Source: Tachypleus tridentatus
Lineage: Eukaryota > Arthropoda > Merostomata > Xiphosura > Limulidae
Assembly: GCF_004210375.1 (NCBI RefSeq)
Contig: NC_134830.1
Span: 1 to 64,000 of the forward strand
Direction of reading: 5' to 3'
DNA length: 64,000 nt
Both the position numbers and the translations under genes were made by a program. The notes under the pieces are model-generated. The model had not been told where the DNA came from, did no database searches, and saw only the letters and a program-made list of their open reading frames with translations. The first letter of the stretch is position 1. Each line of letters opens with the position of its first letter. Below are positions 1-64,000 of this stretch, piece after piece.

Positions 1-330
1 TTTCGTGAGCACCATACCCAAACACCAGCATCAGACACAATTTCCACAACACCCGTTGAGAAAGTCCAACACTAGTAATTGGTTGACCCTAGCTTAAATG
101 AACCAACCAATTGACCCTGGGGAGCCACTCTAAGGCCTCCCATCTACGAGAATTCGAGGTCAAGGTGGTGTGATAAGGTTGACCCCTTACCTCTCAACCA
201 GCAGGATACTCTCCTTCCCTTCACGGGTCACCGCACAAACATTTTTAGATCCCAGAGGAGGTAAACTGAAAGTACTGAACCTTTTTTGAAAGGTCCCCTC
301 AACACGTACAAGAATCCACACCGAGGGAAT
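1..330. other. Unclassified, comparatively GC-rich block at window edge
   Basis: Its composition differs from the AT-rich sequence that follows. It contains inverted words, ATTGGTTGACCC and GAACCAACCAATT, about 20 bp apart. No coding frame was recognised. It could be the end of a dispersed repeat cut by the window edge. Confidence 0.3.
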
Positions 331-2198
331 ACGTAGAGCTAGACAATAGTTATAACTAGTTTTATTTTATGATTCGGTTGGTGTCCTGCTCTTGTTTTCA
401 TGAGAGAACTGGGAACTATTTAGTTTTAATGGTAATCAGCTTTGACGTATGGTGTATTTGTATTTCAAAGGGTACAGATATAGATGTATTCAGTCAATTA
501 TGTATGGCTCATAATCTCTATATAAATTACACATTTTTCAAACAAAATGAATTTTGCACATTTCATAGACATTTAAGTCATCAATTTATTCAGATATCAA
601 ATGTAACCAGCTTTCTACTTGTAGTAAATTACAATATAAAATATTGATAATAAATATAATTAAATTCTAGTATCAATCATAAATGGAACAAGGCATTTCA
701 CTTGTTGTTGTTTGTTTCTAATTCTGGTACAACAATATTCTCAGAGAACGTTTCATTTGTTTGTTTGATTACTTGCTATTGTAAAACGATATTTTAATAA
801 TCTGTGTTTCCATAATAAGACAATAAGACAAGCGAGGAGGAACAAAAACTGAAAATCTTTCTTCACTTATCTACAACGAGAATGAATCAACTGTTAAAGG
901 AGATTTGGACTCCACATTTCTTTCTCTCGTCTATACCTTTCGTGTTTTTCCTCAGTAATTAATCCCGGAGCTTTCATGTCTAAGTTGGCATGATATTCAA
1001 CGCAATAACACAGAGCACGAACATGTTTGCAAAGGGAGTTGTTACAGCAGTGCATTAGAAGACATTTAAACCTTATCTACTGCGCCATCCAACAATTTTT
1101 TAATAACGTATCGTTATTTCTCTCATTATATAAGTTAGTCGAGCTTTTAAGCAAAAACTATTATGGAAATATGTGCACAATACGGGAGAACTGATGTCTT
1201 AATCGAACATCAAATGTTAAAGCGTGTTGCACTTTTAATCAACATCAGAACATTCAGCTTCAGTGGCACATTTAGGGGGTGGCTTGGGTAACTACCTCAC
1301 TCTTTTTCTATATATTTTAAAAAAAGTTATGTCACATTTAAAAAAAAAATGTTTAATTATTAGTGAATAGTTCATTGCTTAAGTAATTAAAATTCATGAT
1401 CTGACTAACTAATTTCATTGGATAATACCTCGAATAAATAGGTACGTCTGTAGCATTATGTTACATTTTCTGTAGCGCCTCTAGCGGTCGACCCTTCATA
1501 CATTTAGACTCAAGGGAATCCCACAGTCACTTAATATAATATGTTTTACATAGCACATCTGCGCAGGCGAACAATTCTTCTTTCAAACAATTTGCACCAT
1601 TTTAAGTGTATTACATATTTACTATGTATGTGCTCCTGTTATATTAATTCAACTTTACACTTTACTTACCTAGCTAGTTTAAATGGTATTACTGATTCCT
1701 TATACTCAATATTTTATACTTTTGTCATGTTAAGCGAACTACCCTCAACCCATTAAGCGTCTAAAACAACGCTGTCTCTTCTATTTTGATTTTGGGTTCC
1801 GAAGTCCAACGAAGCATGCTGTCAAGACAAATCAACACATACGACTACAACACAGCCTTCTGAAGCGATTTCAGCAACACATATTACATCTGTACTTAAT
1901 GAGTGGCTCCACGAAAGCGTAATTTGTATAAATGTTGATGCAAGCACCCCCTACATTAGAAATTTCACAATGAAACGCTCAAAATTGAAGACAATTTAAG
2001 ACAACCGCTTTACAATCGACATGGATTCATGACTATAAGTGGATTACTTACAGCAGTCGCCCTTATTACAAAAGTGGATGGTGTCACCTTTGTGTTTTCT
2101 TTTCATAAGAAGTGGAAAAGCATATCTTGGGTGTTTACTTAAAGAAGTCATTCAATAACTCTAGTAAGTCCAATGAGTTCCTGAATGGTTAATCCTGG
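331..2198. other. No gene recognised
   Basis: AT-rich sequence with short, unconvincing ORFs on both strands. I saw no repeat, RNA or conserved protein motif. Confidence 0.5.
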
Positions 2199-2501
2199 AC
2201 TTCAATCATTGCTGACAATACGAAAGACAATAAACAAATCCTTCCAACTATAGCTGATTTCGTTTTATATTTTGCAACAGAGCAGATAGGCTTAAGAAGA
2301 CATCGAGATGACAGGATAGAATACAAAGAGGTCCTAGACCACAATGAAGATAATTTTATTGCGCTGATTTTTCTTGTACAGAAACTAATTTTGATAGAAC
2401 ACCTCCTTTCAGGTGCAAAAAATGCCACCTGCGCCAGTAAGACAATACAGAACGAAATAAGGCAACCAGTTGCAGATACAATTGGTGAAATTTTCGAATG
2501 A
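2199..2501 (+). pseudogene. hAT transposase relic (DUF4371/TTF-finger type), fragment
   Basis: One plus-strand frame reads TIADFVLYFATEQIGLRRHR, then DD, a short acidic run, and later NATCASKTIQNEI. This is the region after the TTF zinc finger in hAT-derived proteins of the ZMYM1-like group, where the usual motif is GLRGHRDD. The frame has no start, stops at TGA 2499-2501, and the remaining transposase domains were not found. It is a decayed transposon piece, diverged from the element at 50-52 kb. Confidence 0.7.
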
Positions 2502-2861
2502 GCTTCTGTGCATGAACTCACGAACAGCAATAAGAGTGAATGAAATTTCTTCCAATGAGTGTGAAATTCTCTCATAGTTTGCCAGTGGAATTTTAAGCTT
2601 AACTAAACACCCAAAATACAAGAAGTACTTTTCGACTTAGCCGACCTTGAGCGAATAATAGGAGAAACTATTGCATCAGCAATACTCTTCAGAGAGAACA
2701 TGTTAAAATCAAAGACTACAAAGGCTAGACTTATGAACCTCCTTGAGTTCCGATAGAAAAGGAGATGAAACATGCATTAAGAACTTTGAACCAAATGTTG
2801 ATTACCAAGGATGTGCGTTACAGTCTCTAAACCTAACAGCATGCCATGATTATGTGCGTGT

Positions 2862-2968
2862 TTTTTAGCAAAGCTGCATCGGGTTATCTGCCGAGCCTAT
2901 CGACTGGAATCGAACCCCTGATTTTAGCGTTGTAAATCCGTAGATTTACCGCTACTAGCGGGGACGCT
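2862..2968 (-). repeat. SINE family B copy
   Basis: tRNA-like head in reverse orientation: GGAATCGAACCCCTGATTTT is the complement of a B box, followed by GTAAATCCGTAGATTTACCG. The shared tail is GCAAAGCTGCATCGGGTTAT. Confidence 0.7.
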
Positions 2969-3717
2969 ATGATTATGAGGTTTCTTCCCATCGGATATAT
3001 GTAATGAATTCTTGTTGAGAGTCATTTTCATTTTTGGACAATTTACCCAAACACTAAACGTTTTTCCAAAATATCACTGATGCTCTTACTCCTAGTATTA
3101 AGAAAAAGACCTCTGCAAAAGACCAACACACCACTTTCGACACAGTTGAAGAAAGTTATGTCTACAAATTCAGAACCTTCTGTTGACCCATGTATTTGCA
3201 TCGAAGGAGAGAATTGGATACGAGGTTCAAAAACACGAAGTAAGGCAAATGGACGACGTCATACATTTACTAATTTCGAGCATAACATCAGTTGTATAAT
3301 TGCAAAAGAACCAAAGTCTCTACATGCGCCGTGTCTTCAAGGAAAGACAACTGATGCTTATATGGGTTTTCAAAATGTAGATCAGATAATTTCTTTTTAT
3401 ACAACCTCCGTGCATCTGTTGATTATTGGTTTCCCACTGTTTACCCCAAAGCCAAAGAATTAGCACAGTCTATGGATTCCAAAGACAAATGTCCCAGAAT
3501 TATATGGATGTCAGGAGCATCGCTCCAATAGCACTCCAAGACGACGAACACAGCATGGCTATTCATTTTCTAGGTATAATATCTGGAAAACTGAGGCCAC
3601 GATCTGGAGAAAACATGCGAGTGCACTTCGAGCTGTGCTCATTGATCCAGATGTCATAATAAAGAAGAACCATATTGAACTTTATGTACTGACAAATCCG
3701 TTGCCCAGAAATGACAA
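2969..3717. other. No gene recognised; weak plus-strand ORFs
   Basis: Two overlapping plus-strand ORFs (3080-3463 and 3426-3659) have no motif I know. They may belong to the decayed transposon upstream, but I cannot show it. Confidence 0.3.
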
Positions 3718-3998
3718 TTTTGTCTGTTTGTTGGTTGAATTTCGCACAAAGCTACTCGAGGGCTATATGCGCTAGCCGTCCCTAATTTAGCAGTGTAAGA
3801 CTAGAGGGAAGGCAGCTAGTCATCACCACCCACCGCCAACTCTTGGACTACTCTTTAACCAACGAATATTGGGATTGACCGTCACATTATAACAACCCCA
3901 CGACTTAAAGAGCGAACATGTTTGGTGCGACGGGAATGCGAACCCGCGACCCTCAGGTTACGAGTCGCACGCCTTAACCCACCTGGCCATGCCACGCC
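3718..3998 (-). repeat. SINE family A copy, full length
   Basis: Reverse orientation. The tail GAATTTCGCACAAAGCTAC comes first, then the core around AACTCTTGGACTACTC, then the tRNA-like head ending CCTGGCCATGCC. B box complement: GGAATGCGAACCCGCGACC. Confidence 0.85.
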
Positions 3999-4743
3999 AA
4001 ATGGCAATTTATTATTCCACGTCCAACAATGAATTACTTTGATGGCAGGAACTTTGTAAGGATGGTGTAAACAGATCTCTGATGCAACTCATTTGGCTGA
4101 TGAACTGATCTTCCCAAACCTTAGAATATTATTTCCTATTTTAGCAATCTTACCATTTGCATTGTAATACGAGTATGTTACTTTATGAACAGGTGAAATT
4201 GTACAACGATTTATTTCACTTTAAACTCGTTGAATGTAGCCACGAATCCTTTGTTTAACTACTGATATCAATTATTCCTTCTTTGGATTTACATACTGTC
4301 ATAGACTATCATAGTTATGGTTTGACTTCCGTTAACGTACTTGCTTATACTTCATATACTGAATAGATTCGTGTGTATATTCAATGGTTAAATATGTTTA
4401 ATATGTTCACGTATTTCAAATATATACTTCATTTTCTATGTTACTTTAGTCATAAATTCAAATGGAATGTATAACCTTTATACAGATCTTATTCACAAAA
4501 TTCAAACAAACTATTATTTACACAGGTTCGTAAATTTTTCATAGCCACACACTAGCAAATTCCTACACCATCGACTGAGCTTATATGAAATAGCTCACTG
4601 TAAGCTTCTATACAGATGTGTCTGACTAAATTCGTTTAAGTCTTCTTTAGAAGGTCGCTTGAAGTGTCTTTCGTTAGCCATTAACTGACCAAGTCATGTC
4701 TGAATTCTCCAGCATTTGAATACAAATAATTGGATCAATTTGG

Positions 4744-4813
4744 TGTTTTCTTATAGCAAAGCCACATGGGGCTATCTGCTGAGTCCACCGAGGGAATCGA
4801 ACCCCTAATTTTA
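4744..4813 (-). repeat. SINE family B copy, 5'-truncated, with 12-bp TSD
   Basis: About 70 bp of tail and T-arm only. It is flanked by a perfect direct repeat GGATCAATTTGG at 4732-4743 and 4814-4825. The truncation lies at the head side, as expected from incomplete target-primed reverse transcription. Confidence 0.85.
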
Positions 4814-4889
4814 GGATCAATTTGGATAGCATAATCATATACATATACAAGTATTTTGAAAACAAACGAAAACCCTACTTTAACATATA

Positions 4890-5225
4890 CCGTGTTTCTC
4901 CGATAATAAGACCTTCCCATAAAATAAGATCTAGTGTGATTTTTGGGGATAGTTTTAATATAAGCCCTACCCTTAAAATAAGCCCTAGTTAAGAGTGGCA
5001 AGAAGAGGAAAGAAATAAAAAATAATAATTTATTAATTAGTTTACTAGTTACTTAGTTAATTTGTTTAAGTATTAATCAGTTAGTTTAATAGTTTTACTT
5101 TGTAACTTCATTTTTTAATATATCAAAATAAGACATCCCCGAAAATAAGCCCTAGTGTCATATTTTGAATTTGTTTGTTTGGTGAAAATTAATATAAGCT
5201 CTGTCTTATTTTCGGAGAAACACGG
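4890..5225. mobile_element. Mariner-type MITE (336 bp)
   Basis: Terminal inverted repeats start CCGTGTTTCTCCGA at the left and as its complement at the right. They extend with one mismatch through ATAAGAC. TA dinucleotides flank both ends (4888-4889, 5226-5227), the Tc1/mariner target. The interior repeats the word AAAATAAGCCCTAG and has no transposase. Confidence 0.85.
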
Positions 5226-7519
5226 TACCTATTGAAATAAACGTCAAATAGTTTAATTTAGAAATTCTGATCAGCAGATAAGTGATAGGTAACATTCGCT
5301 AGACCAAACACAAGTTATGCTTAACGTAAACTATGCTAAGCCTACAACCAACTGGAACTGCAGGATTACGGCCATATAATAATTAAAATAACATTAGTAC
5401 CTAAGTGACAATAATAATAACGTCTTACCTTTTAGAAATGCACTTTCCGACATTTTGTGACTTTTCTTCCCAGTAGTTTCACCTGAAGATGTTGGCAGTC
5501 TAACTGCGTAACTGTGGTCTAATTTTACACTTTGAATTTACATACCGTCCACATAGTATCTACAGCGAAATGTTTACTTCGTTTCTTTTCACCATTAAAT
5601 ACTCGAGCTTGCAAACCTATAGCCGGCCTTAAAGCATTAGAATTCCAAGTGCTCCCATCTATTGGTCTGTTTTTTAATTATTTATTTTGCTTTTTGTTAG
5701 GCGTTTTAATTATGCTTTTCTTAAGTACATTTCAAAATAAAATAATAAAAAAATACTTTGTGAAAGTGTTTAGGATCCAACAGTTTCAACATGTTGCATA
5801 CATTAAAGAAAGCAAATAACATGTATTTGTTGTACTATACAGTCAAATCGAACAGCTGAAAAATACTGAAAAATCTGACTTCAAATCTATCATTTGATTC
5901 ACTAATTGTCTCTGAGTTTTAGTGGTTTGAATGAATTCTACACCTCACTACCAAACCTCTAAAAGGGCATTTCGAAATAATATAATAACCATACGTCATG
6001 TAATACGTATGAAATACAATCCACCCATATATGATATTTAGTATCTGTTCTTTCAAGTTGTCCTTGTTCAGAATTACTAGTGAAATATAGATTTCCACGT
6101 AATCAGTACAACTCATGTACAAGTGGTAAATAAAATGATAGAGGGGGCTTCCCTTTTATTTTTATAATATTAAATACCTTTATTGACTAAGCTAACTGGT
6201 AGCTCAATTTTGCATGTTCTTAAACTTCTCATATTATTAAGTACAGTAGTACTTAGTAGTAGGGTTTGACAAGGTTTCCAAATAACTCCAAAAGAAATCA
6301 CCGTATTGAATTCCAAAGCAAAACAAAAAACAACTAACTATTCAAAGTATTGATTACAATATATTATGCGCTATACTAACAATACACTAAAAATGTCACT
6401 GAGATTTTCAAAAATATACAAGATCGTCTATCACCTGCCTACCTGATCACGTCAGCGGGGCTAGCCCCTAGACGGCTCAAAATATCACTACAAAATTTCT
6501 CCAGGTTACTTAAGTGGTCTGTGGGTATCCGATTTTGTTATTCCGATAAATATACACAAATTCTGTATAAATGATAAATACATCATACACGTACTTGAAC
6601 ATCTTTTCAATCCAATTTAACCCAAAAGATGGCGCAACATATCAATGAATAGGCACGTGACAGTTTCTCAAGGTAAAGTATATACTTTATACAGATATAA
6701 CATAAAAGGTAAACAAACAAGAGTATTAAAAGAACTAAAACTACAATAACAAATTTACAAAGTTTAATCCGTAGTATGGCAGCTTTACACACACTTCTGT
6801 AGACCAAAGTAAGAATTACATCTTCTAAATTTGTGATTTTAAATCTTGTCAAAGTTATAGCTGTCATAAATATGGATATTTTGAAAATTTATAGATGTTG
6901 TATTTATTTCCACGGACATATAAAAACAGAATAAATAAATAGGAAGAAAATAAAATTTTAACATAAAATAGGGATTGTTGATTGCTCAAAATTTTATAAG
7001 AAGCGTCCAAAACAAAATAAACATTTCAATAAAATTTAGACTGCTTCATTTAGCTGTAGGGGTGACAAGGCCAACCAAAGTAGGGACTAAAATTGTTTTA
7101 AATCTATTTAAATTCTCTATTTGTGTACTTTTTATTTCAGCATTTATTTTGTTTTTGATGCTTCGTATAGCATTTCTACAAATAACAAACGATTCTTACT
7201 TTCCGTTAATTTGTTTACTCATATGTAAATATAAGATCACTATACAGCTCAAGCAACAACAACTTACTTTAACTTGTATTTGTCTGAAGGAAAAAACAAA
7301 CACAATTTTGATAATAACTTAACCATAAATATGGTAGTATATTACGTACTTTTACGTCATATATGACGTGACGATAGATAGATTAAATGTGTTGCTAATT
7401 TGTTACGAAATTCAAACCGATACACGCGACATGACACAAATTGTAACAAACATAAAGTATATTTAATGTTAATACGAAAAAAAAATGTGATTCAGAAGAC
7501 ATGATATATAAAGCTTTAC
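5226..7519. other. No confident gene; presumed 3' part or intron of the ADAMTSL locus
   Basis: AT-rich. A minus-strand segment 5518-5429 is open, phase 1 at both ends, with a strong donor (AAAAG/GTAAGA) but a weak acceptor. Its peptide is not TSR-like, so it is only a possible exon. A perfect 12-bp palindrome GGGGCTAGCCCC lies at about 6457-6468. Confidence 0.35.
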
Positions 7520-7733
7520 CACCCAAACAGGAAGCGCTACAAGGAGACATTCCAACTCTCAAAAGTACTTGATTACGTGCTTCGACTTGTCTCCCAGTCT
7601 TCCTCGCGTGCACCATCAGCTTTTTGTTGAATCCATTCTTCAAGATGATTCACTGACGTCCCTCCCTCGGGTGATTTCCGATGGTTGTCACATGGCTGGA
7701 TGAAGCAAATGTCTTTCCCGGGAGGCCGGGGTC
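7520..7733 (-). CDS. ADAMTSL: ADAMTSL exon: end of TSR5, acidic linker, start of TSR6
   Basis: The acceptor is CAATTACAG and the donor is GGGTG/GTAAAG. It opens GPRPPGKDICFIQPCD, the expected TSR5 end, followed by a charged linker. The start of TSR6, SPCSASCLGG, is in another reading frame. Between them lies a TAA near 7572 and a net shift of +1 or -2. A consensus error or genuine damage would both explain this. The rest of TSR6 must lie in a further exon at lower coordinates, which I could not identify. Confidence 0.72.
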
Positions 7734-10700
7734 CTGTAATTGATCAGACTGGCTTGTGATGTTCTTTATTTTTAGATTTTATTCTTAAGCGGTAGTCAGA
7801 AACAAAGGATAAGAAATGAAAACTTTACAAAGGTTTTGTTAAGTTCTTCGTAGTTGAATTGTTGTAGTCAGGTTATCCGATACTTAAGGTGTAGGAACCG
7901 TGTTCTCACGTATTTTTAATTCCCTTAGCGAGTGTATCCGATACAAAGAACCGTGTTCTCACGTATTTTTAATTCCCTTAGCGGTGTTTGTTTGTTGTTT
8001 TAAAGCAAACCCACATCGGGCTATCTGCTGAACCCATCGAGGGGAATCGAACCCCTGATTTTAGCGTTGTAAATCCGTAGACTTACCGCTGTACTAGAGG
8101 AGGGCAGGAGCGAAGGAGAATATTCCTATTCCTGACTTATAGCAAAGCCACATCGGGCTATCTGCTGAGCTTATCGAGGGGAATGGAACCCCTGATTTTA
8201 GCGTTGTAAATCCGTAGACTTACCGCTGTGCTGGCGAGTGGCAATTAGTGGATCAAAGTCATCGACTAAAACTATGTTTCAAGTATTATGTTGGTTATTT
8301 CTTGTTAACGACAAATTGTTTATTTAAGTGACGATGTACTTCACAAACCACAAGGAAACATAATCAATATTATAAATATAGAGGCTTTTGTTCAATACAC
8401 TGACTTTAGCATGTTCGTTTATTAATGAACAGAAGTGAAGATATTGTTTATTAATTATCAAGTTTAAGCAAGCTTTTAAAGATCATTTACGTAAATCTTG
8501 TATTGCAGAAGTTATCGTTCCGAAATAAATGTATTTTTATAGGGTCCGTACGAATATTGATTGATTATTATAAACGCAGTTCAGACTATTTTCCTCGTGC
8601 AGTATTTAATTGGTCAGCTTAGTAAAAAAAAAGTGTTACCCAAAAAAAATCAAAACCAAAACTTATCAACGAGGTGAAACAACAGAATTGGTTTTAACCT
8701 GGGCATTCGTTATCAGGTAATGTAGAAGCCGTTTTTGCAAATTCTAGATACATTATACATTCCACAGATCGTCGTTTCGTCCCTTCACCACAGGTGGCGC
8801 TACAAGGTTCCCATTCGCCTACCTTGAATCTGAAAGAAAATATTTTATTAATTTCTCAGATCAATACTTTATAAGTGCTGAGGAAAAAAACGTTTAGTGT
8901 TATTATTGTTCTCATTATATTTTATTTTATTAACTGCAAATTTTATCAACAATAATAGAACAAATAATTTGATCTTTAATTGAAGTATTATTATATCAGC
9001 GCATCGCATCCGACTGTACGTCCGATTACTTTGAACGTGCCATTATTTTAGTTTTAAAAATAGCACTTGATTCTAATTTACGAGTTATGTGCAGTTTGAG
9101 GTTTAGCAATTGCTCTATACTAGTCGAATAAATGTCACACCACCTGGTGGTAAACTCACTTTGTTTGTGTTTTCGGTCGAGATGATTCATTGGTTTGTGT
9201 TGTTAAGGAAACGCCAGTCTGACTGTGCCGAAGGTCTTCAGTTTCTTCGCTCCGAGATTGAAAATAACATTTAAATTGTAATCATAGTTATTATTGTTTA
9301 AACACTGAGTTTCTATAAATTATTGTCTTACACTTCTAGTTATTATCACTGTAATAGTACATTCTAAGAATTTAAACTATTGATATTAATTGAATCATGT
9401 GTGTATTTTACGTATTAAGTATTTCCTACGTTTCAATAGTTACTAGTAAAAATTAAAATGCGATATTCTAGATAATTTATGGAAAGTCTTGAAATGTGAT
9501 CTCCAGTCACACGATAAATGGAACGGTAGAGTAATACTATTCATCACACACATTAAACATATAAATTACCTGTGTCTTTATTAACAGCGCATGGCACTCG
9601 GCTCACACATGTTCTGCTTAACACAGGTCGAGTGTTCAGTTTACATTCTGGACTCAAATGTCCATCACTGTTCCGGCAAACCACAGATCTTTGCTGGTAA
9701 CCTTGTCCACATGTTACTGAACACTACGGAAGAGAATTCCGTGAACAAACGTACACATAGAAATAGGATTTTTAAATCGCTTTAGGGGTAAAGTATTTAT
9801 AATTAACACTGTATGTGTTTGGAAACATTTGGGAACATTTTCACGGTATTTCTTTGAAAAATAAAACTTTTTTTTTTCTTGAAAGTTCACGAGTGTATTG
9901 TAGCATAGCTTCATCCCGTGTTTTTCAAACTGTGGGGGCACGCCCCCTGTGAGGGCGCAAATGATCTCTTACGGGGGGCGCGAGTGAATAGGATAAAATA
10001 AATAGTGCAATAATGCAGAGTTAAGCGTTTTTAATATGTTTTTATTAATGAAAATAATAAGTAATTTCTACAACACATATATAATATTACTGTGTATTAT
10101 ATCCCCTCATTTAACTCTCTCTTTTACGGGCCCGGCATGGCCAAGCGTGTTAAGGCGTGCGACTCGTAATCGGAGGGTCGCGGGTTCGCATCTCCTTCGC
10201 GCCAAACATGCTCGCCCTTTCAGCCGTGGGGGCGTTATAATGTGACGGTCAATCCCACTATTCGTTGGTAAAAGAGTAGCTCAAGAGTTGGCGGTGGGTG
10301 GTGGTGACTAGCTGCCTTCCCTCTTGTCTTACACTACTAAATTAGGGACGGCTAGCACAGATAGCCCTCGTGTGCTTTTGTGCGAAATTTCGAAACAAAC
10401 AAACAAGCCCTCTTTTACTCATTTACAAGTGAAATGGGCACCAAGAAACAATATTTATCAAAGAAGGTGAATGACAAAAGTTTGAAAAACACTAGTTTAA
10501 CCTATAACTCATCTCTCTAAGCCTTAAGAAAAGTCAAATATACTTTAATATAATCCATTAAGTTATTAAGCAAACGTATATCTACTCTAAACAAGATCAG
10601 TCCGTTGACAGGTTTTGAATCTCGGAGTCCCTGATCACTGACGATCAGCGATTAAGTCAGGCTTTTAACATCAATTATCATCACAGACAGTGGTACTACC

Positions 10701-13700
10701 CTCATCCTTATTGAATCAGCGATATAACATCAATATCAGAGTCTGTATACGCGTTTACTGTTCTTTTTCTAATGATTTGTAATGCACTCTGTATGTTAAA
10801 TCAGTTTGTGTCGTTGGGTGTCTCGTGAGATTAAACACTTGTATTTTATCTATTTCTGAATAACATTTGTTTGTTTGTTTTGGAATTTCGCACAAAGCTA
10901 CTCGAGGGCTATCTGTGCTAGCCGTCCCTAATTTAGCAGTGTAAGACTAGAGGGAAGGCAGCTAGTCATCACCACCCACCGCCAACTCTTGGGCTACTCT
11001 TTTACCAACGAATAGTGGAATTGACCGTAACTTTATAACGCCCCCACGGCTAGGAGGGCGAGCATGTTTGGCGCGACTCAGGCGCGAACCCACGACCCTC
11101 AGATTACGAAGCGCACGCATTAACGCTAGGCCATGCCAGGCCCACTGAATAACGTCTTATTCAATTTTTCTTTGTGTTGATACCATTAAAATTATACGAT
11201 AAATATTTTAAATAATTTAGAATATTATTAATCTATACCATAATGAAGAAGGTTTTACATCAGTAGCTAAAGCACTAGAAAACAACGTTATTAGGATGGA
11301 AGAAAGGTCTTGGCTTACAATAGTACTTGGGATTAAGGTAGTTGCGAAAATAAATGCTCAGATTTTTTGTGTATTAATTAATGTCATTGTGTATTTACAA
11401 CCCGATTGTTGTTCTGGATAGATTTCATTCGTCTATAACTTCTTCCTTTCAGTATTGACTTACATTGTAACAAAACAAAGTCGTAATACCAAACCAACAA
11501 CTAATTTTTGTGTAATGTTTAACTGACATATTTTTTATCAAGTCCATTCTGTTTGAAAAACGTCGAATCTAGCCTATTGTTGTACTTGTTTTGTTTGAAT
11601 TCTAAACGAAATTGTGATTCATAATTTTAGAAATGTTAGCTTGGGAATTTATTTATACAGGGTGTTCGGAAAGTCACTGTGCAGTTTTGTACTCATATGT
11701 CTATTCAGTCTATTTCAAGCCAGCAACTGATAGCGGTGTTTAGAAACAAAATAAGAAGGATCCAGGCCTGTATTGATGCCAACGGGGGTCACTTTCAACA
11801 TTGTTTATAATTGTCATTCATATTTACCTCTTGTATTCTATATTGAAACATGTCTGTTAATAAATATATAAGTGCACAGTGACTTTCCGAATACCCTGTA
11901 TGTATATTACCAGGGCATTGTCTTTGTGACTTTAAAGCGGTGATTGAAAATAACAACGGATATTGATAAAAGGATTCTTTTTATATGTATCTGTATATAC
12001 AGATTACAAAGTCTACTTTAACTGAAATTCAGAGGTTAGAAAATTAGAAAACGGGTCCAGTTGGACCTAATCAACAAGATGGCTAAACTAGAACACAAAT
12101 GAACTTACTTCAGACCAAGGACCTTCAAACCACCGAGGACAGATCCTAGTGTTACAGGGTTGCCGGTCGACGGGTTTAGGTGGAAAACAAAACCTAGTGT
12201 TAACCTGGACATTTGTTCTGTTATAAGAATCTGGAACACATTTTACATTACGGGTTTGGAAACCTCCGCCACAGGGAACACTGCAGGGACCCCAGTCTTC
12301 GGTAATCCAGCTGAAAAGTAATATAATTGTAACAATAAAAGTTTAGTTAAGAAAAACGTCTTTGTTATCAACTGTATTATACACATTTCTTCCATCGCAT
12401 TACTTAGATCCTCACGAATTGTTTCTTAATGATCGTGGGAATAAGAAATGGATTTGTAAATGAAACACATAACAGGAAACTATAAGGTTGGAGGACTGGA
12501 TATAGTGATGTACTGCTATTCGGTATCGAATTTTGACCATCTATATTTGCTCTAGATAGTGGTAGGCATACATCACGAAAAGCAATTTTCTTTTACAAGA
12601 AGCTTTTTGAGAACGTCCATTTAATTGTGTAGGATGTTAAAAAAAACAGAAGCAAAATCTCACAAAGAAATTGTATTTCGTAACCTTATACATTCATGAA
12701 TTAAAAGTTCATCGGGCCCGGCATGGCCAAGCGTGTTAAGGCGTTCGACTCGTATTCCGAGGGTCGCGGGTTCGAATCCCGGTCGCACCAAACATGTTCG
12801 CCCTTTCAGCCGTAGGAGCGTTATAATGTGATGGTGAATCCACTATTCGTTGGTAAAATAGTAGCTCAAGAGTTGACGGTGGGTGGTGACGATTACTAGC
12901 TGCCTTCTCTTTAGTTTTACACTGCTAAATTAGGGACGGCTTGCGCAGATAGCCCTCGAGTAGCTTTGCGCGAAATTCAAAACAAACAAAAATTCATTGA
13001 CATTACGAATTACTATTTACAAACATCCATACTTTCGGGCGACATTCAACAATCCGTTATTTATTTTCATCATCACTAGATTTCCAGGAATTATCCTGGA
13101 AAATACCCGAGTTTTATATCTGCTTCACTCAAAAGAAAACATCCCTTTATTAAAGGTTCAAACATAGTAGTATCATTCGACAGTGAGTACATATTTACGT
13201 ATACGTACATTGCTGGACAAACTTGCGTATTACATAACCGTATTTGAGGTCGGGGTCTTGTGGCAAAGTCGCAGAATCTTTCGGGAAATTCTTTGCGAGT
13301 CTCTGTATCACTGCAAATGGGCCTTGACATCTGATAGCCTGAATAACAATATTACAATTACAGATAGTTACAGATAGTCCATTCTGTTGGATTTCGCTTA
13401 ACAACTAATAATACTTTACATTGGTTTCTGTTTCTCCTTCCATAAAAAAACAAAAAACAACGTAATATAATTTAAATGTAGCAGTTTTGAAACTTTCACC
13501 ACAAAGTTTCTATATTCGTACTTATTGTAACGGTTACGCCCGTATAGTTACACACTAACCAGATATCTTTCCCCAAAAGCGATGACGATTATAAACTTTG
13601 TAATGTGAAATTAGATTAATCAACTTAATGACCTAAGGATAATATGGTTGTGGAAAGACTTAAGCTGCTTATTTTATAAGAAAACTTATAAGAGCTCATA

Positions 13701-16390
13701 ACGGTCGACACTAATGCATGGTATAAGGCACATCTCACTTGAAGCAGAGTGACCTTTTCACGACTACATCTGTGAAATACACAGGACCCTAAGTTTAGAT
13801 AAAACCAACATATTAACCATTAGCTCAAGTCACATAATTTACACAGAATACACAATTAGCACCGTTATAAGTCATAAAAATGTGTAAATGGACAAGTAGT
13901 ACTCACCACCACCACATGTCACAGAACAAGGTGAAAGGTCAGTTTCTGACCATTCATAAGTAGGATATTTACAACTTGTTCCATTTCTCCACAAATTCCA
14001 CATTCGTCAATCTTTTCGCTGAGCCAAGCTGAAGATCACATCCAACGGACTGAAATACAATGAATATTTAATAGCATCAGATGCGGCTACCTCCTTATTC
14101 TAAGTACATATATATATATATACATAAATATATTGGTGGGTAATTACAATATTGCTCTAGTTAGATTAAAAGTTTATCAGTTTGTTCACTTTATTCTTTC
14201 TTATTTTATCTTTCATTACTGGATACAGATTGTGACTTACAACTTTTCGTTTTTATCCACATTCGTTTTATTCTAATTCGTATCTATATATGATCACACG
14301 GTCGAAACTATACGGAAACAAGGTTGTATGCTCTACTAACTAGTTGACTTAAACCGTGTCAAATAGGCCCGTCATGACCAGGTGGTTAAGGCACTCCAAT
14401 CGTAATCCGAGGATCGCGGGTTCGAATCCCCGTCACACCAAATATGCTCGCCCTTTCAGCCGTGAGGGCGTTATAAAGTGACGGTCAATCCCACTATTCG
14501 TTGATTAAAGAGTAGCCCAAGAGTTGGCGGTGGGTGATGATGATTACCTGCCTTCCCTCTAGTCTTAGACTGCTAAATTAGGGACGGCTAGCGTAGATAG
14601 CTCTCGTGTAGCTTTGCGCGAAAAAAAACAAACCATGTCAAACACGCGTCACTCTTTAAGTTACTGTTAGGTTGTTAAAAGAACAGTGAATAAAAAAACG
14701 AATGGGTGGATAAACAAAAAAAATAATTTGTGCGTTTTTATGATTAATCAGGTTTGGTTTTAGCTGAAAAATATTTGTGTACGAAAATCGACTGAAGCGT
14801 AAGTGTAATAACCTAGAATTTCTTGTTTAGGAACCGCAGTGAGACTTTACTACGTGTTGATACATCTGTTGTTCTTGCAACGTAGCGAAAGACATTTGAT
14901 ATAAAGCTTCTACGTATTGAACAACTTCCTCACAATAAAATGCAAGCCTGCAACACGCTCACCTGCTACGTTATATGTGTTCTATGTATAAATAATATAT
15001 AAATAAGCTGTTATCAGTATATGTATATATTGAGCGAACTCTGATGGAAAGCCCGATTGGTATTAGTCAAAATATTATATATAATGAAAACCGTTAAAAA
15101 TATTTTATTTTTGTTGCTTTTTTTTACACGTACATAACACGACCCCTGGCGAGAACTTAAGAATATTCACCATGCACACCCTTCCACACACACATATCGA
15201 GTGAACCCTTCCGGCAACGAGTGCCATCTTGAGCTTTATGCGCTAGTTTGGCGACGAATAAGAAACTCTTTGCCTGGCACGTTAAACTGCACGGATCTTC
15301 CGGATCGTGGAATGGCTTCCAGTCGTAGAGCCGTCCTCGGTATGGTCTGTTGTCGTAGGCCTTGCACTGCATAGCTCGAAAGTCAGACCTGTCCTTGCAA
15401 GGCTGAAAAGAAACAACGAATCTTACCCTTTTATATTGTCGTGCACTCAAGAATTCTACAAATAACAAATATGTCGCACACACCTGGAATTATTTACGTG
15501 CGCTATAGAATATATAACGTTTACGTTAACTTTAGTAGGTGTGTGTGTTTGTGTGTTTTCTTATAGCAAAGCCACATTGGGCTATCTGCTGAGTCCACCA
15601 AGGGGAATCGAACCCCTGATTTTATCGCTGTAAATCCGAAGACTTACCACTGTACTAGCAGGGAACTCTTTAGTAGGTATGGTTAAAAGTCCACCGCTGG
15701 TACAGCGGTAAGTTTACTGATTTACAACTCTAAAATCGGCGGTTCGATTCCCCTCGGTGAACTCAACAGATAGCCCGATATTGCTTTGTTATAAGAAAAC
15801 ACAGACAAACTACACGATGATAAAGAGAGCATTGAACTTCTATTTTCATGATAACACAAAGCTTTCAAAACCAAGACTAAAATTAGAAACTAAGGTAGAC
15901 ACTACACTGTGAAAGGGCAAGTTTGTAGTCTTGCTTCTTTCTTAGTTTGTTTGTATGGCGACGTTTTTTTATTTTTGGTTTTTCCATCCCTAAACAAATA
16001 TATACATTGCTAGTAGCTATAACGAATCTCTTTGCTATAAATATACATAAAAACAGCACATTTTTAAAGATTCACAAAGTACTTGACTTAAGAATGGTGA
16101 TTCTGCATTTCAAAGTGTCTTTCTAACACAGACACTACGAGGGCTTATGGTGTCGCTTATTGATTTTGCCTTGACTTGCCCGAAGGCATAGTGTATTAAA
16201 AGTTCAAACAAATTTCTTATTTTACCTGCATATTACAAATACGGTAACGTATTGAATCTCCACGGCACCCCGTTTTCTGTAAACACTGTCGAATTTGGTA
16301 GGTGACGCCACCGTCGCAGCTCCTTGAGCATATCCCCCAGAGACTCCATTCCGACCATCCGATTGGAGTGTCGCTTCTCCTCTGATTGGT
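7520..16390 (-). CDS. ADAMTSL: ADAMTS-like protein, ADAMTSL1/ADAMTSL3 type (8 exons, partial at both ends)
   Basis: Exons in transcript order are 16390-16226, 15402-15171, 14049-13907, 13338-13209, 12310-12109, 9723-9570, 8818-8699 and 7733-7520. They encode TSR1 (WSEWSLWGICSRSC), an ADAMTS cysteine-rich domain (FRAMQCKAYDN, DGTRC, SLDMC, VGCD, CGIC), then TSR2 to TSR6. Exon phases agree at all seven introns. Such proteins are secreted glycoproteins of the extracellular matrix that lack the protease domain. The TSR order and the LPDNECPGP motif in TSR5 match the ADAMTSL1/3 group (Drosophila nolo is the likely insect relative). Odd points: the spacer domain normally found between the cysteine-rich module and TSR2 is absent, and exons 2, 3 and 8 carry small frameshifts. 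The signal peptide and the C-terminal TSR, Ig and PLAC parts are not found here. Papilin or a true ADAMTS is less likely. No database search was possible. Confidence 0.85.
7869..7983. repeat. Two-copy tandem duplication
   Basis: The word ACCGTGTTCTCACGTATTTT, with flanking CCGATAC and CCCTTAGCG, occurs twice in succession. Confidence 0.8.
7986..8104 (-). repeat. SINE family B copy
   Basis: Reverse orientation with GGGGAATCGAACCCCTGAT and GTAAATCCGTAGACTTACCG. The tail, GCAAACCCACATCGGGCTAT, lies to the left. Confidence 0.85.
8134..8237 (-). repeat. SINE family B copy
   Basis: A second family B copy 30 bp away in the same orientation. The tail is AGCAAAGCCACATCGGGCTA, and the B box complement carries one change (GGAATGGAACCCC). 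Confidence 0.85.
8699..8818 (-). CDS. ADAMTSL: ADAMTSL exon: TSR5, first part
   Basis: It reads GEWEPCSATCGEGTKRRS, then VECIMYLEF and LPDNECPG. The donor is CCAG/GTTAAA. Two acceptors are possible. CTTTCAG at 8830 has the better pyrimidine tract, but GGTAG ending at 8819 gives the required phase 1 join to the preceding exon, so I chose the start at 8818. The frame is intact. Confidence 0.83.
9570..9723 (-). CDS. ADAMTSL: ADAMTSL exon: TSR4
   Basis: The acceptor is TTCTCTTCCGTAG and the donor is ACAG/GTAATT. It starts exactly at the first TSR4 cysteine: CSVTCGQGYQQRSVVC, then SPECKLNTRPVLSRTC and VPC. Phase 0 entry joins WSE to CSVTC without a gap. The frame is intact over 154 nt. Confidence 0.9.
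9916..10494. mobile_element. Non-autonomous hAT element interrupted by a SINE
   Basis: Left end CCGTGTTTTTCAAACT and right end AGTTTGAAAAACACTA form hAT-like TIRs (consensus CAGTGTTTTTCAAACT). A GC-rich subterminal block follows the left end. The flanking 8 bp, GCTTCATC and GTTTAACC, match at only five positions, so the TSD is doubtful. Roughly 300 bp remain once the SINE is removed. Confidence 0.6.
10128..10409 (+). repeat. SINE family A copy with 9-bp TSD
   Basis: Head GGGCCCGGCATGGCCAAGCG, core and CGAAACAAACAAACAA tail. The TSD CTCTTTTAC lies at 10119-10127 and 10410-10418. It is nested in the hAT element, so it inserted later. Confidence 0.9.
10865..11144 (-). repeat. SINE family A copy with 9-bp TSD
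   Basis: Full-length reverse copy from TTTGTTTGTTTTGGAATTTC to CATGCCAGGCCC. Perfect TSD CTGAATAAC at 10856-10864 and 11145-11153. Confidence 0.9.
11658..11898 (+). mobile_element. Deleted mariner-like element keeping the transposase C-terminus
   Basis: TIRs are CAGGGTGTTCGGAAAGTCAC and its near-complement, extending to CTGTGCA. TA flanks lie at 11656-11657 and 11899-11900. Between them, 11739-11810 encodes FRNKIRRIQACIDANGGHFQ followed by HCL and a stop, typical of the C-terminal end of Tc1/mariner (IS630-like) transposases. The catalytic domain is gone. Confidence 0.85.
12109..12310 (-). CDS. ADAMTSL: ADAMTSL exon: TSR3 and start of TSR4
   Basis: The acceptor is ACTTTTCAG and the donor is GAA/GTAAGT. 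The 67 intact codons read WITEDWGPCSVPCGGGFQTR..., through PCNTRICP, to WFEGPWSE. The 2-nt carry-over from the preceding exon completes an Ile codon. An NRT N-glycosylation sequon lies in the middle. TSR3 has CSVPC where most TSRs have CSxTC or CSxSC, so its O-fucosylation acceptor is absent. Confidence 0.9.
12714..12990 (+). repeat. SINE family A copy
   Basis: Head GGGCCCGGCATGGCCAAGCG, B box GGGTTCGAATCCC, tail AAATTCAAAACAAACAAAAA. Flanking AAAGTTCAT and AAAATTCAT may be a degraded TSD. It lies in an ADAMTSL intron. Confidence 0.9.
13209..13338 (-). CDS. ADAMTSL: ADAMTSL exon: TSR2 body
   Basis: The acceptor is TTATTCAG and the donor is CAAT/GTACGT. It reads GYQMSRPICSD...FPERFCDFATRPRP and ends LCNTQVCPA. 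Entry is phase 1 from the CGGG of the previous exon and exit is phase 2. The frame is intact over 130 nt. The spacing of the four cysteines fits TSR2 of ADAMTSL1/3. Confidence 0.85.
13907..14049 (-). CDS. ADAMTSL: ADAMTSL exon: end of cysteine-rich domain and start of TSR2
   Basis: The acceptor is TATTTCAG and the donor is GGTG/GTGAGT. It reads SVGCDLQLGSAK, then in a second frame IDECGICG, then in a third frame NGTSCKYPTYEWSETD and SPCSVTCGGG. All three pieces are collinear with the family, so two single bases appear to be missing, one in an AAAA run and one where GGAGG would be expected. Adding two bases gives the length needed for phase 0 in and phase 1 out. The ~120-residue spacer domain expected between the CGGNGTSC-like motif and TSR2 is absent. 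Confidence 0.78.
14366..14631 (+). repeat. SINE family A copy
   Basis: GGCCCGTCATGACCAGGTGG head, GGGTTCGAATCCCCGTCAC B box and GCTTTGCGCGAAAAAAAACA tail. Intronic. Confidence 0.88.
15171..15402 (-). CDS. ADAMTSL: ADAMTSL exon: cysteine-rich domain, first part
   Basis: The acceptor is CTTTTCAG and the donor is CATG/GTGAAT. The peptide starts PCKDRSDFRAMQCKAYDN, continues with YDWKPF, DPCSLTC and DGTRC, and ends SLDMC. This is the standard ADAMTS/ADAMTSL cysteine-rich module and joins in phase to TSR1. The length of 232 nt is two short of a whole number of codons. A missing TG in the GGTGTGCATG run near 15171-15180 would restore the expected ending VCM before VGCD in the next exon. Confidence 0.85.
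15541..15667 (-). repeat. SINE family B copy with 11-bp TSD
   Basis: Tail AGCAAAGCCACATTGGGCTA, B box complement GGAATCGAACCCC. TSD CTTTAGTAGGT at 15530-15540 and 15668-15678. Confidence 0.9.
15690..15802 (+). repeat. SINE family B copy, inverted relative to its neighbour
   Basis: GGTACAGCGGTAAGTTTACT head, GGTTCGATTCCCCTCGGTGA B box, AGATAGCCCGATATTGCTTT tail. It stands head to head with the copy at 15.54-15.67 kb. Confidence 0.88.
16226..16390 (-). CDS. ADAMTSL: ADAMTSL exon: linker and TSR1
   Basis: 55 codons, entering and leaving in phase 0. The acceptor follows GTACTAACAG and the donor is CAG/GTAAAA. After a short linker the peptide reads WSEWSLWGICSRSC...YRICNMQ, a complete ADAMTS-type first TSR with six cysteines. 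WSEWSLW contains two overlapping WxxW C-mannosylation sites, and CSRSCDGG fits the O-fucosylation consensus. The reading frame is intact. Confidence 0.85.
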
Positions 16391-16845
16391 CTGTTAGTAC
16401 CAACATACAAAATAAAGAATGTAAAACAATGTCCGCATGTAAAAATAGATAAAAACTCACGAATCGAGATGTTTATCGATACAACTCTCAAATGCAAGTT
16501 TGTTCAAACCGTGTATAAAAAAAATCACTGGATGTTCGACTCCTGTTCACTGCCAATAATCCAATGACTGCTCATTAACAATCCTCAGTCATTTAATTAA
16601 ATATTTAGCAGTTTTAAAATAATAATAACTAGAAACTTCAGTTCAGTTCAGTTGATCCATAATAAAATTCTAAAAATTTCTGCGCTAGTTGTGGAAAATA
16701 AAACTACCATATTCGAAAGATAAGAAAGTGTCATAGGGTTTGTGGTGCCCAGTGATGTTGATTTAAAACATTACCTGGGACGAGGAATGGCTTCCGTCTA
16801 GCTACCCTGATAACGTAGCCCATTCTATGAACATAACTTCTGATT

Positions 16846-17121
16846 ACCCCGGCATGGCCAGGTGGTTAAGGCACTCGACTCGTAATCTGAAGGTCGCGGG
16901 TTCGAATCCCCGTAATACCAAACATACTCGCCCTTTCAGTCGTTGAGGCGTCAAAATGTTACGGTTAGTTACATTATTCGTTAGTAAAGAAAGTAGCCAA
17001 AGAGTTGGCGATGGGTGGTGATAACTAGCTGCCTTATCACTAGTCTTACACTCCTAAATTAGGGACGGCTAGCGCAGTACCTTTACCTCGTGTACCTTTA
17101 GGCGAAATTCAAAAACAAAAC
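16846..17121 (+). repeat. SINE family A copy
   Basis: CCCCGGCATGGCCAGGTGG head, GGGTTCGAATCCCCGTAAT B box, AAATTCAAAAACAAAAC tail. The core is somewhat diverged. Confidence 0.88.
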
Positions 17122-17867
17122 AGAACTTCTGATGGTATCTGTGGCGGCTGCTTAAAATAAACCATTCGACTTACGTCCTTTCACAGACATTCTGATCAGT
17201 TCGGATGCCTAGGATGAACATAAATTGTTGTTTTCCAACGTAACTAAAACTATATTAGTACCAAATTCACTGAGGTGTTCTAATTCACTTGATTTCATGT
17301 TTCCATCATCCAGTCATTAGATTTTGTGAAAACACGGTTAAATCGCAGGATTATTTTTTTCATACGTGTCAAGATTTTCACTGAAATATGATTGGAATAT
17401 TTACATGTGACGCTAGTGAGATGGTTGAATTTTCAGGTATGTACTTACTTACTGGTAGGCTGTATATATTGAAAGGGAATGTACAAATATCGTTTTGTTT
17501 ATGTCAGCTATCTTGGTTAAAGTTAAATATGTTTATTCGAAAACAAGGTGTTTAAAAAATGTGAATTGTTAACAAAACGTTCAAAACCAAAGTCTGGTTC
17601 CACACCGTATCCTTCATTTTTATATTTATTGAAAACTATACCGAGCTAATCTGACTAATTAAACATGAATTAGAACAGGCGTACATTAGATACAATATAA
17701 ACAGGAAGACAGCTTCACAATTGTTTTCACTGTTACTGTCTTACACCAGTAAAAAAAGTTAAGGTTTGTTTATGTTTCTGTGTGTTTGTTAAATGTAGTG
17801 TCTCTTCATAAACCTTATCGGGAAGTTAAACGATGGTTGCTAGGCACCGGAGACACCAAGAAAACAA

Positions 17868-20492
17868 TAATGACGGTAGCTTGTACTGACACAGGTAACA
17901 CAGGTAACGTACTTAATGACGGTAGTTTGTACCGACAACACAGGTAACAATGAATGGTAGCTTTTGTAGTGACAACACAGGTAATATACTTAATGACGGT
18001 GGCTTGTGAGTGACAACCTGGGTAACATACTGTAATGACGGTGAGCTTGTAGTGACCACACAGGTAACGTACTTAATGACGGTGGCTTGTAGCGGAAGTG
18101 ACCAACACAATTAACCGGTAGTTAATGACGGTGGCTTGTGGTGATAACCTGGGTAACGTGCTTAATGACGGTAGCTTGTACCTGACCACACTGGGTAACG
18201 TGCTTAATGACCAGGGTAGTTTTGTGAGTGACAACACAATTAACATACTTAATGACGGTAGTTTGTGAGTGACCGGCACGGGTAACGTGCTTAATGACGG
18301 TGGCTTGTGGTGACAACACAGGTAACATAATTAATGACGGTGGCTTGTTGTGACAACACGAATTAACGTGCTTAATGACGGTAGCTTGTACTGACAAACT
18401 GGGTAACATGCTTAATGACGGTAGCTTATTACTGACAACACAGGTAATATACTTAATGACGACGTATGGCTTGTACTGACAACACAGGTAACGTGCTTAA
18501 TGACGGTAGCACGTAACGTGACAACACTGGAGTAACGATCATGTAATGACGTAAGCTTGTGCTGACAACACAGGTAACGTATGTAATGACGGTGGCTTGT
18601 ACTGACAACCTGGTAACGTGCTTAATGACGGTAGCTTGTTGTGACAACCTGGGTACGTGCTTAATGACGGTGGCGGTACTGACAACACTGGGTAAACATG
18701 CCAATAACGGTAGCTTATTGCCGGGCAACCTAGGTGCTGTAACTTAATGACGGTGGCTTGTGAGTGACAACACAGGTAACGTACTTAATGACGGTGGCTT
18801 GTAGTGACAACGCAGGTGTGTCATAATAACGGTGGCTTGTAGTGACAACACAGATTAACATATGTAATGACGGTGGCTATGGTACTGCACACAGATAACA
18901 TATATTAATGACTGTTGGTGGCTTATGAGTGACAACCGGTAGGTAGTAACGTAACGCTTAATGACGGTAGCTTTACTGACAACACAGGGTAACGATAACT
19001 TAATGACGGTAGCTTGTAGGTGACAACGGTAGATTAGGGTAACGTGCTTAATGACGGTGGCTTGTGGTGACAACCACAGGCAATTTAACGGTACTTGTAA
19101 TGACGGTGGCTTGTACTGACTGACAACACAGGTAACGTGTACTTAATGACGGTGTAGCTTGTACTGACAACACAGGGTAACGTAGCTTCTTGTAGTAATG
19201 ACGGTAGCTTGTACTGACAACCTGACAGGTAACGTACTTAATGACGGTGGCTTGCCAGGTGACAACACAGGTAACGTACTTAATGACGGTGGCTTGTGGT
19301 GACAACCACACAGGTAACGTACTTAATGACGGTAGCTTGTAGTGACAACACAGGTAACATACTTAATGACGGTGGCTTGTGAGTGACAACACAGGTAACG
19401 GTACTTAATGACGGTGGCTTGTAGTGACAACCTTACAGGTTAACATATAAATGACGGTAGCAATAGTGACAACACGGGTAACGTACTTAATGACGGTGGC
19501 TTGTTGACCACACAGGTAACGTACTTAATGACGGTAGCTTGTAGTGTACACGGAGGTAATATGCTTAATGACGGTAGCTTGTGGTGACAACACAGGTAAC
19601 GTACTTAATGACGGTAGCTTAATGACTGACAACACAGGTAACTGTGATATAATGACGGGTAGCTTGAGTGACAACACAGGTAACGTACTTAATGACGGTA
19701 GCTTGTAGCGTGACAACACAGGTAACATACTTAATGACGGTAGCTTGTAATGACGGTAGCTTGACAACACAGGTAACATACTTAATGACGGTAGCTTGTG
19801 TGGTGACCACACAGGTAACATACTTAATGACGGTGGCTTGTAGTGACAACACAGGTAATGTACTTAATGACGGTGGCTTGTAGTGACAACACAGGTAACG
19901 TACTTAATGACGGTAGCTTGTAGGTGACAACACAGGGTAACGTGCTTAATGACGGTGGCTTGTACTGACAAACACAGGTAAACACGTAACGTACTCAATG
20001 ACGGTAGCTTAATGTATTTGTGACAACACAGGTAACGCACGTACTCAATGACGGTAGCTTGTAGGTGACAACTGAACAGGCAATGTGACTCAATGACGGT
20101 AGCTTGTAGTTTGTGACAACACAGGTAACGTACTTAATGACGGATGGCTTGTGGTGACAACACAGGTAACGTACTTAATGACGGTGACAACACAGGGCTT
20201 GTTTGCAACACGACAACACAGGTAACATACGTTAATGACAAACGGTGGCTTGTACTGACAACACAGGTAAACTTAATACTAATGACGGTAGCTTGTACTG
20301 ACAACACAGGTAACATACTTAATGACGGTAGCTTGTACTGACAACACTTAATGACGGTAGCTTGTACTGACAACACAGGTAACGTACTTAACGACGGTAA
20401 TGACAGGTAGCTTGACGGCGTTTTGTACCTCGACAACACAGGTAATGTACTTAATGACGGTAGCTTGTACTGACAACACAGGTAACATACTT
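17868..20492. repeat. 40-bp minisatellite, about 65 units
   Basis: The unit contains TTAATGACGGTGGCTTGTAG then TGACAACACAGGTAACGTAC. Units in the last third are regular. Units in 18.0-19.3 kb carry many one- to five-base insertions and losses. Apparent minus-strand ORFs (ATVIKYVTCVV repeats) are by-products of the array. Confidence 0.95.
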
Positions 20493-21125
20493 ACACCAAA
20501 CCTACTAGTTCATGAGCAGAATCTAAAGGTGATTGGTCATTTGTCACTGTCAACCAATCACTCAATTACCCGCAAACTCAATAAATGTACTTATTATATT
20601 AAATACACGTATGTACAGTCTATTTGAATCTCCAAAGTGAGCTGTTTTTTCATTCCTTTAAATCTGACATAAAATTTTTTTCAAGTCGTGTTCCAGCGAG
20701 TAAACTACCTAATCGATAAACTAAACACCAAAAAACAAAATGGGAGTTTTATTAACAGCACAAAACAGGTACTAGCGTGACTTTACGAAAAGTAAAACAA
20801 TGTTGGTTAGTAGTTATATCTGTCTGAAAGTTTAAATGTATGAAGTAGCAGGATTCACGAAACACTTTACCAAATATAACCGACCGATATTTAGAAATAA
20901 CAAACTAAGTCAGACTTTAAACTCAGGTATAATGTACTGTTCTTTTTATTTTTTTTTCTCTCATGATCCCTCTGTGGCTAATCGGTGAATTTTCGGACTT
21001 ATAACACAAATATTCGAGATTCGATTTGTAAGGCTGACACAGCACCACACGGTAACTGGTTCTAAAGTAACTTGTGGTAGGTAAATGGAGCCTTTTACAT
21101 GAAAAACCATTATGACGTGTTAAGT
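20493..21125. other. No gene recognised
   Basis: AT-rich unique sequence between the minisatellite and a degraded SINE. Confidence 0.5.
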
Positions 21126-21384
21126 TCATCTAGCCTCAGTAAGTATTCGACATGTATGAATTCAAACCTCTTCTGCAAACATCTTCGTCTTTTCAACTAT
21201 AGGGGCATTATAATATAATGGTCCACCTCACTATTCGTCTGTGGAAAAAAAGACAAAAAAAGAGGCCGAAGAGTTGGCGGTGGGTGGCGTTAACTGCTGC
21301 CTTCCCTTAGTACATTATTACTAAATTAGGGACGACTAGAGCAGATAGCCCTCAAGTAGCTTTGCGTGAAATACATTACAAACA
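21126..21384 (+). repeat. SINE family A copy, degraded head
   Basis: Core AGAGTTGGCGGTGGGTGGCG and tail GACTAGAGCAGATAGCCCTC are clear. The tRNA-like head is only weakly recognisable. Confidence 0.75.
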
Positions 21385-21508
21385 AAGTACCATATTTCGT
21401 GGAAACGAAAAGCGACTTAATACGTGAATTATTTCATTTTGTTTGTCAGCTGTCTACTATGGATGGTGTTCTGTTTGGGATAACCTCTTCTTTTTTCTTT
21501 CTACTTAC

Positions 21509-21601
21509 CTTGTCAGTAGAGAAGAACCATCTCTCGGATTCTGCTGGTGGTGAACTTGAAACAGCTAGATGCAATTCTTGCTTTCTTAGCCCCAAGAAGA
21601 C
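21509..21601 (-). CDS. Possible upstream exon of the ADAMTSL gene
   Basis: 31 open codons lie between a good acceptor (AACTGTTTTAG) and a consensus donor (ACAAG/GTAAGT), phase 0 at both ends. That matches the phase 0 entry of the TSR1 exon 5 kb downstream. The peptide (VFLGLRKQELHLAV..., then ERWFFSTDK) has no recognised domain. The case rests only on splice signals and phase, and the plus strand is also open here. Confidence 0.3.
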
Positions 21602-22182
21602 CTAAAACAGTTATGCTTTAAATTAGTACGAAGTAATATCAGTTCCAATGTTCAACAGATTATTAACCTACAGCCATATCTGTGTACTTACAAACAATTA
21701 TGATAATTTTAACCCCTATAGAAAAGAGAGTATGCAAATAACATCGTCTTACCTTATAACGACATGATAACATAACTTCTCAAACAAGAAAGCCAAGACC
21801 TAAACTTTATGCGTAAAAATAATATTAGTTATCTCAACCATATCTTTGTATCGACAGCACAGTTGAACTACAAATATTTAAGTTAAAACTTACTACTATC
21901 GGATGAAAGAAAAACTGAAGTCATCTCTGAAAACAAAGAGTCATGTATTTAATGGTAAGTCAGTAAATATTGTGCCAGTAAATACATAAAAACAAATAAA
22001 TACAATAAAATTAGGTTTGTTATTCACGCATGTTGAATTTTTGCATAATTGTTTTTTTTTAAAAAAAAGATCCTAATGTGTTTAAACTAAGTTTATTAGT
22101 TAATTAATTATTTTAATTAAATATTTAAAACGTAAAAAAATATACTGTTGCTCGACTACTGATGGCAGTAGTAAAAAGATGG

Positions 22183-22342
22183 ACACCATTGGTCATGTAT
22201 TAGTGGAAGCTGTAAACAATTTACACCATTGGTCATGTATTAATGGAAGCTGTAAACAATTTACACCATTGGTCATGTATTAATGGAAGCTGTAAACAAT
22301 TTACACTATTGGTCATGTATTAATGGAAGCTGTAAACAATTT
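22183..22342. repeat. Four tandem copies of a 40-bp unit
   Basis: ACACCATTGGTCATGTATTA plus AATGGAAGCTGTAAACAATT-like second half, repeated at exact 40-bp spacing (22183, 22223, 22263, 22303) with at most one change per copy. Confidence 0.95.
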
Positions 22343-24262
22343 ACACCAGGTTAACACACAAGTTCGTTGTGTTGCCGCTGCGCCACTAGAGGGCGATATA
22401 AAACAATTTATACACCTTATTTATTGAATTAATAAGTTATTTTTAACACTGTGATTTGAATTATTGTATTCTTAAAAGGATGTGGATGAAAACATGTTTT
22501 AAGTTTGGTCGTTTTTCTTTATCACGTTTAATTTAACTGAGTTAGGTTATGCACAATAATAACGTAATGTTTTTCTACACTGGAATCTTTCGACGGCATA
22601 TAACATAGATAAATAGACGCTAAACAAATTATGCCAATTATACAATTTATGCTGTGATTAACATAAAATTGCTTGCTTGGTATACTAAAATAAATTATGT
22701 AGCTTTGTAACTGTATATATATATAGATCTTCCGTAATATATGATAATTAGTTGCATAGGTAATTAAATTATTTACTAAATCCACACGTGGATCGTAAAA
22801 AAAAAAACCCAAAAAAACTTCAGTTTCTCGTGTTTACCGTAATGTTGCCAAGGGAACAATTTTTGAATAACACAAAAATAACATTAATATTTTCCTACTT
22901 TAAGTTTTTTAACGATTAAGTGGAAGGTCGATCTTTTGTCTCTGACCTTTCTTGTTTGAATGATGTTTACTGTAAGAGCCGTAAGGGTGCGTGTTTGTTG
23001 CGTGGGATAAAACGCGCATTTCCCGGCTGAGAAAGTGACCATCTGGATAAAATGTTTTACCAGTCAGAAATAATAGTGGTACATGTACAAACATGTTTGT
23101 TTCGTCTATAATTTTGTTTACTGGAGAATAATATATCTATATTTCAATAAGTGCGAAATAAATCACGGGAAAAGTGAAAATTCTTGACAGACGAAATTAT
23201 ACAACGTCACAGACTTACAACTGTCTGCTATAAATTTACAGTTTCTATTGATTAAAAATTAGGCGCAGAGTCAAATAAATAACGTCACAAACGAGGATTC
23301 TACTTAAAACTAAGAATTACATAATAATGAGATTTTTCGATTGTTTTTCTTCCGACGTAATTAAACCCGCAAATTTAATTTACACACAAACAAAAAAAAA
23401 TATAAGCTGCAACTTTTCAAGAAATAACAATATTATCATAAATATCAGTCTACGAGGTAGCCACGAGGAATAAATATTAATAATGAGGCTGATTTTGATA
23501 TATTACAACCACAACTGACGTAAATCGCAGAGAAACAGCATGTATCAGAACTACATCTTGGCATGTGTTTTAAGTTGGGATTTAAACCTATTGTCATTGA
23601 TAGTTTATCTAAGTGCATTGAACAATAAATGAATATGTATCATCTTTAAGCACCAGAACCATTCAGAGTGACACCTGTAACAGTTCATACCCTACTCACA
23701 AAGTTCAGTGGCAAAAAATCATTCAGAAGGTAAACATGTAACATAACCAGGAAGGAACTCCATCTGAAAACGAGAAACAAATCATGTGTATGTGCACAAG
23801 AGTTGCTTCCATGACGTGTCTGTTCAACCTTTACACATCTCAAACGAATATTCATGCCATACCATATTAGGACATATCGATCAAGTCGTTGGACGCAGCT
23901 CCTATGAAGTCTGTGTGATCGAACTTTTGAAACGAATGCTGGGAATTCGTCGTTCTTGCACACTAATGGATTTTGGATAGTAAACACGGAAGGGTAATGT
24001 GCTTTGGAAGTGACAGCTTTACGATGGATCTTGTGCAATCGAAACTATGTTAAAGGACTATTGTCAACATGTATGGTTGTCAAATAGAATATGACAGAGC
24101 GTGAATACGTGGGCTGTAATAAGGCGCTGAAGTTCCAAAATCTTTTTGCTTTCGTCAATCAGGTTCATGTGGAAACAAATAAAGAAACAATGTCGGGAAA
24201 TGCTTAAAAACATTAAAACAAATAAGCTTGCAATTAAAAAGATAACTTTTAAAACTGAATCT
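22343..24262. other. No confident gene
   Basis: AT-rich. Weak ORFs occur on both strands around 22.9-23.1 and 23.7-24.0 kb, but none carries a convincing domain. Confidence 0.4.
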
Positions 24263-24537
24263 AGACCTTGCATGGCCAGGTGGTTAAGGCACTCGACTCG
24301 TAATCCGAGGGTCGCGGGCTCGAATCCCCGTCACGCCAAACATGATTGCACTTTCAGCCATGGGGACGTTATAATGTGACGGTCAATCCTGCCATTCGTT
24401 GAAAAAGAGTAGTCCAAGAGTTGGCGGTGGGTGGTGATGACTAGTTGCCTTCCCTCTGGTCTTACACTACTAAATTAGGGATGGCTAGTGCAGATAGCCA
24501 TCATGTAGTTTTGCGCGAAATTCAAACCAAACCTAAG
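24263..24537 (+). repeat. SINE family A copy with 8-bp TSD
   Basis: Head TTGCATGGCCAGGTGGTTAA, tail GCGCGAAATTCAAACC. TSD CTGAATCT at 24255-24262 and 24538-24545. Confidence 0.88.
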
Positions 24538-25117
24538 CTGAATCTTAATGGGGGCAAAACGTGTGTAATTTGACAGTTAAATATTGTTATTTCATTTACT
24601 TTTCTGGTGGTTAAAAATTTAAGATTTAAACTGAGTCTGCGCTAAAGCTGCTCCGAAAATCGTTTTTTTAGAAAACTGTTATACATTATTTCTATTGTGC
24701 TGGATAATACTTTGGCTAAGTATGTAAGAAACGAATTATCTTTTCTGTTTCCCTTGTAGCTTGAAATGTCTAAGAATAAATCTGAAATAATTCTCAGAAC
24801 ATTCTACTTTGTTCATTGTATAATTTTTCATTTATCCATTTAAATGACAAAAGTTATGTAAATATTTCAGAAGAAAAACCTTCATATTGCAAGATTTCTT
24901 CTTTAATACATAAATAAATTCAGTCAAGAGTCTTGTCGCTATTTCTTTATTGTATATACAATCACTGCTTGTCTACATCGTAAATATCAAACACATTTAG
25001 GACAGTATCGATCTACTATACAATATTACCATATGTAACAGTTTGCTGTACCGAACGAACTCGGTACTTATAAATTTCTTTGGGAAATGGAAAGCAAACG
25101 GAAGATTTTTTTCTTTG

Positions 25118-25222
25118 TAGTTAAACATAAAGCTTCACAGTGGGCTATCTCTGTAGTGCCCACCACTGGTATTCAAACCCATTTTCTATCGTTATAAGCC
25201 TTTTTATCGCTGGGTTCATACA
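25118..25222 (-). repeat. SINE family C copy, diverged
   Basis: Tail complement AAAGCTTCACAGTGGGCTAT, then GTGCCCACCACTGGTATTC and ATCGCTGGGTTC. Family C copies are tRNA-like with a GCCCACCAC-GGGTATCGAAACCC signature. Confidence 0.7.
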
Positions 25223-26993
25223 TAGATAGATAATAGACAATTAATTTTTAACGTAATAATATTGAAAATCGTCATCAGATGGATGACCACCATTTTTTCA
25301 GCTGTGACGACTGTCTCTAAATTCCACCTTAATTAAGAATAAACAATTCGAATAACGGAGGGTTATCATTATAAAGAAAGGCCTTCAAATACGAGTGCTG
25401 TTAGTAATTCCGTTTTAAGTTGAATGAAATTATACCTTTTAATTTAAATAGTTGATGCATAATGGACCTAAAACCTTTTCAATCTGTGTCACCCCCAACC
25501 ACCTCTTAGCTCGTTTGATTGACTCGTTTTGCTTTGCGTTCGGAACTGTATAATTCAGTTCTCGCTCGTCCTCTGAAATTCTTATTCAGAATGATTCTCA
25601 ATATTCCAAAAAAAAAATTTCTGATTAGAAACAAAACTATCTTCAACCCAATCTTTCCTTTATCTCTCTCACTGAGAAATTGATCTTCAAAAGCTAATTT
25701 CTCTCCATCTATTCCTCATTGAGGTTAATCTTTTCCAATGTTATGAAAGTCAGAGGAAAATATTTTCATATCCGTTTTTTTTTTGTCCTCCTCTTTCAGG
25801 GTTAGCAGTTGGACCCTAGGTTCAAATACAACAAATCCTCAATTTTTGCCTTCTAGTTTAGGGTTTCTTCCTTAAGCACAAATCTACATAACAAACTTTC
25901 GGCGTTGCGCTCACCACACGTTATTAAAACACGATTTCAAACATTATGAGTCTTGTGAGTCAGCAGAGCGAGTGAAGTGGCTAACTTTGGAAATATCTTG
26001 ATTGCTATATCTTAACTTTTTCGAAGAAAAAAAAAGTTTTTAATCTCAAATATTGGCTCAAATTATCGCGTTGTTTCTTGTGCGAGGACTGCAAACCGTA
26101 AACCTAAAGAGTTATTGACGTCACACACGTACACTTCCATTCTGTGTTTAATCTGGCAGAGGTACTAAAGCCTTATTGACTTTTATAGCTAAAGCGTTCG
26201 ACGAACCATAATTATGAATTTAATCATTTTGCTCAATATTTTCGCGAGTGGTTAAGGAACAGAAAACACCACCTGACGTCCATATCCACGCTAGCTCAAA
26301 TAATGTAACAAGTATTAAATAACTTACGAAACAGTGTGCACGAGTGCATGTATATTTGTGTGTGTACGTTGGGTAATTTTTGCAAGTGAAAGACGCCAGC
26401 GTTCATTGTAGCGCGACGTTGTGCAGTTAAACAAAAAATTCAAATGTTTTAAGAATGTGCTACAGTTAACGCTAAAAGATGTGACACTTAGAACACATGC
26501 GTATTTTTAATATTTTTCCGCTTGAAAACATTCATAATACCCTTAACAGCAAAGTCTGTAAACTGAGAATTCTAATTTATACTCCTGAGTTTGTACTGCT
26601 GTCTACTTAACAGCTCGAATATAAAATGAACTTTGCGAAAAAAATAACAATAAAACGTGATCACCGATATTTCACAACTACATTTGTTCATCACTGTGAT
26701 TTCGCTGACCACGAACTCATGTATATGTATATATACATAAATACATGTGTAAACAACCCACGAAAAGACAGTTAGTCACTATATACAACCGACGCCCCCC
26801 TATTGTGATAAAATGTTTTATTTAATATTCTGTATAATTATATATTTATGCTAATGCCCTCAATCTTCTGGTTATGCGACTAAGCCTAAAAAAACAAGAC
26901 AAAAATGTCCTGTCATGTTTCACATACACCATTATCTTTTGATCGTGTTTGTAAATTCCAGGTATTGTTTTATTTTTCCACCTGAATATTTTC
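25223..26993. other. No gene recognised
   Basis: AT-rich unique-looking sequence with no supported exon, RNA or repeat. A short TATATA run lies near 26.73 kb. Confidence 0.5.
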
Positions 26994-27075
26994 CCCCGTG
27001 AGGCAATGGATTTACAACGCAAAAATCAAGGGTTTGATTCCCCGTGGTGCACACGGCAAATAGCAAAATGTAATT
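26994..27075 (+). repeat. SINE family B or C fragment
   Basis: GGATTTACAACGCAAAAATC and GGTTTGATTCCCCGTGGTGC followed by a CAAATAGC tail remnant. Confidence 0.55.
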
Positions 27076-27106
27076 TTGTCCTAAAATAATTAAACACTTA
27101 TCTTAC

Positions 27107-27362
27107 TTTTGAATTTCTCGCAAAGCAACACGAGGGCTACCTGCACTAGCCGTCCCGACTTTAGCAGTATAAGAGTCTAAAGGGAAGGAAGCCAGTCATC
27201 ATCACCTTCCGCCAACTCTCAAGCTACTCTTTTACCAAATAATAGTAGGATTGACTATCATATTACGACTGAAAGGGCGGGCATGTTTGGTGCGACCGGG
27301 ATTCGAACCCGCGACTATTAGACTACGAGTCGAACGCCTTAACCACTTGGCCATACCGAGCC
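27107..27362 (-). repeat. SINE family A copy
   Basis: Reverse copy from GAATTTCTCGCAAAGC to TTGGCCATACCGAGCC, with B box complement GGGATTCGAACCCGCGAC. Confidence 0.88.
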
Positions 27363-28237
27363 TTAGCTAGTTTTGATAAATAAGGTTGTTTCCATGCTTA
27401 CGTTCTGCTAGATTTGAGATACCTACCCTGTTTTAGACTTCTATTAAAACTTAAGAAATGAACAATACAACTTTAAGACTGTCTAGGCAACATTGCGAAC
27501 GGATTCTAGCTGACATTTTAAGCAACATTATCCCATTCCAACCTCATCTCAAATAGTAATAACTGAGGAGAAAAACTTAATTTATGCACCGATGTGAAGT
27601 GTTAGTATTCAAAACAGTTAAGTAACTTTCGTATGACAACATCGTTTGTACTTCTCTAACCCTAATTCGTTTCACATAATTTTGTGAAGTTTGAAAAACT
27701 TCCAACGCGTGCACACACGTCATTCATTTAATTATACAGATAGTAAAAATGTCCACCACGTAACAGCAAAAATTCGGCAATTTTTATGTGTTATTTTATG
27801 AAATTAAACACTTATATTCGAAAAGAAGACACTTCAGTGTCAACAGTTAGTAATATTTTGATACACGGATGGCAAAGTAGTTAATCTTTGTTCTCTTTGT
27901 TAGTTTAAATAAACAAAACGACTCGCAGTTCAGGGCGGATTTGTTTTATCGGTGAAACAATTTGGTTTTGGTCAGAGAAACTCTTTAAGAAGATAAATAA
28001 AAAGAGAGTTTCTTTCATCTAGAAAAATCTCAAATGTAGTTGCTACAAATACTAATCTAATGACGCTCTTCCATCTATATGTCTGCGTGAAAACAACACA
28101 CACACACACATCTCTCAACTAAATTACAGAAAATAAAAATCTGATAAGTTGATGGAATGTTAGCTTTAAAAAAGTAGAGAACATAGACAATGGAAAACTA
28201 AGCAACTTGCAGTTCCGTGATAAGCACGTTTATAGAG
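27363..28237. other. No gene recognised
   Basis: AT-rich, with a short ACACAC run near 28.1 kb. Nothing else stands out. Confidence 0.5.
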
Positions 28238-28245
28238 TATCAGTT

Positions 28246-28524
28246 GGCCCGGCATGGCCAAGCGCGTAAGGCGTGCGACTCGTAATCCGAGGGTCGCGGG
28301 TTCACGCCCGCGTCGCGCTAAACATGCTCGCCCTCCCAGCCGTGGGGGCGTATAATGTGACGGTCAATCCCACTTTTCGTTGGTAAAAGAGTAGCCCAAG
28401 AGTTGGTGGTGGGTGGTGATGACTAGCTGCCTTCCCTCTAGTCTTACACTGCTAAATTAGGGACGGCTAGCACAGATAGCCCTCGAGTAGCTTTGTGCGA
28501 AATTAAAAACAAAACAAAAAACAT
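28246..28524 (+). repeat. SINE family A copy with 8-bp TSD
   Basis: GGCCCGGCATGGCCAAGCG head, well-conserved core and AAAACAAAACAAAAAAC tail. TSD TATCAGTT at 28238-28245 and 28525-28532. Confidence 0.9.
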
Positions 28525-28967
28525 TATCAGTTCTCGTCAGTATATTAAATGCATCCAAAAAAAAGTTCAAAGTAATTGTACCCTTAAGAAAACAATCACG
28601 CACTCTGACGGGAACGTGATCACCTAAAAATAATTATTTTTATACTGAATTTCATATAACAGTAACCTGATGTCACTGTTAACGACAGGAGTTTCAGCCT
28701 TAAAAGAATATGTTTCCTGTTTTTTACACAGTTGATGAGAAAAACTCGAAATAATCTACGGTCGCATTATTCCCACTATTCAATGAATTTTCACTGGATC
28801 TAGTTGGTCTAGCCTAACATACTATATTGTAATCGGCGCTATATAATAATACGCCATCAGAGTTGTAAGCTTTAAGGAAGTGACGAAACAACTTAATAGT
28901 TCATGCACGTGCTAAGAACTGGCATTCTGTAAATGAGTGAATAAATATGGAACAATATAAATACGTT

Positions 28968-29048
28968 CAACATTAAACAAAACATGATGGTAATACAATA
29001 TGTGCAACATCAAACAAAACATTATGGTAATAAAATATGTGCAACATT
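28968..29048. repeat. Short 37-bp tandem repeat
   Basis: CAACATTAAACAAAACATGA repeats at 28968 and 29005 with a partial third copy at 29042. Confidence 0.85.
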
Positions 29049-29145
29049 TAGAACGTGGAATTATCTATCCTTTTCTAAAAATTAAAATCGAAACTCCTAA
29101 ATTTCTATAATTATATGCTTTTACTTTAAAATATTCAAGAGACTT

Positions 29146-29258
29146 TCCCCAGTGACATAGCGGTATGTCTACAGACATTTTAGTTATTAGTTACAGAAAC
29201 CTGATTTCGATAAATGTGGTGGGCAGATCATAAATAGCCCATTTGTACTTTTATTGTG
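29146..29258 (+). repeat. SINE family C copy, diverged
   Basis: CAGTGACATAGCGGTATGTC head, TGGTGGGCAGATCATAAATA and AGCCCATTTGTAC tail. It directly abuts a family A copy. Confidence 0.65.
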
Positions 29259-29262
29259 TGTG

Positions 29263-29533
29263 AGGCTCGGCATGGCCAAGTGGATAAAGCATTCGAAGCG
29301 TAATCCGAGGGTTGCGTGTTCGAACCCCTGTCACACCAAACATGCTCGACCTTTCAGCCATGGGGACGTTATAATTTCGGTCAATCCCACTGTTCTTCGA
29401 TAAAATAGTAGCCCAAAAGATGGTGGCGGGTGGTGATGACTAGCTACCTTCCCTCTAGTCTTACACTGCTAAATTATGGACGGTTAGCGCAGATAGTCCT
29501 CGTGTAGCTTTGCGTGAAATTCAAAACAAACAA
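29263..29533 (+). repeat. SINE family A copy
   Basis: GGCTCGGCATGGCCAAGTGG head, TGTTCGAACCCCTGTCAC B box, GAAATTCAAAACAAACAA tail. Confidence 0.88.
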
Positions 29534-30949
29534 TGCGAAAGAACTCTTCGATTGAATAATAAATTTTAAAACAACTGACGCACTTACGTTGCAGTTACCA
29601 GAAGTTTTTGAATAAAGATTTTACTTCGCAAACCATAAACGATACACAGTTAAAGCGATCACAATAGACGAGAAACATTCATCCGCGAATGGAATTATTT
29701 ACTAAGTTTTTGATACTTAATATGGGGAATGATTGTATAAGGTTAAAAGTAGCAGTCAGTGACCGAGACGTTAATTACTAAATAGTACATTATTGTGTAA
29801 AGAGTCTGCTATTCTATATTTTGTGTCATGTAAATAAAAATAAAAATAATCTCATCTTGTCTCTAGTAGTATCATACACGGTTAAAAAAAACAGCATTGT
29901 AACATAAAGAATTTTTGTGACGATTAGTGCAGCCAACAAAACCTACTGCGTCACATAAGAGTCTCAATTTTCCAAACAATAACTTTTTATAACTATGTGT
30001 CTCCTGGGTGTTATTCGGATAACGACATTTTTTGTCTTCTCTCAAAGTAGCCAAAAGGCCCGAGAAATCTTATATCGAACCATGGACTCATTCCCTTCCT
30101 TACATCCAGTTGCTAAACATAAAATGAAAGTATTAAAAAGAAGGCAAGCGTTTTATAAAAGTTTATTTTTCTTCTACGTTCTCTGTGATTAATGTGGATG
30201 GTAGAAAGAAGCAGAAAAATTTAATGGAAGTAGAATTATCTCCAAACACAGGTAGGAGTGGTCCAGTGAGTAATGGGGCAGAGGTAAAACTGTTCATTCC
30301 AAACAAACAAGTTTCGTTCGGTATTATAAAACGTTGATGTAAGAATGAGTTTGAAAATAATGGAGTTTGAGTTAAAGTTTGAATTCTGTTCTATTGTGAG
30401 GCATAACATCCGTTATTACGTTCTATTGTGATGTAAAGTTTTAGCGTCATTTCTTTGTAAGCAAAACATTAGCGTGTGTTAATTTTACTGAAAGATGTTC
30501 ATGTTTGTCTTTGCATACGAACACTGTTGAACATTCTGGAAAGTAGTACAGTTTTATAAGTAGTTAAACAGTTTCAGCTGAACTTTAAGAACTGGAAACT
30601 TCAATATTCCACTGTTCTTTAGTATATTGGTAACAGTATTAATTGCTTTCTGAATATAATTAAAGTAAAAATCTCTCTTTCGGGGACGGTATAAGGACTC
30701 GAAAGCCAATTTTAAAGATACAACGGTCATTAAAACAGAAAATAAATTTATAGTAGGGTGACAAAACAAACCTTCACTGTTTCTCTTCATTCTATTCACA
30801 TTCTAATGTTTTATAAAATAATATTATTTTGGTTTTAAATGTGCATCTGAGAATCCCAGGAACTTGGATCAAGTAAATTGATGGTGTTTGCAAGTTCTCA
30901 AGAATTGAGCGTCCATTTCAAATTTCCGGAGTTTCAGGACTGTTTCAGT
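29534..30949. other. No confident gene
   Basis: AT-rich. Small ORFs (for example plus strand 29995-30192) lack recognisable domains. Confidence 0.45.
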
Positions 30950-31217
30950 AGGCCAGGTAAGTAGGGTGCTTGACTCGCAATCTGAAAGTCGCGGGCTCGA
31001 TTTCCCGTCGCAACAAACATGCTCACTTTTTCAGCCATGGGAGAGTTATAATGTGACGGTCAATCCTACTATTCTTTGGTAAAAGAGTAGCCCAAAAGTT
31101 GGCGCTGCGTGGTGATGACTAGCTGCCTTCCCTCTAGTTTTACACTGCTAAATTAGGGATGGCTAGCGCAGATAGCCCTCATGTAGCTTCATGCGAAATT
31201 CAAAACAAACAAACAAA
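30950..31217 (+). repeat. SINE family A copy
   Basis: GGCCAGGTAAGTAGGGTGC head (diverged), core TGGTGATGACTAGCTGCC, tail CAAAACAAACAAACAAAC. Confidence 0.85.
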
Positions 31218-31390
31218 CCTCCCGGTAAACTTAAGTTTAACTTCTTTAACTACATGTTCCCTTTCGAGAGTACTTATAACATTTTGAAATCTCAATTTAT
31301 TTCCTACAGGGATGGTTTACAGAGCCTAGAGACACTATACACGAATATTTTTTAAATAATGTTTCTCTTGAGTTCGTTTCTTAATGTATT

Positions 31391-31672
31391 GTTTACAGGA
31401 CGTAAAGTGTGTGACCACTGTTTTAATATTATCTCTCGTGTGTTAAGTTCACAGTGTACTGAAGACATACCTGTTTCTAGTGTTTTAATGTTGTCTCTCA
31501 TGTGTTAATTTCGCAGTGTATCGAAGACGTACCTGTGACTACTGTTTTAACATTATATCTCGTGTGTTAATTTCACAGTGTACTTAAGACGTACCTGTTA
31601 CTACTGTTTTAATATTGTTATCTTTCGTGTGTTAATTTCGTAATGCACTGTTTAAAGGACGTAGCTGTCTGA
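31391..31672. repeat. About four tandem copies of a ~60-bp unit
   Basis: ACTGTTTTAATATT...CTCGTGTGTTAATTTC...GTGTACTGAAGACGTACC recurs with moderate divergence. Confidence 0.8.
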
Positions 31673-32463
31673 AAGACTGATGCTAATTTTCTCGCTAGTT
31701 TCTGATGCCATAAAAGAGGTTGTAAAAGCTGTTAGAAATGAGATGAAGCAGAAGACATTGATGTACGTTTTGTAGACTTCTTTCCTCTGCAGATATTGGT
31801 AAAGAAAACACACGCTTGTTCGTAACTGTTATTTATTTCCTTCACGTGTTTAGCAAGGTTTGTCACACAGCTCATAAAACGTTGTCAAGCAGTTGGTTCA
31901 CTAGGCTTAGAGATCTTAACGACCGACCTAAAAATATTTATGACTGAACCAACATCTACTTTATACAGCTATCATTTCTATAACTAATAATTTATATATT
32001 AAGTAGTGGAATACAGGTTAAGTAGGTTGATGTAATTACGTTGTAACTCGCACAACGAAGTAATAATTTACAGATGATGGAAGTTTATCGAAGTACTTTG
32101 CTACTTATAAACAACAGTAGTGCCTTACTGATAAAAACAGTTTTCTAAATTACGTTGCAACTTGCATAACGAAAAAAAAACTAGCTACGTTGTAAACTAC
32201 GTACAAAGGTAGTAACTGAGGCATTTAAAGAAATTTACCAAATTATATTATAACTTAGCCCCAAATTTGTAATTTACAAACCAAAGTAATATAGCTTTCA
32301 CACGTATAAAATAGTACGTTACATTAAAGTCCCTGATGTGTTGAAATATTAAGAGTGCTAATTCTTGTAAGTATAACAAACGAAAACCTTATAAACTAAA
32401 GAGTTGTCTTTACGGTCAGTTACTTCTGAAATCATGGGCTCCTTAAACGGTCAACTGATCATG
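31673..32463. other. No gene recognised
   Basis: AT-rich unique-looking sequence. No motif or repeat seen. Confidence 0.5.
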
Positions 32464-32573
32464 TGTTTGTTTATTTTAGCGCAAAGCCACATTGGGCTAT
32501 GTACTGTCTCCACCACAGGGAACCAACCCCGGATTTTTGCGCAATAAATCCGTAAACTTACCGCTGACAGAGG
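32464..32573 (-). repeat. SINE family B copy, diverged
   Basis: GCAAAGCCACATTGGGCTAT tail and GGAACCAACCCCGGATTTTT B-box region, then ATAAATCCGTAAACTTACCG. Confidence 0.75.
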
Positions 32574-32767
32574 ACAAACAACAACGCTAGAACAGTTATT
32601 TTGTCATATGTAGATAACAATTATTGTGTAAAGAAATTCACGAAACAATATGGGTCACTCCAGGTTTAATCACCTAAAATCAAACTGAACACTTTCGCTT
32701 TAAGAAACCATTCCGATAACTTGTTTAAAACTTCCAACCCTAGAGAGCAACCAAAGTTGGATGTTAT

Positions 32768-32880
32768 TGTAGTTTTGTCCTTTTGAATTAAGCACAAAGC
32801 TACACAATGGACTATCTGTGCTTTGCACACCACGGGTATCGAAACCCGGTTTTCATACGGCTGAGCCACTGGAGGGGGCA
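32768..32880 (-). repeat. SINE family C copy with probable TSD
   Basis: GCACAAAGCTACACAATGGA tail, CACGGGTATCGAAACCCGGT B box complement. Flanking AAGTTGGATGTTAT and AGGTTGGATGTAAT are a near-perfect direct repeat. Confidence 0.85.
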
Positions 32881-32976
32881 AGGTTGGATGTAATAATCAA
32901 CTCACCACCAGAAACCTCAAAATAAAAATGTAAACACAACTACCTGAAAAGAAAGTCACACAAAAAGTCACCTTTT

Positions 32977-33042
32977 TCAAACTAGAACACACTGTCATAT
33001 CCGAGAAGGTCAAACTAGAACACACTGTCATATCCGAGAAGG
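32977..33042. repeat. 33-bp tandem duplication
   Basis: TCAAACTAGAACACACTGTC plus ATATCCGAGAAGG occurs twice, at 32977 and 33010, without change. Confidence 0.95.
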
Positions 33043-33157
33043 TCAATGGCTAACTTTAGAACCGATTTTAAGTACATATGAAAGTATATGTCCGGTGAAG
33101 ACAAGTTTGGAGAATGTTTCACAAGAGAAGATGCAAAGTAGGCTAAATACTTCAAGG

Positions 33158-33292
33158 TAAACAATCCATCAGTTCACCAGAGATACAACAGACAAACAGT
33201 TCACCACAGATACAACAGACAAACAGTTCACCACAGATACAACAGACAAACAGTTCATCACAGATACAACAAACCATCAGTTCACCACAGAT
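33158..33292. repeat. 27-bp tandem repeat, about five units
   Basis: CAGTTCACCACAGATACAAC plus AGACAAA repeats. The period is a multiple of three. One plus-strand frame stays open through it and on to TGA near 33382, giving a 9-residue repeat QTNSSPQIQ. No start codon or splice evidence supports a gene. Confidence 0.9.
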
Positions 33293-33394
33293 TGAAAAGT
33301 TTGATTTTGAAAAATATTTAAAGCTTACTGAGCTAAATATCACTTTGGAAGAAATAAACTTAGAACATATGAAAATAACATGATAAAAATATAG

Positions 33395-36300
33395 GAAAAC
33401 AAAGACGGAAAGTGGTGTGACCGAAATATAGGACAACAAAGACGGAAAGTTGTGTGACCAAAATATAGGACAACAAAGACGGAAAGTGGAGTGACGAAAA
33501 TATAGGACAACAAAGACGGAAAGTGGAGTGACTAAAATATAGGACAACAAAGACGGAAAGTGGTGTGACTAAAATATAGGATTAAAAAGACGGAAAGTGG
33601 CGTGTCCGAAATATAGGACAACAAAGATAAAAAGTGGTGTGACTAAAATATAAGACAACAAAGACAAAAAGTCGTGTAACTAAAATTTAGTACAACAAAT
33701 ACGGAAAGTGGTGTGAGTAAAATATAGGACAACAAAGACGGAAAGTGGTGTGAGTTTAATATAGGACAACAAAGACGGAAAGTGGTGTGAGTTTAATATA
33801 GGACAACAAAGACGGAAAGTGGTGTGACCGAAATATAGGACAACAGAGACGGAAAGTTGTGTGACTAAAATAGAGGACTACAAAGACAAAAAGTAGTGTA
33901 ACTAAAATATAGGATTAAAAAGGCGGAAAATGGCGTGTCCGAAATTTAGGACAACAAAGATAAAAAGTGGGGTAACTAAAATATAGTACAACAAAGATGG
34001 AAAGTGGTGTGACTAAAATATAAGACACCAAAGACGGAAAGTGGTGTGACTAAAATATAAGACACCAAAGACGGAAAGTGGTGTGACTAAAATATAAGAC
34101 ACCAAAGACGGAAAGTGGTGTGACTAAAATATAAGACACCAAAGACGGAAAGTGGTGTGACTAAAATATAGGATACCAAAGACGGAAAGTGGTGTGACTA
34201 AAATATAGGACACCAAAGACGGAAAGTGGAGTGACTAAAATATAGGACAACAAAGACGGAAAGTGGAGTGACTAAAATATAGGACAACAAAGACGGAAAG
34301 TGGAGTGACTAAAATATAGGACAACAAAGACGGAAAGTGGAGTGACTAAAATATAGGACAACAAAGAGGGAAAGTAATGTGACTAAAATATAGAACAACA
34401 AAGACGGAAAGTTGTGTGACCAAAATATAGGACAACAAATACGGAAAGTGGTGTGACTAAATTATTGGACAACAAAGACGGAAAGTGGTGTGACTAAAAT
34501 AGAGGACTACAAAGACAAAAAGTGGTGTATCTAAAATATGGGACAACAAAGACGGAAAGTAATGTGACTAAAATATAGAACAACAAAGACGGAAAGTGGT
34601 GTGACCGAAATATAGGACAACAAAGACGGAAAGTGGTGTGACCGAAATATAGGACAACAAAGACGGAAAGTGGTGTGACCGAAATATAGGACAACAAAGA
34701 CGGAAAGTGGTGTGACCGAAATATAGGACAACAAAGACGGAAAGTTGTGTGACTCAAATAGAGGACTACAAAGACAAAAAGTGGTGTAACTAAAATATAG
34801 TACAACAAAAACGGAAAGTTGTGTGACCAAAATATAGGACAACAAAGACGGAAAGTTGTGTGACTAAAATAGAGGACTACAAAGACAAAAAGTGGTGTAA
34901 CTAAAATATAGTACAACAAAAACGGAAAGTTGTGTGACCAAAATATAGGACAACAAAGACGGAAAGTGGAGTGACGAAAATATAGGACAACAAAGACGGA
35001 AAGTGGAGTGACCAAAATATAGGACAACAAAATCGGAAAGTGGTGTGACTAAAATATAGGACAACAAAGACGGAAAGTGGCGTGTCCGAAATATAGGACA
35101 ACAAAGACAAATAGTGGTGTAACTAAAATATAGGAAAGAAAGACGAAAAGCGGTGTGACTAAATTATAGAATAACAAAGACGGAAAGTGGAGTGATTAAA
35201 ATATAGGACAACAAAGACGGAAAGTGGAGTGACTAAAATATAGGACAACAAAGACGGAAAGTGGAGTGACTAAAATATAGGACAACAAAGACGGAAAGTG
35301 GTGTGACCGAAATATAGGACAACAGAGACGGAAAGTTGTGTGACTAAAATAGAGGACTACAAAGACAAAAAGTAGTGTAACTAAAATATAGGATTAAAAA
35401 GACGGAAAATGGCGTGTCCGAAATTTAGGACAACAAAGAGAAAAAAGTGGGGTAACTAAAATATAGTACAACAAAGATGGAAAGTGGTGTGACTAAAATA
35501 TAAGACACCAAAGACGGAAAGTGGTGTGACTAAAATATAAGACACCAAAGACGGAAAGTGCTGTGACTAAAATATAAGACACCAAAGACGGAAAGTGCTG
35601 TGACTAAAATATAAGACACCAAAGACGGAAAGTGCTGTGACTAAAATATAAGACACCAAAGACGGAAAGTGGTGTGACTAAAATATAGGACACCAAAGAC
35701 GGAAAGTGGTGTGACTAAAATATAGGACACCAAAGACGGAAAGTGGTGTGACTAAAATATAGGACAACAAAGACGGAAAGTGGAGTGACTAAAATATAGG
35801 ACAACAAAGACGGAAAGTGGAGTGACTAAAATATAGGACAACAAAGAGGGAAAGTAATGTGACTAAAATATAGGACAACAAAGAGGGAAAGTAATGTGAC
35901 TAAAATATAGAACAACAAAGACGGAAAGTTGTGTGACTAAAATATATGAAAGAAAGACGAAAAGCGGTATGACTAAATTATAGAATAACAAAGACGGAAA
36001 GTGGAGTGACTAAAATATAGGACAACAAAGACGGAAAGTGGAGTGACTAAAATATAGGACAACAAAGACAAAAAGTGGTGTGACTAAAATATAGGACAAC
36101 AAAGAGGGAAAGTAATGTGACTAAAATATAGAACAACAAAGACGGAAAGTTGTGTGACCAAAATATAGGACAACAAAAACGGAAAGTGGTGTGACTAAAA
36201 TATAGGACAACAAAGACGGAAAGTGGTGTGTCCGAAATATAGGACAACAAAGACGGAAAGTGGTGTGTCCGAAATATAGGACAACAAAGACGGAAAGTGG

Positions 36301-39300
36301 TGTGTCCGAAATATAGGACAACAAAGACGGAAAGTGGTGTGTCCGAAATATAGGACAACAAAGACGGAAAGTGGTGTGACTAAAATATAAGACAACAAAG
36401 ACGGAAAGTGGTGTGACTAAAATATAGTACAACAAAAACGGAAAGTAATGTGACTAAAATATAGTACAACAAAAACGGAAAGTAATGTGACTAAAATATA
36501 GTACAACAAAAACGGAAAGTAATGTGACTAAATTATTGGACAACAAAAACGGAAAGTAATGTGACTAAATTATTGGACAACAAAGACAAAAAGTGGTGTG
36601 ACCAAAACATAGTACAACAAAAACGGAAAGTTGTGTGACCAAAACATAGGACAACAAAAACGGAAAGTTGTGTGACCAAAACATAGGACAACAAAAACGG
36701 AAAGTTGTGTGACCAAAACATAGGACAACAAAAACGGAAAGTTGTGTGACCAAAACATAGGACAACAAAATCAGAAAGTGGTGTGTCCGAAATATAGAAC
36801 AACAAAGACGGAAAGTTGTGTGACTAAAATAGAGGACTACAAAGACAAATAGTGGTGTAACTAAAATATAGTACAACAAAAACGGAAAGTTGTGTGACCA
36901 AAATATAGAACAACAAAATCGGAAAGTGGTGTGTCCGAAATATAGGACAACAAAGACGGAAAGTGGTGTGTCCGAAATATAGCACAACAAAGACGGAAAG
37001 TGGTGTGTCCAGAAATAGGACAACAAAGACCGAAAGTGGTGTGATCAAAAATAGACGGAAAGACAAAAATAGACAAAGACGGAAAACGGTGTGACTAAAA
37101 TATTGGATAGGAAAGACGAAAAGCGGTGTGACTAAAATATAGGACAACAAAGACGGAAATTGGTGTGACTAAAATATATGACAACAAAGACGGAAATTGG
37201 TGTGACTAAAATATAGGACAAGAAAGACGGAAACTGGTGTGACTAAAATATAGGACAAGAAAGACGGAAACTGGTGTGACTAAAATATAGGGCAACAAAG
37301 ACAAATAGTGGTGTAACTAAAATATAGGAAAGAAAGACGAAAAGCGGTGTGACTAAATTATAGAATAACAAAGACGGAAAGTGATGTGAATAAAATATAG
37401 GACAACAAAAACAGAAAGTGGTGTGACCAACAGTAGGACAACAAAGACGGAAAGTGGTGTGACCGAAATATAGGACAACAGAGACGGAAAGTTGTGTGAC
37501 TAAAATATAAGACACCAAAGACGGAAAGTGGTGTGACTAAAATATAAGACACCAAAGACGGAAAGTGGTGTGACTAAAATATAGGACACCAAAGACGGAA
37601 AGTGGTGTGACTAAAATATAGGACAACAAATACGGAAAGTGGTATGAGTAAAATATAGGACAACAAAGACGGAAAGTGGTGTGCCTAAAATATAGTACAA
37701 CAAAGACGGAAAGTGGTGTGACTAAAATATAGGACAACAAAAACGGAAAGTGGTGTGACTAAAATATAGGACAACAAAGACGGAAAGTGATGTGTCCGAA
37801 ATATAGGACAACAAAGACGGAAAGTGGTGTGTCGAAATATAGGACAACAAAGACGGAAAGTGGTGTGTCCGAAATATAGGACAACAAAGACGGAAAGTGG
37901 TGTGTCCGAAATATAGGACAACAAAGACGGAAAGTGGTGTGTCCGAAATATAGGACAACAAAGACGGAAAGTGGTGTGTCCGAAATATAGGACAACAAAG
38001 ACGGAAAGTGGTGTGACTAAAGTATAAGACAACAAAGACGGAAAGTGATGTGCCTAAAATATAGTACAACAAAAACGGAAAGTAATGTGACTAAAATATA
38101 GTACAACAAAAACGGAAAGTAATGTGACTAAAATATATGAAAGAAAGACGAAAAGCGGTATGACTAAATTATAGAATAACAAAGACGGAAAGTGGAGTGA
38201 CTAAAATATAGGACAACAAAGACGGAAAGTGGAGTGACTAAAATATATGAAAGAAAGACGAAAAGCGGTATGACTAAATTATAGAATAACAAAGACGGAA
38301 AGTAGAGTGACTAAAATATAGGACAACAAAGACGGAAAGTGGAGTGACTAAAATATAGGACAACAAAGACGGAAAGTGGAGTGACTAAAATATAGGACAA
38401 CAAAGACGGAAAGTGGAGTGACTAAAATATAGGACAACAAAGACGGAAAGTGGAGTGACTAAAATATAGGACAACAAAGACGGAAAGTGGTGTGACTAAA
38501 ATATAGAACAACAAAGACGGAAAGTGGTGTGACTAAAATATAGGATAAGAAAGACGGAAAGTGGTGTGTCCGAAATATAGGACAACAAAGACGGAAAGTG
38601 GTGTGTCCGAAATATAGGACAACAAAGACGGAAAGTGGTGTGTCCGAAATATAGGACAACAAAGACGGAAAGTGGTGTGACTAAAATATAGGACAACAAA
38701 GACGGAAAGTGGTGTGACTAAAATATAGGACAACAAAGAAGGAAAGTAATGTGACTAAAATATATGACAACAAAGACGGAAAGCGGTGTGACTAAATTAT
38801 GGAATAACAAAGACGGAAAGTGGTGTGACTAAAATATAGGATAAGAAAAGACGGAAAGTGGCGTGTCCGAAAATATAGCACAACAAAGAAAAAAGTGGAG
38901 TGACGAAAATATAAGACACCAAAGACGGAAAGTGGCGTGTCACAAATATAGTACAACAAAGAGGAAAAGTGGTGTGACTAAAATATAGGACAACAAAGAT
39001 GGAACACGGTGTGACTGAAATATAGGACAACAAAGATGGAACACGGTGTGACTGAAATATAGGACAACAAAGATGGAAAGTAATGTGACTAAAATATAGG
39101 ACAACAAAGACGGAAAGTAATGTGACTAAATTTTAGCACAACAAAGACGGAAAGTGGTGTAACCAGAAATAGGACAACAAAGACCGAAAGTGGTGTGATC
39201 AAAAATAGACGGAAAGACAAAAATAGACAAAGACGGAAAACGGTGTGACTAAAATATTGGATAGGAAAGACGAAAAGCGGTGTGACTAAAATATAGGACA

Positions 39301-41530
39301 ACAAAGACGGAAATTGGTGTGACTAAAATATAGGACAACAAAGACGGAAAGTGGAGTGATTAAAATATAGGACAACAAAGACGGAAAGTGGAGTGACTAA
39401 AATATAGGACAACAAAGACGGAAAGTGGAGTGACTAAAATATAGGACAACAAAGACGGAAAGTGGAGTGATTAAAATATAGGACAACAAAGACGGAAAGT
39501 GGAGTGACTAAAATATAGGACAACAAAGACGGAAAGTGGAGTGACTAAAATATAGGACAACAAAGACGGAAAGTGGTGTGACTAAAATATAGAACAACAA
39601 AGACGGAAAGTGGTGTGACTAAAATATAGGATAAGAAAGACGGAAAGTGGTGTGTCCGAAATATAGGACAACAAAGACGGAAAGTGGTGTGTCCGAAATA
39701 TAGGACAACAAAGACGGAAAGTGGTGTGTCCGAAATATAGGACAACAAAGACGGAAAGTGGTGTGACTAAAATATAGGACAACAAAGACGGAAAGTGGTG
39801 TGACTAAAATATAGGACAACAAAGAAGGAAAGTAATGTGACTAAAATATATGACAACAAAGACGGAAAGCGGTGTGACTAAATTATGGAATAACAAAGAC
39901 GGAAAGTGGTGTGACTAAAATATAGGATAAGAAAGACGGAAAGTGGCGTGTCCGAAATATAGCACAACAAAGAGAAAAAGTGGAGTGACGAAAATATAAG
40001 ACACCAAAGACGGAAAGTGGCGTGTCACAAATATAGTACAACAAAGAGGAAAAGTGGTGTGACTAAAATATAGGACAACAAAGATGGAACACGGTGTGAC
40101 TGAAATATAGGACAACAAAGATGGAACACGGTGTGACTGAAATATAGGACAACAAAGATGGAAAGTAATGTGACTAAAATATAGGACAACAAAGACGGAA
40201 AGTAATGTGACTAAATTTTAGCACAACAAAGACGGAAAGTGGTGTAACCAGAAATAGGACAACAAAGACCGAAAGTGGTGTGATCAAAAATAGACGGAAA
40301 GACAAAAATAGACAAAGACGGAAAACGGTGTGACTAAAATATTGGATAGGAAAGACGAAAAGCGGTGTGACTAAAATATAGGACAACAAAGACGGAAATT
40401 GGTGTGACTAAAATATAGGACAACAAAGACGGAAATTGGTGTGACTAAAATATAGGACAACAAAGACGGAAATTGGTGTGACTAAAATATAGGACAAGAA
40501 AGACGGAAACTGGTGTGACTAAAATATAGGGCAAGAAAGACGGAAACTGGTGTGACTAAACTATAGGAAACAAAGAGGAAAAGTTTTGTAACTAAAATAT
40601 AGGACAAAAAAGACGGAAAGCGGTGTGACTAAATTATAGGACAAAAAAGACGGAAAGCGGTGTCCCCAAAATATGAGACAACAAAGACGGAACACGGTGT
40701 GACTAAAATATAGGACAAAAAAGACGGAAAGCGGTGTCCCCAAAATATGAGACAACAAAGACGGAACACGGTGTGACTAAAATATAGGACAACAAAGACG
40801 GAAATAATGTGCCTAAATTATAGGACAACAAAGACGGAAAGTATTGTGCCTAAATTATAGGACAACAAAGACGGAAAGTATTGTGCCTAAATTATAGGAC
40901 AACAAAGACTGAAAGTAATGTGACTAAATTATAGGACAACAAAGACGGAAAGCGGTGTGACTAAATTATAGAATAACAAAGACGGAATGCGGTGTGACTA
41001 AATTATAGAATAACAAAGACGGAATGCGGTGTGACTAAATTATAGAATAACAAAGACGGAATGCGGTGTGACTAAATTATAGAATAACAAAGACGGAAAG
41101 CGGTGTGACTAAAATATGGGATAGCAAAGACGGAAAGCGGTGTGACTAAAATATAGGATAGCAAAGACGGAAAGTGGTGTGACTAAAATATAGGATAACA
41201 AAAATGGAAAGTGGTGTGACTAAAAGATAGGACAACAAAAATGGAAAGTGATGTGACTATAATATTGGACAACAAAAGTGCAAAATGCTGTGATTAAAAG
41301 ATGGGACAACAAAGATGGAAAGTGGCGTGACTATAATACAGGACAACAAAAGTGTAAAGTGCTGTAATTAAAAGATAGGACAACAAAGGTGCAAAGTGCT
41401 GTGAATGAAACATAGGACAACAAAACTACGAATTCCTTTGAATGGAATATAGGACGATACATAGAGAAAATACTATGATTGAAATACAGGACAAAGATGC
41501 AGAGTGATGTGCTTGTAATATAGAACAACA
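33395..41530. repeat. 37-bp satellite array, about 220 units, with higher-order repeats
   Basis: The unit contains GACTAAAATATAGGACAACA then AAGACGGAAAGTGGTGT. Variant classes (GTGGAGTGAC, GTAATGTGAC, GTGTCCGAAATA, AAAGCGGTGTGAC) are grouped in blocks. A ~1,085-bp block at about 38.3-39.3 kb is repeated at 39.4-40.4 kb, and a ~1,479-bp offset links 33.83 and 35.31 kb. Divergence rises toward the right end (40.8-41.5 kb). The long hydrophobic minus-strand ORFs are artefacts of a unit without stops. Confidence 0.97.
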
Positions 41531-41569
41531 AAGCTTCCAGGAATAATATAAATAATTTTGATCTGATCT

Positions 41570-41752
41570 AAGCCGGTGTTTCTGATTCAAACTAGTGTTC
41601 CTAATTCAGAACAGTGTCTATTATCTAAGCCAGTGTTTTTGATTCAAACCAGTGTTTCTGGTCTAAGCCAATGTTTCTGATCTAAGCCAGTGTTTCTGGT
41701 CTAAGCCAGTGTTTCTGATCTAAGTCAGTGGTGTTTCTGGTCTAAGCCAGTT
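41570..41752. repeat. ~19-bp tandem repeat
   Basis: TTCTGATCTAAGCCAGTGT and variants (TCTGGTCTAAGCC) repeat about nine times next to the satellite edge. Confidence 0.85.
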
Positions 41753-42062
41753 TCTCTTGACAACCACAATCTGTTACAACCATGTTACCGGTTCATGGGG
41801 TTTCACTAAAATAAACAAATAAAAAACTCACAAAATATTCTTATGTAAGATGATATTGTAGTTTTTCTTTGTACTTGAGTGTTAGTAATCTGCGACAGTT
41901 TACGAGACAGCGAGACGAGCTCTGGAATAGAAGAGGTTGACAAACGCTGATATAAGCGACTGTAGTAACAAGCGCTGTGTAAAGTGTTCCTTTCCATTTC
42001 ATTAAAAGAGTTGTTGTGTGTCGAAGGCTCAAGAAAAAAACGGACAAATTTCCGATCAGGTT

Positions 42063-42170
42063 GATTCATGCATGCAATAAATCGTCTTACTTACAAACAT
42101 CATCGAACAAATCATTGATTCATGCGTGCAACAAATCGTCTTACTTACAAAGAGCATCGAACAAAGCATT
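42063..42170. repeat. 54-bp tandem duplication
   Basis: GATTCATGCATGCAATAAAT...CATCGAACAAATCATT is present at 42063 and 42117 with a few changes. Confidence 0.9.
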
Positions 42171-42529
42171 GAATTGGAAACATCAGTTGTTACGTATTTA
42201 CGCAGACTTCCGGAGTCCTTTGATATTGTAGACAGATCGTCTGTTTGGAACGTTCTGAATTTCAATCAACTTCATAAATATAGTTGAAAAGTCTATTTAA
42301 TGTTTTACATGTTGAACTGTTTATATCAATAGCGAACGAAACGACCGTTTTGAGATGAACGCGGGAATCTGTCAGGGGCGAATTATATCACTGACTTTCT
42401 TTGGAATACCAGTAAACTTTATTACGAAACAACTACAAAGACTGAGCAGTAAAAATAAAACGAAGAGACTTCGCAAGTTATGCCTGCCTGTTGCACACTA
42501 CAATATCTAACACTAAAACGACTTTGCTT

Positions 42530-42643
42530 ATTTGTGATTAAACACAAAGTTGCACAATGGGCTATTTGTGTTCTTCCCACCAAGGGTATCGAAACCCGGT
42601 TTCTATGGTTTTAAATCCGTGGAAATGCAGCTTTGCCACTGAG
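42530..42643 (-). repeat. SINE family C copy
   Basis: ACACAAAGTTGCACAATGGG tail, AAGGGTATCGAAACCCGGTT B box complement, AAATCCGTGGAAATGCAG head remnant. Confidence 0.85.
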
Positions 42644-42678
42644 AACTACTAGAAAGATCCTGCCACTAATCAAATCGC

Positions 42679-42796
42679 GCAACATTGGATTATTCATTAA
42701 TAAACTGGATTCCTGTCAAAACATTTCTCCCCACCCCGCAACATTGGATTATTCATTAATAAACTGGATTCCTGACAAAACATTTCTCCCAACCCC
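42679..42796. repeat. 59-bp tandem duplication
   Basis: GCAACATTGGATTATTCATT...AAACATTTCTCCC occurs at 42679 and 42738. Confidence 0.92.
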
Positions 42797-42955
42797 CCCC
42801 GAAAACTTATCTCTATGGGAGAAAATAGCTTCATCGATATCAGTTGTGACGTCATACCCAACACAAACAACGGTATAAAAGAAACATTATCTCAGTCTGT
42901 CAGAAATTTATCGAAAATCAACATCTGGAAATGGAAGATTGTTAGTTATCAAACA

Positions 42956-43079
42956 GACCCTCGCTAATACAGCGATATGTCTCCGGATTTACAACGCTAA
43001 AATCAGAGGTTCGATTCCCCTTAGTGGGCCCAGCAGATAGCCCGATGTGGCTTTGCTACAAGATAACACATAAACACAC
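42956..43079 (+). repeat. SINE family B copy with 12-bp TSD
   Basis: GCTAATACAGCGATATGTCT head, GGTTCGATTCCCCTTAGTGG B box, AGATAGCCCGATGTGGCTTT tail. Perfect TSD AGTTATCAAACA at 42944-42955 and 43080-43091. Confidence 0.92.
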
Positions 43080-43283
43080 AGTTATCAAACAAAGATAGAA
43101 ACAACATATAATCAGTTTTTATATCTAGTTCTGAAACGTGGAAGCCAAACAAACTAATACAGCAAAAGAACTCGTCGGGTTTAAAAATAAATATCTGGAA
43201 AAGTTATGAAGGTCAAGTGGTCAGTCTTTTTAAAGTCCATATATAACTGCCCGACATTGTATTAGTATTATAATCCTAGGAAA

Positions 43284-43354
43284 CACGGCATGGCTAGGTG
43301 GTTAAGGCACTCGACTCATAATCCGAGGGTCGCGAGTTCGAATCTCCGTCACAC
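43284..43354 (+). repeat. Solo tRNA-like head of SINE family A
   Basis: ACGGCATGGCTAGGTGGTTA through GAGTTCGAATCTCCGTCACA, ending in AAAAAA without core or tail. The anticodon-loop position reads CAT where other copies read CGT. It could be a truncated SINE or a tRNA-derived retrosequence. A functional tRNA is unlikely because the stems are imperfect. Confidence 0.6.
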
Positions 43355-44043
43355 AAAAAATTTTAATATTTATATCTAAATACTATGTGAATTATAGAAT
43401 AGGTTCGCGAATATGTAATTACAGGAGTACCTATTGTAACTGTAAACGCGTAAGAACACATGCTGGACTGTGAACAATTTAGTATGCATAATAAATGTAC
43501 ACTAGTAATTAAATGTTGTAAGGTTCAGGTACCTTTAACGTACCTCGTTGGCTGAGCAGTAAGTCTGAGGGCTTATCACATTAAACATTGGGTTTTGATA
43601 CTCGCGATGAGCACTGCATAGGTTGCCCCTTGCAGTATTCTAATCAACTGACAAAGTGTCCTTAGTGTGTTCTAACAATCATTCTCTGGAGCGAAGTAAA
43701 ACAGCTAATTTTTTAATGGCACTTAATATTATCCTGTTCAATGCCGTAAACGAGATAACTTGTCCAAGCCGATCGGTAACACAGTGCCACGGACGAGTTA
43801 ATTCATTCTCAATAATACCTAACTTCAACGCTAGATGTCAGCACCATACATGCATTTGACCTACTTACATATTGTTTCACTTTCGATCCAAAATGGCGTC
43901 ACGAAAAAAAGGTTACAAAATGAAGAAGCATTAGAGTTGTATTTTGAACTTGGTTCGGCGTTGCCGTAGCAGCTGAAATACTTGGTAGTCAACAGGTTAA
44001 TACTGTAAGTTCGTTCTTTCATCTTTTTTATTTCGGTTTGTTT
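43355..44043. other. No confident gene; weak tRNA-like stretch
   Basis: 43540-43640 (GTTGGCTGAGCAGTAAGTCT, later GGTTTTGATACTCGCGATGA) loosely resembles family C heads but is too diverged to call. Confidence 0.35.
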
Positions 44044-44270
44044 GTTTTTACGTTTTGAATTTCGCACAAAGCTGCACGAGAGCTACTTGCACTAGCCGTC
44101 CCTAATTTAGCTGCACGAGACAAGAGTGAAGGTAACTAGTCATCATCACCCACCGCCAATTCTTGTGCTGGTCTTTTACTTACGAATAGTGGGATTGATT
44201 GCAAAAATTATAGAGCCCCCCATGACTGAAAATGGCGATGATATTTTGTGTGACGGGGACACTCTCATTA
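44044..44270 (-). repeat. SINE family A copy, diverged
   Basis: GAATTTCGCACAAAGCTGC tail, ACCCACCGCCAATTCTTG core. The head is reduced to GTGTGACGGGGAC. Confidence 0.8.
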
Positions 44271-44416
44271 TGGTCATCTCTATTTCGTTCTCCACTGGTT
44301 CAATTGCAAGCTTGAGAGTTTAAACGCTAAAATCAGGATTCGATACCTACAACTACAGAACTAAGCCCATTCTGTAGCATGGAATTTGAACACAAAACTA
44401 ACATCTCTGTTTCTTT

Positions 44417-44685
44417 CTCAGTTGGCCAGGTGGTTAAAGCACTCGATTCGTGCTCTAAGGGTCAAGGGTTCGAATCCTCGTCACACCAAACATGCTCATC
44501 CTTTCAGCAGTGGGCATGTTATAATGTCACAGTCAATCCCACTATTAGTTGGAAAATAAGTAGCCCAAGAATTGGTGGTGGGTGGTGATGACTAACTGCC
44601 TTCCCCCTAGTCTTACACTGCTAACTTAGAGACGGCTGGTGGATATAGCCATCATGTAGCTTTGCGCGAAATTCAAAACAAACCA
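44417..44685 (+). repeat. SINE family A copy
   Basis: GTTGGCCAGGTGGTTAAAGC head, GGGTTCGAATCCTCGTCAC B box, GCGAAATTCAAAACAAACC tail. Confidence 0.88.
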
Positions 44686-44739
44686 ATCATTCTCACTTTA
44701 ACAAACTACGTGAAATGAATTTTCCGATAAAATAGTTTT

Positions 44740-45530
44740 ATCAAGGTTTTTCCAAACAGTCGATAAAATAATTATATATAATCTAAATTAATTTACCGAC
44801 AAATATCGTTTATTAGAATTATCAAAACAATGACTAAAATAATGAAAATGAATGCATCTACGAATATCGTTTATCAAAGTTTTTCAAACCATCGCTAACT
44901 AACCTAAATGTACTCACCGACGAATATATTTTTTATCAGATTATTCTACCATTGCTAATTAATATAAGTGATCTCACCGACGAATACAGTTTATCAGTGT
45001 TGTTCAAACCATCGCTAAACTAACCTAAATGAACTAACTTACGAATATAGTTTATCAGAGCTGCTCAAACCATCATTAAACTAACCTAAATGAACTCACC
45101 GACGAATACAGTTTTATATCAAGGTTTTTGAAACCATCGTTAAATTAACCTAAGTGACTCACTGACGAATATAGTTAGCAGAGTTGTTCAAACCATCACT
45201 AAACTAATCTAAATTAAGTTATCGAGAAATAAAGTTTTATCAGGGTTTTTCAAGCCATCGCTAAACTAATCCACATGAACTCACCGACGAATATGGTTTA
45301 TCAAAGTTGTTCAAACCATCTCTAAACTAACCTAAATGAACTCGCTTACGAATATAGTTTATCAGAGTTGCTCAAACAATCATTAAACTAACCTAAATGA
45401 ACTCGCTTACGAATATAGTTTATCACAGTTGCTCAAACCATCATTAAACTAACCTAAATGAACTTACCGACGAATATAGTTTTATAAAAAGTTTCCAAAC
45501 CATCACTAAAGTAACCTAAATGAACTTACA
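44740..45530. repeat. ~61-bp minisatellite, about 12 units
   Basis: CGACGAATATAGTTTATCAG...CAAACCATCGCTAAACTAAC...AAATGAACTCAC recurs along the whole stretch. Some neighbours are nearly identical, others diverged. Confidence 0.92.
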
Positions 45531-46003
45531 ATTTAACTCCTTAACTGTTAAAATGCTCGTGCCGTATCGTTAAAATGAGGTGTATTATAAGCTTGAGGTC
45601 CTGTCTAGGGTAACCGCTTACATCCGACCAAGTATCCTGGCTACGAAGGCAAGAAATAATCATTGATTGAATAAATCAAAGTTCATCTGATATCAGTTTC
45701 GCTTATGTTTCTTTTCAAACACTGATATGTTGAATCCAAACATTGACTTAAAAAATGTAATTATTCAAGAGACGGATTTAAAGTTATAATAATTTTTTGG
45801 GGCCTACTTCCCAAGTAATTTTACACGGAATAAAATTATCAATGGGGTCCCTTTAGGGCCATGGGTCAAGGGGCTGATCACATCTGGCCCCTACCTATAT
45901 ACGTCCCTGAATTACTCCCTAATGTTACGACCAATCTTTGTAAGTTGATGACTTGTGTGAGTAACAACAGTGCACCGTAAACATTTGATGTTTCATTAAA
46001 GTT
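45531..46003. other. No gene recognised
   Basis: Includes a slightly GC-richer piece around 45.80-45.91 kb (AGGGCCATGGGTCAAGGGGC) that may be the end of an unidentified repeat. Confidence 0.4.
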
Positions 46004-46005
46004 AC

Positions 46006-46082
46006 GCTAAAATCAAGGGTTTGATTCCCCTCGGTGGGCTCAGCAGATACCCGATGTGACTTCGCTATAAGAAAACACATAT
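46006..46082 (+). repeat. SINE family B copy, 5'-truncated, with TSD
   Basis: Starts in the anticodon arm (GCTAAAATCAAGGGTTTGAT) and runs to GACTTCGCTATAAGAAAAC. Flanks ATTAAAGTTAC (45995-46005) and ATTAAAATTAC (46083-46093) match at ten of eleven bases. Confidence 0.85.
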
Positions 46083-46859
46083 ATTAAAATTACGGGAAGT
46101 AAAATGCTAGCTTTTTTGCTAAACAACAAACACTAAACAGTTCTTGTATTACTTTAACTTAAATTCAAATTACCGTTCTCTCGCTCAAATTAAGACTTGG
46201 CTCGTTTAAACTTTAGCCCTATGATTCCTCTGTTTACTCATTTGTATAGTTTAACTATAAACACATTCTGAAAGAGATCTGTGGATAGACTTGACTGTAT
46301 ATTAACGTAACGATGCTGAAACAGAACGTAGGGACGATATAAACTATTACATTTTGAGTAGAAACATTTTACATACCATGAGAACAGTGATAACAACATG
46401 AAAACGAGTTCCTGTTCGTAAAGCCATTGGTTATATTGTTGAATATCAGACAGGTGGCTTCACGGCTTCGCTGTTAACGACGAATGTTTGTAGCAGGAGT
46501 CAGATGTTCTCTTGTACAATAAACTGCAATTGTCCAGAGTCTAATAAACAAGACCTGCAAACAAGTGTTTACTCGTCTTCAATGAACCTCACGTAAGTCT
46601 TTAGACGAGTTCTTAGAGCTTGAAAACACCAACAATATAGGCGCAATTCTTCCGTCTCGCCATGAGCCAACCCTTATTGTAATTAAGTTTTCAATCTTGT
46701 TCTCTAGGCTAATTACAAGCTATTATGTTCCCCCTCACCGAGCAAAACATTTTAATTTTTTAGATAAATACTACCAAATACTTCCAGTTTTAAGAGTTCT
46801 AATTAACTTTTAGTCTGATACTGAGCTATTTACAATTATTTATCAGATACACTTAACAT

Positions 46860-47090
46860 GCGAGGATCAGTTGCTGTACACGTTACACAGAGGCACAGTG
46901 TATCTGTGTTCTGGGCCGCTGTCTTAACACAACTCTTCTTTTGCTGACGTCACTAATACGCATGCGTGGCATCCTGCCCGCTAACAAAACTTCACTTGAA
47001 GTACCAGTCCCGTGATCGATGGGAATCCAACAGTGTGTAACAGTGAGATAAAGTAACTCTTGCAAGATGGAAGAATTATAAAGAAAAAAA
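46860..47090. promoter_or_regulatory. Possible promoter-like segment
   Basis: A less AT-rich segment with a perfect CRE (TGACGTCA, 46945-46952) and, 5 bp on, the palindrome ACGCATGCGT (46958-46967), close to an NRF1-type site. No transcript start or exon can be tied to it. Confidence 0.25.
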
Positions 47091-47092
47091 CA

Positions 47093-47222
47093 CAATCACC
47101 AACTCCGGCTGAGTGTTAAAAATGAAACGTGTTTATTGTGGGTGGTTTCTAGAAAATCAATCACCAACTCCGGCTGAGTATTAAAAATTAAATGTGTTTA
47201 TTTTAGGTGGTTTCCAGAAAAT
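47093..47222. repeat. 65-bp tandem duplication
   Basis: CAATCACCAACTCCGGCTGA...GGTGGTTTCTAGAAAAT at 47093 and 47158 with a few changes. Confidence 0.92.
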
Positions 47223-47308
47223 CGTCAGTTTTATTAGACTAAATGGCTGATTTTAAAGGAAACCCCCACGTTTAAAATTACTCTAGGGGAATCCGAAACA
47301 TTGATAAG

Positions 47309-47385
47309 TCCCCCAGGAGGACAGCGGTAAGTCTTTGGATTTACAACACTAAAATCTGGTTTCCCTCGGTGTGCACAACAAAAAG
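47309..47385 (+). repeat. SINE family B fragment
   Basis: GACAGCGGTAAGTCTTTGGA, TTTACAACACTAAAATCTGG, CCCTCGGTGTGCACAAC. The tail is missing. Confidence 0.7.
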
Positions 47386-48280
47386 GCCCCAGTTACGTAT
47401 TATAATTTATCTCGGACGAGTCACTAATTTATCATACTATGTACATTCTGTGTTAAGATTTCAAATAGCCGGAAATTTTAATTTAGAAATTATTTGAATT
47501 TGTATATGTATCAAAGTTATGATATCTGCTAACATAATTGACACACAATTTTATTTCTTAACATAAATATATATTTAATACACAAAAAACAATACAATTT
47601 ATAACAATGGTTATTATAATTAATTATTTACATACAAAAACTTTACAAACTCACAAACAATATCCAATCTAATATATTGTCTGGAACTTAATATTTTATG
47701 GACTGTCCAGGTCCACGAGGCGCAAATTACTTTTATTTTGATACACAGGTACACTTCAGTTGTGACGAATGTTAGCTAGCTCTATTATTGTTTGGCCTAA
47801 TGTGATTTACAAGCTTACTTTTCATAGGGTAGTTATTTAATACTCTCAGAGAAATATTAACGTCCGAAGTTAATTCTTTGAAATTGAACGGTTCGTAATG
47901 TACGAAATCTACAAACGTTTCTTGTCAAATTCTGTAGTTTTACTGTTAATAAGTGTTAATCGCAGTTATAGCTTCCAAGGCTTACAGTATTCTGACTGTA
48001 TCTGAGAAACAATATATAACTGTCTCCTGATGTCCTGTTATGGCTTGCTTTTATATACCAATCATACAATATTTTTGAGCCTTCAACAATGTTCGAAGAC
48101 ACGCTAGTATTTTCGTAAACTGCATATTGTTGATTCTTGCTCTCGAGAAGCTTCTACAAATTTAGAGAACAGGTGGCACTTAAGCAATACTCATCCAACA
48201 ATATACGACACATGCATAAAATAAAAACTATACTGAAACAAACGTAGATATTAAAATAAATATATAATAGTATATCTTTT
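47386..48280. other. No gene recognised
   Basis: AT-rich unique-looking sequence without supported features. Confidence 0.5.
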
Positions 48281-48400
48281 ACAGTTCCAGTGACACAGCA
48301 GTATGTCTACTGACTTACAACGCTCGAATCCCGGATTTTCATACCCGTAGTGGGTTAAGTATAGATAGCCCATTGTATAGCTTTGTGCGTAACTACACAC
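48281..48400 (+). repeat. SINE family C copy
   Basis: CCAGTGACACAGCAGTATGT head, TTTTCATACCCGTAGTGGG, AGATAGCCCATTGTATAGCT tail. Confidence 0.85.
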
Positions 48401-49570
48401 AGAACAAAAAAAAATCACAACAGAAATCCCAACGAGGGCTATAACAAATCACACCCAGACAAACATACAGACATTAATAACCATAAGTTTTATTCGGGTA
48501 AGTTTAGGTGTGTATAATGTATTTCAAGTACTATCACAGAATGTGCTCGATATACTATCAGTCTTTCTCAATCAGCTATTCAGTGCTATCCCTAAATTAA
48601 ACTCTTGAAAGGTGTATACGTTCTGCACAGCTTATCCACATGCGCGGATTTTATTTAATTACTAATTTTATCCAGTTGAAAGTAAAATAAGAAAAATAAA
48701 AGCGATAGCGATTTGTTAGAAAGCGATTTATATACGCAGTATGATATCGTTTTGAAATATACTGACACGAAATATTTTTTCAGCAAATTGTGTAACAAGT
48801 TAATAGTAAAAAACAAAAAATGTGTTTCGTCTTTATTCTCAACTATCAGAGACCAGCAAAAATAAAATTAACAGCTTTATTGTAACAGTACAATAAAGTA
48901 ACAAATTCTTTCAGTACACGATTTCTAGAATAATAAAATTTAATTCTAATCGCAGGCGCCGAAATTTATTATAATCCCACTTGTCTTAGGCCTAACATCA
49001 GTTAAGCCTTTTTTAAGTACGGCTTGTGTTCGTTGAAAAATAAATTAACATTAAAACTTGCGTTCGTTTTTTGTTTTATTTCAGTTAGGTTAAAACTTAT
49101 TATTAAAATTTATTATAATAAAAAAATTATTATACTACCTAATGTTGGACTTTTTTAAGAACGTTCGTAAGCTTTTAATGTGTTATTGTATAAAATGTCT
49201 GTTAAGGTATATTTTCACTCGTCTTTTGTTTGCATTCATTGAAATACGGGCATGAGCATTTAGATAGTAAAGTGCGCAAGCGCATATTGAGGAGAGACAA
49301 AAACTGAGAACTATTATAGTGTACCATGCCAAAACTTCATTGAATAAAATTAATGGCTATCATTGTACAACTGATTAAATTTTGTAACTGAATGAGAAGT
49401 AATATTTTATTTACCACCGTAATTATGAAGATTTTCTCTATGGTTAACCTGTATGTAAACATAAGAACGTGACACATAATGTAATTAGCCTATTTTCGCT
49501 AGACACATAATATATATCAAACTCTTTCGCGGGTGCTTTACAAATAAAAACTCAGGTGTGACTAAATTTG
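48401..49570. other. No gene recognised
   Basis: AT-rich, with no repeat or coding signal seen. Confidence 0.5.
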
Positions 49571-49840
49571 CTTGTTTCGAATTTTACACAAAGCTACTCG
49601 AGGGCTATCTACGCTAGCCGTCTCTAATTTAGTAGTGTAAAACTAGAGTGAAGGCAACTAGTCATCACCACCCACCGGCAATTCTTGGGCTACACTCTTT
49701 TACCAACGAATAGTGAGATGGACCGTCACACTATAATGCCCCCGCGGCTAAAAGGACGAGCATGTATGGTTGGCAGGGATTAGAACCCGCGACCTTCGAA
49801 TTACGAGTCGAGTGCCTTAACCACCTGGCCATATTGGGCC
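49571..49840 (-). repeat. SINE family A copy
   Basis: Reverse copy from TCGAATTTTACACAAAGC to CCTGGCCATATTGGGCC, 40 bp left of the hAT element. Confidence 0.88.
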
Positions 49841-49879
49841 AACTCAGCTATGCGCTCTATTGAACAGTTTGACCATAAA

Positions 49880-52800
49880 CAGGGGCGTAGATTTTTTACA
49901 CCCGATGGGAGGGATGATTTTTTGCAACCATTTATGTGGACTGTTATATTTACAAATTGGTAATCTCTGATTATATGAACCTGAAAGCTGTAAACATACA
50001 GTTACAGAGTAATCTTGTTGCCACGATACTTCAAGGTTTCCATGTAGGTTTGTATAAGTGAGGTGTTGTGAACAGTTTTCAAAATGTAAATAGAATAAAG
50101 ACAAATGTGTCACAAATTAACTGCCACATGAATTTATTCCTGCACACTGCACAGTATAAAAGATGGCCATTATACTTGACAAGGTTACTAATGACTTTCA
50201 TTGCATGAATTACGTTTTCAAATATTAATAAAATTAGTAATTACCCTTGATAAGTTTATATCTACAGAAAAACTGTTCTTGTTGTTTGATAAAATAATTA
50301 AAGTGTCTTTGCGAACTCTTGAAAATTACACATCAATACAATGTAGCACATAATTATTCATACTTTTCATTGAAGTAAGATTCATTTATTCTTCTAGTCT
50401 ACATGTTCCCAAACGTAGACCTCCTTTGTGATGACCTGTTTATGAATTCCTTTATAAACTCTTCTATATTTATCTTGTCGACCTCATCTTTGTGAGTGTG
50501 ACAAACTGCCACATGGTTGAGGCGGCACTGAGACATAGTTGACCTTAACCACGTTTTCAACCGTCTTAATGCAGAAAAGCTGTGATCACATTCGCAGCTG
50601 GATACTGGACATACAAGCAAAATTTTCATGAGAAGAAACACTTCACTAAACATCTGCTGGCTTGTTTCATGCATTTTACAGTAAGCGACCTTCGCACCTT
50701 TCAGAGATACTGCTGTTGTTGTTCCTTTGAACATGGGCAACTGAAACTCGAGCCGTTATGCAGAGATTTCTGGATAGAAGTTTATAACCGAGTTCTCAAT
50801 CTTGCCAGATGTGATCATGTTCTCAAGTTCCAGATATTGCCTCAAGTCATTGTTGTCTGCATTGAATCTAGTGGTCAGATGCTCTATGACTGTGTCCACA
50901 AATTCAAAATATTGGCTTCTGTAGTAATCTCTAGCTGTTGTAGAATGGTGTGCTGAGTCATCACCTGTGATTCTTCTGGGGGGTCTGTGAATGCGTGGTA
51001 GTTCAATAGGCACCAGATCTAGGGAAGTCACCATTTTCTCAGCTTCATCAAATATCTTCTTGTAATTTTCCTCTGTTTGAAATACCCACAATTGATCAAC
51101 TGTCATTGCAGATACTTCAATCATGCCAGATACTGTCACTGATTTTGCTTGAAATGCATGTTTTAGTTCCTCTAATGCAGCTAATGGATGCTGAGCCATC
51201 AACAATCCCAAAACTATCTTTTCTTTGTCAAATCTGTCCAGCAGACTTCGTGCTTTCACCGTTGCATCTGATTTTTCATTTGCTAATTCAGACAAAGAAT
51301 CAACAATGTCACTGTAGTGATCATTAGCACATGTAATTGCAGATAGGCGGCACAACCAGCGTGTTGGACATAGTGGGCGGATGTATTTAACTGGACCATT
51401 GTGGCTGTCTGACGACACAATATTTTCAAAAATTGTCTTATATTTGCTTTACCTGTGAAGCAAGACACCAAGTTCATGTACCCACTGGATAGAATCTCGA
51501 ACACATTCAAAAGCTTCAACTGCATGTTGCATTATCAAATTAGCCTTGTGTGCTCCGCAGTGAAAAAACAAAGCTGACGGTTGCTTCTCTTTTATTTTTG
51601 CCTGACATCCACTGTACGCACCACTCATGTTAGTGGCTCCATCATACGTTTGTGCTCTTAATCCTGACAGTGGTAAATTGAATCTAGTCAGTACATCAAG
51701 TATAGTCAAAGATATTGTTTCACCAGTTGTATTGGAAACACTGTACAAACCAAGAAATGTATCATGGACGTCAAGGTTCTCATCTATGTATCGTACACAT
51801 ATTGCTTCCTGTTCGGCACCTGTAACATCTTGAGTGCCGTCAACCATTAATGCAAAGATTTTACTTTGCTGCACTTCGTGTGCTACATTCCTCAGTATTT
51901 GATGACTGAACATCTCCATTATTTCATTCTGATCCTGGGGTGATGTGAATGTGGTTTCCTTTGATAAGTTGGACGTCAACTCAGGATCTTCCTCTTCCAG
52001 GAGCTTCATTAACTGCAGGAAGTTCCTCTCCGTATCAGTATGTCTACGTAATGCTAAACCTTGACGCAATAAGAAACGTAAACTTCTGAATATTTTTGCT
52101 AGATTTCTTTTGCATTCTTCCTGCTGCTTCTTTTTTACCATCATGTAGCTGGACAGTCACTGGAGTTACATCAAGTGAACCTTCTGGAGATATAGCGAAT
52201 CTGTACTGAGAAGAGGGTTGGTGTTCGTTGAATTTCTGTTTTGTCTTTTTCCAGTTGCAAAAACCGGTGGATATGAAGGTATACTCCACTGGCTTCTCCA
52301 ATTTCCATGTAAAAAGGCCTCTATTTTCCGCCTTGGCACAATAAAAGCATATGACTTTTTGAGTCTGATTGTCGAAGTGCAGCCATGGGAACTCATAAAG
52401 CCACTTGCCCTGGAAGTTGATATTTTGAGATTTTGCTTTTTTGTCATGGTGTTAGTTATGCGTCTTGATGACATGGTTTTCCAGACTGTATCTGTGGAGT
52501 GTCAGATTTTTCATTATTGCACAAACTTGTTTCACAACTATCTGGTGGTTCATGATGTGCAATAGTTGCACAAGCATTTTCAGACTCGTCCTCTGATGAA
52601 CATAGTATTTCCTCTGTATGGCAAGTTTCTATTCCTTTGCTTCAGGTTGTTGGATTATCTATCTGCATCTGCATTGTCACTTGTAGTACTAGTAACTGGC
52701 TTGTAGAACTATCTAATATGGGAAAGTTTCAGACGCTTGCTTGTCATAATTGGAATCTGTTTCCCAGATGACTCAACAGGCTAAAATACAGTCTTTATTG

Positions 52801-53617
52801 AAAAACTCTAACGTACAACGAATGAAGATAGAACAGAATGGAAGTAGGACTGAACTGTACAATGTATTTAAGTCGAACGCGCGAACCTCACAGTGACTCC
52901 CGAGCCGACTGACCGCCTGGGCATCGCTGGGACAATAATGTGTGCTAGTTACAACACAAGTAATTGCAAGCTTCTCGAAAAATCCTTAAAGAATCACAAA
53001 TATATTATATTCCTGTTAAAGCTCATCAAACACATTGTGATATAATATCTATACGCACGTCTATTAAATAAAAACCTAAACAAAAAACTAGCAATACAAT
53101 TCTACAGGCTGTTGAAATCGCTCCTTTTGTGTTCTAATTATACAAGAAAATACAATATTTTTACTATCTACGATAAGAGAATATATTGTTCTTTTACCAT
53201 AAAGCATCAGCACTTTATTAGAGGGAGGTGATAATCTGAAATTTCATGGATTAATGAGGGCCACAAACACAGGTCTAATGAGCCATGTTGTAAAATCGAG
53301 GCTGAGACTAAAGGAAGCGGGGGTGGGTGATGTATGGCGCGTCTGGATCCGAGCGGCCCGAACCTGTCGTTAACTGTACGCTAAACGTACACTATAGTCA
53401 GTGGATTCTGAAAAAGCCTACATCTAGGCCTAATTATGTAATTCGATTGGTAAGAACACGAGAATCACAAGAACAAACACACAATTTGTAGGCCCGTGAT
53501 GCAATAAAACAATTCAACAGACAAAACTGTAGGGGGGGATGATTGTATGCACCATACCCCCCACCTAGAATTAATGGGGGATGTATACCCCCAATTCCCC
53601 CAGGATCTACGCCCCTG
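49880..53617 (-). mobile_element. hAT DNA transposon with TIRs and 8-bp TSD
   Basis: The left end is CAGGGGCGTAGAT and the right end its exact complement (13 bp). The flanking 8-mers are ACCATAAA (49872-49879) and ACCTTAAA (53618-53625), a target duplication with one change. Both ends also carry a related subterminal word, GGGATGATTTTTTGCA on the left and GGGATGATTGTATGCA on the right. The 3.7-kb interior holds a decayed minus-strand hAT transposase gene, so this is a full-size but inactive copy. Confidence 0.92.
50399..52450 (-). pseudogene. hAT transposase, TTF zinc finger + DUF4371 + hAT dimerisation domain, degenerate
   Basis: Read on the minus strand, the N-terminal part (52425-52180) encodes a TTF-type zinc finger: GKWLYEFPWLHF, VICFYCAKA, FISTGFCNWKKT. 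The frame then shifts near 52140, and a long frame runs to 50399 broken only by TAA at 51451-51449 and at 50758-50756. It carries RQGLALRRH, MVDGTQDV (first catalytic Asp), GATNMSGAYSGCQ, HCGAHKANL (CxxH), CPTRWLCRL and the hAT C-terminal domain with PVSSCECDHSFSALRRLK and LRSTMSQCRLN. The usual catalytic Glu in the CECERSFS-like motif is Asp here. The protein cuts and pastes the surrounding element when intact. This copy cannot encode a full product. It resembles ZMYM1-like genes, which derive from such transposons, but the TIRs show it is still a transposon. Confidence 0.93.
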
Positions 53618-54060
53618 ACCTTAAATATCCAATAAAATATCTTTTTCTATTAACAGAAATATTTTTCTACAAAAACTGTAGCATTTAAACGTTAAGTGAA
53701 GCTTTGGTTTATTCTTTTATATAGAAGAAAACAAATTCAACTCGGTTTTTGTAAAACTTTTAAACTCTATCAAAATTGTTAAAACACTCCAAACATCAAA
53801 GTTTGTAAGCCTAAATATTTAACCTTTATTTAGAATAAAGTTTTTAAATTGCGAAGTTAAAAACGTTGGACATTTTTTATTATTAACCTGCACAATAACC
53901 TTGAATTTTAACCCTTCAATATTTATTAAAATTGTTTACATTTACACTGGAAGCTGAATTTGTTTTTTTCCTCATAACTTGGTCGTATTTGTTAACGTGA
54001 AGGTGACCTAAGAAAGTCGAAACGTTGTTCTCTGCTTTATTCGTAAAAGTGTTAAAACTT

Positions 54061-54328
54061 GTACCAGCCATGGTCACGTGGTTAAAGAACTCGACTCTTA
54101 ATTCGCGGGTTCGAATCCCCGTCGCACCAAACATACTCGACCTTTCAGCCATGAGGGTGTTATAATGTGACAGTCAACCACACTATTCGTTAGTAAAAGT
54201 AGCCCAAGAGTTGGCTGTGGGTAATGATGACTAGCTGTCTTCCCTCTAGTCTTAATCTGTTACATTAGGGACGGCTAGTGCAAATAGCCCTGGTGCAGCT
54301 TTGCGCGAAATTCAAAATAAACCAAACC
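54061..54328 (+). repeat. SINE family A copy
   Basis: CCAGCCATGGTCACGTGGTT head with a short deletion before GCGGGTTCGAATCCCCGTCG. Tail GCGAAATTCAAAATAAACC. Confidence 0.87.
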
Positions 54329-55817
54329 CATACTAGCCGTTCTGAGATACATTTCGGTTCTATTAAATAATGAGGTAGTTTCTTCGTTTTATAAAATTCC
54401 CACCTCACAAAACTAATCGTTTGTCTGGTTTATCATCAATGTGATTCACGTTATCTGAAAACTAACATTTAATTTATGACACTCGAAACGTAAGACAAGT
54501 AAATAATTTAACAAAACGAAATTCTTGACAAATATAAACTAATTATTTATAGATCTCACAAGTAGAAAGCAGCTTATAAACCAAAGATCATGATTCTCTG
54601 TTTAAAAAATACAACAAAATAAGGGAGTAAAAAACATGAAGACATAAAGAAAACCAAAACCTATAATTATGAAATTGGTAACGACCTCATGGGTATGAGG
54701 AACCTTCTCTCTTAATGATATTTTCGGCTGTAATGGTTTTGGGTTTTCTTATCACAAGGTTTGGATAGCTTAGTAAATCGTAAAGATATTCAAGTACCTA
54801 AGAGATAAAATGTCCCCCTGGCGAGTCAGCAGCAATCATATTGATTCGACAGAGCGCATATAGTGGTAAAACGAGCCAAACGTACAATGAAATAAGGTAA
54901 ACTTTGAAAATATATTAGGTTATTACTTCAAAATGTAAGTGCAACAGATAAGTTACGGGTCCGTTTCTTTGCAATGGCGAACAAAACAAACTGGCGGGCG
55001 ATACAAAATGAAAACGATTAATAAATAACAAGTTAATTAACATCCTATCTAAATGATTATACCGATACGTAAGACTAGAATGCACCAACTGTTAGGCACT
55101 TGATATCTATACGTTGTGTATACACATATATTAATATTACACATATTCATATAAACATTTCATCTTCAGTTGAATGGTATATGGCCGAAGTAGACGACGA
55201 TGTTTGTGGCCACTTTGTATGTAAAAATATATATAAACTCACATACTAATATAATATACACATATATGTTTACATACGCAAGAATTTTATTTCAAAATTT
55301 TGTTGATTTTCCTCCAATTTTAACCAGACGATTTCTGGTCGTTAATAGGCACCACTTGCAGAACCATCATTTGTATTTATATATAAAATTCCTGTCTGAG
55401 TTGATAATGTTCATCGATCGCTGAAATCTGTTCCTCCCCCCTTCCTCCCAATACACTCCCTGGAGAGCCGTGATGGAAGTCTAGGAAATAAGCTACTCTT
55501 TATGATATAACTCCTCCACTTATGAACGAAGCTGTCAGAGTGTGATATTGATATTAGCCCTAAGCCTGCTGCTGAGCAGGCAAAGTTGAAAACTAGAATT
55601 TTACAACCATCCCCGCCACCACTGACACACACAGAACGTCGATAATACTTTCAACAATTCAACTAATCCTTCCTCAGGTAAAAAACAATCTAAACACACA
55701 GGAGTTATTTATTTGAAGAAAAAATATGTCAGAAATATTTATAAATATCCTCACGAGAAGGTTTTTAAAATTCATCTAAGTACATTATACGTTTACTAGT
55801 TTGAGTTTATCTATAGC
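54329..55817. other. No confident gene
   Basis: AT-rich. A GC-richer stretch at 55411-55632 has a minus-strand ORF without a known domain and may be an unidentified repeat. Confidence 0.4.
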
Positions 55818-56016
55818 TGAGGTTCGCGGGTTTGAATCCCCGGGGGGCGTTATAAAGTGACGGTCAATCCCACTATTCGTTGGTAAAAGGGTAGCCTAAG
55901 ATTTGGCGGTGGGTGGTAATGACTAGTTGCCTTCCCTCTAGATTTATACTGCTAAATTAGGGACGGCTAGCGCAGATAGCCCTTATGTAGCTTTGCACGA
56001 AATTCAAAACAAACAA
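55818..56016 (+). repeat. SINE family A copy, 5'-truncated
   Basis: Starts in the B box (GGTTCGCGGGTTTGAATCCC), lacks the A-box half, and has a normal core and AAATTCAAAACAAACAAACA tail. Confidence 0.87.
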
Positions 56017-56165
56017 ACAATAAAATAAATGGGGAAGAACTATCACCATGTTCAAAGTAATAAAAGCACAAATAAATTTATTCAGATTAACCAAAATCAC
56101 GACTTACTAACGTGATGAGAAAACGCTTGTTCAGTTACTTGGCTTACACAGAACACAATACTAAC
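56017..56165. repeat. Duplicated SINE-flanking segment, copy 1
   Basis: About 145 bp after the SINE tail (AACTATCACCATGTTCAAAG, CGCTTGTTCAGTTAC) recurs at 57325-57466 with scattered substitutions, also right after a family A SINE tail. Confidence 0.9.
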
Positions 56166-56400
56166 CAGCCTACACGTTCTCAACTTGCAGTAAGACTCGT
56201 TTCTAACTCGTAGTACGACTGGTATGTAACTTTTTTTACCCCCATAAGAAAAAATTAACCCTTGGTTGTATGGTTAACACATTTACCACTAATTTACAGG
56301 TTTTCAATTTGTAGCAAGACTCGTTCATAAATTATGGTAGAACAGGTATGGAACATTTTTCCCACAGTAAGATAAAAGCCCTTGGAAAATTACTTTATGT
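56166..56400. repeat. Diverged ~120-bp tandem repeat, two units
   Basis: TTCTCAACTTGCAGTAAGAC...ACTGGTATGTAAC and TTTTCAATTTGTAGCAAGAC...ACAGGTATGGAAC are related, each followed by a CCCTTGG word. Confidence 0.65.
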
Positions 56401-57077
56401 ACAGAACATATTCGCCAATAAGTAGCCCGTGCGTAATCGCTGTAGTAACAAGCATGCTGAATGTGGAACATGTTTACAATAGTAGAAACAATTTTATTTA
56501 ACAATTTTAACCTGAGATAGTTCTTATTGGTTTAACATCATTCAAGATACCGCGCATTTCGCCTTACAAGATTCGTGAATAAATGGAGAGAAAAAGAATA
56601 GCAAAAACTCTCCACCAAATTGGATAACATTTCACGATTTCGTCACCAGAGGAAGGGTACTTGTGCAAATTGTGCTAATGCAATTGGTATAAATCGAAAA
56701 ATTCAGCAGTTGGTTCATTTTTTCTTCTTTCGTTCTTTGCTTATTCGGTGCCTCACATTCCTCCATTTGAGCAAATTATAATTTCTTTCGGGTGAATGAA
56801 TCACGAGATTGAACGTAACAAATATATATACATTTATTAAACTCGTAGACGTAACCAGCATGGTTTCCGTTATCTCAGGGAAGACAATTTTCAAAATCGT
56901 TGCATAGTTTAGTTGCGCTGCATTTGTTTTACAATATGCTTGTATCGAATATATTTCGAGTTCGTAGATTTGACATGAAAGTTTTAATGGGTTTTTTTTT
57001 CACAACGTACAGTTATATAGCAAAATTCGTCATCAAATGATTTGTTGTACAAATTGTCTACAACACTAGTGATGGGA
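56401..57077. other. No gene recognised
   Basis: AT-rich unique-looking sequence. Confidence 0.5.
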
Positions 57078-57324
57078 GGTCCGACATGACCCGGTGGTTA
57101 AAGCACTCAACTCGTAATCCGAGGGTCGTGGGTTTTAAACCCTCTCACGCCAAACATTCTTGCCTTTTTCGCCGTGAACCCGTTATGATATGTCGGTCAA
57201 TCCCACTATTCGTTGGTGGGTGGCGATGACTAGCTGCCTTCCCTCTAGTTTTACACTGCTAAATTAGGGACGCCTAGCGCAGATAGCCCTCGTGTAGCTT
57301 TGCACGAAATTCAAAGACAAACAA
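57078..57324 (+). repeat. SINE family A copy
   Basis: GGTCCGACATGACCCGGTGG head, B box changed to GGGTTTTAAACCCTC, core with a short deletion, AAATTCAAAGACAAACAATA tail. Confidence 0.87.
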
Positions 57325-57466
57325 TAAAATACATGGGGAATAACTATCACCATGTTCAAAGTAATAAAAACACAAATAAATTTATTCAGGTTAACCTAAA
57401 TCACAACTCACTGGCGTGATAAGAAAACGCTTGTTCAGTTACGTGACTTACACAGAACATAATACT
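57325..57466. repeat. Duplicated SINE-flanking segment, copy 2
   Basis: Second copy of the 56.0-56.16 kb segment. It ends at a second SINE fragment. Confidence 0.9.
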
Positions 57467-57545
57467 AGTTTTACACTGCTAACTTAGCTAAGTACGGCTA
57501 GTGCAGATAGCTCTCGTGTAGCTTTGCGCAAACTTAAAAAACAAA
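57467..57545 (+). repeat. SINE family A tail fragment
   Basis: AGTTTTACACTGCTAACTTA through AGCTTTGCGCAAACTTAAAA. Core end and tail only. Confidence 0.8.
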
Positions 57546-57947
57546 TACTAATGATGGGAAACCTACATTGTAAAATCTGGTACTACACGTAAACACATAA
57601 AACTGGTCACGTACTAAATATGAAAAAAAAGATTGGGAGTTCTAACTCATCAAACAGTGTAGGAGTGTCTAAATGGGTCATAAAGCAATCGTGAGTCAGA
57701 GTTTATTCCATTGAAACATACATGATATACGAGTTTAATAGGCCTACGGTCACTTGATATGTTGGTTTGCTCACAGCACACTGCTCTAAGCTACTAGTAT
57801 TGTTGCCTGCTATCCTCACAGAAGGATGCTAGATGTCGTTTCTGTAAGTTCGAATTTAAGAGATCCTTGTATGATACTTTAGACCAGTTGGTACAGGTAG
57901 GCAAGTTAAAATGTTAATATATATATAAATAGTGAAACAGTTTGTAA

Positions 57948-58046
57948 TTAAGCAAAAGCTCTTCGACGGGATGTGTCCTCTTCAGCAGAATTATCAAAAC
58001 CCGGTTTCTGGCACTGCAGGTCTGTAGACATTCCACTAGGGGAGGG
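57948..58046 (-). repeat. SINE family C copy, degenerate
   Basis: AATTATCAAAACCCGGTTTC, TGCAGGTCTGTAGACATTCC and ACTAGGGG. The tail is largely lost. Confidence 0.55.
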
Positions 58047-58065
58047 GTTAACAACAGTGAATAAG

Positions 58066-58181
58066 TTTGTTTGGAAATAAGCACAAAGCTACACAATGGG
58101 CTATCTGTGCTCTGCCCATCACGGGTATCGAAACCCGGTTTTTAGTGGAATTAGTTTGCAGACATACAGTTTGCAGGGGGC
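58066..58181 (-). repeat. SINE family C copy with 12-bp TSD
   Basis: GCACAAAGCTACACAATGGG tail, CACGGGTATCGAAACCCGGT. Perfect TSD ACAGTGAATAAG at 58054-58065 and 58182-58193. Confidence 0.92.
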
Positions 58182-58384
58182 ACAGTGAATAAGAAATGTA
58201 GTTACATAAACGTATTGTTTTAAAATAAAGTCATATGTATTGTCTGTCATAAACATTTACATAACTGTCACTATGGAAACCATTATTTAACTTGGACTTA
58301 TTGTGCTCGTCCAATCGTAGGTAGAGAGTCGCTTCTCTAGAATAGTATCTCGATGCAACAGATAACAAAGTTCCTTTTTACCCT

Positions 58385-58510
58385 CTGTGGCCCCAGTGAC
58401 TCAGCGGGGGTATTTGCGAGCTAAAAACGCTATAAACAAGGTTTAGTTACCTCTAGTGGGCAAAGCACAGATAGTCAATTGTGTAGCTGTGTGCTTAATT
58501 CTAAATAAAC
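58385..58510 (+). repeat. SINE family C copy
   Basis: GCCCCAGTGACTCAGCGGGG head, CTCTAGTGGGCAAAGCACAG, GTGTGCTTAATTCTAAATAA tail. Confidence 0.82.
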
Positions 58511-58575
58511 TTTTAACACACACGTGTTGACGTCATCGGTTCAAGTAGATTTTTAAAACTATCTAAACGTTAGCC

Positions 58576-58831
58576 GGCATAGCCAAGTGTGTTAAGACAT
58601 TCGACTCGTAAACCGAGGGTCGCGGGTTCGAATTCCCGTCGCACCAAACATACTCACCCTTTCAGCCGTGGGGGCGTTATAATGTCACGGTCTATTCGTT
58701 GGTAAAAGAGTAGCCGAAGAGTTGGCGGTGGATGGTGATGACTAGCTGCCTTCCCTCTAGTCTTACACTGCAAAATTAGGGACGGCTAGCACAGATAGCC
58801 CTCGAGTAGCTTTGGGCGAAATTCTGAAACA
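58576..58831 (+). repeat. SINE family A copy with 15-bp TSD
   Basis: GGCATAGCCAAGTGTGTTAA head, GGGTTCGAATTCCCGTCGC, tail GGGCGAAATTCTGAAACA. Perfect TSD ATCTAAACGTTAGCC at 58561-58575 and 58832-58846, the longest in the window. Confidence 0.95.
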
Positions 58832-58879
58832 ATCTAAACGTTAGCCCACAAGAATATTAAATCTGTTGTGTTTGCGGAC

Positions 58880-58965
58880 TCAGAACTCTAGAAACTGGGT
58901 TTCTATGCTGTTGGTGGGCAAAGCACAGACAGCCCATCGTGTAACTTTGTTCTTAATTATATAAA
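58880..58965 (+). repeat. SINE family C copy, 5'-truncated
   Basis: ACTCTAGAAACTGGGTTTCT, GTGGGCAAAGCACAGACAGC, TAACTTTGTTCTTAATTATA. Confidence 0.75.
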
Positions 58966-59249
58966 AATGATTAAACTTGATGTTTTATTATTGCTCAGTT
59001 ATTCATTTTTTCCATATAACCTAAAACTTCAAATAACCACATTTTCAACTTCTCAGTGCGGAGAGACTTTTGGACTTTTCCAAATTGTCTCCTTTATATA
59101 ACTTTTCAATATCAGATAGTTTTACATCTCTTTGGAAAGAAAGAAGAGCGCAAAATGTTCTACGTTAGGCACATGAACACAAAACATTACTTTTATGTTT
59201 CCATGTTGAAACTGGAAAACATTGATTTTTCCGAGATGGAAACTTAAAA

Positions 59250-59515
59250 AAACATGACAGACAATATTATATATTTAGTAACATGACAGACAATATTATA
59301 TTTTAGATACATGACAGACAATATTATATATTTTAGTAACATGACAGACAATATTATATATTTTAGTAACATGACAGACAATATTATATATTCAGTAACA
59401 TGACAGACAATATTATATTTTAGTTACATGACAGACAATATTATATTTTTAGTAACATGACAGACAATATTATATATTTTAGTAACATGACAGACAATAT
59501 TATATTTTAGTAACA
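59250..59515. repeat. ~30-bp minisatellite, about nine units
   Basis: ACATGACAGACAATATTATA followed by TATTTTAGTA, with small length variation in the TA-rich end. Confidence 0.95.
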
Positions 59516-59540
59516 TGCAGTGAAAGAATAACAAAATATG

Positions 59541-59808
59541 TTTATTTGAATTTCGCACAAAGCTTCTCGAGGGCTATCTGCGCTAGCCATCCCTAATTTA
59601 GCAGTGTAAGACTAGAGAGAAGGCAGCTAGTCATCACCACTCACCGCCAACTCTTGTGCTACTCTTTAACAAACGAATAGTAGAATTGGTCGTTTCTTTA
59701 TAACGCTCCCACGGCTGAAAGGGGGAGCATGTTTGGTCTGACGAGGATTCGAACCCACGACACTCGGATTGCGAGTCGAGTGCTTTAACCGCCTGGCCAT
59801 GCCCGGCC
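59541..59808 (-). repeat. SINE family A copy
   Basis: Reverse copy from TGAATTTCGCACAAAGC to GGCCATGCCCGGCC. It lies just right of the minisatellite. Confidence 0.9.
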
Positions 59809-60230
59809 GACAAGAAAACATATTAAGCATTCAACGTTGCTCGGGAAACCTGGCACGAAACGAAATAAATGGCAAAGAAGACAGCTCTTTTTGTACTTCC
59901 ACGAGTTAAACATCTCCCCGAAAACAGTAGGAAAGTAACTCCAGATAGTGAATTTAACCAGAGCTGCAAAAATAGAGTGACTACTTCTTGATTTCGTCTT
60001 GATCGATAAACCTGACATCTGTTAAACTAGATCGAGAAGAAAGTTTCTCGTGATATCTATATATGTCGACATTTTGTGTCTCGCAAATAACAAAAACGTG
60101 TACAAATAAAAAATAAATTTCGATAGTATCTTGAAGAAATCTTTCGCAGCTGTGAAATTACAACATGGACTTAGGTCCTAGAAGTGTCCATACGTGGAAG
60201 GTCTTAGTTTCTAATTCACCTATGGAAAAA
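59809..60230. other. No gene recognised
   Basis: Unique-looking sequence between two SINEs. A 77-residue minus-strand ORF here has no known motif. Confidence 0.45.
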
Positions 60231-60241
60231 ATTTCAGAGTG

Positions 60242-60519
60242 TTTCTTTGTTTGTTTTCGAATTTCGCGCAAAGCTACACGAAGGCTATCTGCGCTAGCTG
60301 TCCCTAATTTAGAAGTGTAAAACTAGAGGGAAGGCAGCTAGTTATTACCACCCACCGGCAACTCTTGGGCTACTCTTTTACCAACGAATAGTGGGGCTGA
60401 CCGTCACATTATAACGCCCCCACGGCTGAAAGGGCGAGGATGTTTGGTTGACGGGGATTCGAACTCGCGACCCTCGGATTACGATTCGAGTGTCTTTAAC
60501 CACCTGGCCATGCTGGGCC
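60242..60519 (-). repeat. SINE family A copy with 11-bp TSD
   Basis: Reverse copy from TTTCTTTGTTTGTTTTCG to GGCCATGCTGGGCC. Perfect TSD ATTTCAGAGTG at 60231-60241 and 60520-60530. Confidence 0.93.
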
Positions 60520-60786
60520 ATTTCAGAGTGACTGTGGGACCTCATTTGCAATATGTTATCTCTAAAATATAAATTCATTCTTACCACATGAACTCATATT
60601 AAATATTTGTTGGCAATTAGGGCAATCTAACTGTGGGGGTTGACCATGGGATATGGTTATAACTCTCGTTATAATCGAATTATAAAGCAACTCAAAACGT
60701 CCTCGTGTTTTGTGTTTGTAATTTTCTTCAATGTTGTAATGTAATTAGTTTTAATTTTTCGGTTAAGGTCTTTATTTATAACCCAT

Positions 60787-60905
60787 TCACAGTGACACAA
60801 CGGCACATCAGCGGACTTATACTGCTAAAAACTGGATTTCGATATCCGTTGTGGGCAGAGCATAGATAGCCCCTTTGTGTAGCTTTGTGCTTAACATAAA
60901 ATAAA
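60787..60905 (+). repeat. SINE family C copy
   Basis: CAGTGACACAACGGCACATC head, TTTCGATATCCGTTGTGGGC, AGATAGCCCCTTTGTGTAGC tail. Confidence 0.83.
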
Positions 60906-61239
60906 CAAATCTTTACTTATCGTAGCGTGAAAGATTAGGTTTTGTTTATCCTTCTGAGAATACCTGGTACTCCTTTGCTGTAGACCACTGAAGTATGCAT
61001 GATAATTAATAAGTTACAACATGCAGATGTATACATGTTGATCTTTAGACATGTCTTACGTAGGCCTTTGTATTCACCAAATTTAGTGCGCCAGCAAGGA
61101 CAGTGAGCTGAGTGTATGTTTTGTGAAGAGCAATCCTCGCTTTATGAAACATATGTATCACGTCCAATACGTGAGAAAAGTAAAATAATTTATAAAGACT
61201 CTTAAGATTACCGACAAATTGGACAATACACCTTAGTTT

Positions 61240-61478
61240 GGTTTGTTTTGTTTTAAATTTTGCGCAAAGCTACACGAGAGCTATCTGCACTAGCCGTCCG
61301 TAATTTAGAAGTGTGAGACTAAAGGGAAGGCAGCTAGTCATCACCACCCATCGTCAACTCTTGGGCTACTCTTCTACCAACGAATAGTGGGATTGACCGT
61401 CACATTTTGACGCCTTCACGACTGAAAGGGCGAGTATGTTTGGTGTGACGGGGATCACACCCGCAACCCTTAATTTCG
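61240..61478 (-). repeat. SINE family A copy, head-truncated
   Basis: AAATTTTGCGCAAAGCTACA tail and full core. It stops within the B-box region (GGGGATCACACCCGCAACCC). Confidence 0.85.
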
Positions 61479-61575
61479 AATAATAGCTAATATAATTTTT
61501 ATTGCCAAGTAGTTTAAAGGCTGGGACATAGCAACTGATAAAATATTTATTTCTTATTTTTTATTGGACTCTTAA

Positions 61576-61690
61576 CGCTCCCCGTTAGTACAGCGGTAAG
61601 TCTGCGTATTTACAGCGCTAAAATCAGGGGTTCGATTCCCTTGGTGGACTCCTCAGATAGCTCCATGTGACTTTGCTATAAGAGAAGTAC
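61576..61690 (+). repeat. SINE family B copy
   Basis: GTTAGTACAGCGGTAAGTCT head, GGTTCGATTCCCTTGGTGGA B box, CATGTGACTTTGCTATAAGA tail. Confidence 0.87.
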
Positions 61691-62508
61691 AAAGACTGCT
61701 GATACCTTCATTTCTCGATTCCTATATTTTAACATGAATTTCAAGTTATAAAGTAAACCTTGGAAAGGTAAGTTTGTGTGAATATATTGTTTTTTGTGTA
61801 TTTACTGGTGTTAAATAATATGACGTATTTATTCATAAAACGCGTCTTCCACATGAAATGTGTGATGTTCGTTTTTACCGCACGCCTAAGCTTTCGGAAC
61901 AGAATAAGTAAATAGGCATTTAATGGAGAGATAAAAGAACAGCATATGAAGTAACAGATTACAATATCAAATATATTTAACTTTCTTTTACTTAAGAGAA
62001 ATGCGTTATACAAGTAGACGTTTGAAATGTATAAATTTACATGGAAAACGTTTTCCGGTGAATAACAACTGTGATTAATATTTTCTATGTAGAATACTGG
62101 AGCGTTTCGTCTTTCATACTCCACTACCGATACAGATCTTTAAGTAAGTATTCTGGAGCTATGAATGAATTGTTGTTTTTTATCGTCATGTCCATCGTCT
62201 TCTCTCAAATTTAAACAATTTCTCGTGAAACTGACATTACCATTTGTATGGAACCAAATTATTCTTTGAATGCGTAGTTGAAAACGCGACAGGAGTAAAA
62301 CCGTAAGATACTTAGTGTGACAGTGCATACTGTTCTCAGAAACAAATGTAACGTAAATTACACAGACGTGCAATGGGTTTATTGTTTTGAAATGTTTACA
62401 TATTACCGAGTAATTCATGTAAAACTGAATCCGAAACTGAAGTGCATTCTTCCTCATAAAGTACAGATTTTTCACAACACTTGATATGTGCTATTAAATA
62501 AGTGAATC
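61691..62508. other. No confident gene
   Basis: AT-rich. Two minus-strand ORFs (61741-62124, 62140-62475) have no known domain or splice support. Confidence 0.4.
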
Positions 62509-62785
62509 GTACCCGGCATGGCCAGGTGGGTTAAGGCGTTCGACTCGTAATCCGAGGGTCGCGGGTTCAAATCCCCGTCGCACCAAACATGCTCGCCCTT
62601 TCAGTCGTGGGGGGTTTTATAATATGACGTTCAATCCCACTATTTGTCAGTAAAAGAGTAGCGCAAGGGTTGGTGATGGGTGGTGATAACTAGATGCCTT
62701 CCCTTTAGTCTTACACTGCTAAATTAGGGACGGTTAGTGCAGATAGCCCTCGTGTAGCTTCGCGCGAAATTAATAAAAGAAACAC
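62509..62785 (+). repeat. SINE family A copy with 9-bp TSD
   Basis: ACCCGGCATGGCCAGGTGGG head, GGGTTCAAATCCCCGTCGC, CGCGCGAAATTAATAAAAG tail. TSD AAGTGAATC at 62500-62508 and 62786-62794. Confidence 0.92.
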
Positions 62786-62794
62786 AAGTGAATC

Positions 62795-63289
62795 ATTCTG
62801 ACTGAAATTGGATCAAATTTTGATATATTTAAAATGTTGACAACCACTTGCTATAGATTTCTCTAGACCAATCGCAACGTTAGAGCCTTATCTATCGTCT
62901 TAGAATGCAAACATAACAATAAAATGTTTATTGTGGTAAAAGAAATAATAACTTGATCTAAGTAAAAGTTTTTTCCTTCCTGACTTATAAACAACCCTTA
63001 CATAATAGCTGAGCTATGAAAAATCTAGTAGTATAACCAAAACAGCTCTTGTGATGTTTGAGTTCGCAGATCCGTGTGATACGTACTCCAGTTGCTGCTT
63101 TACATGTAGTTTGACGTCATATGTCCTTCCGTAATGACGAGAAAACCCACTTGTAGAGAAAATTACACATTTAAAAACAGCTGGTATGGATAGAGAAATC
63201 ACTATATAGAGGAGCGAACAACGTTTCGACCTTCTTCATTAAATATGTAAGTAATGTAAATAATAATGTGTCCAGTCTCTGAACTTTTG
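62795..63289. other. No gene recognised
   Basis: AT-rich flank of the terminal minisatellite. Confidence 0.5.
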
Positions 63290-64000
63290 TGACCGCTATA
63301 TCGTAACTAGTGATATCATAAATATAACTTTATCGTAACTCGTGATATCATAAATATAACTTTATCGTAACTCGTGATATCACAAATATAACTTTATCGT
63401 AACTAGTGATATCACAAATGTAACTTAATCGTAACTCGTGATATCACAAATGTAACTTTTCTCGTAACAAGTGATATCACAAATGTAACTTTTGTCGTAA
63501 CTAGTGATATCACAAATGCAACTTTTGTCGTAACTAGTGATATCACAAATGTAAATTTATCGTAACTGGTGATATCACTAATGTAACGTTATCGTAACTA
63601 GTGATATCACAAATGTAACTTTATCGTAACTCGTGATATCACAAATGTAACTTTTCTCGTAACAAGTGATATCACAAATGTAACTTTTGTCGTAACTAGT
63701 GATATCACAAATGCAACTTTTGTCGTAACTAGTGATATCACAAATGTAAATTTATCGTAACTGGTGATATCACTAATGTAACGTTATCGTAACTAGTGAT
63801 ATCACAAATGTAACTTTATAGTAACTAGTGATATCACAAATGTAAATTTATCGTAACTGGTGATATCATAAATATAACTTTATCGTAACTCGTGATATCA
63901 TAAATATAACTTTATCGTAACTCGTGATATCACAAATATAACTTTATCGTAACTCGTGATATCACAAATGTAACTTTTCTCGTAACAAGTGATATCACAA
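63290..64000. repeat. 32-33-bp palindrome-bearing minisatellite, continues past window end
   Basis: About 22 units of ATCGTAACTAGTGATATCAC followed by AAATGTAACTTT. Each unit holds the perfect palindrome GTGATATCAC. A six-unit block (195 bp) is repeated: the CTCGTAACAA variant falls at 63461 and 63656. Confidence 0.95.

Follow-up and report, generated by a model that had tools for sequence, protein, structure and literature searches.

The start of a Tachypleus tridentatus contig carries the 5' half of a likely ADAMTSL1/3-type gene that lacks the spacer

ADAMTSL family members are secreted, non-catalytic matrix proteins. The vertebrate ADAMTSL1 and ADAMTSL3 proteins have a common layout, in which TSR1 and a cysteine-rich domain are followed by a run of TSRs, Ig domains, more TSRs, and a PLAC domain. 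According to PMC10499240, ADAMTS-like proteins share TSR1, the cysteine-rich domain, and a spacer, and madd-4 is given there as the ortholog of ADAMTSL1 and 3. PMC4133157 and PMC9083331 state that MADD-4 attracts muscle arms and organizes synapses, and the latter describes Caenorhabditis elegans MADD-4L as containing TSRs, a cysteine-rich module, a spacer, one Ig-like domain, and PLAC. In Drosophila, Nolo was identified as MADD-4, according to PMC10445734; PMC3708815 concerns a different fly ADAMTSL, one with a spacer. Our literature search found no report that paired ADAMTSL with a horseshoe crab, which is a weak negative because most subscription journals lay outside the search.

The window analyzed here covers the first 64 kb of contig C6 in a T. 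tridentatus assembly with 205 contigs and 2,167,478,450 bases (~2.17 Gb). Coagulin (PF02035), a clotting protein of horseshoe crabs, had matches at 19 places in this genome. No runs of N and no TTAGG runs of three or more units were found in the window. The original prediction placed eight short minus-strand exons at 7520-16390, and this number, strand, and position agreed with our reading of the borders: an AG preceded and a GT followed each exon from E1 (16390-16226) to E8 (7733-7520). The motifs quoted in that prediction, FRAMQCKAYDN, DGTRC, and LPDNECPG among them, were also present in the sequence. That the region looks blank to an ORF scan, which had been remarked upon as well, is expected for any spliced animal gene.

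All eight exons were on the minus strand. E1 (16226..16390; 165 nt, phase 0 to 0) corresponded to TSR1 (Pfam TSP_1, E value of 4.8e-7) and was 63% identical to the matching exon of a paralog on contig C13. Most of the ADAMTS cysteine-rich domain was located in E2 (15171..15402; 232 nt), and the end of this domain and the start of TSR2 were located together in E3 (13907..14049), without a spacer between them. The remainder of TSR2 was found in E4 (13209..13338), and E5 (12109..12310; TSP1_ADAMTS, E value of 3e-14) contained TSR3 together with the first residues of TSR4; E4 and E5 were each identical in all three copies of the region, which are described below. E6 (9570..9723), which ended in phase 1, contained the remainder of TSR4 (TSP1_ADAMTS, E value of 7.9e-9), E7 (8699..8829), which started in phase 2, contained the first part of TSR5 (TSP1_ADAMTS, E value of 1.2e-10), and E8 (7520..7733) contained the TSR5 end, a linker, and the TSR6 start. 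The introns held repeat families in both orientations (3737-3998, 10127-11124, 12710-12991, 14363-14633, and others), which we take to resemble tRNA-derived SINEs, and Rfam identified one tRNA-like stretch in the window (27288-27357). Broken pieces of a hAT-type transposase were located at 50402-52451 on the minus strand (DUF4371, PF14291, 1.2e-20; Dimer_Tnp_hAT, PF05699, 2.3e-6).

When the eight exon pieces were searched against Pfam, E1, E5, E6, and E7 yielded TSR matches above the family cut-offs and E3 yielded a weak TSR match below them; E2 alone and E4 alone had no match at an E value of 0.1, and E8 had no TSR match. These single-exon domain matches are far beyond chance. A join of E2-E3 from the copy on contig C2 to E4-E6 matched the ADAMTS cysteine-rich model (PF19236) at 33.7 bits, with a cut-off of 21, and contained three TSP1_ADAMTS stretches. 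The C2-copy E2-E3 join also matched solved ADAMTS13 structures (whole-sequence E value of 3.3e-9), with the best agreement in the cysteine-rich stretch. Together with the E1 match, the PF19236 match supported the predicted TSR1 and cysteine-rich domain. The prediction that five further TSRs would follow was right for TSR2 to TSR5, which were whole, but only the first half of TSR6 was in the window; the exon that completes it lay on C2.

The phases had been predicted to match throughout. They agreed at five of the seven joins (E1-E2, E3-E4, E4-E5, E5-E6, and E7-E8) but clashed at E2-E3 in the window copy and at E6-E7, and E3 and E8 were broken in frame besides. Specifically, E2 of the window had one base more than that of the C2 copy, so the join to E3 was off by one base. 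E3 had two frame changes in the window, was also broken in the copy on contig C5, and was open in the C2 copy; in the window, E8 contained an in-frame stop as well as a frame change, and its frame was open in C2 and C5.

In the case of the E6-E7 junction, the same clash between an end in phase 1 and a start in phase 2 was observed in all three copies and in the paralogs on C13 and C4. Both paralogs had a candidate 103-nt exon (phase 1 to 2) between E6 and E7, and the two linker peptides were similar on inspection by eye (22 of 34 residues). E6 and E7 are probably linked by an extra exon. The window had a weak candidate for this exon on the minus strand (9160..9244; 85 nt, phase 1 to 2, AG/GT borders, open frame), which showed no significant similarity to the C4 and C13 linkers (shuffle fractions of 0.56 and 0.47, respectively). 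Given the phase clash and the candidate linker exons in both paralogs, we rejected a direct E6-E7 join as the likely arrangement; a downstream in-phase AG, seen by eye in each of the three genes, leaves it some probability.

The gene on C2 continues past the point where C6 begins, and the window contains the 5' half only. On C2, the remainder of TSR6 was found in E9 (C2:20241251-20241120; E value of 3.8e-9 when joined to the E8 end), TSR7 was found in E10 (~20238.0 kb; 4.9e-14), and TSR8 (TSP1_ADAMTS, 7.2e-7) and two Ig stretches (I-set, 1.2e-24) were found in E11, which begins at 20235751. Further along were TSR-like pieces at 20232.5, 20219.6, and 20218.7 kb, recognized only by motif or weak tblastn matches, and a TSR piece at 20216.4 kb (PF19030, 41.2 bits). 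A PLAC match was located at C2:20208143-20208235 (PF08686, 33.4 bits, cut-off of 26.4); its splicing to the gene is putative, and the same search gave a sub-cut-off signal in 1 of 14 control genomes. Inside the gene, a long array of ~36-base repeats (C2:20219.7-20230.5 kb) was open in several frames and had an apparent repeated peptide. No equivalents of E9, E10, or E11 were found in the window. When window 16394-33300 was compared by tblastx with an 11.8-kb stretch of C13, repeats swamped the result, and no signal-peptide exon was found among the matches listed. The metalloprotease model PF01421, a weak probe with four places genome-wide, had no match at the locus.

We found four paralogous loci in the genome, on C2, C11, C13, and C4. 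The C11 gene was present twice with nearly equal scores (C11:22.63-22.66 Mb, minus strand; C11:24.61-24.65 Mb, plus strand) and was 78% identical to E2; this doubling is another sign of redundancy or inverted duplication. We counted the two C11 places (22.66 and 24.61 Mb) as one locus because they scored alike and were inverted to each other. The arrangement in which a single E3 exon contains the end of the cysteine-rich domain and the start of TSR2 was also found on C13 (75% identity over E3) and C4 (71%), and in both C11 places query 77-127 had a match of equal length (153 bases) across the junction. The spacer model PF05986 matched 17 places in the genome, none of which was in these four loci. 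Over 209 codons of E2, E3, E4, and E7, the C13-C4 comparison yielded a dN of 0.14, a dS of 1.75, and a dN/dS of ~0.08 with NG86 and a dN of 0.16, a dS of 1.07, and a dN/dS of ~0.15 with YN00; the paralog exons are constrained. We take the synonymous sites to be saturated in the C2-C13 and C2-C4 comparisons.

The region itself was one of three near-identical copies, which were located at the C6 start (the window), at the C5 end, and at C2:20.249-20.291 Mb. Window 1..42134 was collinear with C2:20248662-20291411, and window 19-27865 was collinear with the C5 end, which was compared as far as window 27865. Long BLAST blocks between copies were 94 to 98.5% identical, and identity was 86% across an array at 18-22 kb. 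In six blocks totaling 21444 columns, which omitted window 1-59, 5101-5299, 7601-8299, 14201-14599, 17801-22599, and everything past 27700, the pairs of copies differed by substitutions at 141, 166, and 163 sites (0.66, 0.77, and 0.76%). No site had three states, and 72 substitutions were unique to the window, 69 to C5, and 94 to C2. Block 12000-14200 had no substitutions in 2198 columns and nine small indels, each of which singled out one copy. Frame breaks were found in E2, E3, and E8 of the window, in E2 and E3 of C5, and in E1 of C2, which was intact in the window. Each of the eight exons was open in at least one copy, and the breaks coincided with indels of 1 to 4 nt.

The ends of the copies were examined as well. 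The last base of C5 aligned to window base 19, so the C5 end and the C6 start were at most 18 bases apart. Collinearity with C2 stopped at ~42134, shortly past smaller arrays and a minisatellite (window 33386-41424) with a 37-bp unit, ~216 copies, and strong GC and AT skew, and the window then passed from sequence like that at C2:20.29 Mb to sequence like that at C2:21.03 Mb without a run of N. Probes from window 43200-44500 and 62001-63200 matched C2:21029079-21049453 and C6:86140-106079 (98 to 100%), the C6 matches being ~42.9 kb further along C6. The 3' half of the gene was present a second time, in inverted orientation, from C2:20562307 onward, just after a 500-N gap; this copy started 31 bases past the gap, and its E9 was 86 bases past it.

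We read the copies and repeated matches as redundant pieces of haplotypes, with joins near repeats, and the window copy as most likely a redundant piece left at a contig end. The substitution divergence of 0.66 to 0.77% was close to the heterozygosity of ~0.65% that PMC6390705 gives for another sample of T. tridentatus. However, plain haplotype redundancy is insufficient because a diploid provides two haplotypes and the 5' half had three differing copies, and one of the three could be a true duplication. In addition, the 2.17-Gb assembly was not plainly inflated relative to the k-mer genome size of 2.14 to 2.15 Gb (PMC6390705), which counts against pure redundancy; two other T. tridentatus assemblies were 1.72 and 1.94 Gb, as listed in a table of PMC7815833. 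A recent segmental duplication, in which two other chromosome ends received copies of 28-42 kb or more from the C2 region and the copied ADAMTSL1/3 pieces would be truncated and probably non-functional, would account for three copies with substitutions of their own and for an N-free window that crosses between two C2-like sequences. We consider it unlikely since both terminal copies ended so close together, the divergence resembled the published heterozygosity, and redundancy recurred elsewhere (C2:20.56 Mb, inverted after the N gap; C6:86 and 105 kb; C11:22.66 and 24.61 Mb). Less likely still is pseudogene decay of the window copy, with real frame-breaking mutations. The three broken window exons and the two in C5 would fit such decay, but the breaks accompanied small indels, every exon was open somewhere, and the C2 copy, which bears the rest of the gene, had a break in E1 that the window did not share. 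The frame-breaking indels differed between copies even in the substitution-free block, so the breaks are most likely sequence or assembly errors, and we rejected pseudogene decay as their main cause on this pattern of nine indels against no substitutions in 2.2 kb.

The identity of the gene has to be weighed against the possibility that these are exons of a different TSR protein, such as an ADAMTS protease or papilin. TSR arrays were widespread in the genome (at least 119 PF19030 places, with 150 of 299 candidates scored), and the spacer that is usual in ADAMTSL1/3 was missing here. Other features of the punctin group were found: TSR1 followed by the cysteine-rich domain, for which PF19236 scored 43.1 bits on C13 and 44.8 bits on C4, and, outside the window, Ig stretches between the central and C-terminal TSRs in E11 of C2 and a C-terminal PLAC match on C2. 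The TSR8 and double-Ig exon, with TSR-like pieces and PLAC after it, argues against another TSR protein, as do the nearest loci by E2-E4, which were the C11, C13, and C4 paralogs; five loci beside PF05986 matches resembled the cysteine-rich part only, and weakly (E values of 3.5e-5 to 5.5e-4). We regard an origin outside the ADAMTSL1/3 genes as highly improbable. The sequence features assign the gene to the ADAMTSL1/3 (punctin, MADD-4, nolo) type, as originally predicted, and the C2 copy adds TSR6 to TSR8, the double-Ig exon, the TSR-like pieces, and the PLAC match to that assignment.

Our main reading, to which we give a probability of about 0.8, is that the window contains the 5' half of a T. 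tridentatus ADAMTSL1/3-type gene in a redundant haplotype piece, with a frame broken by errors and with a spacer that was lost in the group. It builds on exons and domains that were observed directly, on the fuller C2 copy, and on the four paralogous loci. The original prediction had missed the truncation at the contig start, the three copies, the broken frame, the probable exon between E6 and E7, and the absent spacer. Because near-identical redundant copies carry independent small indels, gene counts and frames should be checked against the C2 copy.

The gene itself is ordinary, and the point of interest is the spacer-less punctin group. The evidence leans modestly toward the idea that the horseshoe-crab punctins on C2, C11, C13, and C4 lost the spacer when the exons for the end of the cysteine-rich domain and the start of TSR2 fused, before the whole-genome duplications. 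Genome duplications in horseshoe crabs are described in PMC7815833; if these gave rise to the four loci, the spacer loss would predate them. If the idea is true, a long-form punctin would organize synapses or matrix without a module described in MADD-4L, and the spacer loss may extend to other arthropods. The four spacer-less paralogs provide a natural deletion for probing the role of the spacer in ADAMTSL proteins, with MADD-4 as the comparison.

Splicing and function are suggested by the family. The gene would encode a secreted, non-catalytic matrix protein, and, after splicing and secretion, the TSR/Ig array may by analogy act as a matrix-anchored ligand or organizer rather than as a protease, perhaps in a role akin to that of MADD-4 at nerve-muscle contacts. 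Compared to vertebrate ADAMTSL1 and ADAMTSL3 (punctin-1 and punctin-2), the horseshoe-crab gene had the same order of TSR1, cysteine-rich domain, TSRs, Ig, TSRs, and PLAC, but its cysteine-rich domain passed to TSR2 without a spacer, it had two Ig stretches in one exon, and its window copy stopped within TSR6. Drosophila Nolo is likewise an arthropod ADAMTS-like protein. C. elegans MADD-4 (CePunctin) has the TSR, cysteine-rich, Ig, and PLAC make-up in common with the horseshoe-crab genes and belongs to the same group, but the spacer module of MADD-4L was absent from the horseshoe-crab genes.
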